Of a DNA stretch of 64,000 bases, positions 1 to 64,000 are shown piece after piece. Each line of letters opens with the position of its first letter. Position 1 is the stretch's first letter. Below the pieces are notes generated by a model. It was not told where the DNA came from. It made no database searches and saw nothing but the letters and a program-made list of their open reading frames with translations. The stretch comes from Cognatundibacterium rivi (GTDB lineage: Bacteria > Pseudomonadota > Gammaproteobacteria > Burkholderiales > Burkholderiaceae_D). The stretch covers positions 310,001 to 374,000 of the forward strand of contig NZ_JAGSPK010000004.1 of the NCBI RefSeq assembly GCF_018139565.1, given 5' to 3'. The position numbers and the translations under genes are program-made.

Positions 1-537
1 CGGTTAGAGGTTGCGCTTGATGATATGTGCAGCCAGTTGATTGTGAAACGTCAGCCAGCCGCGAATGATTTGCGCACCGTTGTCGCTACTGGCAAAGTGA
101 TTACCGACCTTGAGCGTATCGGTGATGAATCAACAAAAATTGCCCGCATTGCGAAAGAAGGCCAACTCAATCGGCGCAGCATTCCTATGTTTAACGGCCA
201 TGACACCGTTCGTGTATTGGCTGCCAGCGTCGCCGATATGCTGCACCAGGCATTGGATGTTTTTGCCCGGCTCGATGGCGAGAGAGCAGTGCAGTTGATT
301 GCCCAGGACGAAATTATTGACAATGATTTCCGCTCCATCATGCGCAATCTGATTACCTTTATGATGGAAGATCCGAGCACTATTTCTTCAGCGCTCGATA
401 CCTTATGGGTCGCAAAAGCGATAGAACGAATAGCTGATCACGCGAAAAATATTGCCGAATATACGGTTTACATTGTTGAAGGCAAAGATATCCGTCATTC
501 GGATTATGTCGCTGTCAAACAAGATCAGAAACACTAA
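1..537 (+). CDS. phoU: PhoU, phosphate signalling protein (3' part)
   Basis: The reading frame is open from base 1, so the gene begins upstream of the window; about 178 C-terminal residues are present. The visible part is all-helical and contains the PhoU signature DLERIGDESTKIAR and, near the end, AIERIADHAKNIAEYTVY, one in each of the two PhoU repeats. These Asp/Glu/His-rich helices bind metal in the family. PhoU links the Pst phosphate transporter to the PhoR kinase and keeps the Pho regulon off when phosphate is plentiful. phoB follows after 17 nt, so the two are probably co-transcribed, as the tail of a pstSCAB-phoU operon. Identification is confident. Confidence 0.95.
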   Translation, partial: RLEVALDDMCSQLIVKRQPAANDLRTVVATGKVITDLERIGDESTKIARIAKEGQLNRRSIPMFNGHDTVRVLAASVADMLHQALDVFARLDGERAVQLIAQDEIIDNDFRSIMRNLITFMMEDPSTISSALDTLWVAKAIERIADHAKNIAEYTVYIVEGKDIRHSDYVAVKQDQKH

Positions 538-554
538 AAAATCAAATACAGATA

Positions 555-1241
555 ATGGCTGCTGATACCACAATATTAATTGTCGAAGACGAACCAGCGA
601 TTGTTGAATTAGTCAGTTTTACCCTACGTGCAGCAGGTTGGAATACTTTCGCCGTCAATAATACTGCCGAGGCGTGGGATTTTATTCAACGTCGTACTCC
701 GCAGTTGATTCTGCTCGACTGGATGCTGCCTGACCAGAGCGGTTTGCGATTACTTTCCAAAATCCGCTCTGACCGCCAGTTCAATGAGATTCCTGTCATT
801 ATGCTGACCGCGAAAAGTATGGAGGAAGATAAAATTGCTGGTTTGGATCATGGTGCAGATGATTACATCACAAAGCCATTTTCTCCACGTGAATTGACTG
901 CACGGATGAAGGCTTTACTCCGTCGCAAGAGTCCTGAGCACGCACAAACTGCACTGGCGGCGGGTAATGTCATACTTGATCCGATTAGCTGTACCGTCAA
1001 AATTGACGATCAGAAGGTCGATATTGGTCATGCAGAATATAAATTACTGAAGTTTTTCATGGCACACCCTGAGCGTGTTTTTTCGCGTAGCCAATTGCTT
1101 GATAAGGTCTGGGGTGATCATGTCGTGATTGAGGAACGTACCGTTGACGTACACGTTCTGCGTCTGCGTAAAGTCTTGAAATCTGCAGAGTCGTTGATTA
1201 AAACAGTGCGTAGCGTTGGTTACATGCTGTCAGAAAAGTAA
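555..1241 (+). CDS. phoB: PhoB, phosphate regulon response regulator
   Basis: Encodes 228 residues, normal for an OmpR/PhoB-type regulator. The N-terminal receiver domain has the acidic pocket E11/D12, the phospho-acceptor D55 in LILLDWMLP, and the conserved K107 in YITKPFSP. The C-terminal winged helix (about 130-228) ends with the typical RTVDVHVLRLRKVL and TVRSVGYML segments. When phosphorylated by PhoR the protein binds Pho boxes and activates phosphate-starvation genes. It follows phoU closely. Unusually it is separated from phoR by a strong terminator, where many genomes have phoB and phoR adjacent or overlapping. Confidence 0.96.
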   Translation: MAADTTILIVEDEPAIVELVSFTLRAAGWNTFAVNNTAEAWDFIQRRTPQLILLDWMLPDQSGLRLLSKIRSDRQFNEIPVIMLTAKSMEEDKIAGLDHGADDYITKPFSPRELTARMKALLRRKSPEHAQTALAAGNVILDPISCTVKIDDQKVDIGHAEYKLLKFFMAHPERVFSRSQLLDKVWGDHVVIEERTVDVHVLRLRKVLKSAESLIKTVRSVGYMLSEK

Positions 1242-1276
1242 TTGGCTCTTGTGATGGGCAACCAGACTGAAATATG

Positions 1277-1320
1277 AAAAACAACCACATTTAACATAGT
1301 ATGAATGTGGTTGTTTTTTT
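1277..1320 (+). terminator. Rho-independent terminator after phoB
   Basis: A perfect inverted repeat with arms 1277-1291 and 1304-1318 and a 12-nt loop, running into a T tract. It ends the phoU-phoB transcript and implies that phoR is at least partly transcribed from its own promoter in 1321-1445. Confidence 0.85.
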
Positions 1321-1445
1321 ATATTTGAAAGCAGTGTTATCAGTATCGGTACTTGTTTTGATCGGCGTTGAATATTGTTTCTCAATCAATCCGGTATTGT
1401 GTGCCATCATTTCTACCCAAAATTAAAAAAATATCAGGGATTTTC

Positions 1446-2741
1446 ATGTCTCCACGCGTTGTTTTCTGGGTTTCCAGCTCTATTCGAGCCTTGCTTATTG
1501 TCATTGCTACCGGTATCGCCGCGTATCTGTGGGGGGCAGTAACCGGATTGTTGCTTGGTTTTATTGCGATGTCGGGGCTGGTTCTGTTACAGCTTTTTTA
1601 TCTGCAAAGACTGGCGGATTGGCTGGACAATCCCACCAGTTCACGCTTGCCGGACGGCTGGGGCGCATGGACGGATATTTTTTCCCGGCTTTATAAATCG
1701 CGCAGGGGCGATGAAAAAAATCAGGCAGAGCTGACTGAATGGCTGGCGCGTTTTCGTCAGGCAATGACATTGTTACCTGATGGCGTTGTGATCATGGACG
1801 ATGTCTTATTTCTTGAATGGTGTAATCCCGCCGCTGAGAGTCATTTGGGGCTGAGTCTGGCAAAAGACAAAGGAATGCGCGTCACCAACCTAGTGCGCAC
1901 ACCTGAGTTTATGGACTACATTATTCTGGGCCGCTATGAAACGCCACTGACACTGTCATTTCGTGACCGTAAGCTGATTGCACATATCATTCCGTTTGAA
2001 AACCGGCGTCAGATTCTGGTAACGCATGACATTACAGAATCTGAGCGTATAGATATGATGCGTCGCGACTTTATCGCGAATGCTTCCCATGAGTTACGCA
2101 CTCCTCTGACGGTCATAAATGGTTTTTTGGAAATTGCTTCTTTACAACCAGATCTCGATATCACAATCCGCCATTCGCATCTGAAGCTGATGACGGAGCA
2201 GGGCGAGCGTATGCAGCGCCTGGTGGAGGATATGCTGACATTGACACGCTTGGAATCCATGGATCACTTGTTACGTGTTGAAACCGTTGATATGCGCGGC
2301 TTACTCGAGCAGATTTTCCAAGAGGCTGAAGCGCTTTCCGCTGGACGCCATCAGATTACACTGGAAATCGATGGCCCTGATATCCGTGGCAGTAAGGATG
2401 AAATACGCAGTGCGCTGACGAATCTCGTGACAAATGCTATCCGCTATACGCCAGAAGAAGGAAAAATTCATATCAGTTGGATTAACACTCCTCAGGGGGC
2501 AAAATTTTCTGTCACGGATAACGGCATAGGTATTAGTCCTGAGCACATTTCCCGCCTGACAGAGCGTTTTTACCGGGTCGATAAAAGTCGCTCGCGTGAA
2601 ACACAAGGAACCGGCTTGGGGTTGGCTATTGTTAAACATGTACTGTTGCGGCACAAGGCGCAACTGCTTATCGACTCTACCCCTGGCGTTGGTAGCAAAT
2701 TCACCGTGCAATTCCCCGCAAATATCGCTATTGAAGAGTAG
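1446..2741 (+). CDS. phoR: PhoR, phosphate regulon sensor histidine kinase
   Basis: Read from ATG 1446, which has CAGGGA ending 5 nt upstream; an in-frame ATG at 1368 would add 26 residues that do not look like PhoR. The 431-residue protein has two hydrophobic N-terminal helices (about 10-32 and 34-52), a linker, a PAS domain (about 100-195), the HisKA box FIANASHELRTP with phospho-acceptor H215, and an HATPase domain with N box (LTNLVTNAIRYTP), G1 (TDNGIGI) and G2 (GTGLGLAIVKHVL). It phosphorylates PhoB under phosphate limitation at the inner membrane. Its separation from phoB by a terminator suggests distinct transcription. Confidence 0.94.
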   Translation: MSPRVVFWVSSSIRALLIVIATGIAAYLWGAVTGLLLGFIAMSGLVLLQLFYLQRLADWLDNPTSSRLPDGWGAWTDIFSRLYKSRRGDEKNQAELTEWLARFRQAMTLLPDGVVIMDDVLFLEWCNPAAESHLGLSLAKDKGMRVTNLVRTPEFMDYIILGRYETPLTLSFRDRKLIAHIIPFENRRQILVTHDITESERIDMMRRDFIANASHELRTPLTVINGFLEIASLQPDLDITIRHSHLKLMTEQGERMQRLVEDMLTLTRLESMDHLLRVETVDMRGLLEQIFQEAEALSAGRHQITLEIDGPDIRGSKDEIRSALTNLVTNAIRYTPEEGKIHISWINTPQGAKFSVTDNGIGISPEHISRLTERFYRVDKSRSRETQGTGLGLAIVKHVLLRHKAQLLIDSTPGVGSKFTVQFPANIAIEE

Positions 2742-2904
2742 CGGTCTGCTTGCGTTTGTCTATGGCATTATTTATCCGGTGAAAGGATAAATTTTGTTAT
2801 TCCCCCTTTGTCCTGAATACAGATAAGTTAAACTCAAAACTATTGCTGCTGACAAAAGTTTTGCAGATGTTTTGCTGACCAGATGTACTCTGGGGGGATG
2901 TTTA

Positions 2905-3951
2905 ATGGAAATGAACGTATTGGTGCTGGATGACGCACAAATCAACGTTACATTGCTGTGTTTGCTATTAAAGAAAATAGATAAATGTAAGTCGGTCAGT
3001 TTCAGTGAGCCGGAAGCAGCGCTCGCATGGTGCGCCAACCATGTACCTGACCTGATTATGGTCGACTACATGATGCCGGCAATGAATGGTATTGAATTTA
3101 TCCGGCGTTTTCGTGAGATGGATGGATGCCATGACATCCCCGTCCTGATGATCACCGCCAATAACGAACTTGAATTACGTTACCAGGCACTTGATGCCGG
3201 GGTGAACGATTTTCTGATCAAGCCTATCGATAAAATTGAGTTTCTCGCAAGAACCCGAAATATGCTGGCTCTGCGTAAGAGCCAGCGTTTTCTCGAGGAT
3301 AAGGCGATGTGGCTTGATGAATCAGTAAAAAAGGCAACTGCTGAAATTTTAGAGCGGGAAAGAGAAACTGTTTTTCGCTTATCAAAAGCCGCCGAGTCAA
3401 GAGATCCGGAAACCGGCGCCCATATTCTCCGCATGGCCAACTACTCGAAGATTATTGCAGATCAATTAGGTTTATCGTCACAGGATCAACGCTTAATTCT
3501 GGAGGCGGCACCGATGCATGATGTCGGTAAAGTGGGCATCCCGGACAACATTTTATTAAAGCCCGGCAAGCTGACACCGGAGGAGTTTTCTGTGATGAAG
3601 CAGCATACCCTGCTTGGCTATGAGATCCTGGCGGGTAGCTCGTCCAACCTGTTGACGACTGGTGCGGAGATCGCGTTGGCTCACCATGAAAAGTTCGATG
3701 GTAGTGGTTATCCGAATGGGTTAGCCGGTGAAAAAATCCCTCTGTTTGCCAGAATTGTCGCTGTCGCCGACGTTTTTGACGCGCTGACATCTGAACGCCC
3801 ATATAAAAAAGCATGGAATAAAGAAAATGCACTTGCCTATTTACGTGATGGATCTGGTCTGCACTTTGACCCCGTATGCGTCGATGCCTTCTTTGCCGGA
3901 TTGGATAGGATATTAGCGGTCAAAAATCTGTACAAGGATGATCAGTATTAA
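2905..3951 (+). CDS. Response regulator with HD-GYP c-di-GMP phosphodiesterase domain
   Basis: Start chosen at ATG 2905, preceded by a G6 tract at 2892-2897; an upstream ATG at 2872 is less likely. The product is 348 residues. The receiver domain (1-120) has acidic residues D9/D10 and phospho-acceptor D54 (LIMVDYMMP). A helical linker (about 125-160) leads to an HD-GYP domain: MHDVGKVGIP with metal ligands H205/D206, then HHEKFDGSGYP with H260/H261 and the GYP triad 268-270, and VADVFDALTSERPYKK. Proteins of this design hydrolyse cyclic di-GMP under control of a partner kinase. The hybrid kinase that follows is a candidate partner, which is inference from position only. Confidence 0.9.
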   Translation: MEMNVLVLDDAQINVTLLCLLLKKIDKCKSVSFSEPEAALAWCANHVPDLIMVDYMMPAMNGIEFIRRFREMDGCHDIPVLMITANNELELRYQALDAGVNDFLIKPIDKIEFLARTRNMLALRKSQRFLEDKAMWLDESVKKATAEILERERETVFRLSKAAESRDPETGAHILRMANYSKIIADQLGLSSQDQRLILEAAPMHDVGKVGIPDNILLKPGKLTPEEFSVMKQHTLLGYEILAGSSSNLLTTGAEIALAHHEKFDGSGYPNGLAGEKIPLFARIVAVADVFDALTSERPYKKAWNKENALAYLRDGSGLHFDPVCVDAFFAGLDRILAVKNLYKDDQY

Positions 3952-4104
3952 GAATAAATGAGTTTTTCCATATTGGTTTAGTGCGCCTGTGTCCAACAAT
4001 AGACATCAATTTTCGGATGAAACACGCTGTTCTTTCCCTTCAATCGAAACCCTGCCGATAGATAGTCAGATCATGATCAATACCGCGACAGCAAAGAGTA
4101 TTTG

Positions 4105-7100
4105 ATGCGACATATATTATCTTTGCTTCAAAGCAGTAACTCGCTTGGGATAGACAGCGTGGAGCAGCTAGAAGCTGTGCTGTCAGAGCTGCAGCAATTG
4201 TCGCAACTGCACGCGCCTGTGATGAGCGACAGCGCGAGACAGATACTACGCGGCATGCGGGATTTTTTTGCCGAGGTCGATCTGGACTACCAGCGATCAG
4301 ATAGTGAATTGGCTGAGTACAAGCAGCATCTCCGGCCAAGTTCAGACGCGTTGTCGCACGCAAATGCCAGCTTGCAGCAGTGGGAGGGCGGTAATCAAAT
4401 TCCGCCGACCTTGAAAGCGAAGACCGATCAATTGTTTTTTTCATCTGGAAAAAGTTCTGATGAGGATATCAGTTCAGATAAGCTGAAGTCAGCGTTGACG
4501 GCGCTACAAAAACAGCAGTTTGCGTTAGATCAGCATGCCATTGTCAGCGTGACAGATCCCAATGGTACGATCATTTATGTCAACGAAAAATTTTGCGAGA
4601 TCAGTAAGTACGACGCCGCTGAACTGATAGGGCAAAACCATCGTATCGTTAATTCCGGATTACACACGCTGGCTTTTTTCCAGAATATGTGGAACACGAT
4701 TACCAGCGGCCATGTGTGGCACGGGGAAATCCGGAATAAGGCAAAGGATGGCAGCTTGTATTGGACACATGCGACCATCGTTCCTTTTTTGGATAATCAT
4801 CAGCGACCATATCAATATATTTCCATCCGCACTGATATTACGGAACAGTGGCGCTTACGTGAAAAGATAGAGTCCAATCAGTCGCTGATGCAAAACATGA
4901 TGGATAACCTTGGGCAAGGTCTATACACACTCGATGCACAAGGGGTATGCACGTTTCTTAACCCAGAGGCAGAACGAATTCTGGGGCGAAGTCTGCTTGA
5001 TTTGAAAGGGAAAATACTTCACGATCTGGTGCACTCTATACGTCCGGATGGCGCACATGTGCAGAATCAGGATTGCCCGATACATCAGACTATCATGTCC
5101 GGCGAAGTATTTCGTTCTGATCTCGAATACTTTCAGCATCAGTCCGGCAGTCTTTTTCCTGTGTCGATAGTTGCGTCGCCAATTATTGATCATGGCAAGG
5201 TCGTTGGTTCCGTTGCTGTCTTTCAAGATATTTCAGAGCGTTTAGCAACAGACCGTGCACTTCGGGACAGTGAGGCAAGACAAAGGATGTTGCTCGACAA
5301 CGCTGCTGATGCGGTGTTTGTTGCAAACACGAGTCAGCAATTGGTTTATGTGAATGATCTCGCCTCGAATATGCTGGGTTACTCCCGGGTCGGGCTGCTT
5401 GGCAGCAGTATGTATAACTTATTGCCGTTAGCAGACCGGGAGCTGGCGATGCGTAATTTTTTATGTCATATCTTGGAGGAGAAGCATCTCCGTGCCGAGA
5501 TCACCTTGCTGAAAAAAGATGGAGATACCGTTCCTGTTGAATTGAACGCCGCGCTTTTGCCGGACGGCAGCATCTATGGATCGTGCAGGGATATCACAGA
5601 GCGACTCAGATTTGAGGCTGATTTGCTACAGGCAAAAAATGATGCAGAGGCAGCGAATAAAGCAAAAGGCGAGTTTCTGGCGACAATGAGCCATGAGATC
5701 AGGACGCCGATGAATGGCATCATCGGAATGACGGAGTTGGCACTGGACACTCATCTCAGCGGCGAACAACGTGAATATCTTGAACTGGTTAAATTATCTT
5801 CCCAATCGTTAATGAGTATCATCAATGATATTCTGGATTTTTCGAAAATTGAGTCTGGAAAGATAGAGCTGGAAAAAATCGAATTTTCTTTACGGGAATT
5901 AATTGCGTCCTGTTTGAGGGCACTGTCGCTCAGAGCGTCGGAAAAAGGCATAGAACTGGTTTACAAAATAGATGCCGCTATTCCGGAAATCGTGATCGGT
6001 GATCCTGGTCGCCTACGTCAGATCATGACGAATCTCGTCGGTAACGCGATTAAATTCAGTGAAAAAGGTGAGGTGATTGTCGACGTCCAACTGGCACATG
6101 AAAGCACGACACGACTCGATATTTATTTTGCTGTCACGGATCACGGCATTGGTATTCCGAAAGATAAACAAAGCAGTATTTTTGATGCATTCAGTCAGGC
6201 GGACACGTCAACAACCCGTAAATATGGCGGAACTGGTCTCGGTCTGACAATCTCTTCCCGTCTGGTTCAGTGTATGAATGGTTTGCTCGCACTCAATAGT
6301 GAACCGGGAAATGGAAGCACGTTTTACTTTACGATCGGCTTGGCAAAAAACGAAAAAAATAGTGCTGCAAAACGCGTGATGGATTTTGCAGGTATGACTG
6401 CACTGATTGTTGATGACAATGCTGTTAACCGCTTATTTTTTTCCGATACGCTGAGAAAATGGAAGATAAAAACGGTTACTGCTGCATCCGCCGACGAGGC
6501 TTTGCGGTTCCTATCGCAGATGCAATCTGATGGACAACATGTAGATGTAATTCTGCTTGATGTCTGTATGCCCGGTATGAGCGGCTTTGAGTTTCTGACA
6601 CGGCTTGCTTCAGAATATGAAGAATTAAAGTCTAAAACAGTGCTGCTTTCATCCGCAGGCTCGCGTGAGGGTTTCCTCGATTGCCAGGAGCTGGGCATGA
6701 CAAACTACGTTTTAAAGCCGGTGAGCCAGTCTGAGCTTTACGATGCCATCAGTACCGCCGTGAAGGGTGAGCATACAAAAAAGATGCCAGGTGTTCAGGA
6801 GCAATTGGATAGCACACAATATTCCTTGCCTTTACGCGTTTTGGTTGCTGAGGATAATCCGGTGAATCAGAAACTGATTCTCGCGCTGCTGAATAAATGG
6901 GGTCATATTGCTACTGTGGCAGAAAATGGTCTGGATGCGCTGTCACAGTTATCACAACAAGCGTTTGATGCCATTCTGATGGATATGCAGATGCCGAAAA
7001 TGGGCGGTGTCGAGGCAACGCAACGTCTCCGCGAAACAGAACACTCGCATGGCGATGGCAGACATACCCCTATTATTGCCATGACGGCCAACGCCATGCC

Positions 7101-7623
7101 AGGCGACTGGGAAAGATGTCATGAAGCGGGGATGGATTATTATTTATCCAAACCCATCAAGGCGGAATTATTAAGAGAATTGCTGAAAAAATTGGCGCAG
7201 AATACTAACGGGATCGCAAAGCGGGCACAGCAAAGCACGAAGACTGACATGAATAACCCACCTTCAAAGACAGATATGCCGACAGAAAATACATCATTTG
7301 ATTATGAGGCAGCTTTACTGAATGCCGACACAGAGATCGTTAACATCATCGGCAATTCTTTTCTTGAAGCTTGCGACCAGTACAAGGCAGAAATTGCCGA
7401 TGCGGTGGCGCGACAAGACAGCGAATTGCTGTACCGCTCAGCACACACCATGAAAGGGCTGGTCGGGAATTTTTGCGCGGTGCCGGCCGAGTCGCTGGCG
7501 AGGGAATTAGAGCATTTAGGTAAGACGAATGATTTGAGTCTGGCAGCGGCAAAGCAAGTGGAATTGTTTACTCAACTGGATCAGATGAATGCTGCCTTGA
7601 AAAAGTTTTTGGCGACTAACTGA
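4105..7623 (+). CDS. Hybrid sensor histidine kinase (PAS-PAS-PAS-HisKA-HATPase-REC-REC-HPt)
   Basis: ATG 4105 is used; a TTG just upstream is also in frame. The 1172-residue protein has no evident membrane segment, so it is probably cytoplasmic. After an N-terminal helical region (1-140) come three PAS domains (about 145-260, 265-385, 390-500), a coiled linker, HisKA with H530 in ATMSHEIRTPMNG, HATPase with DHGIGIP and GTGLGLTIS, a first receiver with D819 (LLDVCMPG), a second receiver with D960 (LMDMQMPK), and a C-terminal HPt with H1114 (AHTMKG). It is a complete phosphorelay in one chain. The final regulator is not visible; the REC/HD-GYP protein upstream is a possible output. Convergent with the next gene, 15 nt apart. 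Confidence 0.92.
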   Translation: MRHILSLLQSSNSLGIDSVEQLEAVLSELQQLSQLHAPVMSDSARQILRGMRDFFAEVDLDYQRSDSELAEYKQHLRPSSDALSHANASLQQWEGGNQIPPTLKAKTDQLFFSSGKSSDEDISSDKLKSALTALQKQQFALDQHAIVSVTDPNGTIIYVNEKFCEISKYDAAELIGQNHRIVNSGLHTLAFFQNMWNTITSGHVWHGEIRNKAKDGSLYWTHATIVPFLDNHQRPYQYISIRTDITEQWRLREKIESNQSLMQNMMDNLGQGLYTLDAQGVCTFLNPEAERILGRSLLDLKGKILHDLVHSIRPDGAHVQNQDCPIHQTIMSGEVFRSDLEYFQHQSGSLFPVSIVASPIIDHGKVVGSVAVFQDISERLATDRALRDSEARQRMLLDNAADAVFVANTSQQLVYVNDLASNMLGYSRVGLLGSSMYNLLPLADRELAMRNFLCHILEEKHLRAEITLLKKDGDTVPVELNAALLPDGSIYGSCRDITERLRFEADLLQAKNDAEAANKAKGEFLATMSHEIRTPMNGIIGMTELALDTHLSGEQREYLELVKLSSQSLMSIINDILDFSKIESGKIELEKIEFSLRELIASCLRALSLRASEKGIELVYKIDAAIPEIVIGDPGRLRQIMTNLVGNAIKFSEKGEVIVDVQLAHESTTRLDIYFAVTDHGIGIPKDKQSSIFDAFSQADTSTTRKYGGTGLGLTISSRLVQCMNGLLALNSEPGNGSTFYFTIGLAKNEKNSAAKRVMDFAGMTALIVDDNAVNRLFFSDTLRKWKIKTVTAASADEALRFLSQMQSDGQHVDVILLDVCMPGMSGFEFLTRLASEYEELKSKTVLLSSAGSREGFLDCQELGMTNYVLKPVSQSELYDAISTAVKGEHTKKMPGVQEQLDSTQYSLPLRVLVAEDNPVNQKLILALLNKWGHIATVAENGLDALSQLSQQAFDAILMDMQMPKMGGVEATQRLRETEHSHGDGRHTPIIAMTANAMPGDWERCHEAGMDYYLSKPIKAELLRELLKKLAQNTNGIAKRAQQSTKTDMNNPPSKTDMPTENTSFDYEAALLNADTEIVNIIGNSFLEACDQYKAEIADAVARQDSELLYRSAHTMKGLVGNFCAVPAESLARELEHLGKTNDLSLAAAKQVELFTQLDQMNAALKKFLATN

Positions 7624-7638
7624 AGCAAAAGCGGAACA

Positions 7639-8718
7639 TTATTTACACACATAGTTGATCGCAGCTCCACCAAAGATCAGCCACAGCCACAAGCTCATAG
7701 CGAGCAATACTGGTTTTATTCCAGCTTGTCGCAAGGTACTGATTTTTGTGCTTAAGCCCAAAGCAACCATAGACATACAGAGAATAAAATTATCTGCGTT
7801 CGTCAGCACGGCTCTGATTTCAGTTGGAATCACCAATACAGAGTTGATTGCCGCGACGGCGATAAACATGAACGCAAACCAGGGAATTTCGATTCTGCTT
7901 TCGCTGCTATCAGTTTGTGACGTTGCCTTCGTATTGTGTTTTTTAAGTAAGCGTAATACGAATGGCAGCAGAAGTAGAAATGGTGCCAGCATCATGACCC
8001 TGAGCATTTTTGTGATGACAGCAGCATCACCCGCCGAGTCACTCACAGCCTTGCCGGCAACAATCACTTGCGCAACTTCATGCATGGTTGAACCTACGTA
8101 AATACCAAAGCCAGATGTAGAAAGCGGAATAAACTGGACATGCCTGTTCCATTCAAAAACAAGTGGATACATCAACATGCTGAGGGTGCCGAATATCATC
8201 ACGCCAGAGATCGCAATACTGGCATCATCTGATTTTCCTTTAATCACCGGGCTTGTTGCCATGATTGCGGCCGCACCGCAGACCGAACTACCTGCCCCAA
8301 TCAAGACCGTTAATTTGTCTTCCAGCGCAAAGACTTTTTTTCCGAGAAATAAAGCAATGGCAAACGTTGTACCAAGAACGATTGCGTCAATAGCGAATGC
8401 GGTACCGCCAAGTTGTTGAATGTCCCTGAAACTCAGGCGTAAGCCGTACAGAATAATCCCGGCGCGCAACAATGTTTGTTTGGAAATCAGCATGCCACGC
8501 TCAAGACCTCGATGCTGAAATACGGCATGGCTATTGCCTGCGATCATACCCAGCAATATTGCGGTAGTCAGATTACTTAATCCATGGTTTTGCATCCAGG
8601 CGAACTTGCTGAGCAACATCGCGATTGTCGCCAGCGTTGCGCACAACAGTAAGCCGGGAACATATCGATGCAGGGTATTTTCTGTGTGTGCATTGCTTGA
8701 ATCAGTGTGAGTCATCAT
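7639..8718 (-). CDS. YeiH/UPF0324 family inner-membrane transporter (putative sulfate exporter family)
   Basis: A very hydrophobic 359-residue protein with about ten membrane helices, matching the YeiH / UPF0324 family (Pfam Cons_hypoth698) in length and motifs: a KQTLLRAGIILYGLRLSF segment, GAGSSVCGAAAIMATSPVI, and STMHEVAQVIVAGKAV. ATG 8718 is the preferred start; a GTG at 8745 would add nine residues and neither has a strong ribosome-binding site. The gene is divergent from a LysR regulator of YeiE type, the same arrangement as yeiH/yeiE in enterobacteria. Taurine- and sulfite-linked export has been proposed for family members, but the substrate here cannot be read from sequence. Confidence 0.85.
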   Translation of the reverse strand: MMTHTDSSNAHTENTLHRYVPGLLLCATLATIAMLLSKFAWMQNHGLSNLTTAILLGMIAGNSHAVFQHRGLERGMLISKQTLLRAGIILYGLRLSFRDIQQLGGTAFAIDAIVLGTTFAIALFLGKKVFALEDKLTVLIGAGSSVCGAAAIMATSPVIKGKSDDASIAISGVMIFGTLSMLMYPLVFEWNRHVQFIPLSTSGFGIYVGSTMHEVAQVIVAGKAVSDSAGDAAVITKMLRVMMLAPFLLLLPFVLRLLKKHNTKATSQTDSSESRIEIPWFAFMFIAVAAINSVLVIPTEIRAVLTNADNFILCMSMVALGLSTKISTLRQAGIKPVLLAMSLWLWLIFGGAAINYVCK

Positions 8719-8781
8719 GATCTGTTTTTTTTGGGGGGGATGCACGCAGAATATCGATTTTTATTAAACCAATAAAACGAA

Positions 8782-8799
8782 TTAATTTTGTATAATTAA
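8782..8799. promoter_or_regulatory. Inverted repeat in the yeiH/lysR divergent promoter
   Basis: TTAATT (8782-8787) and AATTAA (8794-8799) are separated by 6 nt in an AT-rich stretch, and a TATAAT hexamer lies at 8791-8796. LysR regulators usually bind dyads of T-N11-A form in the intergenic region with their divergent target, so this is the likely autoregulatory and target site. Inference from layout. Confidence 0.4.
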
Positions 8800-8819
8800 A
8801 CTAAAAAATAGGTTAATTT

Positions 8820-9740
8820 ATGAAGATCAGCCTGCGTCAATTGCAAGTATTCGTTTCAGTGACAGAGCAAGGCAGCACGATGGCTGCGGCAAATGTCGTT
8901 GCACTCTCACAATCGGCTGCCAGTGCCGCACTGAATGAGCTGGAGCATCTGCTCAGCACGCAGTTATTTGATCGTGTCGGTAAGCGTTTGCTGTTAAACG
9001 ACAATGGCCGTTTATTAATGCCGCAGGCGCGTCTGATAATCGATGCCGCAAATTCGATAGAACTGCAGTTCTCATCGGGGGATGCCAATTGGTCGTGCAT
9101 ACGGATCGGTGCCAGTACAACCATAGGCAGTTATTGCCTGCCAGCGTTGCTGGCTGCCAGACCCTCAGCAGATACACAGACCGCATTTGCTCAGCACACC
9201 ATGTCTCATCCGCAGATGACGATTGCGAATACAGCGGACATCGTCAGCGCTGTCGCGAACTACGAAGTCGATTTTGGTTTCATTGAGGGGCCTTGCCATC
9301 GAACAGATTTATTGGTCGAACCGTGGTTTGAGGACGAAATGGTCGTTGTCTGTTCGCCGGAGCATCCGTATGCAGCACAAAAGAATGGCAGCATCAGCGC
9401 CAGAGAGTTGCGTTCTGCATCCTGGTTGTTGCGGGAGCGCGGCTCCGGTACGCGGGAAAATGTCGAGCAGGTGTTGTTGCCGCATCTGAAAAACTTAACA
9501 CTGGCGGGCGAATTCGGAACCTCTGAAGCGATTATGCATGCTGCCGCTGCCGGTCTTGGTATCGCTTGTCTGTCACGTGTGGTTGTTGCGGATTTGCTGG
9601 CGCTGGGGAAATTGCATGAACTGGAAACAAAACTTCCGCCACTGAAGCGTCATTTTTATCTGATATATAGCCCGCATAAATTATTGTCCCGGCATATACA
9701 GGATTTTTTGCAGTTTTGTCGCGGATGGCGGCCCGAATAA
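8820..9740 (+). CDS. LysR-family transcriptional regulator, YeiE-like
   Basis: Encodes 306 residues from ATG 8820, preceded by TAGG at a suitable distance. The N-terminal winged helix-turn-helix (about 1-65) is typical: LRQLQVFVSVTEQGSTMAAA, then SQSAASAALNELEHLL and LFDRVGKRLLLNDNG. Residues 90-300 form the type 2 periplasmic-binding fold effector domain. Divergence from a yeiH-like gene and the sequence style point to a YeiE/CysB-like branch. In enterobacteria YeiE is reported to respond to sulfite, which would fit control of a sulfur-compound exporter. The effector here is inferred, not shown. Confidence 0.85.
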   Translation: MKISLRQLQVFVSVTEQGSTMAAANVVALSQSAASAALNELEHLLSTQLFDRVGKRLLLNDNGRLLMPQARLIIDAANSIELQFSSGDANWSCIRIGASTTIGSYCLPALLAARPSADTQTAFAQHTMSHPQMTIANTADIVSAVANYEVDFGFIEGPCHRTDLLVEPWFEDEMVVVCSPEHPYAAQKNGSISARELRSASWLLRERGSGTRENVEQVLLPHLKNLTLAGEFGTSEAIMHAAAAGLGIACLSRVVVADLLALGKLHELETKLPPLKRHFYLIYSPHKLLSRHIQDFLQFCRGWRPE

Positions 9741-9743
9741 AAT

Positions 9744-9777
9744 GAAGCCACATCATAATTCGATGTGGCTTCGTTTA
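9744..9777. terminator. Bidirectional terminator between lysR and the M24 peptidase gene
   Basis: Perfect 11-bp arms at 9744-9754 and 9762-9772 with a 7-nt loop lie 4 nt after the lysR stop and before the convergent peptidase stop. The T run on the plus strand is short and interrupted (CGTTTAAT). Confidence 0.6.
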
Positions 9778-9802
9778 ATCATTCGTGCTGATGGCGGTTT
9801 TG

Positions 9803-11644
9803 TTATTTGCTGATGGCTTTTGTGCGTTCCTGCAACCAGCTCAGCGCTGCGCCTGTGACTCTTGGTGCCAGTCTCGTAAGAACTGTCGCATGGTAGGTAT
9901 TCAGCCAGTCGATTTCGTCATCACGTAACAAACTAACCAGAATACAGCGCGTATCGATAGGGCACAAAGTCAGTGTTTCAAATTTCAGATAGTCACCGAA
10001 CTCTGTTGTCACTGCAGGCACGGTCAGTAACAGATTTTCGATACGCACACCCCATTGATTGGGACGATAGATGCCAGGTTCATTAGACGTAATCATGCCT
10101 GCTTCCATTGCAGTATGGGCTTCCGCGAGTGCGCCAGAGATCGACTGAGGGCCTTCATGCACATTCAGGAAGTAACCAACACCGTGACCGGTTCCATGAC
10201 CATAATTGATGCCTTCCCGCCATATCGGTGCACGCGCCACGGTGTCCAGCATAGGTGATGGCGTACCACGCGGGAACTGCATCTGCGACAGATTGATCAT
10301 GCCTTTGAGCACCAGTGTGAAATCACGTTTTTGCGCTTCTGACACTGTTCCTATCGGCATTACCCGGGTGATATCCGTGGTGCCGTTCAGATATTGCCCG
10401 CCAGAGTCTATCAGTAGCAGGCCATCGCCTTCAATGATGGCGTGTGATTCAGGTGTGGCGCGATAATGTGGCATCGCGCCATTGCCATTAAATCCGGCAA
10501 TCGTGCCAAAGCTGGGCGAGATGAAATGTGGTTGACGAGCACGTGCTGCGCAGATTTGCTCATCAATCGTGATTTCTGTGATCGTTTGTTTGCCCAGGCT
10601 GGCTTCGAGCGAACTGAAAAATTCACACAAGGCAGCACCGTCCTGTTCCATCGCTTCCCGCACGAATTGGGCTTCTTCCGCTGTTTTTCGTGACTTGGCA
10701 AACACGGATGGATTGATCGCCTCGACGACGCGCACTGAAGCAGGAATCGCATCACGAAAGCCGTAAGTAATGCGGCGAGGGTCTATCAATATGCTGTCTG
10801 TTGCCGGTAAATGACGCAGGGAACTTTGTGCATCTGAGTAATCCGCAACTTCTATGTTATCCAGCGCCAGAATAGCAGCGAGATCAGGGTTAATTTTTCC
10901 TTTGGAAACAAACAGCGTCGCTTTGTCTGCACTGATCAGCGCATGTGCGACAAACACCGGGTTGTAACTGACATCAGCGCCACGCAAATTGAATATCCAG
11001 GCAATATCATCAACCGTGGAGACAAAATGCCAGTCAGCAGCCTTTGATCGCATTTGTTCGCGTACCAGCGTCAACTTATCTTTACGGCTGATGACGGTAA
11101 ATGGTGCTTTGTGTTCGTAGACCTGAGAGAGTGGCAAATCAGGACGATCGGGCCAGATATCTTGCAGCAGATCTTTGCTGGTATCGAGCTTGATAGATTT
11201 TGCTTGAAGCGCAGAAGTCAGCGCGCGGGCGGTGGCCAGACCGAGTACAAAGCCATCGGCACCGACGGTTTTCCCGCTCGCCAGATGTTGTGCCAGCCAG
11301 TCGATATGTAAGGTCGCGGCAGCAGAAGCGATTTTCATCATCTGTATGCCTGTTGGCGCCAGTTCTTTTTCAGCCTGACTCCAGTAGCGACTATCCACCC
11401 ACAAACCAGCGAAATCAGCCGTCACCACCAGTGTGCCGACGGAGCCAGTAAAGCCTGACAGATAAGTGCGCCCTTGCCAGTGTTCAGGCAAATATTCAGA
11501 TAAGTGCGGATCAGCGGAAGGAATGATGTAGGCGTCGAGATCATGCGCTTTCATGGCTGTACGAAGTTGTTGCAGCCGGGCTGGAATAGGGGAAATCATT
11601 GCGGACGCTGCGTTGGTGTTGCTTGTGCCGATTATGCTGTTCAT
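9803..11644 (-). CDS. Xaa-Pro aminopeptidase, M24B family
   Basis: ATG 11644 (with GGAA upstream on the minus strand) gives 613 residues; an upstream in-frame start at 11716 would add 24 residues. This is the long, three-domain aminopeptidase P type: two creatinase-like N-terminal domains followed by the pita-bread catalytic domain. All metal ligands are visible: Asp in LLIDSGGQY, Asp in GTTDITRVMP, His in YGHGTGHGVGYFLNVHEGP, Glu in MITSNEPGIY and Glu in WGVRIENLLL. It removes N-terminal residues preceding proline in the cytoplasm. It lies downstream of the acetyltransferase and metG on the same strand and may share their transcript. Confidence 0.92.
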   Translation of the reverse strand: MNSIIGTSNTNAASAMISPIPARLQQLRTAMKAHDLDAYIIPSADPHLSEYLPEHWQGRTYLSGFTGSVGTLVVTADFAGLWVDSRYWSQAEKELAPTGIQMMKIASAAATLHIDWLAQHLASGKTVGADGFVLGLATARALTSALQAKSIKLDTSKDLLQDIWPDRPDLPLSQVYEHKAPFTVISRKDKLTLVREQMRSKAADWHFVSTVDDIAWIFNLRGADVSYNPVFVAHALISADKATLFVSKGKINPDLAAILALDNIEVADYSDAQSSLRHLPATDSILIDPRRITYGFRDAIPASVRVVEAINPSVFAKSRKTAEEAQFVREAMEQDGAALCEFFSSLEASLGKQTITEITIDEQICAARARQPHFISPSFGTIAGFNGNGAMPHYRATPESHAIIEGDGLLLIDSGGQYLNGTTDITRVMPIGTVSEAQKRDFTLVLKGMINLSQMQFPRGTPSPMLDTVARAPIWREGINYGHGTGHGVGYFLNVHEGPQSISGALAEAHTAMEAGMITSNEPGIYRPNQWGVRIENLLLTVPAVTTEFGDYLKFETLTLCPIDTRCILVSLLRDDEIDWLNTYHATVLTRLAPRVTGAALSWLQERTKAISK

Positions 11645-11744
11645 GAAGTTATTTCCGGATAGGGAGAGTATCAAGACATCAGATGTTGGTAAAAGTTCTT
11701 TGCCTGCATCGTGCAATGCGATCAGAAGAAGATCAACTGACAGA

Positions 11745-12224
11745 TCAGCTCTTCAGAAAGCGACGCATGACATAAGGTGCTGGTTCGTGGGGATTAGCGT
11801 GGGCGTAGTCGAGCTCCGGTGCCAGTTCAAATTCGTACGCGGTGTATAAATCTAACAAGCGGGGCTGATCGGTTCTGACCCCTAGCCGGAGTTCCGTGAT
11901 GCCGGCATTCTGCGCGGCATGAATGACCGCTTCCAATAGATGTTGCGACAGCGATTGATTGCGAAACGCCGGAAGTATCCCCATACGCCGGATTTCCCAC
12001 ACATTGGTATCTGTGTCGAGAGCGCTCCAGCGCACGGAGCCAACTGGTATGTGATCAATTAACAGCAAAAAGCCGCCGCCATGGCATAAGTCGGCAATAA
12101 CATCTTCTGCATTTTCATGATGTCCGGCGGAGCTGGCTGCGACTTTATTTGCCCAGCAACTGCGGGTCAGATGCGCAATCAGTTGCGCATCTTCCGGAAC
12201 TGCTTCGCGTAGGGCAATATTCAT
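11745..12224 (-). CDS. GNAT-family N-acetyltransferase
   Basis: The 159-residue protein from ATG 12224 begins MNIALREAVPEDAQLIAHL, the usual beta1-alpha1 start of the GNAT fold. It has IRRMGILPAFRNQSLSQHLL as acetyl-CoA-binding motif A (a variant of the Q/RxxGxG/A loop) and the late LRLGVRTDQPRLLDLYTAYEFE segment typical of family members. An upstream in-frame start at 12281 would run into metG and is rejected. The start codon follows the metG stop by 13 nt. The acetylated substrate cannot be inferred. Confidence 0.8.
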   Translation of the reverse strand: MNIALREAVPEDAQLIAHLTRSCWANKVAASSAGHHENAEDVIADLCHGGGFLLLIDHIPVGSVRWSALDTDTNVWEIRRMGILPAFRNQSLSQHLLEAVIHAAQNAGITELRLGVRTDQPRLLDLYTAYEFELAPELDYAHANPHEPAPYVMRRFLKS

Positions 12225-12237
12225 GCTGGCAGAAAAA

Positions 12238-14289
12238 TTAACGGACCCGCATGCCTGGTTGAGCACCTGGCCAAGCTTCAAGAATGTACAGACCTGGATT
12301 GGCTTTTTCGTCGGCCGCAGAGGCCGCCAGTACCATGCCTTCAGACATCCCGAATTTCATTTTTCTAGGCGCAAGATTGGCCACCATGACAGTGAATTTT
12401 CCTATCAGTTGTTCTGGCTGATAAGCTGATTTGATGCCGGAAAACACATTACGGGTGCGGCCTTCGCCGACATCCAGCGTCAGACGCAGTAATTTATCAG
12501 AGCCATCGACGTGCTCGCAATTGACGATTTTAGCGATACGCAGATCAACTTTGGCGAAGTCATCAATTTTGATTTCTTCGGCAATTGCTTCGATGTCGCT
12601 GGTTTTTTCTTCTGCAGCAGGCGCTGCATCGACAACCGGCGCATCAAATAACTGATCAAAAATTTTAATGTCCACACGTTGCATCAGATGCGCATACGGA
12701 TGAATTTTATGCAGATGCGGAATCGGGGTATTCACGTCCGCCCATTGCAGCGGAGCGATATTCAATTGCGTCTCTACCTGTGTCGCCAGTTGTGGCAGAA
12801 CCGGTTTCAGGAAGATCGTCAGAATGCGGAAAGCCTCCAGCAAGCGGCTGCAGACTTCCTGTAATTTTGCATCGTTCTCTGGTTTTTTTGCCAGTTCCCA
12901 CGGCTTGTTCGCATCGACATACGCGTTGACCAGATCGGCTTGTTCCATCGCAGCACGCAGCGCCTTACCATATTCGCGCGATTCAAACAGCGCCTTGATT
13001 TCCGGTGCAGCATCGCGCAGATGGCGAATAAACGCATCATCTGCTGTTGCCCAGTCGCTGGTGACAACACCATCAAAACGCTTGGTGATAAAGCCTGCAG
13101 CGCGGCTGGCGATATTGATGTATTTACCGATCAGATCAGAATTCACGCGCGCCACGAAATCATCCGGATTCAAATCCAGATCTTCTACCTTGGCATTCAG
13201 TTTGGCGGCGAAGTAGTAACGCAGCCATTCAGGATTCATGCCGATTTCGAGGTAGCGCAAAGGCGAAATACCTGTGCCGCGTGACTTCGACATTTTTTCG
13301 CCGGAAACCGTGACGAAACCGTGGGCATACACATTATCCGGCGTTTTGTAGCCAGAAAATTTCAGCATCGCAGGCCAGAACAGGGTGTGGAAATAAGTAA
13401 TGTCTTTGCCAATGAAATGAATTTGTTCGGTGGTCGGGTCGGCCATGAACGCATCGAAATCACGGCCGGTTTTATTGAAATAATTTTTCAGCGATGCCAG
13501 ATAACCGACAGGTGCATCCAGCCAGACATAGAAATATTTGCCCGGCTGATCCGGAATTTCAATGCCAAAATAGGGCGCATCACGGCTGATATCCCAATCA
13601 CCTAAACCACCGTCGCCTTCCAGCCATTCTTTACATTTATTGGCGACCTCCGATTGCAGGCGATTGTCTTGCAAAGCCCAGCCACGCAGAAAATCGACAC
13701 ATTTTTGGTTCGATAACTGGAAGAAGAAATGTTCGGACGATTTCATTACTGGCGTCGCACCAGTGAGTGTCGAATACGGGTTTTTCAGCTCGGTCGGCGC
13801 ATAAACAGCACTGCAGACTTCGCAGGAATCGCCGTACTGATCTTTGGCGCCACACTTAGGACATTCGCCTTTGATGTAGCGATCCGGCAGGAACATGTTT
13901 TTGACCGGATCATAGAATTGCTCGATGGTTTTGCTGGTGATGAAACCGGCTGCCTTGAGTTTGCGATAAATATCCTGCGACAAGGCATGATTTTCAGGGC
14001 CATCGGTCGAGTGCCAGTTATCAAACTGAATGTGAAAACCATCCAGATATTGCTTGCGACCAGCCGCAATTTTTCCAACAAACTCTTGTGGAGAAATGCC
14101 AGCTTTTTCTGCTGCAATCATGATCGGTGCACCGTGCGCATCGTCAGCACCGACGAAATGCACTTCGTTACCCGACATTCGCTGATGCCTTACCCAGATA
14201 TCAGCCTGGATGTATTCCATGATATGACCGAGGTGGAATGGCGCATTTGCGTAAGGAAGGGCGGTGGTAACGAAGAGCTTGCGAGTCAT
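12238..14289 (-). CDS. metG: Methionyl-tRNA synthetase
   Basis: The 683-residue protein is the long, dimer-forming MetRS type. The class I signatures are present: the HIGH-like HLGH at 18-21 in [15 protein letters not shown], and the KMSKS loop in [15 protein letters not shown] zinc knuckle, [17 protein letters not shown], sits near residue 145. The C-terminal 110 residues are an EMAP-II/Trbp-type tRNA-binding domain ([17 protein letters not shown]). It charges tRNA-Met and initiator tRNA. It is followed on the same strand by an acetyltransferase and an M24 peptidase. Confidence 0.97.
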
Positions 14290-14491
14290 GGTTGATGCAC
14301 TTTTTTATTTACGGACAAGGGCATTATTCTACCAGCGAAACTCAGGCTGAAAGTGTGTTTGCCAGAATGAGTGCTGAGCGAACAGGCATTTTCGCGGTCT
14401 TTTACCTTGCCTTGCCCAGTTACGTCGCCCTCATTCAGATAACTGCCCCTGCGCTGGCCGGATTTTTGTTGTCAATCGAGTATAGCCTGCG

Positions 14492-15532
14492 TCAGACAAC
14501 CCATGCACCATCGCGATAGACTTCCTCATCATCGAGCCTGACTGATTCAGTGACGGCAAAGACGTCAACATGATGCCGACCTTCGCCGCGCTTGATATGC
14601 GGTTTCGCATAACTGCCGTGTTTTGATCCTAATGACAAATGAATGCCGCACATACGCTCATAGGTGCCAATGTCACGCACGGTACGGTCTTTGGAAAATG
14701 CCGGATTCATTCCCAGACCTAACTCTCTGACCCAGATTACGCCATCGTCGGCCCGGATATTGGCTAATACACGGTCAAATTCCGGGGTGGAATCGAGCGT
14801 GTCGACGACCTGGCCTTTACTGACAATCAGCGTAATCGGCTTTTCCGGACGGTTGACCGTAAACGTGGTGTCGCCAAACACAAAAATCCGCACACGTCCG
14901 TTCACCGCTTCGAGATCAACGGATTCAGTAAATACTTCACCGATAGGAAACTGACCGCCGACGTTTTTCATTTCACGGTAGTCGCCGATATTCATTTTGG
15001 CGGATTCGAACTTACCACCAAAAATAAGTTGCTCGCCACCACTGTCGACAACGCCGCTGCTGGCTTTATCAATTTTTTCTTTGAGCGCGGGCCCGACAAC
15101 CCGGTAATACCCGGCATCGTAGGCCAGAGAGTCAATGTAGTAATCGACTTCCATGCCATCCATACGACCAAGATGCGGGTGTTCTATGACTTTCAGTCCT
15201 TTTTTAAACAACTCCACACGCAAGCGATAAGCTTCAAGCCGGAAATTCGTCGATTGGATCAGTATGACCAGATCTGATGCTTGCAATTGCTCCAGTGTTT
15301 GTAAAATGAATGCCGGTGCAACTGCATCAAAGTTGATGAAGGTGGCCGTTGGCAGGCAAGTGCGGTAAGCCGTTGCCAGTATCGTTGCGAGCGGTGAGTT
15401 CTGGTCATAGACGATGACGGCCATTTTTTCAGCGCTATGCTCAAATGCAGTGAACAGTATATTTTTTAAATGGCTGGCAGCGGTATCGACGGCGATAGTC
15501 AAATTAGGTGATGGGGCGGAAGGTATAGACAT
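14492..15532 (-). CDS. M29-like (thermophilic aminopeptidase/NicX-like) metalloprotein, function unknown
   Basis: A 346-residue reading from ATG 15532. An in-frame start at 15718 would add 62 residues with no family resemblance, and the start remains uncertain because neither has a clear ribosome-binding site. The C-terminal half carries features of peptidase family M29: GGQFPIGEVFTE, ELGLGMNP and HLSLGSKHGSYAKP followed by HHVDVFA. These Glu/His residues form the metal site in M29 aminopeptidases and in the related 2,5-dihydroxypyridine dioxygenase NicX. Which chemistry applies here cannot be decided. The neighbours (flippase, glycosyltransferase) give no obvious clue. Divergent from the flippase gene. 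Confidence 0.6.
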   Translation of the reverse strand: MSIPSAPSPNLTIAVDTAASHLKNILFTAFEHSAEKMAVIVYDQNSPLATILATAYRTCLPTATFINFDAVAPAFILQTLEQLQASDLVILIQSTNFRLEAYRLRVELFKKGLKVIEHPHLGRMDGMEVDYYIDSLAYDAGYYRVVGPALKEKIDKASSGVVDSGGEQLIFGGKFESAKMNIGDYREMKNVGGQFPIGEVFTESVDLEAVNGRVRIFVFGDTTFTVNRPEKPITLIVSKGQVVDTLDSTPEFDRVLANIRADDGVIWVRELGLGMNPAFSKDRTVRDIGTYERMCGIHLSLGSKHGSYAKPHIKRGEGRHHVDVFAVTESVRLDDEEVYRDGAWVV

Positions 15533-15789
15533 AGGTTGGTAGCGACTGCCAGGTACGTATTCATGCGCCTGGTGGAATAAGTGCGAAGGAAGACCGTATT
15601 TTAACAAGCTGCCCGAGCGTGAGCCGTTTTTTCCTTTGTTTTGGGACAAATCGACGTAAAGTTTTTCAGTGACAGAAAAAAATGGCAGTTTTTTTTCCGT
15701 GAGCAATATTGCAGGCACTGTGACAAGGTATGATCACGTCTCTCATATACCGAGAGATCGGTGATAGCCCGGTGACGCTAAGCTTAATA

Positions 15790-17031
15790 ATGACATCGAT
15801 AACAAAAAATATTCTTTACCTCGTTTTTGTACAGGGCCTGATTTATCTGGCACCACTGGTGACGCTCCCTTATCTGACGCGGGTGTTGAGTGTGCCGGAC
15901 TTTGCGGCTCTGGGATTTGCCCAGGCGGTGATACAGTATTTTATTTTGATTACCGATTATGGTTTCGGGATTACAGCAACCAGACTGATCGCGATCAATA
16001 GTGGTAATAAGTACTCTGTTTCTGGTGTTGTTGCCAATACGCTGGCAGTGAAACTGATTTTGTCTGCTGCAGGTGGCTTGGCTTGTCTGTTGCTGATTGC
16101 CGTTTTTGCTGATGTGCAGCAGCACGCTGTGTTGTTTCTTGCATGCTTTATTGGCGTTTTGGGCAATGCACTTTTTCCGACCTGGTTATTTCAGGGTTTA
16201 GAGAGAATGCGGGCACTCGCGCTGATTACAGCCGCCTCGCGCCTGCTGCCTTTGCCGCTGGTTTTTGTTCTGGTTAAAACGACAGATGATCTGGTGATGG
16301 CGGCGGTGCTGCAAAACATCCCGGGAGTTGTTGCTGCTGCGATGTCCTTTTACTACGCAAGGCAAACTAAGATACTGGTGCGTGCCAGTATCAGTGTGAG
16401 CAGCATCTGGGGGATGCTAAAAGAGGGATGGCCAGTCTTTTTGTCGAATATTTCCACCAGTTTTTACACGACGATCAATATCATTTTATTGAAGCTATTT
16501 GCGGGTGCCGATCAGGTCGCGTATTTTGCTGCGACCGATAAAATCCGCGTCGCCGCACAAGGTTTTATTCAGCCTATAGCTGCTGCCTTATTTCCCCGTA
16601 TCGCTGCGTTACATCAGGAGTCTGATAAAAGAAATGAGTCACGCTCGCTGATCCGGCGTGGTTCCTACCTGCTGTTAGGTGTGCAGTTAGCGGGAGGTCT
16701 CGTCCTGTTTTGTTTTGCTGATGTCATTGCATTCCGCTACCTTGGCGCAAGTTTTGCGCCGGCAGCGATGTATCTGAAAGCGCTGGCTTTCCTGCCGCTG
16801 GTGATTGGTTTTGCGACGATCATTTCGCAATGGCGTTTTCTCGCTGTTGGTGAGAGCAGAATTTTGAGTAAAATCTATCTGGTCGCCGGACCGCTGCATG
16901 CACTGTATGCCTGCTATCTGACGTATCGTTATCAATCGACAGGTTTGATCATCAGTCTGTATTTAACGGAAATGCTGATTACCGTCGCAATGATTATAGC
17001 AGCAAGAAAAAAGGGTATTGTTTTATGGTGA
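15790..17031 (+). CDS. Wzx-type polysaccharide/O-antigen flippase
   Basis: Encodes 413 residues from ATG 15790; a start at 15730 would add 20 residues before the first membrane helix. The protein has about 12 hydrophobic helices and starts with the family-typical NILYLVFVQGLIYLAPLVTLPYLTRVL-like segment (split here as FVQGLIYLAPLV then LPYLTRVL). FAATDKIRVAAQGFIQPI in the middle is also characteristic of RfbX/Wzx proteins. These proteins translocate undecaprenyl-linked sugar units across the inner membrane. A glycosyltransferase gene follows on the same strand after 67 nt, so the pair is probably a fragment of a surface-polysaccharide pathway. Confidence 0.85.
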   Translation: MTSITKNILYLVFVQGLIYLAPLVTLPYLTRVLSVPDFAALGFAQAVIQYFILITDYGFGITATRLIAINSGNKYSVSGVVANTLAVKLILSAAGGLACLLLIAVFADVQQHAVLFLACFIGVLGNALFPTWLFQGLERMRALALITAASRLLPLPLVFVLVKTTDDLVMAAVLQNIPGVVAAAMSFYYARQTKILVRASISVSSIWGMLKEGWPVFLSNISTSFYTTINIILLKLFAGADQVAYFAATDKIRVAAQGFIQPIAAALFPRIAALHQESDKRNESRSLIRRGSYLLLGVQLAGGLVLFCFADVIAFRYLGASFAPAAMYLKALAFLPLVIGFATIISQWRFLAVGESRILSKIYLVAGPLHALYACYLTYRYQSTGLIISLYLTEMLITVAMIIAARKKGIVLW

Positions 17032-17098
17032 TTTTAAGTATTCCTTCACCGTAGTCTGTACCTCTACTTGTTGACCTCACTTTTTCCTGCGCCACCCC

Positions 17099-18070
17099 AT
17101 GCCGACGATAGATATTGCTTTAGCTTCATATAACGGAGAAAAATACATCTCCGCCCAGATTGATTCGATTTTTGCCAATGACATGTCTGCTGTTGGTGCT
17201 TCGCTCGGTAAGCTGATTGTCTCCGATAATGTTTCAACAGATGCGACCGCAGAGATTGTGAAAAATATCTGCTGCACACATCCTCAGGTGCAATTGCACA
17301 TCAATCAGAAACGCGGTGTTATTCACAATTTTAATCATGCGCTGGAGCAGACCGAGGCCAGTTACGTCATGCTGGCTGATCAGGATGATGTCTGGCAAAA
17401 CAATAAAATCGCCCTGAGTTTGCAGAAAATGCAGGAGCTGGAACGTGAGTTCGGGGCGGAAGTGCCGCTGCTGGTGTTCACCGATCTGGCGGTTACGGAT
17501 CATCAGCTCAATGTGATTTCTTCCTCTTTTTTTGCATATCAGAAAATTGATCCGGTCGGCTACGTCCGACCAGAGTCCATGTTTCTGTATAACGTTGCGC
17601 CCGGATGCACCATGATGTTGAATCGTCGTTTGTTGGAAATGGCGTCGCCGGTGCCTGATGGCGCTGTGATGCATGACTGGTGGTTGATGCTGGTGGCCGG
17701 TGTTTTCGGGCATATCGGCCATGTTGGTCAGGCGACCATGTTTTATCGCCAGCATGATAACAATCAGGTCGGCGCCAGCGTTAGCAGTTTTTGGGAAAAG
17801 CTGTTTTCTCCGCGCAGAAAATTACAGCTGGCACGTAAAAATTTACAGGACGCGATACGCCAGGCAAAACTGTTCAGCGCGCAATTTCCAGTTGTTCCTG
17901 CAAAATTTTCATCGACGCTGATCTATCTGACCGGGTTTGATTATCTGTCACGCTGGCAGCGTGTTCGTGGGCTGATGCAGCAAACAATTGTTGGTCCGAC
18001 GTTCTGGGGGGGCGTATTGCTATACGCGGTTGCAGTATTCTCGCCGGTTCTCAGTCGCTCACCTCGGTAA
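17099..18070 (+). CDS. Family 2 glycosyltransferase (rhamnosyltransferase-like)
   Basis: The 323-residue protein begins with the GT2 nucleotide-binding strand IDIALASYNGEKYISAQIDSI. It contains VSDNVSTDATAEIV and the metal-binding variant of the DXD motif in YVMLADQDDVWQNNKI. The middle segment with PGCTMMLNRRLLE and MHDWWLMLVAG resembles rhamnosyltransferases of O-antigen clusters. The C-terminus has one hydrophobic stretch (about 298-318). It probably acts on the cytoplasmic face of the inner membrane together with the flippase encoded just upstream. Sugar donor and acceptor are not determinable. The gene is convergent with the DCC protein gene. Confidence 0.85.
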   Translation: MPTIDIALASYNGEKYISAQIDSIFANDMSAVGASLGKLIVSDNVSTDATAEIVKNICCTHPQVQLHINQKRGVIHNFNHALEQTEASYVMLADQDDVWQNNKIALSLQKMQELEREFGAEVPLLVFTDLAVTDHQLNVISSSFFAYQKIDPVGYVRPESMFLYNVAPGCTMMLNRRLLEMASPVPDGAVMHDWWLMLVAGVFGHIGHVGQATMFYRQHDNNQVGASVSSFWEKLFSPRRKLQLARKNLQDAIRQAKLFSAQFPVVPAKFSSTLIYLTGFDYLSRWQRVRGLMQQTIVGPTFWGGVLLYAVAVFSPVLSRSPR

Positions 18071-18126
18071 TGAGGTAGATGCAAACCAGTGTTCCCAATC
18101 TTGGATTTGCGTTGCCAGCGCTTACG

Positions 18127-18564
18127 CTATTTCACAGAACACTGATCATCTTTGCATTTACTGCTGCGTTTTTCTGCGCGTTTTGCTGCTACTTCGAATA
18201 AGTATCCGGTAACGCGGCTTGACAGGCGATAGCGGTTGTCAGCGACGCGAATATAAAGCCAGTCAAACAAGGGCTTCAGCAGCGGCCATCCGGTTGGTGC
18301 TGTGATCCAGCCCAGTCCTATGGCTTCATAAGCCAGTCGGAAAACGGCGACGCCCGTCACGACGCTGTTATCTGGTTTGATTGCGTGGATGACGCGCATC
18401 AGTTCTGCCTGCGGTATGCCGTAAGGGCTGGTGTCAAATTGTTCGCCAGAGATGTCGATAAATCGCAATAAATTCTTATCGTTACGTGCCTTCAGATTAT
18501 CGATTTCAAGTTTGCACAACGGGCAGGATTCATCGTACAACAAGGTCAGCGGATAATTGTTCAT
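18127..18564 (-). CDS. DCC-family (DUF393) thiol-disulfide oxidoreductase-like protein
   Basis: ATG 18564 with AAGAAA upstream gives 145 residues; the open frame extends back to 18816 but the added residues are not DCC-like and would collide with the mrp promoter. The protein starts LTLLYDESCPLCKLEIDNLK, the DCC motif that names the family (DxxCPLC with a thioredoxin-like CxxC), followed by FIDISGEQFD and the VFRLAYEAIGLGW/WPLLKPLFDWLYIRVADNRYRLS segment usual for DUF393. A redox role is assumed from the motif; no specific partner is known. It is divergent from mrp. Confidence 0.85.
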   Translation of the reverse strand: MNNYPLTLLYDESCPLCKLEIDNLKARNDKNLLRFIDISGEQFDTSPYGIPQAELMRVIHAIKPDNSVVTGVAVFRLAYEAIGLGWITAPTGWPLLKPLFDWLYIRVADNRYRLSSRVTGYLFEVAAKRAEKRSSKCKDDQCSVK

Positions 18565-18809
18565 CAGTTTCTTTTGAAAACAAAGTGGCGCGTGGAATGC
18601 GCTTAGCATACCTGTGATTTGCGATGTCTGCAGGCATAGGTTTTCGTCCGCAATATCGGTTGCCACTTTTCCTTTTTGTTGAGTTTTTTCCAGATTTTTA
18701 TAAACATATTTGCATTTGACTTGCGGGTTTAAACTCAGTCTTTGCGCAGGGCTATCCGCAGTCTTTTCACGTTTTGCGCTAGACTTGCGGACATTGAATG
18801 GAGAATTAC

Positions 18810-19898
18810 ATGACACTGACCGTTGACGATATTAAAAATGCTTTATTAAAAGTTATTGATCCTAATACTCAGCTTGATCTGATCAAGAGCAAGTCCGCGA
18901 AAAACATCAAGCTCGATGGTGACGATGTGAGTCTGGATGTGGAGTTGGGTTATCCGGCAAAAAGTCAGTTTGACCTGATCCGTAAGAGTGTTATTGCTGC
19001 TGTGCGCGCGTTGCCAGGTGTCGGTAATGTCAGCGTTAACGTGACATCGAAAATTGTTGCGCATGCGGTTCAGCGCGGCATCAAACTGATGCCAAATGTG
19101 AAAAATATTATTGCGGTAGCGTCGGGAAAAGGCGGTGTCGGCAAATCGACAACGGCAGTCAACCTCGCATTGGCGCTGGCTGCAGAAGGTGCAGCGGTCG
19201 GTATTCTGGATGCGGACATTTACGGGCCGTCGCAACCGATGATGATGGGGATTAATGGTCGCCCTGAGACTGTGGACGGCAAAACGATGGAGCCGCTTGA
19301 AAATCACGGGCTGCAAGTGTCATCCATCGGTTTTATGATCGATCCGGACGAGCCTATGGTCTGGCGTGGCCCTATCGTCACGCAGGCCTTGCAGCAATTG
19401 CTGGAACAGACCAACTGGCGTGATCTGGATTATCTGATTGTCGATATGCCACCAGGTACTGGTGACGTGCAACTGACCTTGTCGCAGAAAGTACCGGTGA
19501 CCGGTGCTGTGATTGTGACGACACCGCAGGACATTGCGTTGCTCGATGCGCGTAAAGGTTTGAAGATGTTTGAAAAAGTCGGCATTCCTATTCTGGGTAT
19601 TATCGAAAATATGAGTACGCATATCTGCTCTAATTGTGGACATGCTGAAGCGATTTTTGGTGAAGGTGGCGGGCAAAAAATGTGTGCGGATTACGGCGTC
19701 GATTTTCTGGGCGGTTTGCCATTGACGATGGCGATACGCGAACAGGCTGATTCTGGCAAGCCAACCGTGGTTGCTGATCCGGATGGAAAAATCGCGCAGA
19801 TTTACAAAGAAATAGCCCGCAAGCTGGCAGTGAAAGTCGCTGAAAAGGCAAAAGACATGACCAGTAAATTTCCGAATATCAGCATTCAGCACACCTGA
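18810..19898 (+). CDS. mrp: Mrp/ApbC iron-sulfur cluster carrier ATPase
   Basis: ATG 18810 has GGAGA 5 nt upstream and gives 362 residues; an ATG four codons earlier overlaps that ribosome-binding site. Residues 1-85 form the MIP18/DUF59 domain. Then follow the deviant Walker A GKGGVGKST (about 105-113), the switch DADIYGPSQP, Walker B YLIVDMPPGTGD, and the conserved CSNCG cysteine pair near residue 272 that bridges a 4Fe-4S cluster between subunits. ApbC/Mrp proteins assemble or deliver Fe-S clusters in the cytoplasm. That activity is relevant to the many Fe-S proteins of the formate dehydrogenase locus downstream, although no regulatory link is visible. Confidence 0.95.
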   Translation: MTLTVDDIKNALLKVIDPNTQLDLIKSKSAKNIKLDGDDVSLDVELGYPAKSQFDLIRKSVIAAVRALPGVGNVSVNVTSKIVAHAVQRGIKLMPNVKNIIAVASGKGGVGKSTTAVNLALALAAEGAAVGILDADIYGPSQPMMMGINGRPETVDGKTMEPLENHGLQVSSIGFMIDPDEPMVWRGPIVTQALQQLLEQTNWRDLDYLIVDMPPGTGDVQLTLSQKVPVTGAVIVTTPQDIALLDARKGLKMFEKVGIPILGIIENMSTHICSNCGHAEAIFGEGGGQKMCADYGVDFLGGLPLTMAIREQADSGKPTVVADPDGKIAQIYKEIARKLAVKVAEKAKDMTSKFPNISIQHT

Positions 19899-19916
19899 TT
19901 ACATTGGTGGATATGG

Positions 19917-21029
19917 ATGTCTTACGTAGATAAACAAACTGATAGGCATTGGCTGGAAGTGGCACTGGATCTTGCTTCACGTGCCACGATAGAGACTTCG
20001 CCGAATCCTAAAGTTGGCTGCGTTATTGTGCGCGACGGTGTCGCGATCGGACGTGGCTGGACGCAACCAGTGGGGCAGGCGCATGCAGAAGTGCAGGCCT
20101 TGCGCGATGCGGCTGCCAATGGGATGGATGTTCGCGGTGCAACCGCGTATGTCACGCTGGAACCTTGCAGTCACTTTGGGCGTACACCGCCATGTGCAAA
20201 CGCACTGGTCGATGCAGGACTGGCGAGGGTCGTTGCCGCGATTGGTGACGCCAATCCGCAAGTGGCTGGACGCGGGCTGGCGATATTGCAGGCTGCCGGC
20301 ATTGACGTAGAGTGCGCGACCCATGCTGACTTAGCAAATCGTGCCCGCGAGATGAATATTGGTTTTTTTACGCGCGTGGAAACTGGCAAGCCGTGGGTGC
20401 GCATGAAGGCGGCAGCCAGCCTTGATGGGAAAACTGCATTGCCAAACGGTCAGAGTCAGTGGATTACCGGAGCGCAAGCCAGGCAAGATGGCCATGTCTG
20501 GCGTGCTCGGGCAGATGCGATACTGACGGGTATAGGTACGGTGTTGGCAGATGACCCCTTGTTGAATGTGCGCGGCATTGATACGCCGCGTCAGCCCTTA
20601 CGCATCGTGCTGGATTCGCATTTAAGAATCCCCGTATCTGCAAAAATATTGCAGGGTGGTAGTGCGCTGGTAATTTGTGCAGTCGACGAACTGCCAAAGC
20701 GTCTGGCGCTGGAGGCATTGGGAGCTGAGGTGCTTTGTTTGCCTGATTCTAGCGGGCGGATTAGTCTGTCCTCATTGATGCTTGAGTTGGGGCGACGACA
20801 AATCAATGAATTGCACGTGGAGGCTGGTGCGACACTCAACGGCGCGTTGATTGCGGCTGGGTGCGTTGATGAGTTACTGGTCTATCTGGCACCTAAATTA
20901 CTCGGTGAGGGCGCTGGAATGTTTGCTCTGCCAGTATTGACACATGTTGATCAGGCATCGCAACTGATGTTTCATGATGTTGCGAAAGTTGGTGGCGATG
21001 TTAGGTTGTTGGCCAGATTCCGCAAATAA
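19917..21029 (+). CDS. ribD: RibD, bifunctional riboflavin deaminase/reductase
   Basis: Starts at ATG 19917, 18 nt after mrp, and encodes 370 residues. The N-terminal deaminase (about 10-150) shows the zinc site HAEVQAL with HAE, and PCSHFGRTPPC with both cysteines. The C-terminal reductase (about 155-370) has GKPWVRMKAAASLDGK, SQWITG and ELHVEAGATLNGALI. It catalyses deamination of 2,5-diamino-6-ribosylamino-pyrimidinone phosphate followed by NADPH-dependent side-chain reduction, the second and third steps of riboflavin synthesis. Other rib genes are not in the window. Probably co-transcribed with mrp. Confidence 0.95.
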   Translation: MSYVDKQTDRHWLEVALDLASRATIETSPNPKVGCVIVRDGVAIGRGWTQPVGQAHAEVQALRDAAANGMDVRGATAYVTLEPCSHFGRTPPCANALVDAGLARVVAAIGDANPQVAGRGLAILQAAGIDVECATHADLANRAREMNIGFFTRVETGKPWVRMKAAASLDGKTALPNGQSQWITGAQARQDGHVWRARADAILTGIGTVLADDPLLNVRGIDTPRQPLRIVLDSHLRIPVSAKILQGGSALVICAVDELPKRLALEALGAEVLCLPDSSGRISLSSLMLELGRRQINELHVEAGATLNGALIAAGCVDELLVYLAPKLLGEGAGMFALPVLTHVDQASQLMFHDVAKVGGDVRLLARFRK

Positions 21030-21110
21030 CGCGTTTGCTTGCAAATGAAATATTGGGCCGGTGCGCCCGGTCATTAATGTCGGTCGTTATAAGCGAGAGT
21101 AAGCCGATGC

Positions 21111-21149
21111 AAAAAGAAAAAAGGATCGTTGAAAATCAACGATCCTTTT
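21111..21149. terminator. Terminator serving tRNA-Pro (minus) and ribD (plus)
   Basis: A perfect 12-bp stem (21121-21132 with 21136-21147) and a 3-nt loop. Read leftward it is followed by TTTTCTTTTT (21111-21120), a strong tail for the tRNA-Pro transcript. Read rightward there is only a short T run after ribD. Confidence 0.8.
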
Positions 21150-21153
21150 AAAC

Positions 21154-21230
21154 TGGTCGGAGTACAAGGATTCGAACCTTGGACCCCCTGGTCCCAAACC
21201 AGGTGCGCTACCGGACTGCGCCACACTCCG
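21154..21230 (-). tRNA. tRNA-Pro(UGG), copy 1
   Basis: A 77-nt cloverleaf on the minus strand with 7-bp acceptor (CGGAGTG/TACTCCG with one G-U), anticodon loop TTTGGGA giving anticodon UGG, T-arm GTTCGAATC and encoded CCA at 21154-21156. Identical to the second copy 164 nt to the right. Confidence 0.97.
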
Positions 21231-21317
21231 AAAAAACTAAACTGTATTTATCTTTTTGCTGACTCTGACTTTCTGTCACATCAAGATGAAAAATCAAAAA
21301 GTTGATTTTTAAAATTC

Positions 21318-21394
21318 TGGTCGGAGTACAAGGATTCGAACCTTGGACCCCCTGGTCCCAAACCAGGTGCGCTACCGGACTGCGCCACACTCCG
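21318..21394 (-). tRNA. tRNA-Pro(UGG), copy 2
   Basis: Same 77-nt sequence as copy 1, including encoded CCA (21318-21320). The spacer between copies (21231-21317) has no terminator, so both are probably processed from one leftward transcript ending at 21111. Confidence 0.97.
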
Positions 21395-21466
21395 AAGACC
21401 GACATATTAGCCTTATGACGCTTTGATGTCAATAGATTTGTCCCTGAGCGACTATTCGTTGCATAC

Positions 21467-22351
21467 TTAAAGTTCGCGATGGCTTGAGAATTCCCGGCGT
21501 TCGCCGGTCAGTGGATCATCAAAAGCGATGCTCTTTGCCAGTAATTGCAAAGGTGCGCTGAAGTCGTCGCCTTTGCAAGCTTGTGCTACCGGATAAAAAC
21601 TGTCATTGCAGATCGGTGCCCCCAGGCTCGCCATATGGACCCTTAGCTGGTGTTTCTTTCCGGTGACCGGCATCAGCCGGTAAAGGTTGATGTCGCCGCG
21701 CTGCTCCTCAATGTCGATCAAGGTTTCCGAGTTGATTTCGCCTTCGCTTTCACGCATCGTGAAAAAGCGTTCACCCTCTTTCATGCAACTTCGGTGGATC
21801 AGAGGAAATGTCAGGGCAGGTAAAGCTTGCGCCAGCGCATGGTAGGTCTTTGTGATGCTGCGTTTCTGAAATAGTGACTGATAATGTCCCCGCGTTTCCG
21901 GGTTATGAGAAAACAGGATGATGCCAGCGGTTTCCCGGTCGAGCCGGTGAATGGGGGTCAGATGCTGTAAGCCTGTTTTCTTTTTCAGCCGCACCAGCAG
22001 TGTTTCCCGCAAAAAGCGCCCACCGGGAGTAACCGGTAAAAAATGCGGTTTGTCGACGACCAGTAAGTGATCATCCTGATGCAGGATGTGCGCTTCAAAT
22101 GGAATAATGGTTTCGCTGTCGATTTCGCGATAGTAAAAAATACACATTCCACGCTTGGCTAAACTGTTCTTTTGTAATGGGTTACCATGCGCATCTACTA
22201 CTTCATTTCTTTCCATGCGAGAAAGCCAGGTCGCTTCTCCGACATCCGGGAAATGCGAGGTCAGGAAGCTGATCATATTGCTCCACTGGCCTTCGGGTAA
22301 CCATAAATAACTTGGCGCGATGCCATCGCGCACGGGGAGGGGAGCTTGCAT
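21467..22351 (-). CDS. RluA-family pseudouridine synthase
   Basis: Encodes 294 residues. The catalytic motif HRLDRETAGIILFSHN holds the conserved Asp; HHLLVVDKP is represented by DDHLLVVDKPHFLPVTPGG, and the C-terminal TGKKHQLRVHMASLGAPICND is the family's substrate-binding loop. An N-terminal extension of about 85 residues resembles an S4-like region of the YqcB/TruC-like branch. It isomerises uridine to pseudouridine in rRNA or tRNA; the exact target site is not predictable. Divergent from the DUF3305 gene, with 59 nt between starts. Confidence 0.88.
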   Translation of the reverse strand: MQAPLPVRDGIAPSYLWLPEGQWSNMISFLTSHFPDVGEATWLSRMERNEVVDAHGNPLQKNSLAKRGMCIFYYREIDSETIIPFEAHILHQDDHLLVVDKPHFLPVTPGGRFLRETLLVRLKKKTGLQHLTPIHRLDRETAGIILFSHNPETRGHYQSLFQKRSITKTYHALAQALPALTFPLIHRSCMKEGERFFTMRESEGEINSETLIDIEEQRGDINLYRLMPVTGKKHQLRVHMASLGAPICNDSFYPVAQACKGDDFSAPLQLLAKSIAFDDPLTGERREFSSHREL

Positions 22352-22410
22352 GGGAGGTGGTGGATTCTTGTTCTCGAAACTTAACTCTGTTTCTCTATAA
22401 TACCAGCACG

Positions 22411-22938
22411 ATGGAAAAAAATACCGAGCTACCTTTTACGCTGAGTGTGATCATGCAGCGTGTGCCGATGAATAATCGGTGGCAGCCATTTCAATGGAAA
22501 CCACTGGAAATTCTGGCGGATACCCCTGATGCCAAAATACATCAGTTGATGAGTGGTGACGGTGAGCAGCGTTGGCTGTTTCCCGGCTTTTCTGCGACCT
22601 TGCATGTTGACGAAACACCCGGTTATTTTCTGAATCTCAGCTCTGAGACGCCCTGCTGGTTCGTCATGTGGCGCATGGAAGAGGTTGATGGCGTTGAGTT
22701 GGCTGTACCTAAATCGGTTTCACTTTCCTATGATGAGGCAGCACGCCAGATCGATGGCGGTGAACAAGTCGACATTCTGCCTTTATCAACAGATGTTGCC
22801 GCCTGGCTTGCTGAATACACGCAGCAGTATTTCCGCTACGAAGGCAAGAAGCCTCGCAAACGTCCATCCTTCGAGGGTGGCGAAGGTGTGCAGAAAATGG
22901 CGATAGCTGAAGCATCTGTGAACAGAAAGACTCACTGA
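22411..22938 (+). CDS. DUF3305 protein of formate dehydrogenase cluster
   Basis: The likely start is ATG 22411, giving 175 residues; the frame is open back to 22312 into the divergent gene. LSVIMQRVPMNNRWQPFQWKP at the N-terminus and FPGFSATLHVDETPGYFLNLSS are characteristic of DUF3305, a small soluble family found almost only in formate dehydrogenase loci with DUF3306. It has no membrane segment or metal motif. Its function is unknown; presence in the same unit as a TorD chaperone suggests a maturation or assembly role, which is inference from context. The DUF3306 gene starts 1 nt after its stop. Confidence 0.8.
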   Translation: MEKNTELPFTLSVIMQRVPMNNRWQPFQWKPLEILADTPDAKIHQLMSGDGEQRWLFPGFSATLHVDETPGYFLNLSSETPCWFVMWRMEEVDGVELAVPKSVSLSYDEAARQIDGGEQVDILPLSTDVAAWLAEYTQQYFRYEGKKPRKRPSFEGGEGVQKMAIAEASVNRKTH

Positions 22939-22939
22939 T

Positions 22940-23596
22940 ATGGCAGCCAGCGATTTTTTCAGCCGCTGGAGTAAGCGCAGTACTGAAAAGGAAATGCTAC
23001 CGGCTGTCACATCTGATGCGCCCCCAGAACAATGGACTGCCACGACCGCTGCCGACGCAAGCGATGCAGGAAAAACACCGGAGCAAGTCGCAGAAAGAGC
23101 GCCGGATAAGGTGCCTGATATGGCTGACGTGGCGACGTTGCGTGATGAATCCGATTTTTCACGCTTTATGGCGAAAGACGTTGACGAGTCTGTGCGTCGT
23201 TCAGCGATGAAAAAACTGTTTTCCAATCCGCACTTTAATGTCATGGATGGGCTCGATATTTACATTGACGATTACGGTAAAGCCGACCCGTTGCCGCCTG
23301 GAATGCTGGAGTCTTTGTTGCATGCCAAGACCCTGCTGAATCCGCTGGCACATCTGGAACAAGGTCTGCAGCGTTTGCTCGATCCTGATCCGGTGATGGA
23401 CGAAGTCGTGAGCGCTGAGCGCGGAGCAGGAAGCAATATTTTGGCGACAGATCTTGCAACTCAGCCTGCATTGGCTGAGTTGCCTTTGTCAGAGCAGACA
23501 CCGCTGGAGGCGCAGAGTACCGAATTCATGCCGCACAATAATGCAATAAAAAATGATGAGAGCGATCAGAATGAATCCGCAAATAAAAATTTGTAG
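22940..23596 (+). CDS. DUF3306 protein of formate dehydrogenase cluster
   Basis: The 218-residue acidic protein begins with the family hallmark FFSRWSKRS. A low-complexity stretch follows (about 25-70), then the conserved core DFSRFMAKDVDESVRRSAMKK with DGLDIYIDDYGKADPLPPGML. The last 75 residues are low complexity and glutamine/serine rich. DUF3306 always accompanies DUF3305 in formate dehydrogenase operons; its biochemical role is not known. The next gene starts inside its 3' end (26-nt overlap from ATG 23571), indicating translational coupling to the ferredoxin. Confidence 0.82.
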   Translation: MAASDFFSRWSKRSTEKEMLPAVTSDAPPEQWTATTAADASDAGKTPEQVAERAPDKVPDMADVATLRDESDFSRFMAKDVDESVRRSAMKKLFSNPHFNVMDGLDIYIDDYGKADPLPPGMLESLLHAKTLLNPLAHLEQGLQRLLDPDPVMDEVVSAERGAGSNILATDLATQPALAELPLSEQTPLEAQSTEFMPHNNAIKNDESDQNESANKNL

Positions 23597-25643
23597 TTGT
23601 AATAAAACCCTGCCTTTAAACGCTACCGCTGCGGCGCAATTGGCACAGGCAATCGGTGCGGAACATGTACAAGTCAGTGACATGTTATGCCGCCGGGAAG
23701 TTGGGAATTTTTTAAGCGCAGTGGACGGTGTCGATGATGTGATCGTCGGCTGTACTCAGGAGCGTGCTTTGTTTTCTGAGTTGGCGCAAAACAGCGTTGC
23801 GCCGATAAAATTTGTCAATTTGCGTGAAAGCGCCGGATGGTCTGCGGAAAGTAAGCAAAGTCTGCCGAAAATGGCTGCCTTGTTGGCCGCGGCCAGTTTG
23901 CCAGCCCCCGAACCCGTACCTACAGTCAATTATGAGTCGCAGGGCAATCTGTTGATTATTGGTTCAGCAGATGTTGCTTTGCCGTGGGCGCATCGCTTGT
24001 CTGCGCAAATGGCGGTGAGTGTGTTACTTTCAGAGGGCGCGGCACATGGTGAGCGACTGGCAGACCGGACGTTCCCGGTCTGGTTCGGCAGTGCGATCAA
24101 GTTGCGTGGCTTTCTCGGGCACTTTGAAGTGAGCTGGCAGCAAAGCAATCCGATTGACCTGGAAACCTGCACCCGTTGTAACGCGTGTATTGAGGTTTGT
24201 CCGGAAGAAGCGATTGACTTCAGTTACCAGATCGATCTGGATAAGTGCGGCAATCATCGCGATTGCGTCAAAGCTTGCGGTGTCATTGGCGCGATTGATT
24301 TTGAACGTATGGCGGTTGCCAGGGATACCGCATGTGATCTGGTGCTGGATTTATCGCGCCAACCCTTGTTGTCTATGTCGGATAAGCCGCAAGGGTATTT
24401 TTCCCCGGGTAATGACGTGGCAGCACAGTTTGATGCAGTGTTGAAATTGTCGCAGTTGATCGGTGAGTTTGAGAAGCCAAAGTTTTTTGTCTATAAAGAA
24501 AAACTCTGCGCGCATAGCCGCAGTGGCAAGCTGGGATGTAATGCCTGTCTGGATGTTTGCTCTACGGATGCAATATCGGCTGCGGGTGACAAGGTAGCCG
24601 TCAATCCTAATTTGTGTGCCGGATGCGGTGCCTGCACCACGGTTTGCCCTACCGGTGCAATGAGCTACGCCTATATGCGTGCACCCGATACTGGCTTGCA
24701 TATCAAGACCATGCTGGCAGCGTATGCCAAAGCGGGTGGTCATGCACCGGCAATCCTTTTTCATAGCAAAGAAGCTGGTGCTGATTTAATTCAGCAGGCA
24801 GGCCAGTCTGCGCAGGCGGGTGGGCGCGGCTTGCCAGCCCGTGTGATTCCGATGGCGCTGCATCATACGGCATCGACGGGCATTGAAATCTGGTTGTCAG
24901 CGATTTGTTATGGTGCCACTTCCGTCGTGATTCTGATGACGGATGAAGAGGCGCCGGAATATCGCCTTGCTCTGCAAAAACAGATACAGATTTCACAGGC
25001 GATTTTGTCCGGGCTCGGTTATCAGGGGCAGCATATTCATTTGTTGGAAACAAGTTCTTCCTCAGAATTGTCGTCGTTTTTGTATGCACTAAAGCCAGCG
25101 CAAGTGCCACCGCCAGCATTGTTTAATGTCGCACAGGATAAGCGGGTCAGTATGGACTTTGCGCTCGATCATCTGCTCAGACATGCGCCGGAAGCGGTGA
25201 GCGAAGTGGCTTTGCCGGGCGGATCTTTGTATGGATCAGTCGCGATCAATAAGGACGCCTGTACTTTGTGCATGTCATGCGTGGGCGCTTGCCCGAGCTC
25301 GGCGTTGATGGATAACGCTAATTCTCCGCAGATCCGTTTTATCGAGCGCAATTGTGTGCAGTGTGGTTTGTGTGAGGATACTTGCCCGGAGAATGCAATT
25401 ACACTGACCCCAAGGTTATTGCTGAGCGATGCTGCCAAACAGGTTCGTGTGTTAAACGAAGCGCAGCCATTTCACTGCATACGCTGCAGCAAGCCATTTG
25501 CGACAGCGCAGATGATAGAAACCATGGTGCAGAAACTTGGGGCGCATAGCGCATTTGCGGGACATCTTGATCGCATTCGTATGTGCCCGGATTGTCGCGT
25601 GGTCGACATGATGAGTTCTGCAGATTTAAAGCGCCCGCACTAA
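23571..25643 (+). CDS. Large multi-cluster 4Fe-4S ferredoxin of formate dehydrogenase cluster
   Basis: Read from ATG 23571 (GAGAG upstream), 690 residues; an ATG at 23553 is possible. Cysteine motifs form three ferredoxin pairs: CTRCNACIEVC (from residue 200) with CGNHRDCVKAC, then CNACLDVC with CAGCGACTTVC (about 320-360), then CTLCMSCVGAC with CVQCGLCEDTC (about 563-610), plus a C-terminal CIRC and CPDC. That predicts about six 4Fe-4S clusters. The N-terminal 190 residues and the 380-540 segment lack cysteines. It is cytoplasmic by composition, in contrast to the Tat-exported FdhAB, so it may carry electrons to or from a cytoplasmic partner or act in assembly. Function is inferred. Confidence 0.8.
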   Translation: MNPQIKICSCNKTLPLNATAAAQLAQAIGAEHVQVSDMLCRREVGNFLSAVDGVDDVIVGCTQERALFSELAQNSVAPIKFVNLRESAGWSAESKQSLPKMAALLAAASLPAPEPVPTVNYESQGNLLIIGSADVALPWAHRLSAQMAVSVLLSEGAAHGERLADRTFPVWFGSAIKLRGFLGHFEVSWQQSNPIDLETCTRCNACIEVCPEEAIDFSYQIDLDKCGNHRDCVKACGVIGAIDFERMAVARDTACDLVLDLSRQPLLSMSDKPQGYFSPGNDVAAQFDAVLKLSQLIGEFEKPKFFVYKEKLCAHSRSGKLGCNACLDVCSTDAISAAGDKVAVNPNLCAGCGACTTVCPTGAMSYAYMRAPDTGLHIKTMLAAYAKAGGHAPAILFHSKEAGADLIQQAGQSAQAGGRGLPARVIPMALHHTASTGIEIWLSAICYGATSVVILMTDEEAPEYRLALQKQIQISQAILSGLGYQGQHIHLLETSSSSELSSFLYALKPAQVPPPALFNVAQDKRVSMDFALDHLLRHAPEAVSEVALPGGSLYGSVAINKDACTLCMSCVGACPSSALMDNANSPQIRFIERNCVQCGLCEDTCPENAITLTPRLLLSDAAKQVRVLNEAQPFHCIRCSKPFATAQMIETMVQKLGAHSAFAGHLDRIRMCPDCRVVDMMSSADLKRPH

Positions 25644-25670
25644 GCTCAGACATTACCGGAAATACAGAAA

Positions 25671-26279
25671 ATGGAAACACAGATTAAATTTGAAACTGCC
25701 GATCAGGGTGAGGAAACGGCGCGGGCGGATTTGTACGGCCTACTTGCCACTTTGTTATATGTACCGCCATCAAAGGATTTACTCTTGGTACTGAGTAGTG
25801 CTGAAACCAATGGTGAGGGTGTGTTGGGTGAAGCCTGGACGCATTTCATAGAGACAGCAAGAAAGTCCGAAGCAGAATTGGTTAGGGATGAATATGAACA
25901 GCTTTTTGTCGGCACAGGAAAGCCTGAAGTGTTGCTGTACGGTTCGTATTACCTCAGTGGTTTTTTGATGGAAAAGCCGTTGGCAGCGTTGCGGACCGAT
26001 TTGCAAAATCTGGGTCTGGAGCGTGCCGAGCATATTGTCGAGTCTGAAGATCATATTGCCTCACTGTGCGAGGTGATGCGTTACCTGATTGCGTCAGACG
26101 ACATTTTGCAAGCCAATCTGGCGACACAAAAACAGTTTTTTGCAACACATATGCAAAGCTGGGTGGGAACAATGTGCGATGCAATTATTACGCATCCGCA
26201 GGCTACTTTTTATGCCAGCCTGGCGCAGTTAGCAAAAATTTTCTTTGACGTGGAAATGCAATCTTTTGACATGGAATAA
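25671..26279 (+). CDS. TorD/DmsD-family molybdoenzyme chaperone
   Basis: The 202-residue all-helical protein starts RADLYGLLATLLYVPPSKDLL, typical for the TorD family. It has the signature LVRDEYEQLFVGTGKPEVLLYGSYYLSGFLMEKPLAAL, here noted in parts: EYEQLFVG, then YGSYYLSG. Family members bind the Tat signal of a molybdoenzyme and hold it until cofactor insertion. FdhA, encoded in the next transcription unit, has a Tat signal and is the obvious client. It ends the first unit of the locus, 28 nt after the ferredoxin gene, and is followed by a probable terminator. Confidence 0.88.
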   Translation: METQIKFETADQGEETARADLYGLLATLLYVPPSKDLLLVLSSAETNGEGVLGEAWTHFIETARKSEAELVRDEYEQLFVGTGKPEVLLYGSYYLSGFLMEKPLAALRTDLQNLGLERAEHIVESEDHIASLCEVMRYLIASDDILQANLATQKQFFATHMQSWVGTMCDAIITHPQATFYASLAQLAKIFFDVEMQSFDME

Positions 26280-26349
26280 GGGTTACTACTTATTTTTTTG
26301 ATGTAATCAAAAGTTTTTGTTCTGCAATTGTTAAATAGTATTAAATATT

Positions 26350-26376
26350 GATTTTCCTGTCAGGAATCTTTTTTTT
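26350..26376 (+). terminator. Probable terminator after torD
   Basis: A short imperfect stem (26350-26357 with 26363-26368) is followed by an uninterrupted T8 run (26369-26376). It would separate the accessory unit (DUF3305 to TorD) from the structural formate dehydrogenase unit. Confidence 0.5.
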
Positions 26377-26486
26377 GAATAGAGTAGACTGCTAGAAGTT
26401 CGGAGACGCGCGCACTTGATTTCTTCCTTTTCAGAGAGGAAATAAGCTGCGAAACAGGTATGAGTGTTTTTATCATGCCGGTTTCA

Positions 26487-26505
26487 GCGATCAATTCTTG
26501 ATCGC
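26487..26505. promoter_or_regulatory. Perfect palindrome upstream of the fdh structural operon
   Basis: GCGATCAA (26487-26494) and TTGATCGC (26498-26505) flank a TTC spacer, ending 45 nt before the start of the Tat peptide gene. It is either a dimeric regulator operator or a hairpin in the leader RNA; there is no T tail, so a terminator is unlikely. The binding protein is unknown. Confidence 0.5.
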
Positions 26506-26550
26506 CTTTCAATCAGTCTCCAGGTTTAGTTGTCGACATCGGAGACGAAC

Positions 26551-26742
26551 ATGGATCAAAAAATTAAACGCCGTAGCTTGCTGGGTGGTTTAGGTGTGGC
26601 CGCCGCAGGCTTATTTGCGCTGAAAGCGGCGCCAGTGGTACAGGAAAAAATCGAAACGCTGGCAGCTCCAGCAGAGCCTGAAGGCACAGGCTATCGCCTG
26701 ACCGAGCACGTGAAGAAATACTACCGTACCACCACTATTTAA
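26551..26742 (+). CDS. Formate dehydrogenase region Tat-target small protein
   Basis: A 63-residue protein from ATG 26551, preceded by GGAGA. It has a twin-arginine start MDQKIKRRSLLGGLGVAAAG, a hydrophobic h-region, then a short charged tail ending HVKKYYRTTTI. This matches the small family named after its place in formate dehydrogenase regions (TIGR02811 type). It precedes fdhA by 15 nt. Its role is unknown; it may be exported with the enzyme or act in Tat-linked assembly. An upstream TTG at 26530 is also in frame but less likely than the ATG with its own ribosome-binding site. Confidence 0.82.
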   Translation: MDQKIKRRSLLGGLGVAAAGLFALKAAPVVQEKIETLAAPAEPEGTGYRLTEHVKKYYRTTTI

Positions 26743-26757
26743 TTCTGAGGTGAAGAT

Positions 26758-29718
26758 ATGTTGTTAACTCGTAAAGGTGACGCTGCGTCGCGCGCACAAA
26801 CACGTTTTTCATCCGGACTTGCGGAGTCGCTCGCACGTGCACTGCCGACCATGGATAGACGTGGCTTTTTGAAGCGTTCTGGTATTGGCGTTGGTGCTGG
26901 TATTGCGGCATCGCAATTAGGGCTGATAAAAAAAGCAAAAGCTTCCGTATCTGGTGCTGCATCTGGTGGAAAAATTGAAGTGCGCCGCACAGTTTGCACG
27001 CACTGTTCCGTTGGCTGTGCCGTCGATGCGGTTGTTGAGAATGGCGTCTGGGTCAGACAAAATCCGGTCTTTGATTCACCTATTAACCTTGGCGCGCATT
27101 GCGCGAAAGGTGCTGCCTTGCGTGAGCATGGTCATGGTGAATATCGTCTGAAATACCCGATGAAGCTGGTTAACGGCAAGTATCAGCGTATCAGTTGGGA
27201 TCAGGCATTGACTGAAATTGCTGACAAGTTGCTTGATATTAAAAAGACGTCTGGTCCTGATTCGACGTTCTTTGTCGGTTCATCGAAACACAATAACGAG
27301 CAGGCAATGTTGTTGCGTAAGTTTGTGTCTTTTTACGGCACAAATAATACCGATCATCAGGCACGTATCTGTCACTCCACCACTGTTGCAGGTGTTTCGA
27401 ATACCTGGGGCTATGGTGCTATGACCAATAGTTACAATGATATGCAGAATGCGAAAGCGGCGCTGTATATCGGGTCGAACGCGGCGGAAGCGCATCCGGT
27501 GTCGATGCTGCATTTGCTGCATGCGAAAGAGAACGGCTGCAAAGTCATCGTAGTCGATCCGCGTTACACACGTACAGCGGCAAAATCGAATCAATATATC
27601 CGTATTCGCTCCGGCTCAGATATTCCATTTTTATACGGCATGATGTATCACATCTTCAAAAATGGCTGGGAAGATAAGCAGTACATTCATGACCGTGTTT
27701 ACGGGATGGAGAAAATTAAAGAAGAAGCGCTGAAATGGACGCCGGAAAAAGTAGAAGAGGCTTGCGGCGTACCTGAAGATCAGGTTTATAAGGCAGCTGA
27801 AACGATGGCCATGAATCGCCCATCGACAGTGGTCTGGTGTATGGGACAGACTCAGCATACGATAGGTAATGCGATCGTACGCGCTTCTTGTCTGTTGCAA
27901 CTGGTGCTCGGTAACATCGGTAAATCCGGTGGCGGTACAAATATTTTCCGTGGTCACGATAACGTGCAGGGCGCGACAGACGTCGGCCCGAACCCTGATT
28001 CACTGCCGGGCTATTTCGGTCTGGCAACGGGTGCCTGGAAACACTGGTGTAACGTCTGGGGCGTCGATTACGAATGGGTCAAGAAGCAGTTCGCTTCTCA
28101 GGCGATGATGGAAAAGTCGGGCACGACGGTATCGCGCTGGATTGATGCGGTTCTTGAAAAGAATGAACTGATCGATCAGGAGAACAACGTCAAGGCGATG
28201 GTATTCTGGGGTCACGCTCCGAACTCTCAGACGCGCGGCCTGGAAATGAAAAAGGCATTCGATAAGCTCGATATGCTGGTCGTGATTGATCCTTATCCAT
28301 CGGCTACGGCTGCGATGGCGGCGATGAAGACGGAAGATCAGCAACTCAATCCTAAGCGTCAGGTATATCTGTTACCGGCAGCAACGCAGTTTGAAACATC
28401 GGGCTCGGTCACTGCATCGAACCGTTCGATTCAATGGCGCGAAAAAGTCATTGAACCACTGTTCGAGTCCCGCACTGACCACATGATCATGTATCAACTG
28501 GCAGAAAAACTCGGGTTTGCAAAAGAGCTGGTGGCGAAGCTGAAAATGGTGCCGGGTAAAGGCGGCATGATGGAGCCAGAACCAGAATCCATGCTGCAAG
28601 AGATCAATCGCGGAACCTGGACGATAGGTTATACCGGTCAGTCTCCTGAGCGTTTAAAAGCGCATATGCGCAATATGCATTTGTTTGACGTGAAAACGCT
28701 CAAATGCAAAGGCGGTAAAGACCCGGTCAGTGGTTACGATATGACGGGTGATTACTTCGGTCTGCCGTGGCCTTGTTATGGCACGCCAGAACTCAAGCAT
28801 CCGGGCTCTCCTAATTTGTACGATACCTCCAAGCACGTCATGGATGGTGGCGGTAATTTCCGTGCGAACTTCGGTGTTGAGCGCGAAGGCGTCAGTTTGC
28901 TGGCAGAAGATGGCTCTCATTCTCTCGGTGCTGAGATTACTACTGGTTATCCGGAATTTGATCACGTCCTGCTGAAAAAACTGGGCTGGTGGGATGATCT
29001 GACCGAGGCAGAAAAGAAAGCAGCAGAAGGCAAAAACTGGAAAACTGACTTGTCCGGCGGTATTCAGCGCGTGGTCATGAAAGTGCATGGCTGCCATCCT
29101 TTCGGTAATGCGAAGGCACGGGCGATCGTCTGGAATTTCCCTGATCCTGTGCCTCAGCACCGCGAACCTTTGTTTGGTACGCGTCCTGATCTGGTTGCGA
29201 AATATCCGACTCACGATGACAAGAAAGCGTTCTGGCGTATGCCGACGCTGTACAAGTCTGTGCAGCAGAAAAACGTCGAAGCAAAACTGTACGAAAAATT
29301 CCCTATCATCCTTACCTCCGGACGTCTGGTGGAATACGAAGGTGGTGGTGAGGAAACACGTTCCAATCCGTGGCTCGCTGAATTGCAACAAGAAAACTTT
29401 GTTGAACTCAATCCAAAAGCAGCGGCTGACCGCGGTATCCGTAATGGCGAATATGTGATTGTTTCGACGCCAACCGGTGCGCGCATCAAAGTCAGAGCGT
29501 TGGTAACGCCACGTGTGGCTGAAGATACGGCGTTTATTCCTTTCCACTTCTCAGGCTGGTGGCAGGGCAAGGATATGAAAGAATTTTATCCGGAAGGTGC
29601 GATGCCGATCGTGCGCGGTGAGGCAGTGAACACTGCAACGACTTATGGTTACGATTCGGTCACGATGATGCAAGAAACCAAGACCACGATTTGTAATATC
29701 GAACGGTTTGCAGCGTAA
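26758..29718 (+). CDS. fdhA: Formate dehydrogenase alpha subunit (molybdopterin, Cys type)
   Basis: The 986-residue catalytic subunit starts with a Tat signal containing DRRGFLKRSG (about 33-42). A 4Fe-4S motif, CTHCSVGC with a later GAHCAKG, lies at about 80-120. The molybdenum/tungsten ligand is Cys205 in NTDHQARICHSTTV, followed by the conserved His206; it is encoded by TGT, so no selenocysteine is used. Central and C-terminal molybdopterin-guanine-dinucleotide regions include FWGHAPNSQTRG and LTSGRLVEYEGGGEETRSN. It oxidises formate to CO2 on the periplasmic side and passes electrons through FdhB to the cytochrome b subunit FdhC. Sits between the Tat peptide gene and fdhB. Confidence 0.95.
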   Translation: MLLTRKGDAASRAQTRFSSGLAESLARALPTMDRRGFLKRSGIGVGAGIAASQLGLIKKAKASVSGAASGGKIEVRRTVCTHCSVGCAVDAVVENGVWVRQNPVFDSPINLGAHCAKGAALREHGHGEYRLKYPMKLVNGKYQRISWDQALTEIADKLLDIKKTSGPDSTFFVGSSKHNNEQAMLLRKFVSFYGTNNTDHQARICHSTTVAGVSNTWGYGAMTNSYNDMQNAKAALYIGSNAAEAHPVSMLHLLHAKENGCKVIVVDPRYTRTAAKSNQYIRIRSGSDIPFLYGMMYHIFKNGWEDKQYIHDRVYGMEKIKEEALKWTPEKVEEACGVPEDQVYKAAETMAMNRPSTVVWCMGQTQHTIGNAIVRASCLLQLVLGNIGKSGGGTNIFRGHDNVQGATDVGPNPDSLPGYFGLATGAWKHWCNVWGVDYEWVKKQFASQAMMEKSGTTVSRWIDAVLEKNELIDQENNVKAMVFWGHAPNSQTRGLEMKKAFDKLDMLVVIDPYPSATAAMAAMKTEDQQLNPKRQVYLLPAATQFETSGSVTASNRSIQWREKVIEPLFESRTDHMIMYQLAEKLGFAKELVAKLKMVPGKGGMMEPEPESMLQEINRGTWTIGYTGQSPERLKAHMRNMHLFDVKTLKCKGGKDPVSGYDMTGDYFGLPWPCYGTPELKHPGSPNLYDTSKHVMDGGGNFRANFGVEREGVSLLAEDGSHSLGAEITTGYPEFDHVLLKKLGWWDDLTEAEKKAAEGKNWKTDLSGGIQRVVMKVHGCHPFGNAKARAIVWNFPDPVPQHREPLFGTRPDLVAKYPTHDDKKAFWRMPTLYKSVQQKNVEAKLYEKFPIILTSGRLVEYEGGGEETRSNPWLAELQQENFVELNPKAAADRGIRNGEYVIVSTPTGARIKVRALVTPRVAEDTAFIPFHFSGWWQGKDMKEFYPEGAMPIVRGEAVNTATTYGYDSVTMMQETKTTICNIERFAA

Positions 29719-29735
29719 TTTCACAGGAGAAAAAA

Positions 29736-30371
29736 ATGGCAAGAATGAAATTTATCTGTGATGCAGAGCGCTGTATCGAATGCAATAGCTGCGTGACAGC
29801 ATGTAAGAACGAACATGAAGTACCGTGGGGTGTTAATCGCCGCCGCGTGGTGACCGTCAACGATGGCGTTATTGGACAGGAAAAATCGATTTCCGTCGCA
29901 TGTATGCACTGCTCTGACGCACCTTGTATGGCGGTGTGTCCGGTTGATTGTTTTTACCGCACCGATGAAGGCGTGGTTTTACACAATAAAGACATCTGCA
30001 TTGGTTGCGGCTATTGTTCTTATGCCTGCCCGTTCGGTGCGCCGCAGTTCCCATCAAACGGAACTTTTGGTTTGCGCGGAAAAATGGACAAATGTACTTT
30101 CTGCTCCGGCGGACCAGAAGAAGATGGTTCGGAAAAAGAGTTTGAAAAATATGGTCGTAATCGCCTGGCTGAAGGTAAGTTGCCTTTATGCGCGGAGATG
30201 TGTTCGACCAAGGCGCTGCTCGGTGGCGACGGCGATGTGATCGCAGACATCTTCCGTAACCGCGTGGTTAAGCGTGGTAAGGGCAGTGAAGTCTGGGGTT
30301 GGGGCACCGCTTATGGCAAGGGCAATAATCCAGAGGCGAAACCTGAGTTGCAGCCGGCCACGGAGAAATAA
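29736..30371 (+). CDS. fdhB: Formate dehydrogenase beta subunit (4Fe-4S)
   Basis: The 211-residue ferredoxin-like subunit contains four cysteine groups: CDAERCIECNSCVTACKNE, CMHCSDAPCMAVCPVDC, CIGCGYCSYACPFGAPQF, and the late CTFCSG with CAEMCSTKAL. That gives four 4Fe-4S clusters forming the wire between FdhA and FdhC. It lacks the C-terminal membrane helix of E. coli FdnH-type beta subunits, ending in a soluble tail. AGGAG lies upstream of the start. It has no signal peptide and is presumably exported as a complex with FdhA through the FdhA Tat signal. Confidence 0.93.
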   Translation: MARMKFICDAERCIECNSCVTACKNEHEVPWGVNRRRVVTVNDGVIGQEKSISVACMHCSDAPCMAVCPVDCFYRTDEGVVLHNKDICIGCGYCSYACPFGAPQFPSNGTFGLRGKMDKCTFCSGGPEEDGSEKEFEKYGRNRLAEGKLPLCAEMCSTKALLGGDGDVIADIFRNRVVKRGKGSEVWGWGTAYGKGNNPEAKPELQPATEK

Positions 30372-30374
30372 ATC

Positions 30375-30608
30375 ATGAAAAAAACAGTGATGATAATTTC
30401 AGGTTTGCTTGCGCTGATGAGTTTGTCCGCCTGTGGCGAACGTGATCAGGCAACTACAACCAAGCGTGGTCTGGTCGATGAAAAGGCATGGAAGGGGGCG
30501 CACAACGAGTTCGTTGTGAAAGAGTGGACTCCCGGCGATAAAACGGCGTGGGAAAACCAGATCCGTGCCCGTAATCAATACCAGAACGAGTATGTCAAAA
30601 CCAATTAA
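30375..30608 (+). CDS. Small predicted lipoprotein in fdh operon
   Basis: A 77-residue protein with a signal sequence ending in the lipobox LSAC (Cys20), giving a mature peptide of about 58 residues that is rich in charged residues and ends NQIRARNQYQNEYVKTN. It starts 3 nt after fdhB and lies 14 nt before fdhC, so it is certainly part of the operon. I recognise no family beyond its position. A periplasmic membrane-anchored assembly or docking factor for the FdhABC complex is possible, which is inference. Confidence 0.75.
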   Translation: MKKTVMIISGLLALMSLSACGERDQATTTKRGLVDEKAWKGAHNEFVVKEWTPGDKTAWENQIRARNQYQNEYVKTN

Positions 30609-30622
30609 ACCAAGGAGTTGAC

Positions 30623-31762
30623 ATGAGATCTTTGATTCTTTCGCTGACCTTGGCACTGACAGCAACACTGGCATCTGCACAGAATGCCGGGCAAGCTGCA
30701 GCACCGGCAAATGCGGCGGCAGCGACGGCACCGGCAGAAAAACTGCCAGGTGTTGAGTCGGTCGATATCCTGAAACAAAATCAGGCAGAGCGCACGCAAA
30801 CACAACCCGGCAATCTCGCGCCGACATATCGTCTGGTGGCGGATGGCACCAAACATTATTCGAGCTTGCCAGCGCTGGAAGCTGGCGTGCTGATACAGGG
30901 GAAAACGCAATTTCCCGGTCAGGCACGGGCGACGACAGCAGGTGAGGCATGGCGTCAATATAGAAATGGCCCGCTGACGATGATCGGCGGTGGCATTTTG
31001 CTGGCGGCGTTAGTCGCAGTGGCTGCGATGTATCTGACTCGCGGTCAGATTCGTCTCGATGGCCCGCGCACCGGTCGCCTGATTGAGCGTTTCACACCGA
31101 CTGAGCGTACGCTGCACTGGAGTATGGCGTTGAGCTTCGTTGCTCTGGCAAGCTCCGGTATTGTGATGCTGTTTGGTAAGCACATATTGTTGCCATTCTT
31201 TGGCTTGACGCTGTTCGGCTGGCTGGCATTTTTATGCAAGAACATTCATAACTTTGTCGGCCCGATATTCACGGTGTCCATCATTCTGTTTTTTATTAAA
31301 TTTGCCCGCGATAATTTACCGTCGGCATCGGATATTAAATGGATGGCGAAACTGGGCGGTTTGCTCAGCGGCGCCCATGTGAGTTCGCATCGTTTCAACG
31401 CCGGTGAAAAAATTATTTTCTGGGGCGGCGTGGTTGGCCTCGGTCTGATTGTCAGTGCATCTGGCTTTGTGCTCGATAAACTGGTGCCAGGATTTGAATA
31501 TAGCCGCGCTTACATGCAGATTGCCAGCGTTGTGCACATCGCTGCGGCGATGCTGGCAGCCGGTATGGTGATTGGTCACATCTATCTCGGTACGATAGGG
31601 ATGGAAGGTGCGTATGAATCCATGCGTACCGGCTATGTCGATGACGTCTGGGCGAAAGAGCATCACGATCTCTGGTATGCCGATATCGAGCAAGGAAAAA
31701 TTCCGCGTGTGCGCAGTGCGACGGCGACAGCGGAATCCAAAGTAGCCGTGGTCAACGCCTAG
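30623..31762 (+). CDS. fdhC: Formate dehydrogenase gamma subunit, cytochrome b556
   Basis: The 379-residue protein has a cleavable-looking signal (1-19, ending ASA), a periplasmic stretch of about 95 residues rich in Ala/Pro/Gln, and five hydrophobic segments: one at about 117-138 and four in the cytochrome b core (about 165-185, 190-210, 210-235, 270-295 and 310-335 with some overlap). His in ERTLHWSMALSF, KNIHNFVG and SVVHIAAAMLAAGMVIGHIYLG are the heme b ligand candidates. It anchors FdhAB to the inner membrane and passes electrons to quinone. AAGGAG precedes the start. The extended N-terminal region is usual for the FdhC branch of betaproteobacteria. Confidence 0.9.
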   Translation: MRSLILSLTLALTATLASAQNAGQAAAPANAAAATAPAEKLPGVESVDILKQNQAERTQTQPGNLAPTYRLVADGTKHYSSLPALEAGVLIQGKTQFPGQARATTAGEAWRQYRNGPLTMIGGGILLAALVAVAAMYLTRGQIRLDGPRTGRLIERFTPTERTLHWSMALSFVALASSGIVMLFGKHILLPFFGLTLFGWLAFLCKNIHNFVGPIFTVSIILFFIKFARDNLPSASDIKWMAKLGGLLSGAHVSSHRFNAGEKIIFWGGVVGLGLIVSASGFVLDKLVPGFEYSRAYMQIASVVHIAAAMLAAGMVIGHIYLGTIGMEGAYESMRTGYVDDVWAKEHHDLWYADIEQGKIPRVRSATATAESKVAVVNA

Positions 31763-31779
31763 TTGAGTGGGAGAAGAAA

Positions 31780-32139
31780 ATGAAATCTAAGAATTTATTG
31801 TCGGTGACATCGGTGTGCGTAGCGTTGTTGAGCAGCTTATTTGCAACGGCCAGCTTCGCTAAATTGCCGGAACCGACACCGGAAGCAAAAGCGAAGGCGG
31901 CTGAAGCCAAGGCAAAAACAGCCTGGTCAGATAAAGTAGCTGCGTATCAGCTATGCAAATCGCAAGACAAAGTGGCAGCGGCTTATCTGAAGGGAAAAGA
32001 CGCCAAAGCGGTGGTGGCAACACCTGCGTGCACTGATCCTGGTCCGTATGTGCCGGAAGTCGCCGCTGCTCCTGTCGCTGCGTCCGCGGTTGCTGCGACA
32101 GCACCCGCAAGCAAGATGCCGGTAGCAATCAAGAAGTAA
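31780..32139 (+). CDS. Small Ala/Lys-rich periplasmic protein in fdh operon
   Basis: A 119-residue protein with an N-terminal signal peptide ending ASFA and a mature part rich in Ala, Lys and Pro. Two cysteines are left in the mature chain, in AYQLCKSQDK and ATPACTDPG, which could form one disulfide. Residues 32-50 (PEAKAKAAEAKAKTAWSD) look helical. It lies 17 nt after fdhC with GGGAGAA before the start, as the last gene before the fdhD region. No known family is recognised; a periplasmic accessory of the dehydrogenase is a guess from position. Confidence 0.7.
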   Translation: MKSKNLLSVTSVCVALLSSLFATASFAKLPEPTPEAKAKAAEAKAKTAWSDKVAAYQLCKSQDKVAAAYLKGKDAKAVVATPACTDPGPYVPEVAAAPVAASAVAATAPASKMPVAIKK

Positions 32140-32218
32140 GTTCTGTCCCGTAAAATACACATACTCCCCCCTTAAAATGGCGTTTTACCCTTAATCTCCT
32201 TATAGATATTGGGCTGCC

Positions 32219-32243
32219 AAATATACTCCGGGGGAGTATATTT
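32219..32243. promoter_or_regulatory. 25-bp palindrome with GC tract upstream of fdhD
   Basis: Arms AAATATACTCC (32219-32229) and GGAGTATATTT (32233-32243) flank GGG. The core TACT-N7-AGTA with a G-rich centre resembles operators of the CsoR/RcnR/FrmR metal- and formaldehyde-sensor family. A related half-site, TACTCCCCCC, lies at 32162-32170. It could instead be an RNA hairpin (short TTTTC tail). Confidence 0.45.
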
Positions 32244-32277
32244 TCATCGATTTATGCCCTCCTGGCCGGAAAACATC

Positions 32278-33141
32278 ATGCCTGACTCTCCGTATATGCC
32301 AGAGCTGTCCAGATCCTCAGTCGCGCTGACCAAAGAAGTGCAGGTCACCGATGAGCGTGGTCGCGTTAATCTGATCTCCATTCCCGCTGAACGCCCATTA
32401 ACCGTTTATCTTGATAAGCGTGAACTGGTGACGCTGATGACCATGGGCGGCAATCCGGAAGCGTTGGTGCTGGGCTACCTGCGCAATCAACGTCTGCTGC
32501 GCCAGATCACCGATATCGCGTCAGTACAGGTGGATTGGGAAGTGTCTGCTGCGGCTGTCACCACGCATACCGGCGTCACCGATATTGAAGAGCGCACCTC
32601 GAAACGTGTCGTGACGACGGGTTGTGGTCAGGGTACGGTGTTTGGCGGCCTGATGGATGAGGTTGACCAGATTGTGTTACCGGATGATGCCCGTATCCGC
32701 CAGTCGGCACTATACAAAATTATCGATACGATCCGCACTCAGCAGTCGGTGTATAAAAAAGCCGGCTCGGTGCATGGTTGCGCCTTATTTTCAAATCAGG
32801 GCGAACTTTTATATTTTGTCGAAGACGTTGGTCGTCACAATGCCGTTGATGCGATCGCTGGAAAAATGTGGCTGGATCGGGTTGATGGCGGCGACAAAAT
32901 TTTTTACAGCACAGGTCGCCTGACATCTGAAATGGTGATTAAAGGAGCGCAGATGGGTATCCCCATTTTATTGTCGCGTTCCGGAACCACTGAGATGGGG
33001 CACCAGGTTGCATCGCAGATAGGCATGAGCCTGTTTTCCCGTTGCACAGGACGACATTTTCTCTTGCTGACGCATCCGCAGCGTCTTGAGTTCGAGCCAG
33101 AGTTGTTTGCTGAAACAACGCCCGCTTCAGTTTCTGCCTGA
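32278..33141 (+). CDS. fdhD: FdhD, sulfur carrier protein for formate dehydrogenase
   Basis: ATG 32278 with CCGGAAAA upstream gives 287 residues; a TTG at 32209 and an ATG at 32254 are in frame but less likely. The protein contains RPLTVYLDKRELVTLMTMGGNPEALVLGYL in parts (LTVYLDKREL, then TMGGNPEALVLG), the VVTTGCGQGTVF loop, and GSVHGCALF with VEDVGRHNAVDAIAG and GRLTSEMVIKGAQMGIPILLSRS. FdhD takes sulfur from the desulfurase IscS and transfers it to the molybdenum cofactor of formate dehydrogenase, which is needed for activity. The family cysteine motif (CxxC in E. coli) is reduced to a single Cys in TGCGQG here. It closes the fdh locus. Confidence 0.93.
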   Translation: MPDSPYMPELSRSSVALTKEVQVTDERGRVNLISIPAERPLTVYLDKRELVTLMTMGGNPEALVLGYLRNQRLLRQITDIASVQVDWEVSAAAVTTHTGVTDIEERTSKRVVTTGCGQGTVFGGLMDEVDQIVLPDDARIRQSALYKIIDTIRTQQSVYKKAGSVHGCALFSNQGELLYFVEDVGRHNAVDAIAGKMWLDRVDGGDKIFYSTGRLTSEMVIKGAQMGIPILLSRSGTTEMGHQVASQIGMSLFSRCTGRHFLLLTHPQRLEFEPELFAETTPASVSA

Positions 33142-33295
33142 GCCCTCACACCTTCGGTTCATTTTTTGAACCGCTGCATGGCCGCAGCCGGTATCCTCGC
33201 TGCGCTGAAAACGGTAAAATGCTGCTTTTAACTTTACCCGCATACTGGTGCGGCTTCTGCCACAGGCAGGCGCTGCACGTGGTGCAATTCATCTC

Positions 33296-34696
33296 ATGAC
33301 TGTCGTCCGTACCCGTTTTGCTCCCAGCCCGACTGGCTATCTTCACGTTGGCGGTGCCCGTACCGCTTTGTTCAGCTGGGCGTTTGCGCGCCATCATGGC
33401 GGCACTTTTGTCTTGCGCATTGAAGATACCGATCTTGAACGCTCCACGCCAGAAGCGGTGCAGGCGATTCTGGACGGCATGAACTGGCTTGGTCTGCAGC
33501 ATGATGAAGGTCCGTTTTATCAGATGCAGCGCATGGAACGCTATCGTTCAGTCCTGGCGGAAATGCTGGCCAATGGCACAGCCTATTATTGCTATTCCTC
33601 ACCCGAAGAAGTCGAGGCGATGCGTGAGCGTCAGCGTGCAGCTGGCGATAAGCCGCGTTACGACGGTACATGGCGTCCGGAAGCCGGTAAAACGCTGCCA
33701 GCGATACCGGCAGACCGTAAGCCAGTGATCCGTTTTAAAAATCCGCTGGATGGCGAAGTCAGCTGGAATGACGTCGTCAAGGGAACGATCACGATCAGCA
33801 ATAAAGAGCTGGACGATCTGGTCATTGCACGTCCAGATGGCACGCCAACTTATAATTTCTGCGTCGCAGTGGATGACTGGGATATGCAGATTACCCACGT
33901 CATTCGTGGCGATGACCATGTGAATAACACACCGCGTCAGATCAATATTCTGAATGCGCTCGGTGCGACGCTGCCGCAATACGGGCATGTTCCTATGATT
34001 CTGGGCACGGATGGACAAAAGTTGTCCAAGCGCCGCGATGCCGTCAGCGTGATGGATTACTTCGACAAGGGTTACCTTCCAGAGGCCATGCTGAACTATC
34101 TGGCGCGCCTGGGCTGGAGTCACGGCGATGACGAATTGTTCTCTATGGAGCAAATGTGCAGCTGGTTTGATCTGACCCATTTATCCGGTTCGGCGGCGCA
34201 GTTTAATCCTGAAAAACTGGCCTGGATTAATAACCACTACATCAAAGCCGCTGATAATCAGCGTCTTGCTGATTTAATTCGTCCGCAGATGGAAAAAGAT
34301 GGCGCCGTGTTTGCTAATGCACCAGCCTTAACGGCCGTGATCGCCTTGCTGAAAGAGCGCGCGAATACCACGGTAGAGCTGGGGCAGGCAGCGATGCTGT
34401 TTTATCGCCAGCCAGCGGCGGATGCTGCTTTGTTGACACAGCATGTGACTACTGCAGTAACGCCAGCATTGCGCCAATACGCGGAAGCTTGCAAAACAGT
34501 CGAATGGAATAAAGCCGCGTTGTCTGCTGCGCTGAAACAGGTGCTGGCAGATCATGCGCTGAAGATGCCGCAACTCGCGATGCCATTACGTTTGCTGTTA
34601 ACCGGGCAGTTGCAGACGCCATCAATTGATGCCGTTGTCGAATTGTTTGGTCGCGAAGTTGTTTTGCAGCGTCTTGCTGTGATCGCTGCTGATTAA
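33296..34696 (+). CDS. gltX: Glutamyl-tRNA synthetase
   Basis: ATG 33296 gives 466 residues, the normal length; an in-frame upstream start at 33248 adds 16 unrelated residues. The class I motifs are [20 protein letters not shown] (HIGH variant HVGG) and [15 protein letters not shown] (KMSKS variant KLSKR). It charges tRNA-Glu in the cytoplasm. It stands directly upstream of the tRNA-Ala and three tRNA-Glu genes, so an enzyme and its substrate RNA are neighbours. Confidence 0.96.
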
Positions 34697-34720
34697 TCGA
34701 TAGTGAGAGTGGGTGAGGGC

Positions 34721-34749
34721 TTTACAATAAAGCGTTCATCCCCTATAAT
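34721..34749 (+). promoter_or_regulatory. Sigma70-type promoter for the tRNA-Ala/tRNA-Glu cluster
   Basis: TTTACA (34721-34726) and TATAAT (34744-34749) are spaced by 17 nt, and the tRNA-Ala begins 20 nt after the -10 box. Near-consensus quality fits a stable-RNA promoter. Confidence 0.75.
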
Positions 34750-34768
34750 CTCGCTTCTATTCTGTGTC

Positions 34769-34844
<76 letters not shown>

Positions 34845-34891
34845 AAAAGTGCACTGCCACCAGGCAGTATGCGAAACAGAAGATACTTGCT

Positions 34892-34967
34892 GTCCCCATC
34901 GTCTAGAGGCCTAGGACATCACCCTTTCACGGTGAGTACAGGGGTTCGAATCCCCTTGGGGACGCCA
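34892..34967 (+). tRNA. tRNA-Glu(UUC), copy 1
   Basis: A 76-nt gene with acceptor GTCCCCA/TGGGGAC, anticodon loop CTTTCAC giving UUC, T-loop TTCGAAT and encoded CCA. Identical to the next two copies. Confidence 0.97.
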
Positions 34968-35012
34968 ATAAATTTAATCGTGTTTATTGTGGGCAGCAAG
35001 TAAAGCAGTACA

Positions 35013-35036
35013 AGGTCAGTAACAAGGACAGAATAT
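35013..35036 (+). repeat. 24-nt direct repeat before tRNA-Glu copy 2
   Basis: The 24 nt immediately before copy 2 recur exactly before copy 3 (35147-35170), but not before copy 1. Together with the tRNA they form a duplicated unit spaced 134 nt, evidence of tandem duplication. Confidence 0.9.
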
Positions 35037-35112
35037 GTCCCCATCGTCTAGAGGCCTAGGACATCACCCTTTCACGGTGAGTACAGGGGTTCGAATCCCC
35101 TTGGGGACGCCA
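35037..35112 (+). tRNA. tRNA-Glu(UUC), copy 2
   Basis: Same 76-nt sequence as copy 1, starting 145 nt further along, with encoded CCA at 35110-35112. Confidence 0.97.
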
Positions 35113-35146
35113 GCTTTAAATCCACTTGCTGTTGTCAGGTAAGTGC

Positions 35147-35170
35147 AGGTCAGTAACAAGGACAGAATAT
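35147..35170 (+). repeat. 24-nt direct repeat before tRNA-Glu copy 3
   Basis: Exact copy of 35013-35036, directly abutting the tRNA. Confidence 0.9.
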
Positions 35171-35246
35171 GTCCCCATCGTCTAGAGGCCTAGGACATCA
35201 CCCTTTCACGGTGAGTACAGGGGTTCGAATCCCCTTGGGGACGCCA
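35171..35246 (+). tRNA. tRNA-Glu(UUC), copy 3
   Basis: Same 76-nt sequence as copies 1 and 2. It is the last gene before the accessory region that contains the restriction operon. Confidence 0.97.
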
Positions 35247-35300
35247 GGTTGATATGAGTGATTAATTTTAATGCGGAATTAATTGCTTCTATAAAAAATA

Positions 35301-35349
35301 AACCGAGGTACATCGACGAGATCCATCGTTCGTGTACCTCGGTTTTTTT
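35301..35349 (+). terminator. Terminator of the tRNA cluster
   Basis: A perfect 12-bp stem (35301-35312 with 35333-35344), a 20-nt loop and then a T run. It ends the tRNA-Ala/tRNA-Glu transcript. Confidence 0.85.
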
Positions 35350-35589
35350 ATGCTCGAATAAAAAGTGCGGCTATACGAAGTTTCAACACTTCATCGATGC
35401 CTCGCTGTGACTTAGCCTAATCATCAACAATCGACAACAAACGGCTGGTTCCGTTGCAGTCGTCCCATCCCCTCCGATGCGCATTGTCACTTCAAGAAAA
35501 ATCTACATTGAAGTTAGCATACGCGCGATTTAAACGTAGCAAAAAAGTCGTCACACGCCATCTCTGTTAATTCAACGAGAATATTGAGC
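35350..35589. other. Non-coding stretch at the tRNA/accessory region junction
   Basis: No supported gene. No copy of the tRNA-Glu 3' end (an attachment-site remnant) is seen here or at the far side of the accessory region. The only structured element between the last tRNA and the small frame at 35590 is the terminator ending at 35349. Confidence 0.5.
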
Positions 35590-35817
35590 GTGCACGACTA
35601 TCGCTCGCTAATCCCAGAAGAGCTGGTTGAGCACAAATCGCTGATTCACGAGGGCGCCACCCAGAGTGCTGCCATATTTTATGCGAAAGGCATGACGCCG
35701 TTTGATGATGACGTTGCTTTTTCTGAGGCGGACGGGCTGCTTATTAGCCCAAGGTGGTCCCATTTTGAGCGTTTTAGAATTGGCATGATGTCTGCTCAAA
35801 GATGTTCAGACGACTAA
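35590..35817 (+). CDS. Small hypothetical protein (uncertain)
   Basis: A possible 75-residue protein from GTG 35590 with GAGAA about 7 nt upstream; a TTG at 35584 is also in frame. The sequence is soluble, mildly acidic and of normal composition (SLIPEELVEHKSLIHEGATQ, later LLISPRWSHFERFRIGMMSA). A good Rho-independent terminator begins 4 nt after its stop, which supports a short transcribed unit. I recognise no family. Another frame on the minus strand (35608-35799) overlaps it but lacks such support. It could be a small accessory-region gene or a remnant. Confidence 0.4.
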   Translation: MHDYRSLIPEELVEHKSLIHEGATQSAAIFYAKGMTPFDDDVAFSEADGLLISPRWSHFERFRIGMMSAQRCSDD

Positions 35818-35820
35818 ATA

Positions 35821-35855
35821 AAAAAGATCCAGCAGTAATATTGCTGGGTCTTTTT
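35821..35855 (+). terminator. Terminator after the small hypothetical gene
   Basis: A 14-bp stem with one G-U pair (35821-35834 with 35842-35855), 7-nt loop, ending in T5. It insulates the restriction operon from upstream transcription; the operon's own promoter should lie in 35856-36098, where I see no convincing consensus pair. Confidence 0.75.
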
Positions 35856-36098
35856 GCAATTTAAATCTCTACGATATATAAGTCAGCTTAAGTCTTTTTA
35901 TTTGAAAACTCAGCGCAGATAAACCTGGTGCATCTGGCTAGATGGCAAATCCCCGGTGTTTTTTATAAATCAATGCTAGGTAATGATAATTCGTGTTCTG
36001 ATTTGTGGTCTGATCGTCTATGATTATCAGCTTATAAATGACATGCACTTATCTCTGTGCGGGCATTGCTGAAAACCCTGCTGTGACGGAAGAATCAG

Positions 36099-37790
36099 AT
36101 GACAGATCAACACGAACAAGAATTTCTCAATAACTTAGAAAAAAAACTCTGGACCAGCGCCAATAAATTACTGCCCTCGCTCGACGCCGCCCAATACAAG
36201 CATGTGATGTTGGGCTTGGTATTTTTGAAGTATGTGTCGGATGCCTTTGATATTCGCCGCGATGAATTGCGCGCGCAGTTTGCCAACCCAGACCATGAAT
36301 ATTTTCTCGATCCTGCCGACTTCGATGGTGGCGCCGAAGGCGAAGACTATCAAGCGGAAGTGGCTGTCGAATTGGAAGTGCGCGACTACTACTTAGAAAC
36401 CAATACCTTCTGGGTGCCGCCCGTGGCGCGTTGGCAGTTTTTGCGTGACAACAATAAAGTCGTGATTGGTGGTGCTGAACTGCCCGTGCACATCAAAGGC
36501 GAGACCAAGCACATTAAGATTAGCTCGATTGGGCATCTGATTGATTACGCACTCGAAGCGATTGAGATTGATAATCAAAAGCTCAAAGGTGTTCTCAACA
36601 AGCGCTATACCCAACTGCAAATTGATCAAGCCAAACTCGGTGAGTTAATCGACTTGATTTCTACAATCCCTTTCAAACACGAATCGCTATCAAGCAAAGA
36701 TATTCTCGGCCATGTGTACGAATACTTCCTCGGCCAATTCGCTTTAGCCGAAGGTAAAAAAGGCGGGCAGTTCTACACGCCGAAAGCCATTGTCAGCCTC
36801 ATCGTGCAAATGCTCGAACCCTACAAAGGCCGCGTGTATGACCCTGCTATGGGCTCGGGTGGTTTCTTTGTGCAGTCAGAACAATTCATCACCGCCCACA
36901 AAGGCAAGATTGGCGATGTCTCCATCTACGGCCAAGAATACAACCACACCACCTGGCAGCTCGCTGCCATGAACATGGCAATTCGCGGTATCGATTTTAA
37001 TTTTGGTAAAGAGCCCGCCAACACCTACACCAACGATCAGCATCCCGACTTGCGTGCCGATTTTGTGATGGCCAATCCGCCCTTCAACATGAAGGAATGG
37101 GATAGCGGCGTCGATGATAATGACCCGCGCTGGGTCTACGGTCGCCCACCATCAGGCAATGCCAACTACGCGTGGTTGCAGCACATGCTTTACCACCTCG
37201 CTCCCAATGGCAGCATGGGTTTGTTGCTGGCCAATGGCTCCATGAGTTCAAACACCAGCGGTGAAGGCGATATTCGCAAAGCTTTAGTTGAAAACGATTT
37301 GGTCGAATGTATGGTGGCCTTACCAGGACAACTCTTCACCAACACACAAATCCCCGCTTGTATTTGGTTCCTCACAAAAAACAAAAACGCCCGCACCGCA
37401 GCCAGTGGCCGTCAACTCATCGACCGCAGAAACAAAGTGCTCTTCATCGACGCTCGCAATCTCGGCTATATGAAAGACCGCGTCCTGCGCGACTTCACGC
37501 AAGAAGATCTCAACAAAATTTGCGATGTCTACCACGCATGGCAAACAGGTAAAGACTACGCAGATCAAAAAGGATTTTGTTCTAGCGCGAATCTAGCAGA
37601 CATACAAAAACACGACTACGTACTGACTCCAGGACGTTATATCGGTGCGAAAGATGTGGCGGATGATGGCGAAGCTTTTGCCGACAAAATGGCGCGTTTG
37701 ACTGCGCGGTTGAAAATGCAGTTTGAAGACAGTGATCGTTTGGAAGTGGAGATTAAGAAGAACTTGGCGGGGTTGGGTTATGAGTTCTGA
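36099..37790 (+). CDS. hsdM: Type I restriction-modification methyltransferase subunit HsdM
   Basis: The 563-residue protein starts at ATG 36099 with GGAAG upstream. The HsdM N-terminal helical domain (about 10-150) is followed by the N6-adenine methyltransferase domain: GQFYTPKAIVSLIV, the SAM-binding motif DPAMGSGGFFVQSE (about 248-261) and the catalytic NPPF motif at about 326-329 in FVMANPPFNMKEWD. With HsdS it methylates adenine within a bipartite site; with HsdR it forms the restriction enzyme. Its 3' end overlaps hsdS by 11 nt (ATGAGTTCTGA), so translation is coupled. Confidence 0.95.
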   Translation: MTDQHEQEFLNNLEKKLWTSANKLLPSLDAAQYKHVMLGLVFLKYVSDAFDIRRDELRAQFANPDHEYFLDPADFDGGAEGEDYQAEVAVELEVRDYYLETNTFWVPPVARWQFLRDNNKVVIGGAELPVHIKGETKHIKISSIGHLIDYALEAIEIDNQKLKGVLNKRYTQLQIDQAKLGELIDLISTIPFKHESLSSKDILGHVYEYFLGQFALAEGKKGGQFYTPKAIVSLIVQMLEPYKGRVYDPAMGSGGFFVQSEQFITAHKGKIGDVSIYGQEYNHTTWQLAAMNMAIRGIDFNFGKEPANTYTNDQHPDLRADFVMANPPFNMKEWDSGVDDNDPRWVYGRPPSGNANYAWLQHMLYHLAPNGSMGLLLANGSMSSNTSGEGDIRKALVENDLVECMVALPGQLFTNTQIPACIWFLTKNKNARTAASGRQLIDRRNKVLFIDARNLGYMKDRVLRDFTQEDLNKICDVYHAWQTGKDYADQKGFCSSANLADIQKHDYVLTPGRYIGAKDVADDGEAFADKMARLTARLKMQFEDSDRLEVEIKKNLAGLGYEF

Positions 37791-39192
37791 GTGGAAAGAA
37801 ATGACCTTAGGTGACGTTACCCAATGGCATTCCGGTGGAACACCAAAGAAAGACGTTGCCAAATATTGGAATGGAGATATTCCTTGGATTTCAGCAAATT
37901 CAATGCATGGAACAAGATTCTATGATTCTGAACTCAAAATTACTTCTGATGGCTTAAATAACGGATCTCGATTAGCGAGCAAGGATTCTGTTCTGTTGTT
38001 GGTACGAGGAGGTGCATTGCATAACCGTCTGCCCGTCGGCATCGCAATGAGAGATGTCGCATTTAATCAAGATGTGAAATCATTAGTTGCCGATCCAAAA
38101 ATTCTTTCGTCATGGTACTTGTTGTATTGGCTTGTTGGAAACGAAAGATACTTACTGGACTCAATTGTTGAAGAAACTGGTATCGGTGCAGGTAAATTGG
38201 ATACGAAAAGAATGCAATCGCTCCCAATTCGTATTCCTACGATATCCACTCAGAATCAAATTGTGAAAGTGTTTAAAAGTATCGATGACAAAATCGAACT
38301 CAACCGCCAAGCCAACCAAACCCTAGAACAAATCGCACAAGCCCTCTTCAAAAGCTGGTTTGTCGATTTCGAACCCACACGCGCCAAGATCGCCGCCAAA
38401 GAAGCGGGCGCATCGCCTAAAGAAATCGAACGCGCCGCCATGTGCGCCATCAGCGGCAAAACCCCAGACCAACTAACCCAACTACCACCAGAAACCCAAC
38501 AAAACCTAAAAACCACCGCAGCCCTATTCCCAGATGCTTTGGTGGATTCGGCATTGGGGAATGTGCCAGAGGGATGGGAGGTCAAAGAAGTAAAACAGTT
38601 AGCGGAAAAAATTTCCAAAGGAACGACACCGACTAAATCTGATGAAGCTACTGCGCGAGACGAGAAAACCATTCCTTTTTTGAAGGTACGAGACATCTCT
38701 GATCTAGGTGAAGTTTCAAGAACGGATTTAGATAAAATTTCTGAATCTGTCCACACAGGCTCCCTGAAGCGTTCTATTTTATTGACTAATGATTTGCTTT
38801 TTTCGATCGCTGGTACGATTGGGCGAGTCGCACTAGTTGAGGAAGATTTAAACAACAGCAACTGCAATCAAGCACTCGCCTATATTCGACTGAAAGAAAC
38901 CGATAAGCATTTGGAACTATGTCGACTCTATTTGAGGAGTCCAATGATTCAAGAGGAAGTTGCTTCGAAAGTCGTTCAAGGTGTACAGGCTAACTTTAGC
39001 CTTACGGCACTTGGTGAGATTAAACTTCTGATTCTAAATAATGTTTTGTTAGAAGTTTTTGAAGTTCAAGTTGGTACGCTTTGTAAACAACAACGTATTC
39101 TGAGTGCCCAGAGTAGGCGCTTAGCTGAAATGCGCGACACGTTGTTACCAAAGTTGCTGTCTGGGGAAATAGAGGTGTCGAATGTCGATTGA
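37780..39192 (+). CDS. hsdS: Type I restriction specificity subunit HsdS
   Basis: Starts at ATG 37780 inside the hsdM stop and encodes 470 residues. It has two target-recognition domains (about 5-155 and 265-405), each opening with a W/EW...LG segment and each followed by a conserved helical spacer: KSIDDKIELNRQANQTLEQI after the first, and QQRILSAQSRRLAEMRDTLLPKLLSGEI after the second. This sets the bipartite DNA site. The central conserved block is compositionally very different from the recognition domains: 38461-38520 has only three G and three T in 60 nt. That mosaic fits exchange of recognition domains by recombination. Its stop overlaps the SIR2 gene by 11 nt. Confidence 0.93.
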   Translation: MSSEWKEMTLGDVTQWHSGGTPKKDVAKYWNGDIPWISANSMHGTRFYDSELKITSDGLNNGSRLASKDSVLLLVRGGALHNRLPVGIAMRDVAFNQDVKSLVADPKILSSWYLLYWLVGNERYLLDSIVEETGIGAGKLDTKRMQSLPIRIPTISTQNQIVKVFKSIDDKIELNRQANQTLEQIAQALFKSWFVDFEPTRAKIAAKEAGASPKEIERAAMCAISGKTPDQLTQLPPETQQNLKTTAALFPDALVDSALGNVPEGWEVKEVKQLAEKISKGTTPTKSDEATARDEKTIPFLKVRDISDLGEVSRTDLDKISESVHTGSLKRSILLTNDLLFSIAGTIGRVALVEEDLNNSNCNQALAYIRLKETDKHLELCRLYLRSPMIQEEVASKVVQGVQANFSLTALGEIKLLILNNVLLEVFEVQVGTLCKQQRILSAQSRRLAEMRDTLLPKLLSGEIEVSNVD

Positions 39193-40345
39193 AAAAGTAA
39201 AAAAGAGCACTGAGTTAATTGAAACGGTCGAACGTTTTTTACAAACAGGGTACGAGGCAAATCAACAGTTCAATGAAGCAATTGATGGCGAAGAGCCACT
39301 TATAGTCAGAAGCATTAAGGAACCTGACAATGAATATCGCTACGACGCCAGCGAAATTCTTTACTGGGTTGATCGAAATGCTTACTGGGATGAATTCGAT
39401 AGTTGGAATGGCGAGCAAATCAAAGACAAGTATTCGGTTTGCATTAAATTTATTAAGGAAACTGACCAAGCTGCGGTTTTTCTAGATCTTGTCGCGCTTA
39501 TTCGCAAGAAAAAAATTGCGCCATTTTTGGGGGCTGGCGTTTCTCGCGCTGCGGGATACCCATTATGGGGCGAAGCCTTGCAATCACTTTGCAAAAAAAT
39601 CACCAGTATTGACGAGACTACTTTTCAAGCGCTACTTAAGGACACCAAATATCTAGAGGCGGCACAAGCCATCGCAGATGCCTCACAGGTTCAGTTAAAT
39701 AACTATGTCCAAACTACGTTTCGTACTAAGTTTGAAAACGAAGAGGATCGTGAGCAGATTCCACGAATATTTAAACACCTTTACAGACTCGCTAACGGCT
39801 GCATCATTACCACCAATTTTGATCCGCTTATTGAAGAGACGTTTAAATTGAAAGGCGCTCCGTTGACCGACGCATATATGTATGGTCTGCAAGCGGGCAA
39901 TAATTTTGTCCAAAGACTGCTAAAGGGTGATCGCTGCATCTTGAAGTTACATGGCGATGCAAGTCAATCTTCGTCTTATGTATTTACAGCAGAGCAGTAT
40001 CAAAACGCTTACGGCGATCCTATCGATTTTAGTAAGCAACTGCCCCGCGCTTTACGCCAAATTTATATTTCAAATTCTTTGCTTTTTCTAGGTTGCTCAT
40101 TAAATCAAGATAAAACGCTTGAGCTATTTCAGCAGGTAAAAACGAGTGCAGAGTTCGATATACCTGAGCATTTCGCGTTCTTACCTGACACTAATGAACC
40201 GTCCGAAAGACAAGCTACCGAGGAACGATTGTTGATGTTGAACATTCGTCCAATCTGGTACTCTAGCGACAATTACCATGCATTGCTTCCGTTGCTTGTT
40301 GAGTTAGCGATTGATATCTCTGAGCATCGCCTGAACCTCAAATAA
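39182..40345 (+). CDS. SIR2-domain protein within the restriction operon
   Basis: The 387-residue protein starts at ATG 39182, overlapping the hsdS stop by 11 nt (ATGTCGATTGA). Residues 1-105 form an acidic N-terminal region with no family I recognise. Residues 110-320 are a SIR2_2-type domain: IAPFLGAGVSRAAGYPLWG with GAG at 117-119, CIITTNFDPLIEE with N212 and D214, KLHGDA with the catalytic His257, and LLFLGCSLNQDKT. The residues that in bacterial defence sirtuins bind and cleave NAD+ are therefore all present. Such domains act as abortive-infection NADases. Here it sits between hsdS and hsdR, so it may be triggered through the restriction complex; that is inference. Confidence 0.85.
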   Translation: MSIEKVKKSTELIETVERFLQTGYEANQQFNEAIDGEEPLIVRSIKEPDNEYRYDASEILYWVDRNAYWDEFDSWNGEQIKDKYSVCIKFIKETDQAAVFLDLVALIRKKKIAPFLGAGVSRAAGYPLWGEALQSLCKKITSIDETTFQALLKDTKYLEAAQAIADASQVQLNNYVQTTFRTKFENEEDREQIPRIFKHLYRLANGCIITTNFDPLIEETFKLKGAPLTDAYMYGLQAGNNFVQRLLKGDRCILKLHGDASQSSSYVFTAEQYQNAYGDPIDFSKQLPRALRQIYISNSLLFLGCSLNQDKTLELFQQVKTSAEFDIPEHFAFLPDTNEPSERQATEERLLMLNIRPIWYSSDNYHALLPLLVELAIDISEHRLNLK

Positions 40346-40367
40346 ACAGAATTAAAGACCGAACGTT

Positions 40368-42284
40368 ATGCTTGAACTTAACTCCTTAACCGATATTGCC
40401 GCTTTGCGCGAAAGCGTAGATATCGAATGCAAACTCGCCCAGGGTCGTGATGGCAAAGGCGGTTTACCGAATGATCTCTGGGAGACTTACAGCGCATTTG
40501 CGAATACTTCTGGTGGCGACATTTTTTTGGGATTAAAGGAAAATAAAGATCTTAGTTTTGATCTGCGCGGTGTAGAAAATGCAGAAAAGGTACTAGAAGA
40601 TTTTTGGAATAACCTAAACAATCCTCAGAAAGTAAGCGCTAACCTGTTACGTGACGCCATGGTCAAGGTGATCACGATTGAAGGAATGCGCCTGATACAC
40701 ATTCACGTGCCACAAGCGAGTCGTCAGCAGAAACCCGTTTTCGTCAATAATAATCCTCTGACAGGAACATTTAAGCGCTTAGGCAGTGGCGATATGAAAT
40801 TGCAGCGCGATGCTGTGAGTCGTCTTTTGGCGGAGCAGAGTGAAGAGAGCCGCGACGCAGAGATTTTGGTGGGCTATTCGATTGAGGATCTTGATCTCGA
40901 TAGTTTACGCGTCTACCGAAATATGTACAGTACTCGTGCGCCTGATCATCCTTGGAACAAGGTCGATAATCAGGAATTTCTTAAACAAATTGCTGCATGG
41001 AGAAAAGATCGTGTCTCTGGGGTAAGTGGCATTACGAGGGCTGGTCTGCTAATGTTTGGACAATACCAACCGATTCAAGAGGCTTTTCCAAACTACATGG
41101 TCGACTATCAGGAAAGACCAGAGGCGAAGACGGAAGCGCGTTGGATAGATCGGATCGTTCCGGATGGTACATGGTCTGGGAATGTTTTTGACTTCTATCA
41201 GAAGGTTATTCGTAAGCTGACCGCTGACTTAAAGGTACCCTTTGTACTTGAAGGAGATCAGCGTCAAGACGATACTTTGGTGCACAAAGCCCTGCGCGAA
41301 GCATTAGTTAATACTTTAATTCACGCTGATTATTCCGGTCGTGCTTCAATTCTAATTGTCAAACGGCCTGACATGTTTGGCTTTCGTAATCCAGGCCTGA
41401 TGCGCATTTCAATTGAGACTGCTGTTAAAGGTAGTGAGAGCGACTGCAGGAATCGTATTCTACAAAACCTATTTCGCTTCGTCGGTTTAGGCGAAAATGC
41501 AGGTTCAGGATTGCCGAAGATTTTCGATGGCTGGAAGAGCCAGCATTGGCGGCAGCCTCTACTCAAGGAAAAAACAGTTCCCAATGATCAAACGCTACTA
41601 GAGTTACATGCCCTTAGTTTAATCCCTGAAAAGACAATTCAATTCTTGAGGAAGTCGATAGGTTCAGCTGAATTTGATTCATTGAATGAGACAGAGCGAC
41701 TTGTTTTAGCCACGGCACACATTGAAAGCACGGTCGATCACCGCCGATTGATGCAGGTACTGGATATTCACCCAAAGGATCTATCTGCTACCTTTAGCGG
41801 CTTGATTGAACGAGGGTATCTTTTGCAGGATGGTGCGGGGCGAGGAACGATTTATTTCCTTGCTTCCGCTCGGCTCAATGATGATATTAAGGAAATTTTT
41901 GGCGATGACTTCTTTGATGACCCTAAGGAAACATTGAGCGGCACAGGATCGAGTGATAGCTCTGGGGGTTTGAACCTTAACTCTGGGGGTTTGAGTGATA
42001 GCTCTGGGGGGGGCGTACTTAAGCGAGTTGCCGAACCGGTTGCATCTAAGAAGAAAGTGTCGAGAGAGATTGTTGTAAAGACGATCCTTGAGCTTTGTCA
42101 AGATAGGGCCTGCACTCTAGAGGAATTGGCGTCACTACTTAATAGATCCACAAACGTGATCCGAAAAGACTATCTCCAACCGATGTTAAAAGCGAAATTG
42201 TTGCTCTATAAGTATCCAACCAAACCAAATCACCCAGATCAAGCATATCGGACTGTCAAAGAAGAGCTGGCAAATGATCACTGA
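40368..42284 (+). CDS. AlbA_2 (Schlafen-like) and ATPase-domain protein, RecG-related (COG2865 type)
   Basis: Encodes 638 residues, 22 nt after the SIR2 gene. Residues 10-135 are an AlbA_2/Schlafen-type domain (VDIECKLAQGRDGKGGLPND, then SAFANTSGGDIFLGLKENKD, with VFVNNNPLTGTFKRLGSGD). Residues 300-400 are a GHKL/HATPase_c_4-type domain (REALVNTLIHADYSG, FGFRNPGLM, GLGENAGSGLPKIF). A Ser/Gly linker (about 525-549) is followed by a C-terminal winged helix (about 565-635). Proteins of this build are annotated as putative transcriptional regulators or helicases and recur beside type I restriction genes; their activity is not established. The linker is encoded by a tandem repeat with a G8 tract. 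The stop overlaps hsdR by 11 nt. Confidence 0.8.
   Translation: MLELNSLTDIAALRESVDIECKLAQGRDGKGGLPNDLWETYSAFANTSGGDIFLGLKENKDLSFDLRGVENAEKVLEDFWNNLNNPQKVSANLLRDAMVKVITIEGMRLIHIHVPQASRQQKPVFVNNNPLTGTFKRLGSGDMKLQRDAVSRLLAEQSEESRDAEILVGYSIEDLDLDSLRVYRNMYSTRAPDHPWNKVDNQEFLKQIAAWRKDRVSGVSGITRAGLLMFGQYQPIQEAFPNYMVDYQERPEAKTEARWIDRIVPDGTWSGNVFDFYQKVIRKLTADLKVPFVLEGDQRQDDTLVHKALREALVNTLIHADYSGRASILIVKRPDMFGFRNPGLMRISIETAVKGSESDCRNRILQNLFRFVGLGENAGSGLPKIFDGWKSQHWRQPLLKEKTVPNDQTLLELHALSLIPEKTIQFLRKSIGSAEFDSLNETERLVLATAHIESTVDHRRLMQVLDIHPKDLSATFSGLIERGYLLQDGAGRGTIYFLASARLNDDIKEIFGDDFFDDPKETLSGTGSSDSSGGLNLNSGGLSDSSGGGVLKRVAEPVASKKKVSREIVVKTILELCQDRACTLEELASLLNRSTNVIRKDYLQPMLKAKLLLYKYPTKPNHPDQAYRTVKEELANDH
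41951..42013 (+). repeat. 42-bp tandem duplication ending in a G8 tract inside the AlbA_2 gene
   Basis: An 18-nt block beginning GAGTGATAGC starts at 41951 and again at 41993, 42 nt (14 codons) apart. A further CTCTGGGGG copy lies at 41981-41989. The second unit ends in eight consecutive G (42006-42013). It codes for the Ser/Gly linker. The in-frame unit length permits length change, and the G tract could slip out of frame. Confidence 0.85.
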
Positions 42285-45200
42285 AGAGCAACTAGAACAA
42301 CTCTGCCTGAACTGGTTTCAAGAAATCGGTTATGACTATGTCTGCGGTTATGACATTGCACCTGATGGTGTTAGCCCTGAGCGTGCTGATTATCGTCAGA
42401 TTATTTTGCCAGCACGTTTATTTTCGGCTCTTCAAAAAATCAATCCACAAATTCCCGTCGCCACACTAGAACAAGTCGCGCTGCACATCGCTAAGCCGGA
42501 AACGCCGATCCTGATCAAGAATAACAAAGCTTTTCATCAGCTTTTGCTGGAAGGCGTGAAGGTGGAATTTAAATCGCAGGAAGTTGATGCCAACGGCAAT
42601 GCTGAGAGCAAGATCGACTATGTGCAATTGATTGATTTTGCCAATGTTCGTAATAATGAATTTTTGGTCGTCAATCAATATTCTTTGGCTGGCAGCAAAG
42701 GTAATCGTCGCCCTGATGTGTTGGTGTTTATTAACGGCATTCCGCTCGCAGTGTTGGAGCTGAAAAATCCCGCCGATCAAAACGCCGATATCTGGCAAGC
42801 GTTTCAGCAGATACAAACCTATAAAGAAGAAATTCCCGATCTGTTTATTTTTAATGAAGCGGTGGTGGTGAGCGATGGTTTGATTGCGCGGGTGGGTTCA
42901 CTGACTTCTAACAAAGAACGTTTTTTACCTTGGCGCACGGTGGCGAATGAGCATGATAAGCCGCTGTTTGAATTTCATTTAGAGACTTTGGTGAAGGGCT
43001 TTTTTAAACCCGATTTATTCCTTGATTACATCCGCTATTTCATTTTGTTTGAACAAGATGACGACAATATCATTAAGAAAATTGCGGGCTATCATCAGTT
43101 TCATGCCGTGCGCGAGGCGGTGCGTGCGACCGTGATTGCGGCACAGCGTCCCGATGGGCGCAGCATTGCTCAACCGCGTGCCAATTACGCCAATGAGGTG
43201 GTGGCGGGATCAGGTAAAGCGGGCGTGGTGTGGCATACGCAAGGTTCGGGTAAGTCGATTTCTATGCTGTGTTATGCGGCGAAACTGCTGGCGCAGCCTG
43301 AGATGAATAATCCGACCATCGTGGTGGTGACCGATAGAAATGATCTGGACGGTCAACTCTACAATACCTTTTGCATGGCGCAAGAAGCGCTGAAGCAAAC
43401 GCCAGTGCAAGCGGGTGATCGTGATGATTTGCGTGAATTACTCAGTTCACGTCAGGCAGGCGGCATTATTTTTACGACGGTGCAAAAGTTCGCATTGCTG
43501 GGTGAGGAAAGCGCGCATCCGGTTTTATCGACGCGCCATAACATTGTCGTGGTCAGCGATGAAGCGCATCGTAGTCAATATGGCGACAAAGCAAAATTCA
43601 ATACCAAAACAGGACAATACACCTTTGGCTATTCCAGGCACATGCACGATGCATTGCCGGAAGCGTCGTTCATCGGCTTTACAGGCACACCAATTGATTC
43701 TGCTGACAAAGACACTAAGGCGGTGTTTGGTGACTATGTTTCTATCTACGATATTCAAGATGCGGTGGATGATGGCGCAACAGTGCCTATCTATTACGAA
43801 TCACGTCTCGCAAAACTCGATATCAATCAGAATGAGATAGAAACACTGAATGAAGAAGTCGATGAAGTCATCGAAGATGAGGAAGATGTCGCCACGCGTG
43901 AAAGCACCAAGTCGCAATGGGCGGCCTTAGAAAAATTGGTCGGTAGCGAACCACGCATGCAGCAAGTCGGTAAAGACTTGGTCGCGCATTTTGAAAGCCG
44001 CATCGCCAGCATGCCGGGCAAAGCCATGATCGTCTGTATGAGCCGTGAAATCTGCGTCGATATGTATGACGCGATCGTGGCGATCAAACCAGAATGGCAC
44101 GATGCAGACCCAACCAAAGGCGCGATTAAAATTGTGATGACGGGGACTGCGTCCGACAAATCAAAACTGCAGCCACACATTTACAACAAAGACACCAAAA
44201 AGCTGTTTGAGAAACGCTTTAAAGATGTGAACGATCCTCTGCAATTAGTGATCGTGTGCGATATGTGGCTGACAGGTTTTGATGCACCCAATTGCCATAC
44301 GATGTACATCGATAAACCGATGAAAGGGCATAACCTGATGCAAGCCATCGCGCGGGTGAATCGCGTATTCAAAGATAAACCGGGCGGTTTGGTGGTGGAC
44401 TATATCGGTATCGCCAGCGAGCTCAAAAAAGCGCTATCGACGTATACGAATTCGCAAGGTAAGGGCAAGCCAACCCACGATACACATGAAGCCTATGCAA
44501 TCTTGCTAGAGAAGATGGAAGTGGTCCACGCCATGTTCCATGGCTTTGATTACAGTCAGTTTGAAACCAAGGCCTTGCAACTTTTGCCGGGTGCGATGAA
44601 CCATTTATTGGGCTTGAAAGGCGCTAATGGCGAGCTTGATGGTAAGAAGCGCTTTCTTGACGTGATGGCGGCCCTGAGTAAGGCATATACCCTATGCAGT
44701 ACGCTCGATGAAGTGAATCCGATCAAAAAGGAAATTGCCTTCTTAAGCGCGGTAAAGCATGCGATTACGAAGTTCACGACGATTGATAAGCGACGTACAG
44801 ATGAAGAACGGAATAGTGCGCTGAAACAAATCATCGACAATGCCATCATCGCCGATGGCGTGGACGATATCTTTAAAATGGTGGGCTTGGATAAACCGAA
44901 TATCGGCCTGTTATCACCTGAATTTTTGGACGACGTTGCCAATCTGCCGCAGAAAAACCTTGCGGTAGAGTTGCTGGAAAAATTGCTACGCGACGAAGTG
45001 AAGGCGCGCATGAAAACCGATGTGGTCTCCGAGAAAAAATACTCAGATCGCATTTTGGAAACACTACGCAAATACCACAATCGCGCCATCGAAACGGCGC
45101 AGGTCGTCGAAGAGATGATCCAGATGGCTAAAGATATGGCGCTCGATGCAGAGCAAGCCGCCAAGCTGGGCCTCAACGCAGACGAGATCGCGTTCTATCG

Positions 45201-45456
45201 CGCCTTAATTCAAAACGAATCGGCAGTGCGCGAGCTTGGCGATAGCAATCTACGTGATTTAGCAAAACACGTTACCGAACAACTACGCGCTTCAACCACA
45301 GTCGACTGGCAAGTACGCGACAGTGTACGCGCCAAGCTACGCAATCTAGTCCGCCGCGCACTCAGAAAATGGAAGTACCCACCAGACAAAGCAGACGAAG
45401 CAATCGAGCTGTGCTTGAAGCAGGCCGAGGTGTTGAGTCATGGGTGGAGTAGTTAG
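42274..45456 (+). CDS. hsdR: Type I restriction endonuclease subunit HsdR
   Basis: The 1060-residue protein starts at ATG 42274 inside the stop of the preceding gene (ATGATCACTGA). The N-terminal PD-(D/E)XK nuclease is visible as RRPDVLVFINGIPLAVLELKN near residues 145-165. The SF2 motor follows: Walker A in WHTQGSGKSISM (about 320), TVVVTDRNDLDGQL-like motif, the DEAH box in SDEAHRSQYG (about 428), TGTP in IGFTGTPID, and motif VI-like MQAIARVNRVF. The C-terminal 330 residues are helical and contact the HsdMS core. It translocates DNA and cuts unmethylated invading DNA. It appears intact, last gene of the operon. Confidence 0.95.
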   Translation: MITEEQLEQLCLNWFQEIGYDYVCGYDIAPDGVSPERADYRQIILPARLFSALQKINPQIPVATLEQVALHIAKPETPILIKNNKAFHQLLLEGVKVEFKSQEVDANGNAESKIDYVQLIDFANVRNNEFLVVNQYSLAGSKGNRRPDVLVFINGIPLAVLELKNPADQNADIWQAFQQIQTYKEEIPDLFIFNEAVVVSDGLIARVGSLTSNKERFLPWRTVANEHDKPLFEFHLETLVKGFFKPDLFLDYIRYFILFEQDDDNIIKKIAGYHQFHAVREAVRATVIAAQRPDGRSIAQPRANYANEVVAGSGKAGVVWHTQGSGKSISMLCYAAKLLAQPEMNNPTIVVVTDRNDLDGQLYNTFCMAQEALKQTPVQAGDRDDLRELLSSRQAGGIIFTTVQKFALLGEESAHPVLSTRHNIVVVSDEAHRSQYGDKAKFNTKTGQYTFGYSRHMHDALPEASFIGFTGTPIDSADKDTKAVFGDYVSIYDIQDAVDDGATVPIYYESRLAKLDINQNEIETLNEEVDEVIEDEEDVATRESTKSQWAALEKLVGSEPRMQQVGKDLVAHFESRIASMPGKAMIVCMSREICVDMYDAIVAIKPEWHDADPTKGAIKIVMTGTASDKSKLQPHIYNKDTKKLFEKRFKDVNDPLQLVIVCDMWLTGFDAPNCHTMYIDKPMKGHNLMQAIARVNRVFKDKPGGLVVDYIGIASELKKALSTYTNSQGKGKPTHDTHEAYAILLEKMEVVHAMFHGFDYSQFETKALQLLPGAMNHLLGLKGANGELDGKKRFLDVMAALSKAYTLCSTLDEVNPIKKEIAFLSAVKHAITKFTTIDKRRTDEERNSALKQIIDNAIIADGVDDIFKMVGLDKPNIGLLSPEFLDDVANLPQKNLAVELLEKLLRDEVKARMKTDVVSEKKYSDRILETLRKYHNRAIETAQVVEEMIQMAKDMALDAEQAAKLGLNADEIAFYRALIQNESAVRELGDSNLRDLAKHVTEQLRASTTVDWQVRDSVRAKLRNLVRRALRKWKYPPDKADEAIELCLKQAEVLSHGWSS

Positions 45457-45914
45457 TATGTGTGAAGTGTAATTTACATTGCGCTCTGAGAAAGCTTTGG
45501 AGCGGACAGTGTGTTTTGAATCTTATGTAAATTTTAGGTAGTATTAGCTTACTCATCTTTAATGGACGGAATGAGGTGATTAAATCGACTTCATGTCTAT
45601 TTGACGGACAAGAAATTCAAATTTCAGATGTCTTAAACTTGAGAGCAGCTAAAAAGATGGCCTGTGCGACGATGTGCTCCTGACAGTGTAGTTTGCAGTG
45701 AATGCACTGATTCAGTCTTAAGTCTTTGAGTATTCAGCCACATTCCTGCGCTAGCGATAAGTTTCCCTCTTGATAAAACAATCTTTGCGTAGTTCGATGA
45801 ATTGTCTGGGGTAGTTCTATTGATGTATATCATGCGCAATCTCGCGCCATTAAAATCGTCTGTGCAGTATTGAGAATTTTGCCGTGAAGCTATCTGGAAA
45901 AAAGGAGATGAGCG
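45457..45914. other. 458-nt gene-free stretch after the restriction operon
   Basis: AT-rich compared with the flanks, with no frame that has both a start signal and normal protein composition. I found no tRNA remnant, inverted terminal repeat or clear terminator. It probably holds the 3' end of the hsdR transcript and the promoter of the chemoreceptor gene; AAAGGAG (45900-45906) is the latter's ribosome-binding site. Confidence 0.5.
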
Positions 45915-47516
45915 ATGCACGCATTTGCGAATTTAAAGATAGGCGTTCGTTTATCGATTGGTTTTGGTATTTTGATTTTAATGACACTGGGCATGGGTGG
46001 CACGGGGCTGCAACGTTTTGCGGAAGTGAATACCGTAAATAGCAGAATCATTGAAAAGGATTGGGTAAAAGCCGAAGCGGCGAATGTTATTAACGCCACT
46101 ACCCGTGCCAATGCGCGGAATACGATGGAGTTACTGATTGCGGATGACGCCACTCAGGCGAGCAGAGTTAAGCAATCGATTGAGTCGAATAAACAGATCA
46201 TCAGTGCGGCGTTAGACACTCTGAAACAGCTGATTTATTTACCCGAAGGTCAGGCACTACTGGCGACATTGACCGAACGGCGGACAGCGTATGTCGCTTC
46301 GTTTTCAAAAGTGCTGAAACAGATAGATGCAGGGGACAAAACCGGTGCAATTCAGACGATGAACAGCGAGACATTACCGGCCTTGGATGCATTGCAAGAA
46401 CCCATCGTTGCTCTGACAAATTTACAGAAAAAAATTGTCGTCAACAGTAGTGCAGAAGTACGGGATCGTATTGCCTCGGCCACAGCATTGCTGATCGTGC
46501 TGACGGTTGCAGGTTTATTCGTTGGTGTCGGGTTGACCTGGTTTATTTCTCGCTCGATTACGCGACCGCTCAGTGAGGCTGTGCATATTGCCCGTACCGT
46601 CGCTTCAGGTGATTTGACGACAAAAGCGCAGATCACCACAAAAGATGAGTGTGGTCAGTTATTGCAATCCATGCAGGAAATGAACGACAGCCTTGTACGC
46701 ATCGTAAATCAGGTGCGTGGCGGTGCCGATCTGATGGCTGCCGCAACGCATGAAATTGCAGACGGCAATATGGAGCTTTCTTCTCGTACCGAAGAGCAAG
46801 CCAGTGCGCTTGAGCAAACTGCAGCCTCGATGGAGCAACTGGCGTCTGCGGTGAGAGATAACTTTGAATCAGGCATGCATGCCAACCGGCTTGCCGAATC
46901 AGCGGCTCAGGTAGCTGCCAAAGGTGGTGCTGTCGTCGGTGAAGTCGTGCAGACGATGGAGGCCATCAATATTTCCTCGCGCAAGATTGCGGACATTATT
47001 GGTGTTATTGATGGTATCGCTTTTCAAACCAACATACTGGCGCTCAACGCGGCAGTTGAGGCGGCTCGTGCGGGAGAGCAGGGGCGGGGCTTTGCTGTTG
47101 TGGCATCCGAGGTTCGTTCACTTGCCGGGCGCTCTGCGAACGCAGCGAAGGAAATCAAAACGCTGATTTCTGACTCAGTAGGTAATGTGACTGATGGTTG
47201 TCGGCTGGTGGAACAGGCGGGCAGCACTATGGATGAGATCGTAGTGCATGTGCGTCGTGTGGCGGATCTGATGGGAGAAATTACGACCGCAAGTAAAGAG
47301 CAGACGACTGGCATTGAACAGGTGAATCAGGCTGTCGCACAAATGGATACGGTAACGCAGCAAAATGCCGCATTAGTAGAAGAAGCTGCAGCCGCAACCC
47401 AGTCTCTGGATCATCAGGCAAACTCTTTGGTACACGCTGTCAGTATTTTCAAGTTGGGGATGCCACATTCATCCATTGGTTTCTCACGTGCCTCACCTGT
47501 GTTACTCAACGTTTAA
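45915..47516 (+). CDS. Methyl-accepting chemotaxis protein
   Basis: The 533-residue receptor starts at ATG 45915 behind a strong AAGGAG. A first membrane helix (about 10-30) and a second (about 190-212) enclose a periplasmic four-helix-bundle sensor of about 160 residues. A HAMP domain (about 212-265) and the signalling domain follow, with the highly conserved hairpin tip IDGIAFQTNILALNAAVEAA at about 370-390 and flanking methylation helices (ELSSRTEEQASALEQTAASM). The class is typical of betaproteobacterial Tsr-like receptors; the ligand is unknown. No CheW-binding C-terminal NWETF pentapeptide is seen. The hemerythrin gene follows after 13 nt. Confidence 0.92.
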   Translation: MHAFANLKIGVRLSIGFGILILMTLGMGGTGLQRFAEVNTVNSRIIEKDWVKAEAANVINATTRANARNTMELLIADDATQASRVKQSIESNKQIISAALDTLKQLIYLPEGQALLATLTERRTAYVASFSKVLKQIDAGDKTGAIQTMNSETLPALDALQEPIVALTNLQKKIVVNSSAEVRDRIASATALLIVLTVAGLFVGVGLTWFISRSITRPLSEAVHIARTVASGDLTTKAQITTKDECGQLLQSMQEMNDSLVRIVNQVRGGADLMAAATHEIADGNMELSSRTEEQASALEQTAASMEQLASAVRDNFESGMHANRLAESAAQVAAKGGAVVGEVVQTMEAINISSRKIADIIGVIDGIAFQTNILALNAAVEAARAGEQGRGFAVVASEVRSLAGRSANAAKEIKTLISDSVGNVTDGCRLVEQAGSTMDEIVVHVRRVADLMGEITTASKEQTTGIEQVNQAVAQMDTVTQQNAALVEEAAAATQSLDHQANSLVHAVSIFKLGMPHSSIGFSRASPVLLNV

Positions 47517-47529
47517 TCTGGATACGGAT

Positions 47530-47928
47530 ATGGCATATTTTGAGTGGGCCGACGATATGGTGATCGATAACGGGCCTATTGATGACGATCACAAAAAATT
47601 AGTCAATCTGGTTAATGAGTTGCATACGGCAACCAGCGTCGGGCGTGGCCAGGAGGTCATTGAGGCAATCATGACTGAACTGATCACCTACACAAAAGAT
47701 CATCTTCATCGTGAAGAGCAAGTGATGGCGGCACTGAAGTTTCCAAATCTGGAGCGGCACAAGGCGGGGCATCATCAATTTACGGAACGACTGAATAAAT
47801 TACAGAGTCAGTATGAAGCCGGTAGTATTACCGTAGCGTCGCAGCTTTCATCAGTTTTACGGGATTGGTTATCTTTGCATATCCGCCGTTCCGATAAAGA
47901 AATTAAAGTATATCTGCGAAAGAAGTGA
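47530..47928 (+). CDS. Bacteriohemerythrin
   Basis: ATG 47530 gives 132 residues, the standard length. The di-iron ligands are all in place: His in DDDHKKLVNLVNEL, HLHREEQVM with His and Glu, HKAGHHQF with two His, and LSLHIRRSDKEI with His and Asp. The protein binds O2 reversibly in the cytoplasm and can act as an oxygen store or sensor partner. Its closeness to the chemoreceptor gene (13 nt) suggests one transcript and a possible link of O2 binding to taxis, which is inference. Confidence 0.92.
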   Translation: MAYFEWADDMVIDNGPIDDDHKKLVNLVNELHTATSVGRGQEVIEAIMTELITYTKDHLHREEQVMAALKFPNLERHKAGHHQFTERLNKLQSQYEAGSITVASQLSSVLRDWLSLHIRRSDKEIKVYLRKK

Positions 47929-47953
47929 CAGCTTTCGCCAGCATTTCATCAAT

Positions 47954-47987
47954 AAAAAAGCCCTGTTCTTATCAACAGGGCTTTTTT
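47954..47987. terminator. Bidirectional terminator between bacteriohemerythrin and sbp
   Basis: A perfect 14-bp stem (47954-47967 with 47974-47987), 6-nt loop, A6 on one side and T6 on the other, placed between convergent genes. Confidence 0.9.
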
Positions 47988-48004
47988 AACATATCGTGTT
48001 TTAT

Positions 48005-49039
48005 TTATTTTTTCGCTTGATACAGTTTGTCGAACTCAGCGCCATCATCAAAATGCTTTTTCTGCACTTGTTTCCAGCCACCGAAAACTTCATCGACGGT
48101 GAAGAGATTGATAGCTTTGAAGTTAGCCGCATATTTTTTTGATGCTGCTTCCGAGCGCGGGCGGAAGAAGTGTTTTGCGGCAATTTCCTGGCCATGTTCG
48201 CTGTACAAAAATTGCAGATACGCCGTTGCTACTTTGCGTGTGCCAAGCTTATCAACAACTTTATCGACAACGGCGACTGGTGATTCTGCGAGTATTGATG
48301 TTTTTGGATAAACGACATCGTAGTTGTCGCCAAACTCCTGTTTGACCAATTGCACTTCATTTTCAAAAGTGACTAAGACGTCACCAATTTCTCTTTGCGT
48401 AAAAGTAGTGGTCGCGCCGCGTCCACCAGCATCCAGTACCGGAACATTTTTAAACAGGCGATCAACCAATTGTCGCGCTTGTGCTTCATTACCACCGTTC
48501 TTAATAACTGAGCCCCATGCCGCAAGATAGGAATAGCGCCCGTTACCGGAAGTCTTGGGGTTCGGAATGATTACTTTGACGCCCGCTTTACCGAGATCAT
48601 CCCAACTGGCGATGCGTTTTGGATTCCCTTTACGTGTCAGGAATACCATGGTCGAATAAAATGGCGCAGAGTTATTCGGGAATGATTTCGCCCAGTCTTG
48701 CGGAACCAGACCTTTCTCCGCCAGGATATCGATATCATTTGCCTGATTCATCGTGACTACTGATGCAGCCAGACCGTCGATGACGGAGCGTGCCTGCTTG
48801 CTGGAGCCGCCATGGGACTGATTAATCGTAATCGATTCCCCAGATTTTTTTTTCCATTCTGCGATGAACGCCGGATTGACTTCTTTGAATAATTCACGCG
48901 TGACATCATAAGATGCATTTAATAGCGGCTCGGCAGCATGAGCTGTGAGCGAGGGGGCAAGCAGGCTGGCACTAATCAGTGCAACGATGCCGGCAATGCT
49001 TAAGCGACGTTGAGCTTGCAAACCTGAGTTTGTTTTCAT
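48005..49039 (-). CDS. sbp: Periplasmic sulfate-binding protein of an ABC transporter
   Basis: The 344-residue protein starts at ATG 49039 behind GGGAGA. It has a signal peptide ending TAHA-AEP. The mature part carries the Sbp/CysP signatures LLNASYDVTRELF, NQSHGGSSKQARSVIDGL, VIIPNPKTSGNGRYSYLAAWG and LDAGGRGATTTFTQREIGDV. It captures sulfate (or thiosulfate) for a CysTWA importer. No cysT, cysW or cysA is nearby, so it is an orphan binding protein here and must work with a permease encoded elsewhere. Confidence 0.94.
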   Translation of the reverse strand: MKTNSGLQAQRRLSIAGIVALISASLLAPSLTAHAAEPLLNASYDVTRELFKEVNPAFIAEWKKKSGESITINQSHGGSSKQARSVIDGLAASVVTMNQANDIDILAEKGLVPQDWAKSFPNNSAPFYSTMVFLTRKGNPKRIASWDDLGKAGVKVIIPNPKTSGNGRYSYLAAWGSVIKNGGNEAQARQLVDRLFKNVPVLDAGGRGATTTFTQREIGDVLVTFENEVQLVKQEFGDNYDVVYPKTSILAESPVAVVDKVVDKLGTRKVATAYLQFLYSEHGQEIAAKHFFRPRSEAASKKYAANFKAINLFTVDEVFGGWKQVQKKHFDDGAEFDKLYQAKK

Positions 49040-49267
49040 GTGCGATCTCCCAAAGATAAGTTACCGCTATCTTCCATAAATTAAGCATTAAAGGAAACGA
49101 TAGTATTCTTCTTTACTTAGATGAAAAATGCATTTGTCGAATATGAAACAATCATTTTTCTGTATATCGTTGCGTGAAAACAATCTAAGTGATGCACTCG
49201 CCGAACGCGTATTCGCAGATATAATTTTGCTACACTCAATGCCTTGCTTGTATTTTTTACTTACTCT

Positions 49268-50842
49268 ATGAAAACAAATGCTTCTTTCTCTGCAAGCCTG
49301 CTGGTAACTCTGCTGGTGGGTACGTTGGCAGCACCATTGGCTGTCGCACTGGATAAAACGGCGAGTGCTTCTGCGCATGCTGGGCAAGCGGGAGGTATCG
49401 AGTGGCGCAAAGATAATAATGTGGATGCAGCTTTTGCGTTAGCAAAGTCCAGCAATAAACCGTTATTTCTTTACTGGGGAGCGGTCTGGTGCCCGCCCTG
49501 CAATCAGGTAAAGGCGACGATATTCAATCGCCAGGAATTTATTGATAAGTCACGGCATTTTATTCCTGTGTATCTGGATGGTGATAGTCCGGGAGCGCAG
49601 AAATTTGCGGCACAATTTAAAGTGCGGGGTTACCCGACGATGATTTTGTTCAAGCCGGATGGAACTGAAATTACCCGCTTGCCTGGTGAGGTGGATTCTG
49701 AACGCTATCTGCAGGTGCTGACGCTGGCATTGAATACCTCGGCATCGGTGGCGGACTCCTTAAAACTGGCATTAGCGGGAAATAAGTCGCTGAAGCAGGA
49801 TGACTGGAGTCTGTTGGCGGATTACTCATGGGATGATCCTCAGCAAAAGCTGGTGAGCAACAAAGATGTGCCTGTGACGTTATTGCGTTTGTCTGAATTG
49901 AGTCCAGCTGGATTAAATGCAACGCGTCTGTATTTGAAAGCCTTATTTGCGGCTGCCAATGCGAGACCTGGGCAGTCTGTTCCTGCGATTGATAAACAGC
50001 AGGCCACTGAGCGTTTAATCAAGTCACTGGCAGACGCGAAAGTTGCGCGTGACAACCTTGATCTGGTGGCGGGTTCTGCGGCGGAACTGACGGAATTTTT
50101 AACTGTGGCGAAATCTGAGCAGCGCACGAAACTGACTGCAGCATGGAATGTCGCCCTCACTAAGCTCGCTGACGATAACAGCATATCGAAAACAGACAGG
50201 CTGAGCGCTATCATTGCGCAGATCGCGCTGACTAAGCTTGATGGCGCCAAACCATCTGCAGCTTTACAAAAAGATGTGCAAAAACGCGTAACGCAAATAG
50301 AGCAGGGCACCAGTGACGCGTATGAGCGGCAATCGGTGGTCAGTTCCGCTGCCTATGCATTAGGCAACGCAGATTTGCTGGATGCCTCAGATGCTTTGTT
50401 GAAAGCAGAATTAAAACGCTCGCATTCGCCGTATTATTTCATGTCAACCCTGGGCTCGAACGCGAAGAAGCGTGGCGATAAAGTAGGCGCAGTGAACTGG
50501 TATGAGCAGGCGTACAACGCGGCAAAAGGGCCGGCAACCCGCTTACAATGGGGCTCGAATTATGTGGTTGGTCTGATTGATCTGACGCCGACTGATGATG
50601 TGCGCATTGAAAAAGCAGTGTCGGGTGTCTTTGCTGAATTAGCGAAAACAGAAAATGCTTTCTACGAGCGCAATCACGCTTATCTTGAGAAAATGGGTAA
50701 GAAATTAGGTGAGTGGAATAAGGATGGAAAGCATCAGGCGACTTTCCGGAAAGTACATGCGCAGCTGGATAGTATATGTGCAAAGTTACCAGCAAATGAT
50801 GGACAGAAGGCGACTTGTCAGACTGTTCTACCGAAATCCTGA
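49268..50842 (+). CDS. Secreted thioredoxin-like protein with long helical C-terminal region
   Basis: ATG 49268 gives 524 residues with a signal peptide (about 1-28, ending AVA-LD). The thioredoxin domain (about 45-165) has the active site WCPPCNQVK and the cis-proline loop VRGYPTMILFKPDG. The remaining 350 residues are helical, with repeat-like segments such as SAAYALGNADLLDASDALL and DKVGAVNWYEQAYNAAKG, resembling TPR repeats. It is likely a periplasmic thiol-disulfide protein with a helical scaffold. I do not recognise a named family for the whole chain. Divergent from sbp. Confidence 0.8.
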   Translation: MKTNASFSASLLVTLLVGTLAAPLAVALDKTASASAHAGQAGGIEWRKDNNVDAAFALAKSSNKPLFLYWGAVWCPPCNQVKATIFNRQEFIDKSRHFIPVYLDGDSPGAQKFAAQFKVRGYPTMILFKPDGTEITRLPGEVDSERYLQVLTLALNTSASVADSLKLALAGNKSLKQDDWSLLADYSWDDPQQKLVSNKDVPVTLLRLSELSPAGLNATRLYLKALFAAANARPGQSVPAIDKQQATERLIKSLADAKVARDNLDLVAGSAAELTEFLTVAKSEQRTKLTAAWNVALTKLADDNSISKTDRLSAIIAQIALTKLDGAKPSAALQKDVQKRVTQIEQGTSDAYERQSVVSSAAYALGNADLLDASDALLKAELKRSHSPYYFMSTLGSNAKKRGDKVGAVNWYEQAYNAAKGPATRLQWGSNYVVGLIDLTPTDDVRIEKAVSGVFAELAKTENAFYERNHAYLEKMGKKLGEWNKDGKHQATFRKVHAQLDSICAKLPANDGQKATCQTVLPKS

Positions 50843-50858
50843 TTCTCGTTAATCGAGG

Positions 50859-50888
50859 AAAAATGCGGCTGAGGCCGCATTTTTTTTG
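50859..50888 (+). terminator. Terminator after the thioredoxin-like gene
   Basis: A perfect 11-bp stem (50859-50869 with 50874-50884), 4-nt loop and a run of T through 50887. Confidence 0.88.
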
Positions 50889-51043
50889 CCCGGATAATTT
50901 TGAATGAAAATTTCTGAAGTGTCGGCTGCATGCATCGGATTACTTATACGAATTTTTGTATATACAAGTTACTTTATATGATTGGAACGAATTTTGAATC
51001 TTCGATAAAATTCACCATTCGTTATTTATTGGTTTGAGATTCA

Positions 51044-52066
51044 GTGATTCATATTGAACAATTAGAAAAACATTATCAGGTTGGCGGGCGTGAAGTACAT
51101 GCGCTGCGCAACATACATCTCAATGTTCGCAAGGGACAGATTTTCGGCATCATCGGACGCTCAGGCGCAGGCAAGAGTACTTTGCTGAGAGCGTTGAATT
51201 TACTCGAGCGTCCAAGCAGCGGTAAAGTTCTGATCGAAGGTGAAGACATCACCCGGTTTAATTCAGAACAGTTGCACAGCTTGCGGCAACGTATCGGCAT
51301 GGTGTTTCAGCATTTTAATTTGTTGAACGCAAAAACCATTGCTGAGAATATAGATTTTCCTCTCAAGCTCGCCGGCACTTACAGCAAAGATGTACGTCAG
51401 AAGCGCGTTGATGAGTTACTTGAATTGGTCGGACTGAGTGATCAGCGACATAAATTTCCATCGCAATTATCGGGTGGGCAAAAGCAACGGGTAGGTATCG
51501 CCCGTGCGCTGGCAAATTACCCCCATCTCTTGTTATGTGACGAGGCGACGTCGGCGCTTGATCCTGAAACGACGCAGGCAATTCTGCGCTTACTGTCAGA
51601 CATTAATCAGAAACTGGGATTAACGATCGTGCTGATCACGCATGAGATGCAGGTGATACGCACGATCTGCGATCAGGTTGCGGTGATCGATGCGGGCGAG
51701 ATTGTTGAGAGTGGCGATGTTGCCGACGTATTCCTGCATCCACAACATGCGGTAACGCAAAGTCTGGTTGCAGAAAATCAGGCGCTTGATCTCGATCTGT
51801 TGCAGAGAATTCAGTGTCATGAAAACAGTCAGTTGCTGCGCCTGACCTACGTCGGGGCAGCGACGCATGAACCGATACTGAGTCGTATCGCCGCACAGAC
51901 CAAAGCGGATATCACGATTTTGCAGGGAACAATTTCCCGCATCAAGAACACACCGTATGGTCAGTTGCTAGTGGAATTGTCGGGGGCACCGGATCAAATT
52001 GCGGTGGTATTGAATTTGTTGCGCGACCTCGATGTGCGTACAGAAATTATTGAAGGAGCGCACTGA
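51044..52066 (+). CDS. metN: MetN, methionine ABC transporter ATPase
   Basis: Starts with GTG at 51044 (no ATG fits) and encodes 340 residues. ABC motifs are complete: Walker A GRSGAGKST, Q-loop VFQHFN, signature LSGGQKQR, Walker B LLLCDEATSALD and the H-switch ITHEM. The C-terminal 90 residues are the NIL/ACT-like regulatory domain in which internal methionine inhibits transport (family knowledge). It powers D/L-methionine uptake together with MetI and MetQ. The metI start overlaps its stop (TGATG). Confidence 0.94.
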   Translation: MIHIEQLEKHYQVGGREVHALRNIHLNVRKGQIFGIIGRSGAGKSTLLRALNLLERPSSGKVLIEGEDITRFNSEQLHSLRQRIGMVFQHFNLLNAKTIAENIDFPLKLAGTYSKDVRQKRVDELLELVGLSDQRHKFPSQLSGGQKQRVGIARALANYPHLLLCDEATSALDPETTQAILRLLSDINQKLGLTIVLITHEMQVIRTICDQVAVIDAGEIVESGDVADVFLHPQHAVTQSLVAENQALDLDLLQRIQCHENSQLLRLTYVGAATHEPILSRIAAQTKADITILQGTISRIKNTPYGQLLVELSGAPDQIAVVLNLLRDLDVRTEIIEGAH

Positions 52067-52725
52067 TGGATTTTTCAAACATAGACTGGGAAGATATTGC
52101 ACAGGCGACCCTCGATACCTTAACAATGACGGGCTTCTCTTTATTTTTCACCGTGTTGCTGGGCTTACCTCTGGGCGTATTGCTATTCCTGACTGGTAAA
52201 AATCAACTGTTAGAACAACGCGGTATTTATGCGTTGCTGTCGTTTGTCGTCAATATTCTGCGCTCGGTTCCTTTCATCATTTTGCTGATTGTGTTGATCC
52301 CGTTCACTTTGTTGCTGGTCGGGACTTCACTGGGGGTGGCTGGCACGATTCCACCGCTGGTGATCGGAACAACACCATTTTTTGCGCGTCTGGTAGAAAA
52401 CGTTTTGCGCGAAGTGGATTGCGGCATTATCGAAGCTTGTCAGGCGATGGGGGCGAAAACGCATCAGATCATTATTCACGCCTTGCTGCCGGAAGCCTTG
52501 CCCGGCTTGCTGGCAGCGGGAACCGTAACGACTATCGCCTTGGTCTCGTATGCCGCGATGTCGGGTGTGATCGGCGGCGGTGGCCTCGGTGATCTGGCGC
52601 TGCGTTTTGGATATCAACGATTTCAGACCGACGTGATGGTCGTGACGGTCACGATATTGATTGTGCTGGTGCAGTTATTACAATTCTTCGGAGACAAGTT
52701 GGTGTTGCGATTTACCCGTAAGTAA
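52066..52725 (+). CDS. metI: MetI, methionine ABC transporter permease
   Basis: The 219-residue membrane protein has five predicted helices and the permease EAA loop EACQAMGAKTHQIIIHALLPEALPGLLAA, noted as EACQAMGAKTHQII then LLPEALPGL. Opening residues NILRSVPFIILLIVLIPFT are typical for MetI. It forms the translocation channel, dimerising and docking on MetN. It shares one base with the metN stop and metQ follows after 32 nt, giving a compact metNIQ operon. Confidence 0.94.
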   Translation: MDFSNIDWEDIAQATLDTLTMTGFSLFFTVLLGLPLGVLLFLTGKNQLLEQRGIYALLSFVVNILRSVPFIILLIVLIPFTLLLVGTSLGVAGTIPPLVIGTTPFFARLVENVLREVDCGIIEACQAMGAKTHQIIIHALLPEALPGLLAAGTVTTIALVSYAAMSGVIGGGGLGDLALRFGYQRFQTDVMVVTVTILIVLVQLLQFFGDKLVLRFTRK

Positions 52726-52757
52726 TTTCATTTATATAAATTTAAGGATAATAAATT

Positions 52758-53582
52758 ATGGCTCTTTCTTTTAAACGTCACTTTAAACGCAACTTGGCGA
52801 CCTTGTTGGCGACGACATTCAGTGCCGCCTCCTTGTTCGCTTCCAGCGCAGCATCTGCCGCTGATACGTTGACGATTGCAGCAACGCCGGTTCCACATGC
52901 AGAAATTCTCGAATTTGTGAAACCACTTCTGGCTAAAGAAGGCGTGGACTTAAAAATTAAAGTATTTACTGATTATGTTCAGCCTGCAGTTCAGGTGAAT
53001 GAAAAACATCTGGATGGAAATTTCTTTTTACATCAGCCTTATTTGAATGAATTTAAAAAGAGCCATAAAAACGATATCGAAGTGCCTGTTGCGAAAGTGC
53101 ATGTAGAGCCGTTCGCGGCTTATTCTTCTAAATACAAAAAAGTAGCGGATATTCCGAACGGTGCGACTGTTGCGATTCCGAATGATCCATCCAATTCCGG
53201 TCGTGCGTTGTTACTGCTGGCGAAGCAGGGGCTGTTGAAATTAAAAGATCCAAGCAATATTTCTTCAACCAAAAAAGACATAGTCGATAATCCGAAGAAT
53301 CTGAAATTCAAAGAGCTGGAAGCCGCAACCTTACCGCGCGTGTTGAGTCAGGTCGATCTGGCCTTGATCAATACGAATTACGCTATCGAAGCAAAGCTGA
53401 ATCCGGTGAAAGATTCTTTGTTCATTGAAGATGCCAATTCTCCGTATGCAAATTTGCTGGTTGCACGTGAAGATAATAAAAACAGCCCGGCATTTAAAAA
53501 GCTGATTGCAGCGGTGAACTCTCCTGAAGTGAAGAAATTCATTGAAGAAAAATACAAAGGCGCTATTGTTCCTGCATTCTGA
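52758..53582 (+). CDS. metQ: MetQ, methionine-binding protein
   Basis: The 274-residue protein has a signal peptide ending ASA-AD near residue 36. The mature sequence matches NlpA/MetQ: TIAATPVPHAEILEFVKPLL, VFTDYVQPAVQVNEKHLDGNFFLHQPYL in parts (YVQPAVQVNEKHLDGNFF), IPNDPSNSGRALLLL and LINTNYAIEA. No cysteine occurs anywhere in the chain, so unlike the E. coli protein it cannot be a lipoprotein and must be free in the periplasm. It is the last gene of metNIQ. Confidence 0.92.
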   Translation: MALSFKRHFKRNLATLLATTFSAASLFASSAASAADTLTIAATPVPHAEILEFVKPLLAKEGVDLKIKVFTDYVQPAVQVNEKHLDGNFFLHQPYLNEFKKSHKNDIEVPVAKVHVEPFAAYSSKYKKVADIPNGATVAIPNDPSNSGRALLLLAKQGLLKLKDPSNISSTKKDIVDNPKNLKFKELEAATLPRVLSQVDLALINTNYAIEAKLNPVKDSLFIEDANSPYANLLVAREDNKNSPAFKKLIAAVNSPEVKKFIEEKYKGAIVPAF

Positions 53583-53591
53583 TTTATTACC

Positions 53592-53638
53592 TCAGCTTCC
53601 TCGTTCGTCTACTTAATTTGATCGGGTGAGGAAGCTGA
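53592..53638 (+). other. Inverted repeat after metQ
   Basis: 11-nt arms (53592-53602 and 53628-53638) with a 25-nt loop, 10 nt after the metQ stop. With no T tail it is more likely an mRNA 3' stabilising hairpin than a terminator; the true terminator follows at 53657. Confidence 0.5.
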
Positions 53639-53656
53639 AGTCAGATAAAACAGGCG

Positions 53657-53688
53657 AAAAAAAAGCTACTCATTGAGTAGCTTTTTTT
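53657..53688. terminator. Bidirectional terminator between metQ and efp
   Basis: A near-perfect stem around AGCTACTCA/TGAGTAGCT with A8 before and T7 after, located between convergent genes. Confidence 0.88.
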
Positions 53689-53701
53689 GATTCTGACGAA
53701 A

Positions 53702-54277
53702 TCAGTTACGAACGATACGTTTGTATTCGTTTGTGCGTGTATCGATCTCGATCACGTCATCCTGGCTGACGAACAGTGGTACTTGTACAGTATGTTGATG
53801 CGCTTCGATCGCATTTTCGATCTTCGCTTCTTTCAATACGTTACCGGAAGTATTCCCTTTGACTGCAGGCTCAGAGTACACAACCTGACGTGCAATTGTC
53901 GTTGGCAATTCAACAGAGATCGCTTTGCCATCGTAGAAAACAGCTTCGCATTCCATGCCGTCTTTCAGGTAATGCAGTGCATCGCCCAGATTTTCTTCTT
54001 CGATTTCATACTGTTCGTAGTCTGCATCCATGAATACAAACAATGGATCAGCGAAGTAAGAATAAGTGACTGGTTTTTTGTCCAGAACAACAACGTCAAA
54101 TTTGTCGTCGCCACGGAAGACGCTTTCTTGTGGGCTGTTTGTCAGAAGATTTTTCATCTTCCATTTGTAGGTAAAGCCTGTGCGGCTTGAACCGTTGACA
54201 TCAGAGCGCAAGACGATCATAGGCTTGCTATCGACCATAATAATGTTGCCAACACGAATTTCTTTTGCAGGTTTCAT
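53702..54277 (-). CDS. efp: Elongation factor P, Arg32 type
   Basis: The 191-residue protein shows the three beta-barrel domains of EF-P, starting [20 protein letters not shown]. The tip residue that is modified lies in DVNGSSRTG and is Arg32 (in other bacteria Lys34). EF-P enters the ribosomal E site and relieves stalling at polyproline stretches. An arginine here is the target of EarP, which attaches rhamnose; the earP gene is next upstream on the same strand, 120 nt away. TDP-rhamnose synthesis genes are not in the window. Confidence 0.95.
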
Positions 54278-54397
54278 AGCGAATAATTATAAAAAGTAGG
54301 TTGCATAAAAATCATCTGTCGCCTACTGGCAGAACGCCCCGCAAGCTCGTTTGATTCAATTTGAAAAACACATTAAAAATTAACCGCGTATTTTACC

Positions 54398-55585
54398 TTA
54401 TTTTTGTTCATTATTGACACTTTGCTGATGAACTGTGTGAGCAAACTTCAGTAAATTGGATGTCATATCGCCATTGGCAATCAGTTGCTGCTGCCATTGC
54501 AAGGCCAGATCAGCCATTCGCGGCATGTCTGCTGCCAATGCATGCCACACGGTCTCCCATTGAATCGGGAGGGGCGTTACGCCATTCCAGGCGAGCATCA
54601 TCGCTGCAAGCTTGTCGGTATTAACCCCGTAACATTGTAAGAAAGCGTTCAGCTTTACGTGGTGCAGATTTTCATCTTGTGGATAGATGTGCCAGACAAA
54701 TGGTTTTCCTGCCCATTGCGCACGCACAAATGAATCTTCTCCGCGGACAAAATTCAGATCGCAGGCCCACAGCAGTTTGTCATAGTCTGGTTGCGGTACG
54801 AAAGGGAGTACACGTATCGTTAGAGCTCCGATGGTGGTAACACTGCCAGCTGCTGCGGGTTGGCCTGTGAACGCCTGAACCGCTTCCGTTGCTACACCTT
54901 CCGGCACCAGGCAGGTGATGGGCGTTGCATTGTTTTTCCATGCCTCGAACAAGTCCGTGGCCGGAGCATGTGGGTAACAGAACACTGAAATTTTCAGCGC
55001 GTTAATCTCATTTTCGCTCAATCCTAAGTCGGATAGAAACTCCGCGATTGTCGCTGGGTCTGAGACAAATTGCTGACGCTGTTGCTCTAATTCTGACTCT
55101 ATCAGTAACCCACCGGTTTTGCTGTTAAAACCCGGGAAGAAAAAATATTTTGTGAGCGGCAGTGACCCATGCGGAGACGGCAGCGTATGGCAGCCTTCCA
55201 CCCATGCTTCCGCGCTTAAGCCTTCCAGATTCAGCCATACCGCGCGAGGCTGCCGTTGCGCCATTGCCTGAATATAGGCTGGCGGAATATCGCATGCAAA
55301 AAATTCAATGACGATATCGCTGACGTCTTCCGACGCAAATGTACCATTCTGGTCAAGCCAGTGATGCACGGTGACACCATGAACATTCTGCGTATCAGTA
55401 TTCAGTTGAACGTCAGGACAAATCCGTTGAAAGCTGTGCAGATCATCGACCCACAAGTGGACGTTGATGTGATGTTCGCGCTCCAGTTGTCTTGCCAGGC
55501 GCCAGCAGATACCGATATCGCCGTAGTTGTCGACGACCTTGCAAAATAAAGTCAGGGATTTTAAGGATTGAACTTGTTCAGACAT
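54398..55585 (-). CDS. earP: EarP, EF-P arginine rhamnosyltransferase
   Basis: The 395-residue protein belongs to the EarP (DUF2331) family. It starts with a GT-B N-lobe in which FCKVVDNYGDIGICWRLARQL carries the catalytic Asp region. The C-lobe has the nucleotide-sugar site FVRGEDSFVRAQWAGKPFVW with HIYPQ. It transfers rhamnose from TDP-beta-L-rhamnose to Arg32 of EF-P. Pairing with an Arg32-type efp gene on the same strand makes the assignment secure. gloB lies upstream, 57 nt away. Confidence 0.95.
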   Translation of the reverse strand: MSEQVQSLKSLTLFCKVVDNYGDIGICWRLARQLEREHHINVHLWVDDLHSFQRICPDVQLNTDTQNVHGVTVHHWLDQNGTFASEDVSDIVIEFFACDIPPAYIQAMAQRQPRAVWLNLEGLSAEAWVEGCHTLPSPHGSLPLTKYFFFPGFNSKTGGLLIESELEQQRQQFVSDPATIAEFLSDLGLSENEINALKISVFCYPHAPATDLFEAWKNNATPITCLVPEGVATEAVQAFTGQPAAAGSVTTIGALTIRVLPFVPQPDYDKLLWACDLNFVRGEDSFVRAQWAGKPFVWHIYPQDENLHHVKLNAFLQCYGVNTDKLAAMMLAWNGVTPLPIQWETVWHALAADMPRMADLALQWQQQLIANGDMTSNLLKFAHTVHQQSVNNEQK

Positions 55586-55642
55586 GAAAAAATCAGTAGC
55601 GTTGTTGAAGCCGTGCTGACTACCGGGCGCGGCTTACGGATA

Positions 55643-56437
55643 TTATCGGTAATTGTTTTTCCACTCGCGCAATGCGGCAAAAGTGGACGCCTCATCTTGC
55701 GCATCTGCTCGTGCGGATATTTTTCCTGCACTCAGCAAGCGAGCGATAACAGCAGGTTCCCGGCTGCGTAAAAACGGATTGCTGCGCTTTTCCAGTCCTA
55801 TTTGTCCTGGCACGGTCGGTATGCCTTCGTCTCTTTTACGTTGTTCGCGGAGTAAGCGTTCTGCGATGGCTGGGTTATCTGGCTCGACCTCTTTGGCAAA
55901 GCGCAAATTTGACAGCGTGTATTCATGTGCGCAATAGACCGCCGTATCATCGGGCAGGGCAGCCAGCTTATCGAGTGAAGACAGCATTTGTGCTGGCGTT
56001 CCTTCAAACACGCGCCCGCAACCACCGGCGAACAGTGTATCGCCGGAAAATAACCAATGCTGCACAGACGCAAAATAGGCGATGTGGCCCAGAGTGTGTC
56101 CCGGCACTGCGATCACTTGCAGTGCCAAATTCATTTCAGGGATATGAACGAGGTCGCCTTCTGCTAAACGATGACTGACCGCTTGAATGCCGTCATTTGC
56201 AGGGCCATACACTGGCACGTTAAAGTGCTGCAATAACGCCGGAACAGCGCCGATATGGTCACTATGATGATGTGTCAGTAAAATCGCCGACAGCGTCAGT
56301 TGATGTGCTTCAAGTGTCTTTAAAATAGGAACTGCATCTCCGGGATCTACGACCGCCGCATGTTTGCCGTCGTGGATGACCCACAGATAATTGTCGTCAA
56401 AAGCGGGCACAGTCAATATACTCAGGGAATTCGTCAT
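55643..56437 (-). CDS. gloB: Hydroxyacylglutathione hydrolase (glyoxalase II)
   Basis: ATG 56437 gives 264 residues; a GTG two codons upstream is possible. The metallo-beta-lactamase fold is shown by [11 protein letters not shown] (metal site), [22 protein letters not shown] and [13 protein letters not shown]. The C-terminal helical part is the glutathione-binding region. It hydrolyses S-lactoylglutathione to lactate and glutathione in methylglyoxal detoxification. It is divergent from the methyltransferase gene with only 8 nt between start codons, so promoters must overlap the opposing coding sequence. Confidence 0.93.
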
Positions 56438-56445
56438 AGACACCG

Positions 56446-57207
56446 ATGGAAGCTGTGGAAAAGAACATTATAGACCTCGATACCTGGCTGGAGTTACCTG
56501 CGGGACGGTATATTCGCGACTGGGAAGAAGCCTTGCTGGCAAAGATCACGGTCGATATCTTTGGTTTTAATGCATTACAGATCGGCTTGCCGCAGATTAA
56601 CGCGCTGGCAGCGAGCCGCATGCCGCATCGATGGTGTTCAAATTCAGATTTGACGAATTTGACAGCAGAAAATGCGAGTCGGGTCGTGGTGACGCATGAT
56701 TTCTCTGAATTGCCATTTGAAACGCAGAGCATCGATCTGATCGTGCTGCCGCATGTGCTGGAATTTGCGACGGAGCCGCATCAGATGTTGCGCGAAGTAG
56801 AACGGGTATTGATTCCCGAAGGCAGACTGATCGTAACAGGATTTAATCAGACCAGTTTGTGGGGGGCGCGGCAATTTGTAGGGCGGCTGAATAAAAACTA
56901 TTATCTGCCGCATAAAGGTGAGTTCATCAGTCCCGCACGTTTAAAAGACTGGTTGAAATTATTGAATATGGAAATCGGGCAGGTGCATTTTGGTTGTTAC
57001 GCGCCGTCTTGTCGTTCTGAAAAATGGCTGCATCGTTTTCAATTCATGGAAAAAGCCGGACAGCGATGGTGGCCGTATTTCGGTTCCGTCTACGTTATGC
57101 AGGCAATTAAACGGATACGCGGTATGCGTATGATAGGGCCTGCATTGAAGCAAAAGCGCGTTGTGCATGGTGCTGCTATTCCGGTCGCAAATAAAGCAAA
57201 AAAATAA
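56446..57207 (+). CDS. YafS-like class I SAM-dependent methyltransferase
   Basis: The 253-residue protein has the core of a Methyltransf_11-type domain: [44 protein letters not shown], noted as [14 protein letters not shown] then [15 protein letters not shown]. The usual glycine-rich SAM loop is degenerate ([11 protein letters not shown]), as in YafS. The order gloB (divergent), this gene, rnhA is conserved in gammaproteobacteria as gloB-yafS-rnhA, which supports the label. Substrate unknown. rnhA starts 2 nt after its stop. Confidence 0.82.
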
Positions 57208-57209
57208 AT

Positions 57210-57656
57210 ATGGATAAGATAGAAATTTATACAGATGGTGCTTGTAAGGGCAATCCCGGTGTCGGTGGTTGGGGTGCCTTGTTGGTCGCAGGAACGAAAG
57301 AAAAAGAGTTATTCGGCGGCGAACGGGAAACCACCAATAACCGTATGGAGCTGATGGCGGTGATCCGTGCGCTGGGTGCACTGAAGCGCCCATGTCATAT
57401 CGTTTTGCATACGGATAGTCAGTATGTGTTGAAGGGAATCACAGAGTGGATTACAGGTTGGAAAGCCAAAGGCTGGAAAACGGCATCCAAGGCCCCGGTC
57501 AAGAATGTCGATCTCTGGCAGGAACTTGATGCGGCACAGCTGACGCATCAGATTGAATGGCGCTGGGTACGTGGACATACCGGCCACCCCGGCAATGAAC
57601 GCGCTGATCAGTTAGCAAATCGTGGGGTAGATCTGGTCTTGTCGGGCGGCGCTTGA
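57210..57656 (+). CDS. rnhA: Ribonuclease HI
   Basis: The 148-residue protein has all catalytic acids: D9 in [13 protein letters not shown]47 in NRMELMA, D69 in LHTDSQYV and D133 in ERADQLA, plus the [11 protein letters not shown] handle region. It removes RNA from RNA-DNA hybrids. In many proteobacteria dnaQ is next to rnhA; here a convergent acetyltransferase-like gene follows instead. Confidence 0.96.
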
Positions 57657-57766
57657 GGGTATCTCGCGTTCAAGTCATTCCCTTTTTTTGATGTGCAGTG
57701 TTGACACTGGTGCGGGCTTATGCCTTGCCAGCTCGCATGGAATACACTCTGTGGAGCCTGCCTGAA

Positions 57767-58408
57767 TTATGCTTCTGGTAGTTCGTTCATGCCCTGTTGC
57801 AGCTGGCTCAGAAATTGATGGATGTGATAAGCATCAACCAGTCCGTGATGAACAAAGCTGGCGACAGGTAATTGCATCTTCCCATTTTGCAGATGACATC
57901 TTCCTGCTGATATTTTCGGTACGCTATCCATGCCGTCATGGCGGCGTGCATGTGTGATACCTGTAAAATTAATCCACGGCATCGCAGAAAAATGAATTGC
58001 GTCATTGCGTTTGCATTCATCGGTAAAGCACAAACCCGTGCCATTTTTTACTTTCTCCATCGCACTACCCGCGTCTGTTGAAAACACGGAAAAATCCTCG
58101 TGAAACTGTATCGGGCAGAAGCCGAAGGTATGATCGGTACGGCTGATGGTGGCATTCGCGTGTATCCGCGCATACTCAACAACCAGGCCTTCTTCAATGC
58201 GATAACGCATTGCTTCGGTGTCGTTAATTGCCTGTAAAACGCGGTGCAGATAAAACAGAAAGAAAGACGTTTTTGTTTGCTTGCAATGTTGATAGGCGGC
58301 GTCACAGTCTATATTGGCGACGATGCCGTGAAATGGTTCGTCGCATTGAGAAAAGAACGCAAAGTGTTCGTGCCGGTTCCAGCTCGCCAGATCAATGACT
58401 TTTTTCAT
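57767..58408 (-). CDS. Chloramphenicol acetyltransferase-like protein
   Basis: The 213-residue protein is of CAT length and fold: it begins VIDLASWNRHEHFAFFSQCDEP in pieces (IDLASWNRHEHF), has MPWINFTG in place of the PWxxFxS segment, and ends VHHGLVDAYHIHQFLSQLQ, matching the HHxxxDGxH catalytic motif except that Ala replaces Gly. The Ser that stabilises the transition state in known CATs is Gly here. Catalytic His is present. So it is a CAT-family acyltransferase, but activity on chloramphenicol should not be assumed. Single-gene unit, convergent with rnhA. Confidence 0.8.
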   Translation of the reverse strand: MKKVIDLASWNRHEHFAFFSQCDEPFHGIVANIDCDAAYQHCKQTKTSFFLFYLHRVLQAINDTEAMRYRIEEGLVVEYARIHANATISRTDHTFGFCPIQFHEDFSVFSTDAGSAMEKVKNGTGLCFTDECKRNDAIHFSAMPWINFTGITHARRHDGMDSVPKISAGRCHLQNGKMQLPVASFVHHGLVDAYHIHQFLSQLQQGMNELPEA

Positions 58409-58421
58409 ACAGATATCGATA

Positions 58422-58451
58422 TAAAAACAGGGATAGAAAATTCTATCCCTG
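58422..58451 (-). terminator. Terminator after talB (minus strand)
   Basis: A perfect 11-bp stem (58428-58438 with 58441-58451) that on the minus strand is followed by T5 (58423-58427). It lies just upstream of the CAT-like gene and separates it from talB. Confidence 0.8.
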
Positions 58452-58530
58452 CAATGGTTTTGTTGCCGTGCTACAGATCAATAATTAGCAGCAATCTGCG
58501 TGCAATTAGGCGAGAACAACCGGTGTATTT

Positions 58531-59466
58531 TTAGCGTAGTGCTGCAATCATTTGTTCCAGCTTTACCGTATCTGCGCAGAATGCACGTATGCCTTCCGCG
58601 AGTTTTTCGGTTGCCATCGCATCTTCGTTTAGTTGGAAGCGGAATATTTTTTCATTCATGCTGATTTTTTCCAGATCAGAAGAGGCTGCCACTTCTGCGC
58701 TCAGTTTTTGTGTGATGACCGAGTTGGTGTCAGCCAGCTTTTGCAGCAAATCCGGGCTGATTGTCAGTAAGTCGCAACCCGCCAGTTCGAGAATCTGCGA
58801 GGTGTTGCGGAAGCTGGCGCCCATGACTTCGGTTTTGTAGCCAAATTTGCGATAGTAGGTGTAGATTTTTTTGACGGATAACACGCCCGGATCATCGGCG
58901 CCAAAAATTTCCTGACCGGTTTTTGCTTTGTACCAGTCGTAGATACGCCCGACAAACGGTGAAATCAGTTGCGCGCCTGCTTCTGCACAAGCAATCGCCT
59001 GCGCCAGTGAGAACAGCAGGGTCATATTGCAACGGATGCCTTCTTTCTCGAGTATTTCTGCGGCACGGATGCCTTCCCAAGTCGAGGCAATTTTAATCAG
59101 TACGCGTTCACGTGATACACCGGCGGCTTCATACATCGCGATTAACTGGCGGCCTTTAGCGACGGTTGCTTCAGTGTCAAACGAGAGGCGGGCATCGGTT
59201 TCAGTTGAAACGCGACCGGGAATTTCGTTCAGAATTTGCAGACCGAAAGCGATCAGCAAGTGATCGATCGTCTCGTCGATGGATTTGCCCGCAGTATCTT
59301 TCACTGCTTTTTCCAGCAAGTGTTTATATTCCGCTTTTTGAACAGCCTTCAGAATCAGCGATGGATTAGTAGTGGCATCGCGCGGTGTGTAGGCTTTGAT
59401 TGCCTGAAAATCGCCGGTATCGGCAACGACAGTCGTGTATTGCTTCAGTTGTTCTAATTGATTCAT
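58531..59466 (-). CDS. talB: Transaldolase
   Basis: The 311-residue protein has the TalB signature [12 protein letters not shown] at the N-terminus and the Schiff-base Lys125 in [31 protein letters not shown] and [13 protein letters not shown] complete the barrel. It transfers a three-carbon dihydroxyacetone unit between sugar phosphates in the non-oxidative pentose phosphate pathway. It starts 22 nt after the selD stop on the same strand, so the two may be co-transcribed although their functions are unrelated. Confidence 0.95.
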
Positions 59467-59488
59467 ATTTTCGGGCTATTCAAAAAAA

Positions 59489-60547
59489 TCAGGGGTTAAC
59501 TTCAACTGCAGGGGAACCTGCAACAATATCACCAATGACGGCTGCTTCAAAGAAACCGCCTTCACGGAAAAGAGCTAAAACAGCGTCTGTTGCTGACGCT
59601 TCACAGGAGACTAATAATCCACCGGATGTCTGTGGGTCGGTCAGTAATGCCTGTTGTGCAGCGCTGATACCGGCATGCAGTCTGACCTCACTCCCATAGG
59701 CTGCCCAGTTTCTGGCAGACGCGCCGGTGATAAAACCTGCTGTTGCGAGCTGCTCTACTTTGTCCAGCAGAGGGATGTCTTGCATGCTGAGTCTGGCGGT
59801 GACATTGGCGCCGCGGCAGACTTCTAATAAATGTCCGAGCAGGCCAAAACCGGTGACATCGGTCATCGCGTGCACGCCGGCGAGCAGGGATAGCTGTTGC
59901 CCAGGGCGATTCAGCTTGGTCGTGCTGCTGATCATGCTGGCATAACCAGCCTCATCTAGTGCTTGCTTTTTCAGTGCGGCAGACAAGATGCCGACGCCAA
60001 GGGGTTTGCCTAAAATGAGTTTGTCACCGGCTTTGGCATCCGCATTGCGTTTCACTTTCGACGGGTGTACCAGTCCCATGACGACCAGACCATAAATCGG
60101 CTCAACTGAATCTATCGTATGACCACCAGCAATTGGGATGCCTGCCTCGGCGCAAATGGATTCTCCACCCTGAATGATTTTTCCGATCACATCAAGTGGT
60201 AGTTGATTGATCGGCATACCTACCAGTGCCAGCGCCATGATAGGTGTGCCGCCCATGGCATAGACATCGGAAATGGCATTGGTCGCGGCGATGCGCCCGA
60301 AATCAAACGGATCATCGACGATGGGCATAAAAAAATCGGTAGTGGCGATCAGCGCTTGCTCGTCATTCAGTTTATAGACAGCCGCATCATCGGCGGTCTC
60401 TATGCCGACCATTAAAGCGGGCGGTACCGGAAAACCATGGGATTTTTTGAGAATTTCAGCAAGCACGCCGGGAGCGATTTTGCAGCCGCAACCGCCACCA
60501 TGGGAAAACGATGTCAGGCGAACAGCAGGTTCAATGTTGGTGGTCAT
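59489..60547 (-). CDS. selD: Selenophosphate synthetase
   Basis: The 352-residue protein begins with a glycine-rich active site HGGGCGCKIAPG, where Cys20 and Lys23 correspond to the catalytic Cys17 and Lys20 of the E. coli enzyme; no selenocysteine codon is used. DDAAVYKLND, TDFFMPIVDDPFDFGRIAATNAISDVYAMGG (in parts: FMPIVDDPFDFG) and DVTGFGLLGHLLE are further signatures. It makes selenophosphate from selenide and ATP. No selA, selB, selC tRNA or selU is in the window, and the local FdhA is of Cys type, so the consumer must be elsewhere. Confidence 0.95.
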   Translation of the reverse strand: MTTNIEPAVRLTSFSHGGGCGCKIAPGVLAEILKKSHGFPVPPALMVGIETADDAAVYKLNDEQALIATTDFFMPIVDDPFDFGRIAATNAISDVYAMGGTPIMALALVGMPINQLPLDVIGKIIQGGESICAEAGIPIAGGHTIDSVEPIYGLVVMGLVHPSKVKRNADAKAGDKLILGKPLGVGILSAALKKQALDEAGYASMISSTTKLNRPGQQLSLLAGVHAMTDVTGFGLLGHLLEVCRGANVTARLSMQDIPLLDKVEQLATAGFITGASARNWAAYGSEVRLHAGISAAQQALLTDPQTSGGLLVSCEASATDAVLALFREGGFFEAAVIGDIVAGSPAVEVNP

Positions 60548-60604
60548 AGATCATCAGGAGAGTGCGTTCATCAAGCCGATGATTATACGCCGGGGAACTC
60601 AGTA

Positions 60605-60638
60605 TAAAAAAAGCGACCACCGTAGTGATCGCTTTTTT
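60605..60638 (-). terminator. Terminator after rhlE (minus strand)
   Basis: A 14-bp stem with one mismatch (arms ending 60620 and starting 60625), 4-nt loop, and on the minus strand a T7 run. It lies between the rhlE stop and the selD start. Confidence 0.75.
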
Positions 60639-60730
60639 GTGATATTGCTTATCTGGCAAACGCTATATCGACGTGCGATGCAGCAGTATGAGGCTGCGCT
60701 ACCCGTTTTCAGCTTCGCGCCAGCAGGCGA

Positions 60731-62170
60731 TTAATAGTCGCCAAATGAACGACGTGCACTGCCTTCGCTGGAGCGATTGCCTTTATAGCCGCCGCTGCCT
60801 TCTTTGCGTGGTGCAGCACCAGTGCCTGCACCAGCTGGTTTGCTGAATGAGCGTTGACCTGGTTTGCTGTTGCTAAAGCCACCACCACCTGATTTGCGGT
60901 TGTCACCAGGTTTCCAACCACCTGGTTTGCGCGCAGCAGAGCGTGGTGCAGATGCTGTTTTCTTAGGCTCAAAACCTTCGATGATATCAACAGGGATCAA
61001 TTGCTTGGTGAAGCGCTCGATGCGTTTGACATGCATGCCTTCAGCGTGATTAACCAGTGATACTGCCAGACCTTTACGACCTGCGCGACCAGTACGACCA
61101 ATGCGGTGCACGTAATCTTCAGGGAATTTAGGTAAATCGTAATTGAATACGTGGGTGATGCCTGGTACGTCGATACCGCGGGCAGCAACATCAGTTGCAA
61201 CCAATACGCGGATCTGACCACGACGCAAACCGTCAAGCGTGCGGTTACGCGCACCCTGATGCATGTCGCCATGCAGTGCGGCAGCCGCAAAGCCAGCGAT
61301 ATTCAGACGATCTGCAATCGTATCTGCATCACGTTTAGTTGCAGTAAATACCACCGCCTGATCCATGGATTCGTCACGCAGCAAATGGTCGAGCATACGA
61401 TTTTTATGGGACAGATCATCCACGAAGTGAACTTTTTGCTGGATGTTTTCATGCTTGCTGGCAGAGCCTGCAATCTGAATCACCATCGGGTCTGTCGTGA
61501 TGCGTTTCGCCATATTACCGACAACGCCATCGAGCGTTGCAGAGAACAACATGGTTTGACGTGTGGCTGGTGTCGCGGCAACGATTTTTTCGATGTCATC
61601 GATGAAGCCCATGTCCAACATGCGATCTGCTTCATCGAGTACCAGCATTTGCAATTCAGAGAAATCGATCTTGCCGGAATCCATATGGTCGATCAGACGA
61701 CCTGGCGTTGCGACCAAAATTTCAGGATTGCGCGACAACAACTGCATCTGTTTTGGGTAAGGCATGCCACCCAGAATCGATACCGCTTTAATACGGCGTG
61801 AATACGCGCTGTATTTGTCAGTTGCTGTCGTCACTTGTAATGCGAGTTCGCGGGTTGGTGTCAGTACCAACATTTTTGGTTTTGCTGCGACGAAACGAGG
61901 ACGGTCGCCGCGTGAGCGGGCAGATTGACGTTCCTGATTTGGTGTTTTGCTATTGTCGTAAGTAACGACATCAGCGGAAATCAATTTATGCAAGGCTGGC
62001 AGCATGAATGCCGCGGTTTTGCCGGAGCCGGTCTGGGAAGAGACCATCAGGTCACGCCCATTGATCGCTGCCGGAACTGCTTGTTCCTGTACTGGTGTTG
62101 GCTTGGTGTAGCCGGAATCTGTCAGGGCGCGGATCAGGTTGGCGTGGAGGCCTAGTGCTTCAAAACTCAT
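60731..62170 (-). CDS. rhlE: RhlE-type DEAD-box RNA helicase
   Basis: ATG 62170 (MSFEALGLHANLIRAL) gives 479 residues; the frame is open back to 62287 but the added residues are unrelated. Helicase motifs: Q-motif GYTKPTPVQEQAVPAA, Walker A SQTGSGKTAA, TPTRELALQV, DEAD in LVLDEADRMLDMGF, SAT in MLFSATLDG, and the C-terminal HRIGRTGRAGRKG. The last 110 residues are a low-complexity, basic, Gly/Ser-rich tail that binds RNA non-specifically. It has an insertion after motif I (VVTYDNSKTPNQERQSARSRGD region), common in the betaproteobacterial branch. The long leader upstream may be regulated. Confidence 0.93.
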   Translation of the reverse strand: MSFEALGLHANLIRALTDSGYTKPTPVQEQAVPAAINGRDLMVSSQTGSGKTAAFMLPALHKLISADVVTYDNSKTPNQERQSARSRGDRPRFVAAKPKMLVLTPTRELALQVTTATDKYSAYSRRIKAVSILGGMPYPKQMQLLSRNPEILVATPGRLIDHMDSGKIDFSELQMLVLDEADRMLDMGFIDDIEKIVAATPATRQTMLFSATLDGVVGNMAKRITTDPMVIQIAGSASKHENIQQKVHFVDDLSHKNRMLDHLLRDESMDQAVVFTATKRDADTIADRLNIAGFAAAALHGDMHQGARNRTLDGLRRGQIRVLVATDVAARGIDVPGITHVFNYDLPKFPEDYVHRIGRTGRAGRKGLAVSLVNHAEGMHVKRIERFTKQLIPVDIIEGFEPKKTASAPRSAARKPGGWKPGDNRKSGGGGFSNSKPGQRSFSKPAGAGTGAAPRKEGSGGYKGNRSSEGSARRSFGDY

Positions 62171-62526
62171 GGAATACTTTCGTAAAAATTTAGCGCGATC
62201 AGAAACTAACGCGCGCAAAAATGCAGCGCCAACCAAACGAAATAAACACAGAGAATCCAACAACGGACGACAATGAGATTTCGGCACAAAAGCTTTGCGC
62301 CAGGATGATGTCTTTGGTGTAACCAGACATGCAGGGCGGGAGGGCTTTTACATGCTAACTCCGGTACGGAGATGCATAGGCTTGCGATGCTACAGTTTTC
62401 TTTACTGCTTTTTATTGCAGTGCAAAAACGAAATGATACATGATTTCACGAAAATTAGCACCAGTTTTTAACAATTACAACGGCAGGCTTCTTTTTTAGT
62501 CGCGCATTTCAACACGGATAGGTGGC
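62171..62526. other. 356-nt leader/intergenic region upstream of rhlE
   Basis: No supported gene. It is the 5' side of rhlE (minus) and the 3' side of the endoglucanase gene (minus). A small hairpin CTCCG-GTA-CGGAG lies at 62360-62372. TATCAT (minus strand, 62433-62438) is a possible -10 box without a good partner, implying a leader of about 250 nt. No terminator for the endoglucanase gene is evident. Confidence 0.4.
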
Positions 62527-63708
62527 TTATCTGATCTTTTTACACGTCTTCTGCCAAGCCATTTCTGCCTTTCCTTTTGCAGAAAATGCATAGCGTTTTT
62601 CGTGCCAGCCAAGGGCAAATAAGGACAGCACCTGATCGTAATAGGCATCGGTTTTGATGGCTTGTGCTTCCAACCGCAATTCCTGCTGTTGCAGTGCTTT
62701 ACTTGCCTTGCTCGCTTGCAGGAAGGGTATCAGCGCGGCAGAAAATCCGGATGATCCGGGGCTTTTCACTTCGCCGCTCATGATGTTGATAAATTCCGGC
62801 GGATAGCCTTTCATCTCCGTCAGTTTTGCCATTGGTGACAAGGTTTTGATCAAGGTGGTGCGATCAGGATCGTGCTCGTTCAGCATTCCAGCCCACAAAT
62901 ACACCCGGATGGCGTTGTAGCCGCCATCGCCTTTTTCAGCACCGTTGATATCAGGGGTGAAGCCTGTATCGGGATGGAACAATATCCAGTCTGCGGCATA
63001 GCCTTTCGGTGAAGAGCCGAGAATGATCTGCAGGGATGACGCCAGCAGTTGCTTCCAGCGCGGATCTTTGTCGCTACTGTCAAACCAGCGTAAGAGTTGT
63101 ATAGGCAGGTAGCTGGCATTGAGCTTCCAGGACTTGTCTGCCAACGCAAACCCTGCCGGCGCTGGTAATAGCGTCAAACCCAACTTGGGGATGTCTGCCG
63201 TTTCTTCATTGAGTACGCGTTGCGCCAGTAATTTTGAGAGCGCCGTATAGCGTTTTTCATTCCAGGCATCACCAGCCAGGCCTAGCGTGTACGCGATCCA
63301 CAAGTCGGCGTCGGATGCTGCGTTTTTGTCAATGATGCCCCAGCTGTCATCGGCACGTTTGCCCCATTGCCAAGCGGGCAGGTGGGCAGTCAGGTCACCG
63401 TAGGCGAGATTATTTTCTGTCCAACGTAAAAGTGTGTCAAAACTTTCCCTGTCGTTGGCGATCAGAGCGAAGAACAGCGCGTACGCCTGGGCTTCGGAAA
63501 CAGTCGGTTTAATGCTGCCGCTGTGATCGATGACGCGACCATCGGCAGTGATAAATGTTTGTTTAAAATTCGACCAGGCTGGCCATGCAGGATGACAAGC
63601 ATCGTTCTGCGCCTGTGCATGATGGCTGCCGATCAGGCTGGTCAGAAAAATCATCAGGCCGGTCAGTAACAGAGTCAGTTTTTTGGGAGGCTGAAAGACG
63701 GCGCGCAT
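62527..63708 (-). CDS. bcsZ: GH8 periplasmic endoglucanase, BcsZ-like
   Basis: The 393-residue protein has a signal peptide ending AQA (about residue 33). The family 8 glycoside hydrolase core shows the general acid Glu in TVSEAQAYALFFALIAND, WGKRADDSWGIIDKNAASDADLWIAYTL (in parts: IDKNAASDADLWIAY) and GYNAIRVYLWAG. BcsZ cuts beta-1,4-glucan in the periplasm and supports cellulose export. The usual neighbours bcsA, bcsB and bcsC are absent: the gene stands alone between rhlE and fabI. A LacI/GalR-type site lies upstream at 63767-63780. Start uncertain by a few codons since no strong ribosome-binding site is seen. Confidence 0.88.
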   Translation of the reverse strand: MRAVFQPPKKLTLLLTGLMIFLTSLIGSHHAQAQNDACHPAWPAWSNFKQTFITADGRVIDHSGSIKPTVSEAQAYALFFALIANDRESFDTLLRWTENNLAYGDLTAHLPAWQWGKRADDSWGIIDKNAASDADLWIAYTLGLAGDAWNEKRYTALSKLLAQRVLNEETADIPKLGLTLLPAPAGFALADKSWKLNASYLPIQLLRWFDSSDKDPRWKQLLASSLQIILGSSPKGYAADWILFHPDTGFTPDINGAEKGDGGYNAIRVYLWAGMLNEHDPDRTTLIKTLSPMAKLTEMKGYPPEFINIMSGEVKSPGSSGFSAALIPFLQASKASKALQQQELRLEAQAIKTDAYYDQVLSLFALGWHEKRYAFSAKGKAEMAWQKTCKKIR

Positions 63709-63766
63709 GGTGATAATGAATTCGTGGCGTATAACGAAGAGTGGTGCTGCGTTAATTTTGTTTAAG

Positions 63767-63780
63767 TGTAATCGATTGCA
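63767..63780. promoter_or_regulatory. LacI/GalR-type operator upstream of the endoglucanase gene
   Basis: TGTAATCGATTGCA matches TGNAANCGNTTNCA at every fixed position and is an almost perfect palindrome, centred 66 nt upstream of the endoglucanase start. This form is typical for sugar-responsive repressors of the LacI/GalR family. No such repressor gene is in the window. Confidence 0.5.
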
Positions 63781-63860
63781 AAACGATCACGAAATTCTTG
63801 TTGAAATTAATTGGGTGTGACTATGCGGCTGAAGATAAAAAAAGGGTGATGCGTAGGCGT

Positions 63861-63889
63861 AAAAAAAGGTGCAGCCAGTGCACCTTTTT
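63861..63889 (-). terminator. Terminator of the fabI-like gene (minus strand)
   Basis: A perfect 11-bp stem (63863-63873 with 63879-63889), 5-nt loop, and on the minus strand a T tract of seven. It closes the transcript entering from the right edge. Confidence 0.85.
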
Positions 63890-63934
63890 AATTGTCAGCA
63901 AACCTGCTGACTAAATGCCAGTATATGGCGCTGA

Positions 63935-64000
63935 TTAATGGTTATAAGAATCAGCATTCAGACCCATCACGTGTGAGAAGCCACCATCCACATAAGTGAT
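63935..64000 (-). CDS. fabI: C-terminus of probable enoyl-ACP reductase FabI (partial)
   Basis: The minus-strand frame is open from the right edge to a TAA at 63935-63937 and encodes 21 residues, ITYVDGGFSHVMGLNADSYN plus a final His. The ITYVDGGF strand is the C-terminal signature of short-chain dehydrogenase-like enoyl-ACP reductases, which complete each fatty acid elongation cycle. A strong terminator follows 46 nt downstream. The rest of the gene is outside the window, so the assignment rests on this tail alone and another SDR enzyme is possible. Confidence 0.55.
   Translation of the reverse strand: MTYVDGGFSHVMGLNADSYNH

What the first reader, a model, noticed from the sequence alone, without database searches (positions are those of the whole stretch)
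36099..45456. Composite type I restriction operon with embedded SIR2 and AlbA_2/ATPase genes
The order hsdM, hsdS, SIR2 protein, AlbA_2/GHKL protein, hsdR forms one unidirectional block with overlaps or a 22-nt gap at every junction. Two genes that are not needed for restriction sit inside the core set instead of beside it. A plausible reading is a layered system: restriction first, then NAD+ depletion by the SIR2 protein if restriction fails or the complex is inhibited, with the AlbA_2 protein as sensor or regulator. Gene identities are read from motifs; the joint function is inference.
Basis: partly seen in the sequence, partly recalled or inferred. Interest (0 to 1): 0.72.

Follow-up and report, generated by a model that had tools for sequence, protein, structure and literature searches.

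The report
Restriction operon with embedded NADase gene
A bacterial DNA-restriction operon carries, in a gap where related operons nearly always carry some swappable extra gene, a probable NAD-destroying suicide enzyme whose close relatives were all found beside such restriction genes.

Summary
In detail: hsdM, hsdS, SIR2_2, AlbA_2/GHKL-type and hsdR genes form one co-directional block with three 11-nt overlaps and one 22-nt gap. It is a mobile 10.5-kb insert beside tRNA-Glu; one same-genus genome has the empty site. It is less exceptional than it looks: in this HsdR family the hsdS-hsdR gap is a cargo slot, at least 300 bp wide in 32 of 33 loci where both genes were seen, often holding effector or abortive-infection families (Fic, TIR, Abi_C, PIN, DUF3800 and others). 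All 12 relatives of the SIR2 protein above my search cut-offs lie in type I loci (10 between hsdS and hsdR, 2 after hsdS in another order); 0 of 5 weaker SIR2 matches opened do. Catalytic residues are invariant in the 12. AlbA_2 looks like a separable second cassette, so the proposed sensor-effector trio is probably not a unit. Best reading: a PrrC-like NADase effector coupled to the restriction complex. Coupling is inferred, not shown; independent action (as for TgvAB) is a strong rival. A paper of 2012 already links Sir2 enzymes to type I systems, so this is a new member of a known kind.

The parts
36099..37790 (+). hsdM, type I DNA N6-adenine methyltransferase (563 aa)
   Evidence: Pfam N6_Mtase 3.8e-112, HsdM_N 6.1e-17; NPPF motif
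37780..39192 (+). hsdS, specificity subunit; strongly diverged from HsdS of the otherwise 90-94% identical U. amnicola operon
   Evidence: Methylase_S 1.5e-35, 2 stretches; start and 11-nt overlap; 44% identity to L002 HsdS against 90-94% for the other four proteins
39182..40345 (+). SIR2_2-domain protein (387 aa), probable NADase effector, with an N-terminal extension of about 93 aa
   Evidence: SIR2_2 2.6e-28; PADLOC ThsA 4.9e-22; ThsA, DSR2, KomC by profile and fold; N212, H257 and GAGxS invariant in 12 of 12 type I-linked relatives
40368..42284 (+). AlbA_2 (Schlafen-type) + HATPase_c_4 (GHKL-like) + C-terminal winged-helix-type protein (638 aa); separable second cassette
   Evidence: Pfam; relatives with and without type I genes
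42274..45456 (+). hsdR, type I restriction and translocation subunit (1060 aa)
   Evidence: TIGR00348 4.5e-188; HSDR_N, SWI2_SNF2, T1RH-like_C; PD-ELK, GSGKS, DEAH
35250..45763 (.). inserted segment absent from same-genus genome G239, where 255 bp stand in its place; begins just after the third tRNA-Glu gene (ends 35246)
   Evidence: window 30000-35249 and 45764-48601 each match L071 at 92%; tRNA-Glu 35171-35246; no end repeats of 10 bp or more in the stretches compared

Best explanation
The locus is a complete type I restriction-modification operon whose hsdS-hsdR gap, a cargo slot in this HsdR family, holds a SIR2 NADase effector of a subfamily tied to type I loci, plus a separable AlbA_2 cassette. 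Shown by sequence: the slot, the association, intact catalytic residues, purifying selection, repeated cargo exchange. Inferred: the SIR2 protein is kept inactive by or on the M/S/R complex and is switched on when that complex is inhibited or cannot deal with a phage, after which it hydrolyses NAD+ and aborts the infection, as PrrC does with tRNA-Lys at EcoprrI. The roughly 93-residue N-terminal extension is the candidate part for contact with the complex. The AlbA_2 protein is most likely an accessory regulator or a second, independent cargo.
For: Relatives of the SIR2 protein above the cut-offs used (E <= 1e-20, 1e-30; at least 80% of the query in plasmids): 10 lie between hsdS and hsdR (window, L002, L005, L006, L007, L009, L010, L013, L060, L061) and the 2 most divergent directly follow hsdS in the order R-M-S-SIR2 (L014; L074): 12 of 12 in type I loci. 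Five weaker SIR2_2 matches on plasmids opened: 0 of 5 beside annotated type I genes. In the plasmid listing the three type I-linked rows align from query residue 9, 9 and 28, the other 27 rows listed from 63 or later, so the N-terminal part seems to go with the type I setting. HsdR survey: gap S-R >= 300 bp in 32 of 33, M-S in 12 of 32; cargo rich in effector and abortive-infection families. SIR2-bearing HsdRs are scattered among other cargo (7 changes). SIR2 divergence follows HsdR (r 0.94) and HsdM (0.87) more than HsdS (0.48) in 10 loci. A different cargo, FRG, carries an HsdR-type C-terminal segment in L024 and, weakly, in Rhizobium johnstonii L072, both between hsdS and hsdR; that HsdR domain is described as proposed to contact the methyltransferase (PMC5248579, passages). 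dN/dS against L002: SIR2 0.10, AlbA_2 0.06, hsdR 0.05. Precedent PrrC (PMC12707154, PMC3874165, PMC2610378, passages).
Against: No expression, interaction or phage data. SIR2 relatives below the cut-offs were mostly not opened, so exclusivity is shown only for the close family. The SIR2 protein has no HsdR-like tail (best SIR2 hit E 3.5), so the FRG clue does not carry over directly. Its N-terminal extension is less conserved than the core (7 of 93 against 60 of 294 columns at >= 80%), shorter in L007 and L061, and modelled with low confidence (residues 23-76 under pLDDT 50). The correlation with HsdR may reflect only inheritance as one operon, and cargo swapping speaks against a strict lock-and-key fit. 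The embedded TgvAB pair protects with a nuclease-dead HsdR and also when expressed alone, if less strongly against several phages (PMC11411939, passages).
Confidence: 0.5

Rival explanations
1. Independent second layer: SIR2 (and AlbA_2) are co-transcribed with the restriction genes for dosage and joint transfer, but sense phage by their own triggers and need no Hsd protein.
For: TgvAB embedded in the V. cholerae VPI-2 type I cluster protects with a nuclease-dead HsdR (PMC11411939, passages); DarTG2 lies between hsdS and hsdR in EPEC (PMC12255303, abstract and passages); cargo of unrelated kinds swaps on the HsdR tree; SIR2 NADases such as ThsA and DSR2 (fold matches) work without restriction enzymes (recalled).
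Against: The SIR2 family above the cut-offs was not found away from type I genes (12 of 12 linked, two type I classes, always downstream of hsdS); a freely acting effector should also occur alone.
Confidence: 0.3
2. Post-segregational guard: SIR2 is a latent toxin that punishes loss or damage of the restriction operon and so stabilises the mobile segment.
For: The segment is mobile (empty site in G239; relatives on plasmids L005-L007 and on IMG/VR contigs L060, L061), and TA-like families (AbiEii, Fic) occur upstream of hsdR in other loci.
Against: No antitoxin-like partner is constant beside SIR2: it is the only gene between hsdS and hsdR in 5 of 10 loci.
Confidence: 0.1
3. Not a defence effector: SIR2 and AlbA_2 regulate the restriction enzyme (SIR2 as a deacylase, AlbA_2 as a transcription factor) or are passengers.
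For: AlbA_2/HATPase/winged-helix architecture suits a regulator; AlbA_2 is not beside annotated type I genes in 6 of 8 relatives opened.
Against: The best matches of SIR2 are NADases of phage defence in PADLOC, PDB sequence and fold searches; both genes are under purifying selection, which speaks against passengers.
Confidence: 0.1

Closest known systems
PrrC-EcoprrI (type IC R-M with an embedded anticodon nuclease)
   Same: A suicide effector gene embedded in a type I operon; PrrC is described as sequestered in the type I complex and activated when it is inhibited (PMC3874165, PMC12707154, passages).
   Different: Here the effector is a SIR2 NADase-like protein, not a tRNase; control by the Hsd complex is not shown.
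RptR-RMS-DarTG2 island of EPEC
   Same: Toxin genes between hsdS and hsdR; the authors also report an RNA-binding protein/ATPase pair there in four genomes and call the site a potential recombination hotspot (PMC12255303, abstract and passages).
   Different: DarTG2 is an ADP-ribosylating TA pair (recalled); SIR2 does not occur in the main text (0 occurrences).
TgvAB in V. cholerae VPI-2; RloF and other rlo genes of Campylobacter
   Same: Extra defence genes embedded in a type I cluster; RloF lies between hsdR and hsdS (PMC11411939, passages and conclusion; rlo genes also in PMC2610378, passages).
   Different: GmrSD-type proteins (TgvAB, RloF); TgvAB acts without HsdR nuclease activity.
Sir2 genes linked to type I R-M in the immunity-suicide coupling hypothesis (Makarova et al. 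2012)
   Same: States that Sir2-superfamily enzymes are linked to type I R-M systems and that toxins replace each other in R-M loci (PMC3506569, passages).
   Different: I saw no gene family, gap position or counts in the passages; the action proposed then was nuclease or ADP-ribosylation, not NAD+ depletion. The figure was not available to me.
ThsA, DSR2 and KomC SIR2 NADases
   Same: Same SIR2 domain; H257 aligns with KomC H146 by my count along the printed alignment, the residue mutated in PDB 9xvc; best fold hits.
   Different: Other terminal parts and partners; for these three the match starts at about residue 89-104 of the profile.

Membership tests
Type I restriction-modification system | hsdM, hsdS and hsdR genes together, with intact domains and motifs | tested here: met
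   Pfam, PADLOC, NCBIfam and motifs
Type I restriction-modification system | Methylates a bipartite site and restricts unmodified DNA | not testable with these tools
   No methylome or restriction data
Defence-associated SIR2 NADase | SIR2 fold with NAD-binding GAGxS and catalytic N and H | tested here: met
   G117, A118, G119, S121, N212, H257 invariant in 12 of 12; fold hits ThsA, DSR2, KomC on a model of moderate confidence
Defence-associated SIR2 NADase | NAD+ hydrolysis triggered by phage | not testable with these tools
   Needs an assay
Thoeris, DSR1/DSR2, SIR2-HerA, SIR2-pAgo | Characteristic partner (TIR ThsB, HerA, pAgo) or long C-terminal sensor (features recalled) | tested here: not met
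   387-aa protein; none of these partners among the operon genes and the flanking genes scanned; NCBIfam Avs5 and Dsr1 hits far under cut-off
PrrC-like embedded effector of type I R-M | Effector gene inside the type I operon | tested here: met
   Between hsdS and hsdR with an 11-nt overlap; 9 close relatives likewise between hsdS and hsdR
PrrC-like embedded effector of type I R-M | Effector silenced by the Hsd complex and released by an anti-restriction factor | not testable with these tools
   Inferred only
PrrC itself | ATPase plus anticodon-nuclease domains | tested here: not met
   No such Pfam domains in SIR2 or AlbA_2
AlbA_2/HATPase_c_4 proteins (COG2865, name recalled) | SLFN_AlbA_2 followed by HATPase_c_4 and a winged-helix-type end | tested here: met
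   All three Pfam models over cut-off; the AlphaFold model was useless (pLDDT 33)

The most novel reading that the evidence does not exclude
Type I enzymes of this family are a general docking platform: the hsdS-hsdR slot encodes exchangeable suicide effectors (SIR2, TIR, FRG, Fic and others) that bind the M2S core, some with a borrowed HsdR C-terminal tail (FRG), others with their own N-terminal extension (SIR2), so that one DNA-scanning machine drives or restrains many different death responses.
Probability: 0.25. Interest if true: 0.8.

Novelty: new member of a known kind. Interest (0 to 1): 0.5.

Why it matters
If the coupling is real, many ordinary-looking type I restriction operons are two-stage immune systems with interchangeable suicide modules, and annotation as plain restriction-modification misses the second stage. 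The SIR2 family and the FRG-HsdR-tail fusion give concrete, testable pairs for asking how a restriction enzyme talks to an effector, for which PrrC is the worked example I know of.

Tried and rejected
Rejected: (1) that the embedding is a chance or unique event. (2) That SIR2 and AlbA_2 must go together: each occurs in the slot without the other; the SIR2-Schlafen fusions of pAgo operons (PMC6299218) and the PADLOC match speak for a looser link and are not explained. (3) That SIR2 docks by an HsdR-like tail, as the FRG cargo may: no match. (4) A tRNA-targeted element with att repeats: no shared stretch of 10 bp or more between the two ends compared, and no integrase among the genes identified in the insert.

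Led nowhere: AlphaFold of the AlbA_2 protein (pLDDT 33); FRG protein P0004 in 300 genomes of the order: 0 of 300, so the sample evidently did not hold G314, from which it came; E. coli genomes by DNA: 8 of 5426, over the AlbA_2 part, and the one opened is not in a type I locus; 48 genomes of the order of G489: only G489 itself; phage records with the L009 SIR2: no match; viral contigs with P0001: none, but with the profile three, two of them complete type I loci, so carriage by viral or other mobile elements is not excluded; promoter and terminator scan: counts about as in shuffles.

Dropped rows and limits: L062 (SIR2 match of 22 bits, no hsd match in its 16 kb) was left out of the SIR2 count. 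Only 5 of the many weaker plasmid SIR2 matches were opened (four, one), and the plasmid gene table is incomplete by its own description. All 44 HsdR places were fetched (window; L013; 40; 2); 42 entered the gap count, 33 showed both hsdS and hsdR; L063 (hsdR alone on its contig) and L064 (731-aa cargo) were fetched later and did not enter. hsdS was recognised by phmmer with five HsdS queries, so a missed second hsdS could inflate some gaps. The HsdR tree left out L031, L033, L054, L058, L059, L063 and L064. Pfam was run on 32 cargo proteins from 28 survey loci, picked by me as the main cargo; in two of these loci (L021, L040) hsdS was not seen. 3 of 32 had no hit.
Full report
OBSERVATION. The likely hsdS start is the ATG at 37780, so three of the four junctions are 11-nt overlaps and the fourth a 22-nt gap. 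Catalytic motifs of HsdM, HsdR and SIR2 are present (their meaning is recalled).

MOBILITY. In same-genus genome G239 the flanks are syntenic at 92% (window 30000-35249 and 45764-48601), with 255 bp in place of the 10.5-kb segment, which begins just after the third of three tRNA-Glu genes. I found no end repeats in the stretches compared. In U. amnicola, DNA similarity was found only within the operon, not in the flanks held. HsdS is 44% identical between the two while the other four proteins are 90-94%, as expected from exchange of target recognition domains. The operon pair is a mosaic: SIR2 and the start of AlbA_2 are mostly 88-96% identical in DNA, the rest of AlbA_2 73-80%, the first half of hsdR 85-93%, its second half 77-84%, and much of hsdS near 50%. 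SIR2 dS is 0.27 against 0.86-1.43 for hsdM, AlbA_2 and hsdR. The L007-L061 pair also peaks over SIR2 (89-97%; dS 0.31 against 1.10 for hsdR). This suggests exchange by recombination in parts, SIR2 among the recent ones.

THE SIR2 FAMILY. Relatives came from GTDB contigs (1, close relatives only), 399 genomes of the order (3 with a match, own included, E <= 1e-20), 398 of the phylum (3, own included, E <= 1e-30), 369 of the class (2, own included, E <= 1e-20), plasmids (3 of 36 records with 80% or more of the query covered) and viral contigs (3, one dropped as weak). It is rare. Of the 12 distinct loci, window included, 10 have hsdM-hsdS-(x)-SIR2-(y)-hsdR: window, L002, L005, L006, L007, L009, L010, L013, L060, L061. 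The two most divergent, L014 and L074, belong to a different type I class (EcoEI-like HsdR C-terminus in L014, its relative in L074) in the order R-M-S-SIR2. SIR2 directly follows hsdS in 11 of 12; L006 has a 266-aa gene between. Between SIR2 and hsdR there is no gene in 6 of 10 (L005, L006, L007, L009, L013, L061), AlbA_2 in 3 (window, L002, L010) and AbiD/Abi_2 in one (L060). L009 has an AlbA_2-like gene just after hsdR. Five weaker plasmid SIR2 matches were opened and 0 of 5 lie beside annotated type I genes; two stand with TIR proteins. The catalytic residues are invariant in 12 of 12. H257 aligns with KomC H146 by my count, the residue mutated in 9xvc. The AlphaFold model (4 sequences, pLDDT 65) has ThsA and DSR2 as best PDB hits (TM-score about 0.5 on the query); its N-terminal part is unreliable. 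In the plasmid listing (30 of 36 rows shown) the three best rows align from residue 9, 9 and 28, the other 27 from 63 or later, which fits an N-terminal extension specific to the type I-linked group but does not prove it.

THE CARGO SLOT. An HsdR search in 398 genomes of the phylum gave 44 places in 43 genomes (E <= 1e-150). In 33 loci with hsdS and hsdR both seen, 32 have a gap of 300 bp or more; without the window and L013, 30 of 31. Where hsdM was seen too (32 loci) the median S-R gap is 1541.5 bp, the median M-S gap -5.5 bp, and 12 of 32 M-S gaps reach 300 bp. The one closed S-R gap is L029. SIR2 of this family fills the slot in 2 of the 33 (window, L013). Pfam on 32 main cargo proteins from 28 loci found Fic (4), TIR (2), Abi_C (3, one with AbiJ_NTD3), DUF3800 (2), AlbA_2 (3, one fused to GmrSD_N), and once each RhuM, DUF6161, DUF4268, FRG, YobI-ATPase, AAA_13, YhcG, KAP, DUF2326, DUF87, PIN_12, a reverse transcriptase, AbiEii, a weak HSDR_N-like hit and Y1_Tnp; 3 had no hit. 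Several of these are families of unknown function. L064, outside the count, has an AbiLi/AriA-like ATPase.

CARGO EXCHANGE. On an HsdR tree of 45 rows SIR2-bearing loci stand beside loci with other cargo: L009 with L025 (YobI), L005 with L022 (DUF4268), L013 with L026 (TIR), L007/L061 with L039 (Fic), window/L002 with L020/L021 (RhuM; AbiEii). At least 7 changes of SIR2/other are needed, and one clade of all SIR2 loci is rejected (AU p 5e-5); 8 of the 10 SIR2 rows were brought in by SIR2 search, and the test was run after the tree was seen. L010 and L025 share an 89% identical AlbA_2 beside different cargo, and L025 keeps a 90-aa fragment matching the start of HsdR, a likely scar of cassette exchange. 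Within the 10 SIR2 loci, SIR2 divergence follows HsdR (r 0.94) and HsdM (0.87) more than HsdS (0.48); joint inheritance alone could explain this.

A CLUE TO PHYSICAL COUPLING. The FRG-domain cargo of L024 ends in a segment homologous to the C-terminal end of HsdR (Pfam T1RH-like_C 5.4e-13; own tail profile 4e-14 in a search of the cargo set alone). A Rhizobium johnstonii pRL11 FRG protein, 33% identical over 93% of the query, again between hsdS and hsdR, carries a weaker match (2e-5 in the same small set). The C-terminal helical domain of EcoR124I HsdR is described as proposed to contact the methyltransferase (PMC5248579, passages). This makes docking of cargo on the complex plausible in general. 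The SIR2 proteins lack this tail.

ALBA_2. The AlbA_2 protein is separable. Eight relatives outside the SIR2 loci were opened: two lie between hsdS and hsdR with no SIR2 (Pseudoalteromonas), six are not beside annotated type I genes. It is under purifying selection (dN/dS 0.06). Against full independence: SIR2-Schlafen fusions occur in pAgo operons (PMC6299218, passages), and a PADLOC pAgo-associated SIR2 model matches the AlbA_2 protein. I take it as a regulator or second cargo; nothing found here shows that it senses for SIR2.

LITERATURE. Makarova et al. 2012 (PMC3506569, passages) already state that Sir2 enzymes are linked to type I R-M and that toxins displace each other in R-M loci. PrrC is the worked case. 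DarTG2 (PMC12255303) and TgvAB (PMC11411939) are tested embedded systems; TgvAB protects with a nuclease-dead HsdR. No paper of the held library contains SIR2, HsdR and HsdM together; the listings of searches and the passages read showed no study of this SIR2 family and no count of the hsdS-hsdR slot. The library holds open-licence papers only.

MECHANISM. Shown by sequence: complete type I operon, SIR2 with NADase residues, association with type I genes, slot, exchange. Inferred: NAD+ hydrolysis, suicide, and control by the Hsd complex. I favour a PrrC-like guard at 0.5, independent action at 0.3, operon addiction at 0.1, regulation or passenger at 0.1.

VERDICT. A real but less exceptional feature than it looked: a rare SIR2 member of a broad class of cargo-carrying type I operons.

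Noticed in passing
L024:10993-12297 (+) and L072:7962-9227 (+): FRG-domain proteins between hsdS and hsdR that end in an HsdR-type C-terminal segment (weak in L072): a possible methyltransferase-docking fusion.
   Followed up: partly
L040:10365-12494 (+): Single protein with GmrSD_N at the start and AlbA_2 at the end, upstream of hsdR; AlbA_2 fused to a type IV restriction domain.
   Followed up: no
L013:1188-4988 (-): A 1266-aa SIR2_2 protein divergent from and next to hsdM of a locus that also carries the embedded 389-aa SIR2.
   Followed up: no
L045:10379-12484 and L048:9452-11566 (+): A roughly 700-aa family (72% identical to each other) in the hsdS-hsdR slot; L045 has only weak HSDR_N/VRR-nuclease-like matches in its C-terminal third.
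   Followed up: no
L034:6100-6924 (-), L035:9573-10637 (+), L038:11377-12450 (+): Slot proteins without Pfam or PADLOC hits at the cut-offs used; candidates for undescribed effectors.
   Followed up: no
L025:10538-10807 (+): A 90-aa ORF matching residues 14-88 of the same locus's HsdR ORF (67% identity), likely a scar of cassette exchange.
   Followed up: partly
L010:11660-13446 (-): hsdM appears split into two overlapping frames (461 and 260 aa): frameshift or sequencing error.
   Followed up: no
window 35250-36098: Left end of the insert: terminator-like hairpin shortly after tRNA-Glu and a 77-aa ORF (35584-35817) of unknown nature.
   Followed up: partly
L074:9778-10824 (+): Gene after SIR2 has a DGGGLRG motif near its start, reminiscent of patatin-like phospholipases (recalled, not tested), in an R-M-S-SIR2 locus.
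   Followed up: no
L006:2025-3335 (+): Annotated antiviral reverse transcriptase Drt2 upstream of the SIR2-bearing type I operon on Photobacterium plasmid pPHDD1: a defence cluster.
   Followed up: no
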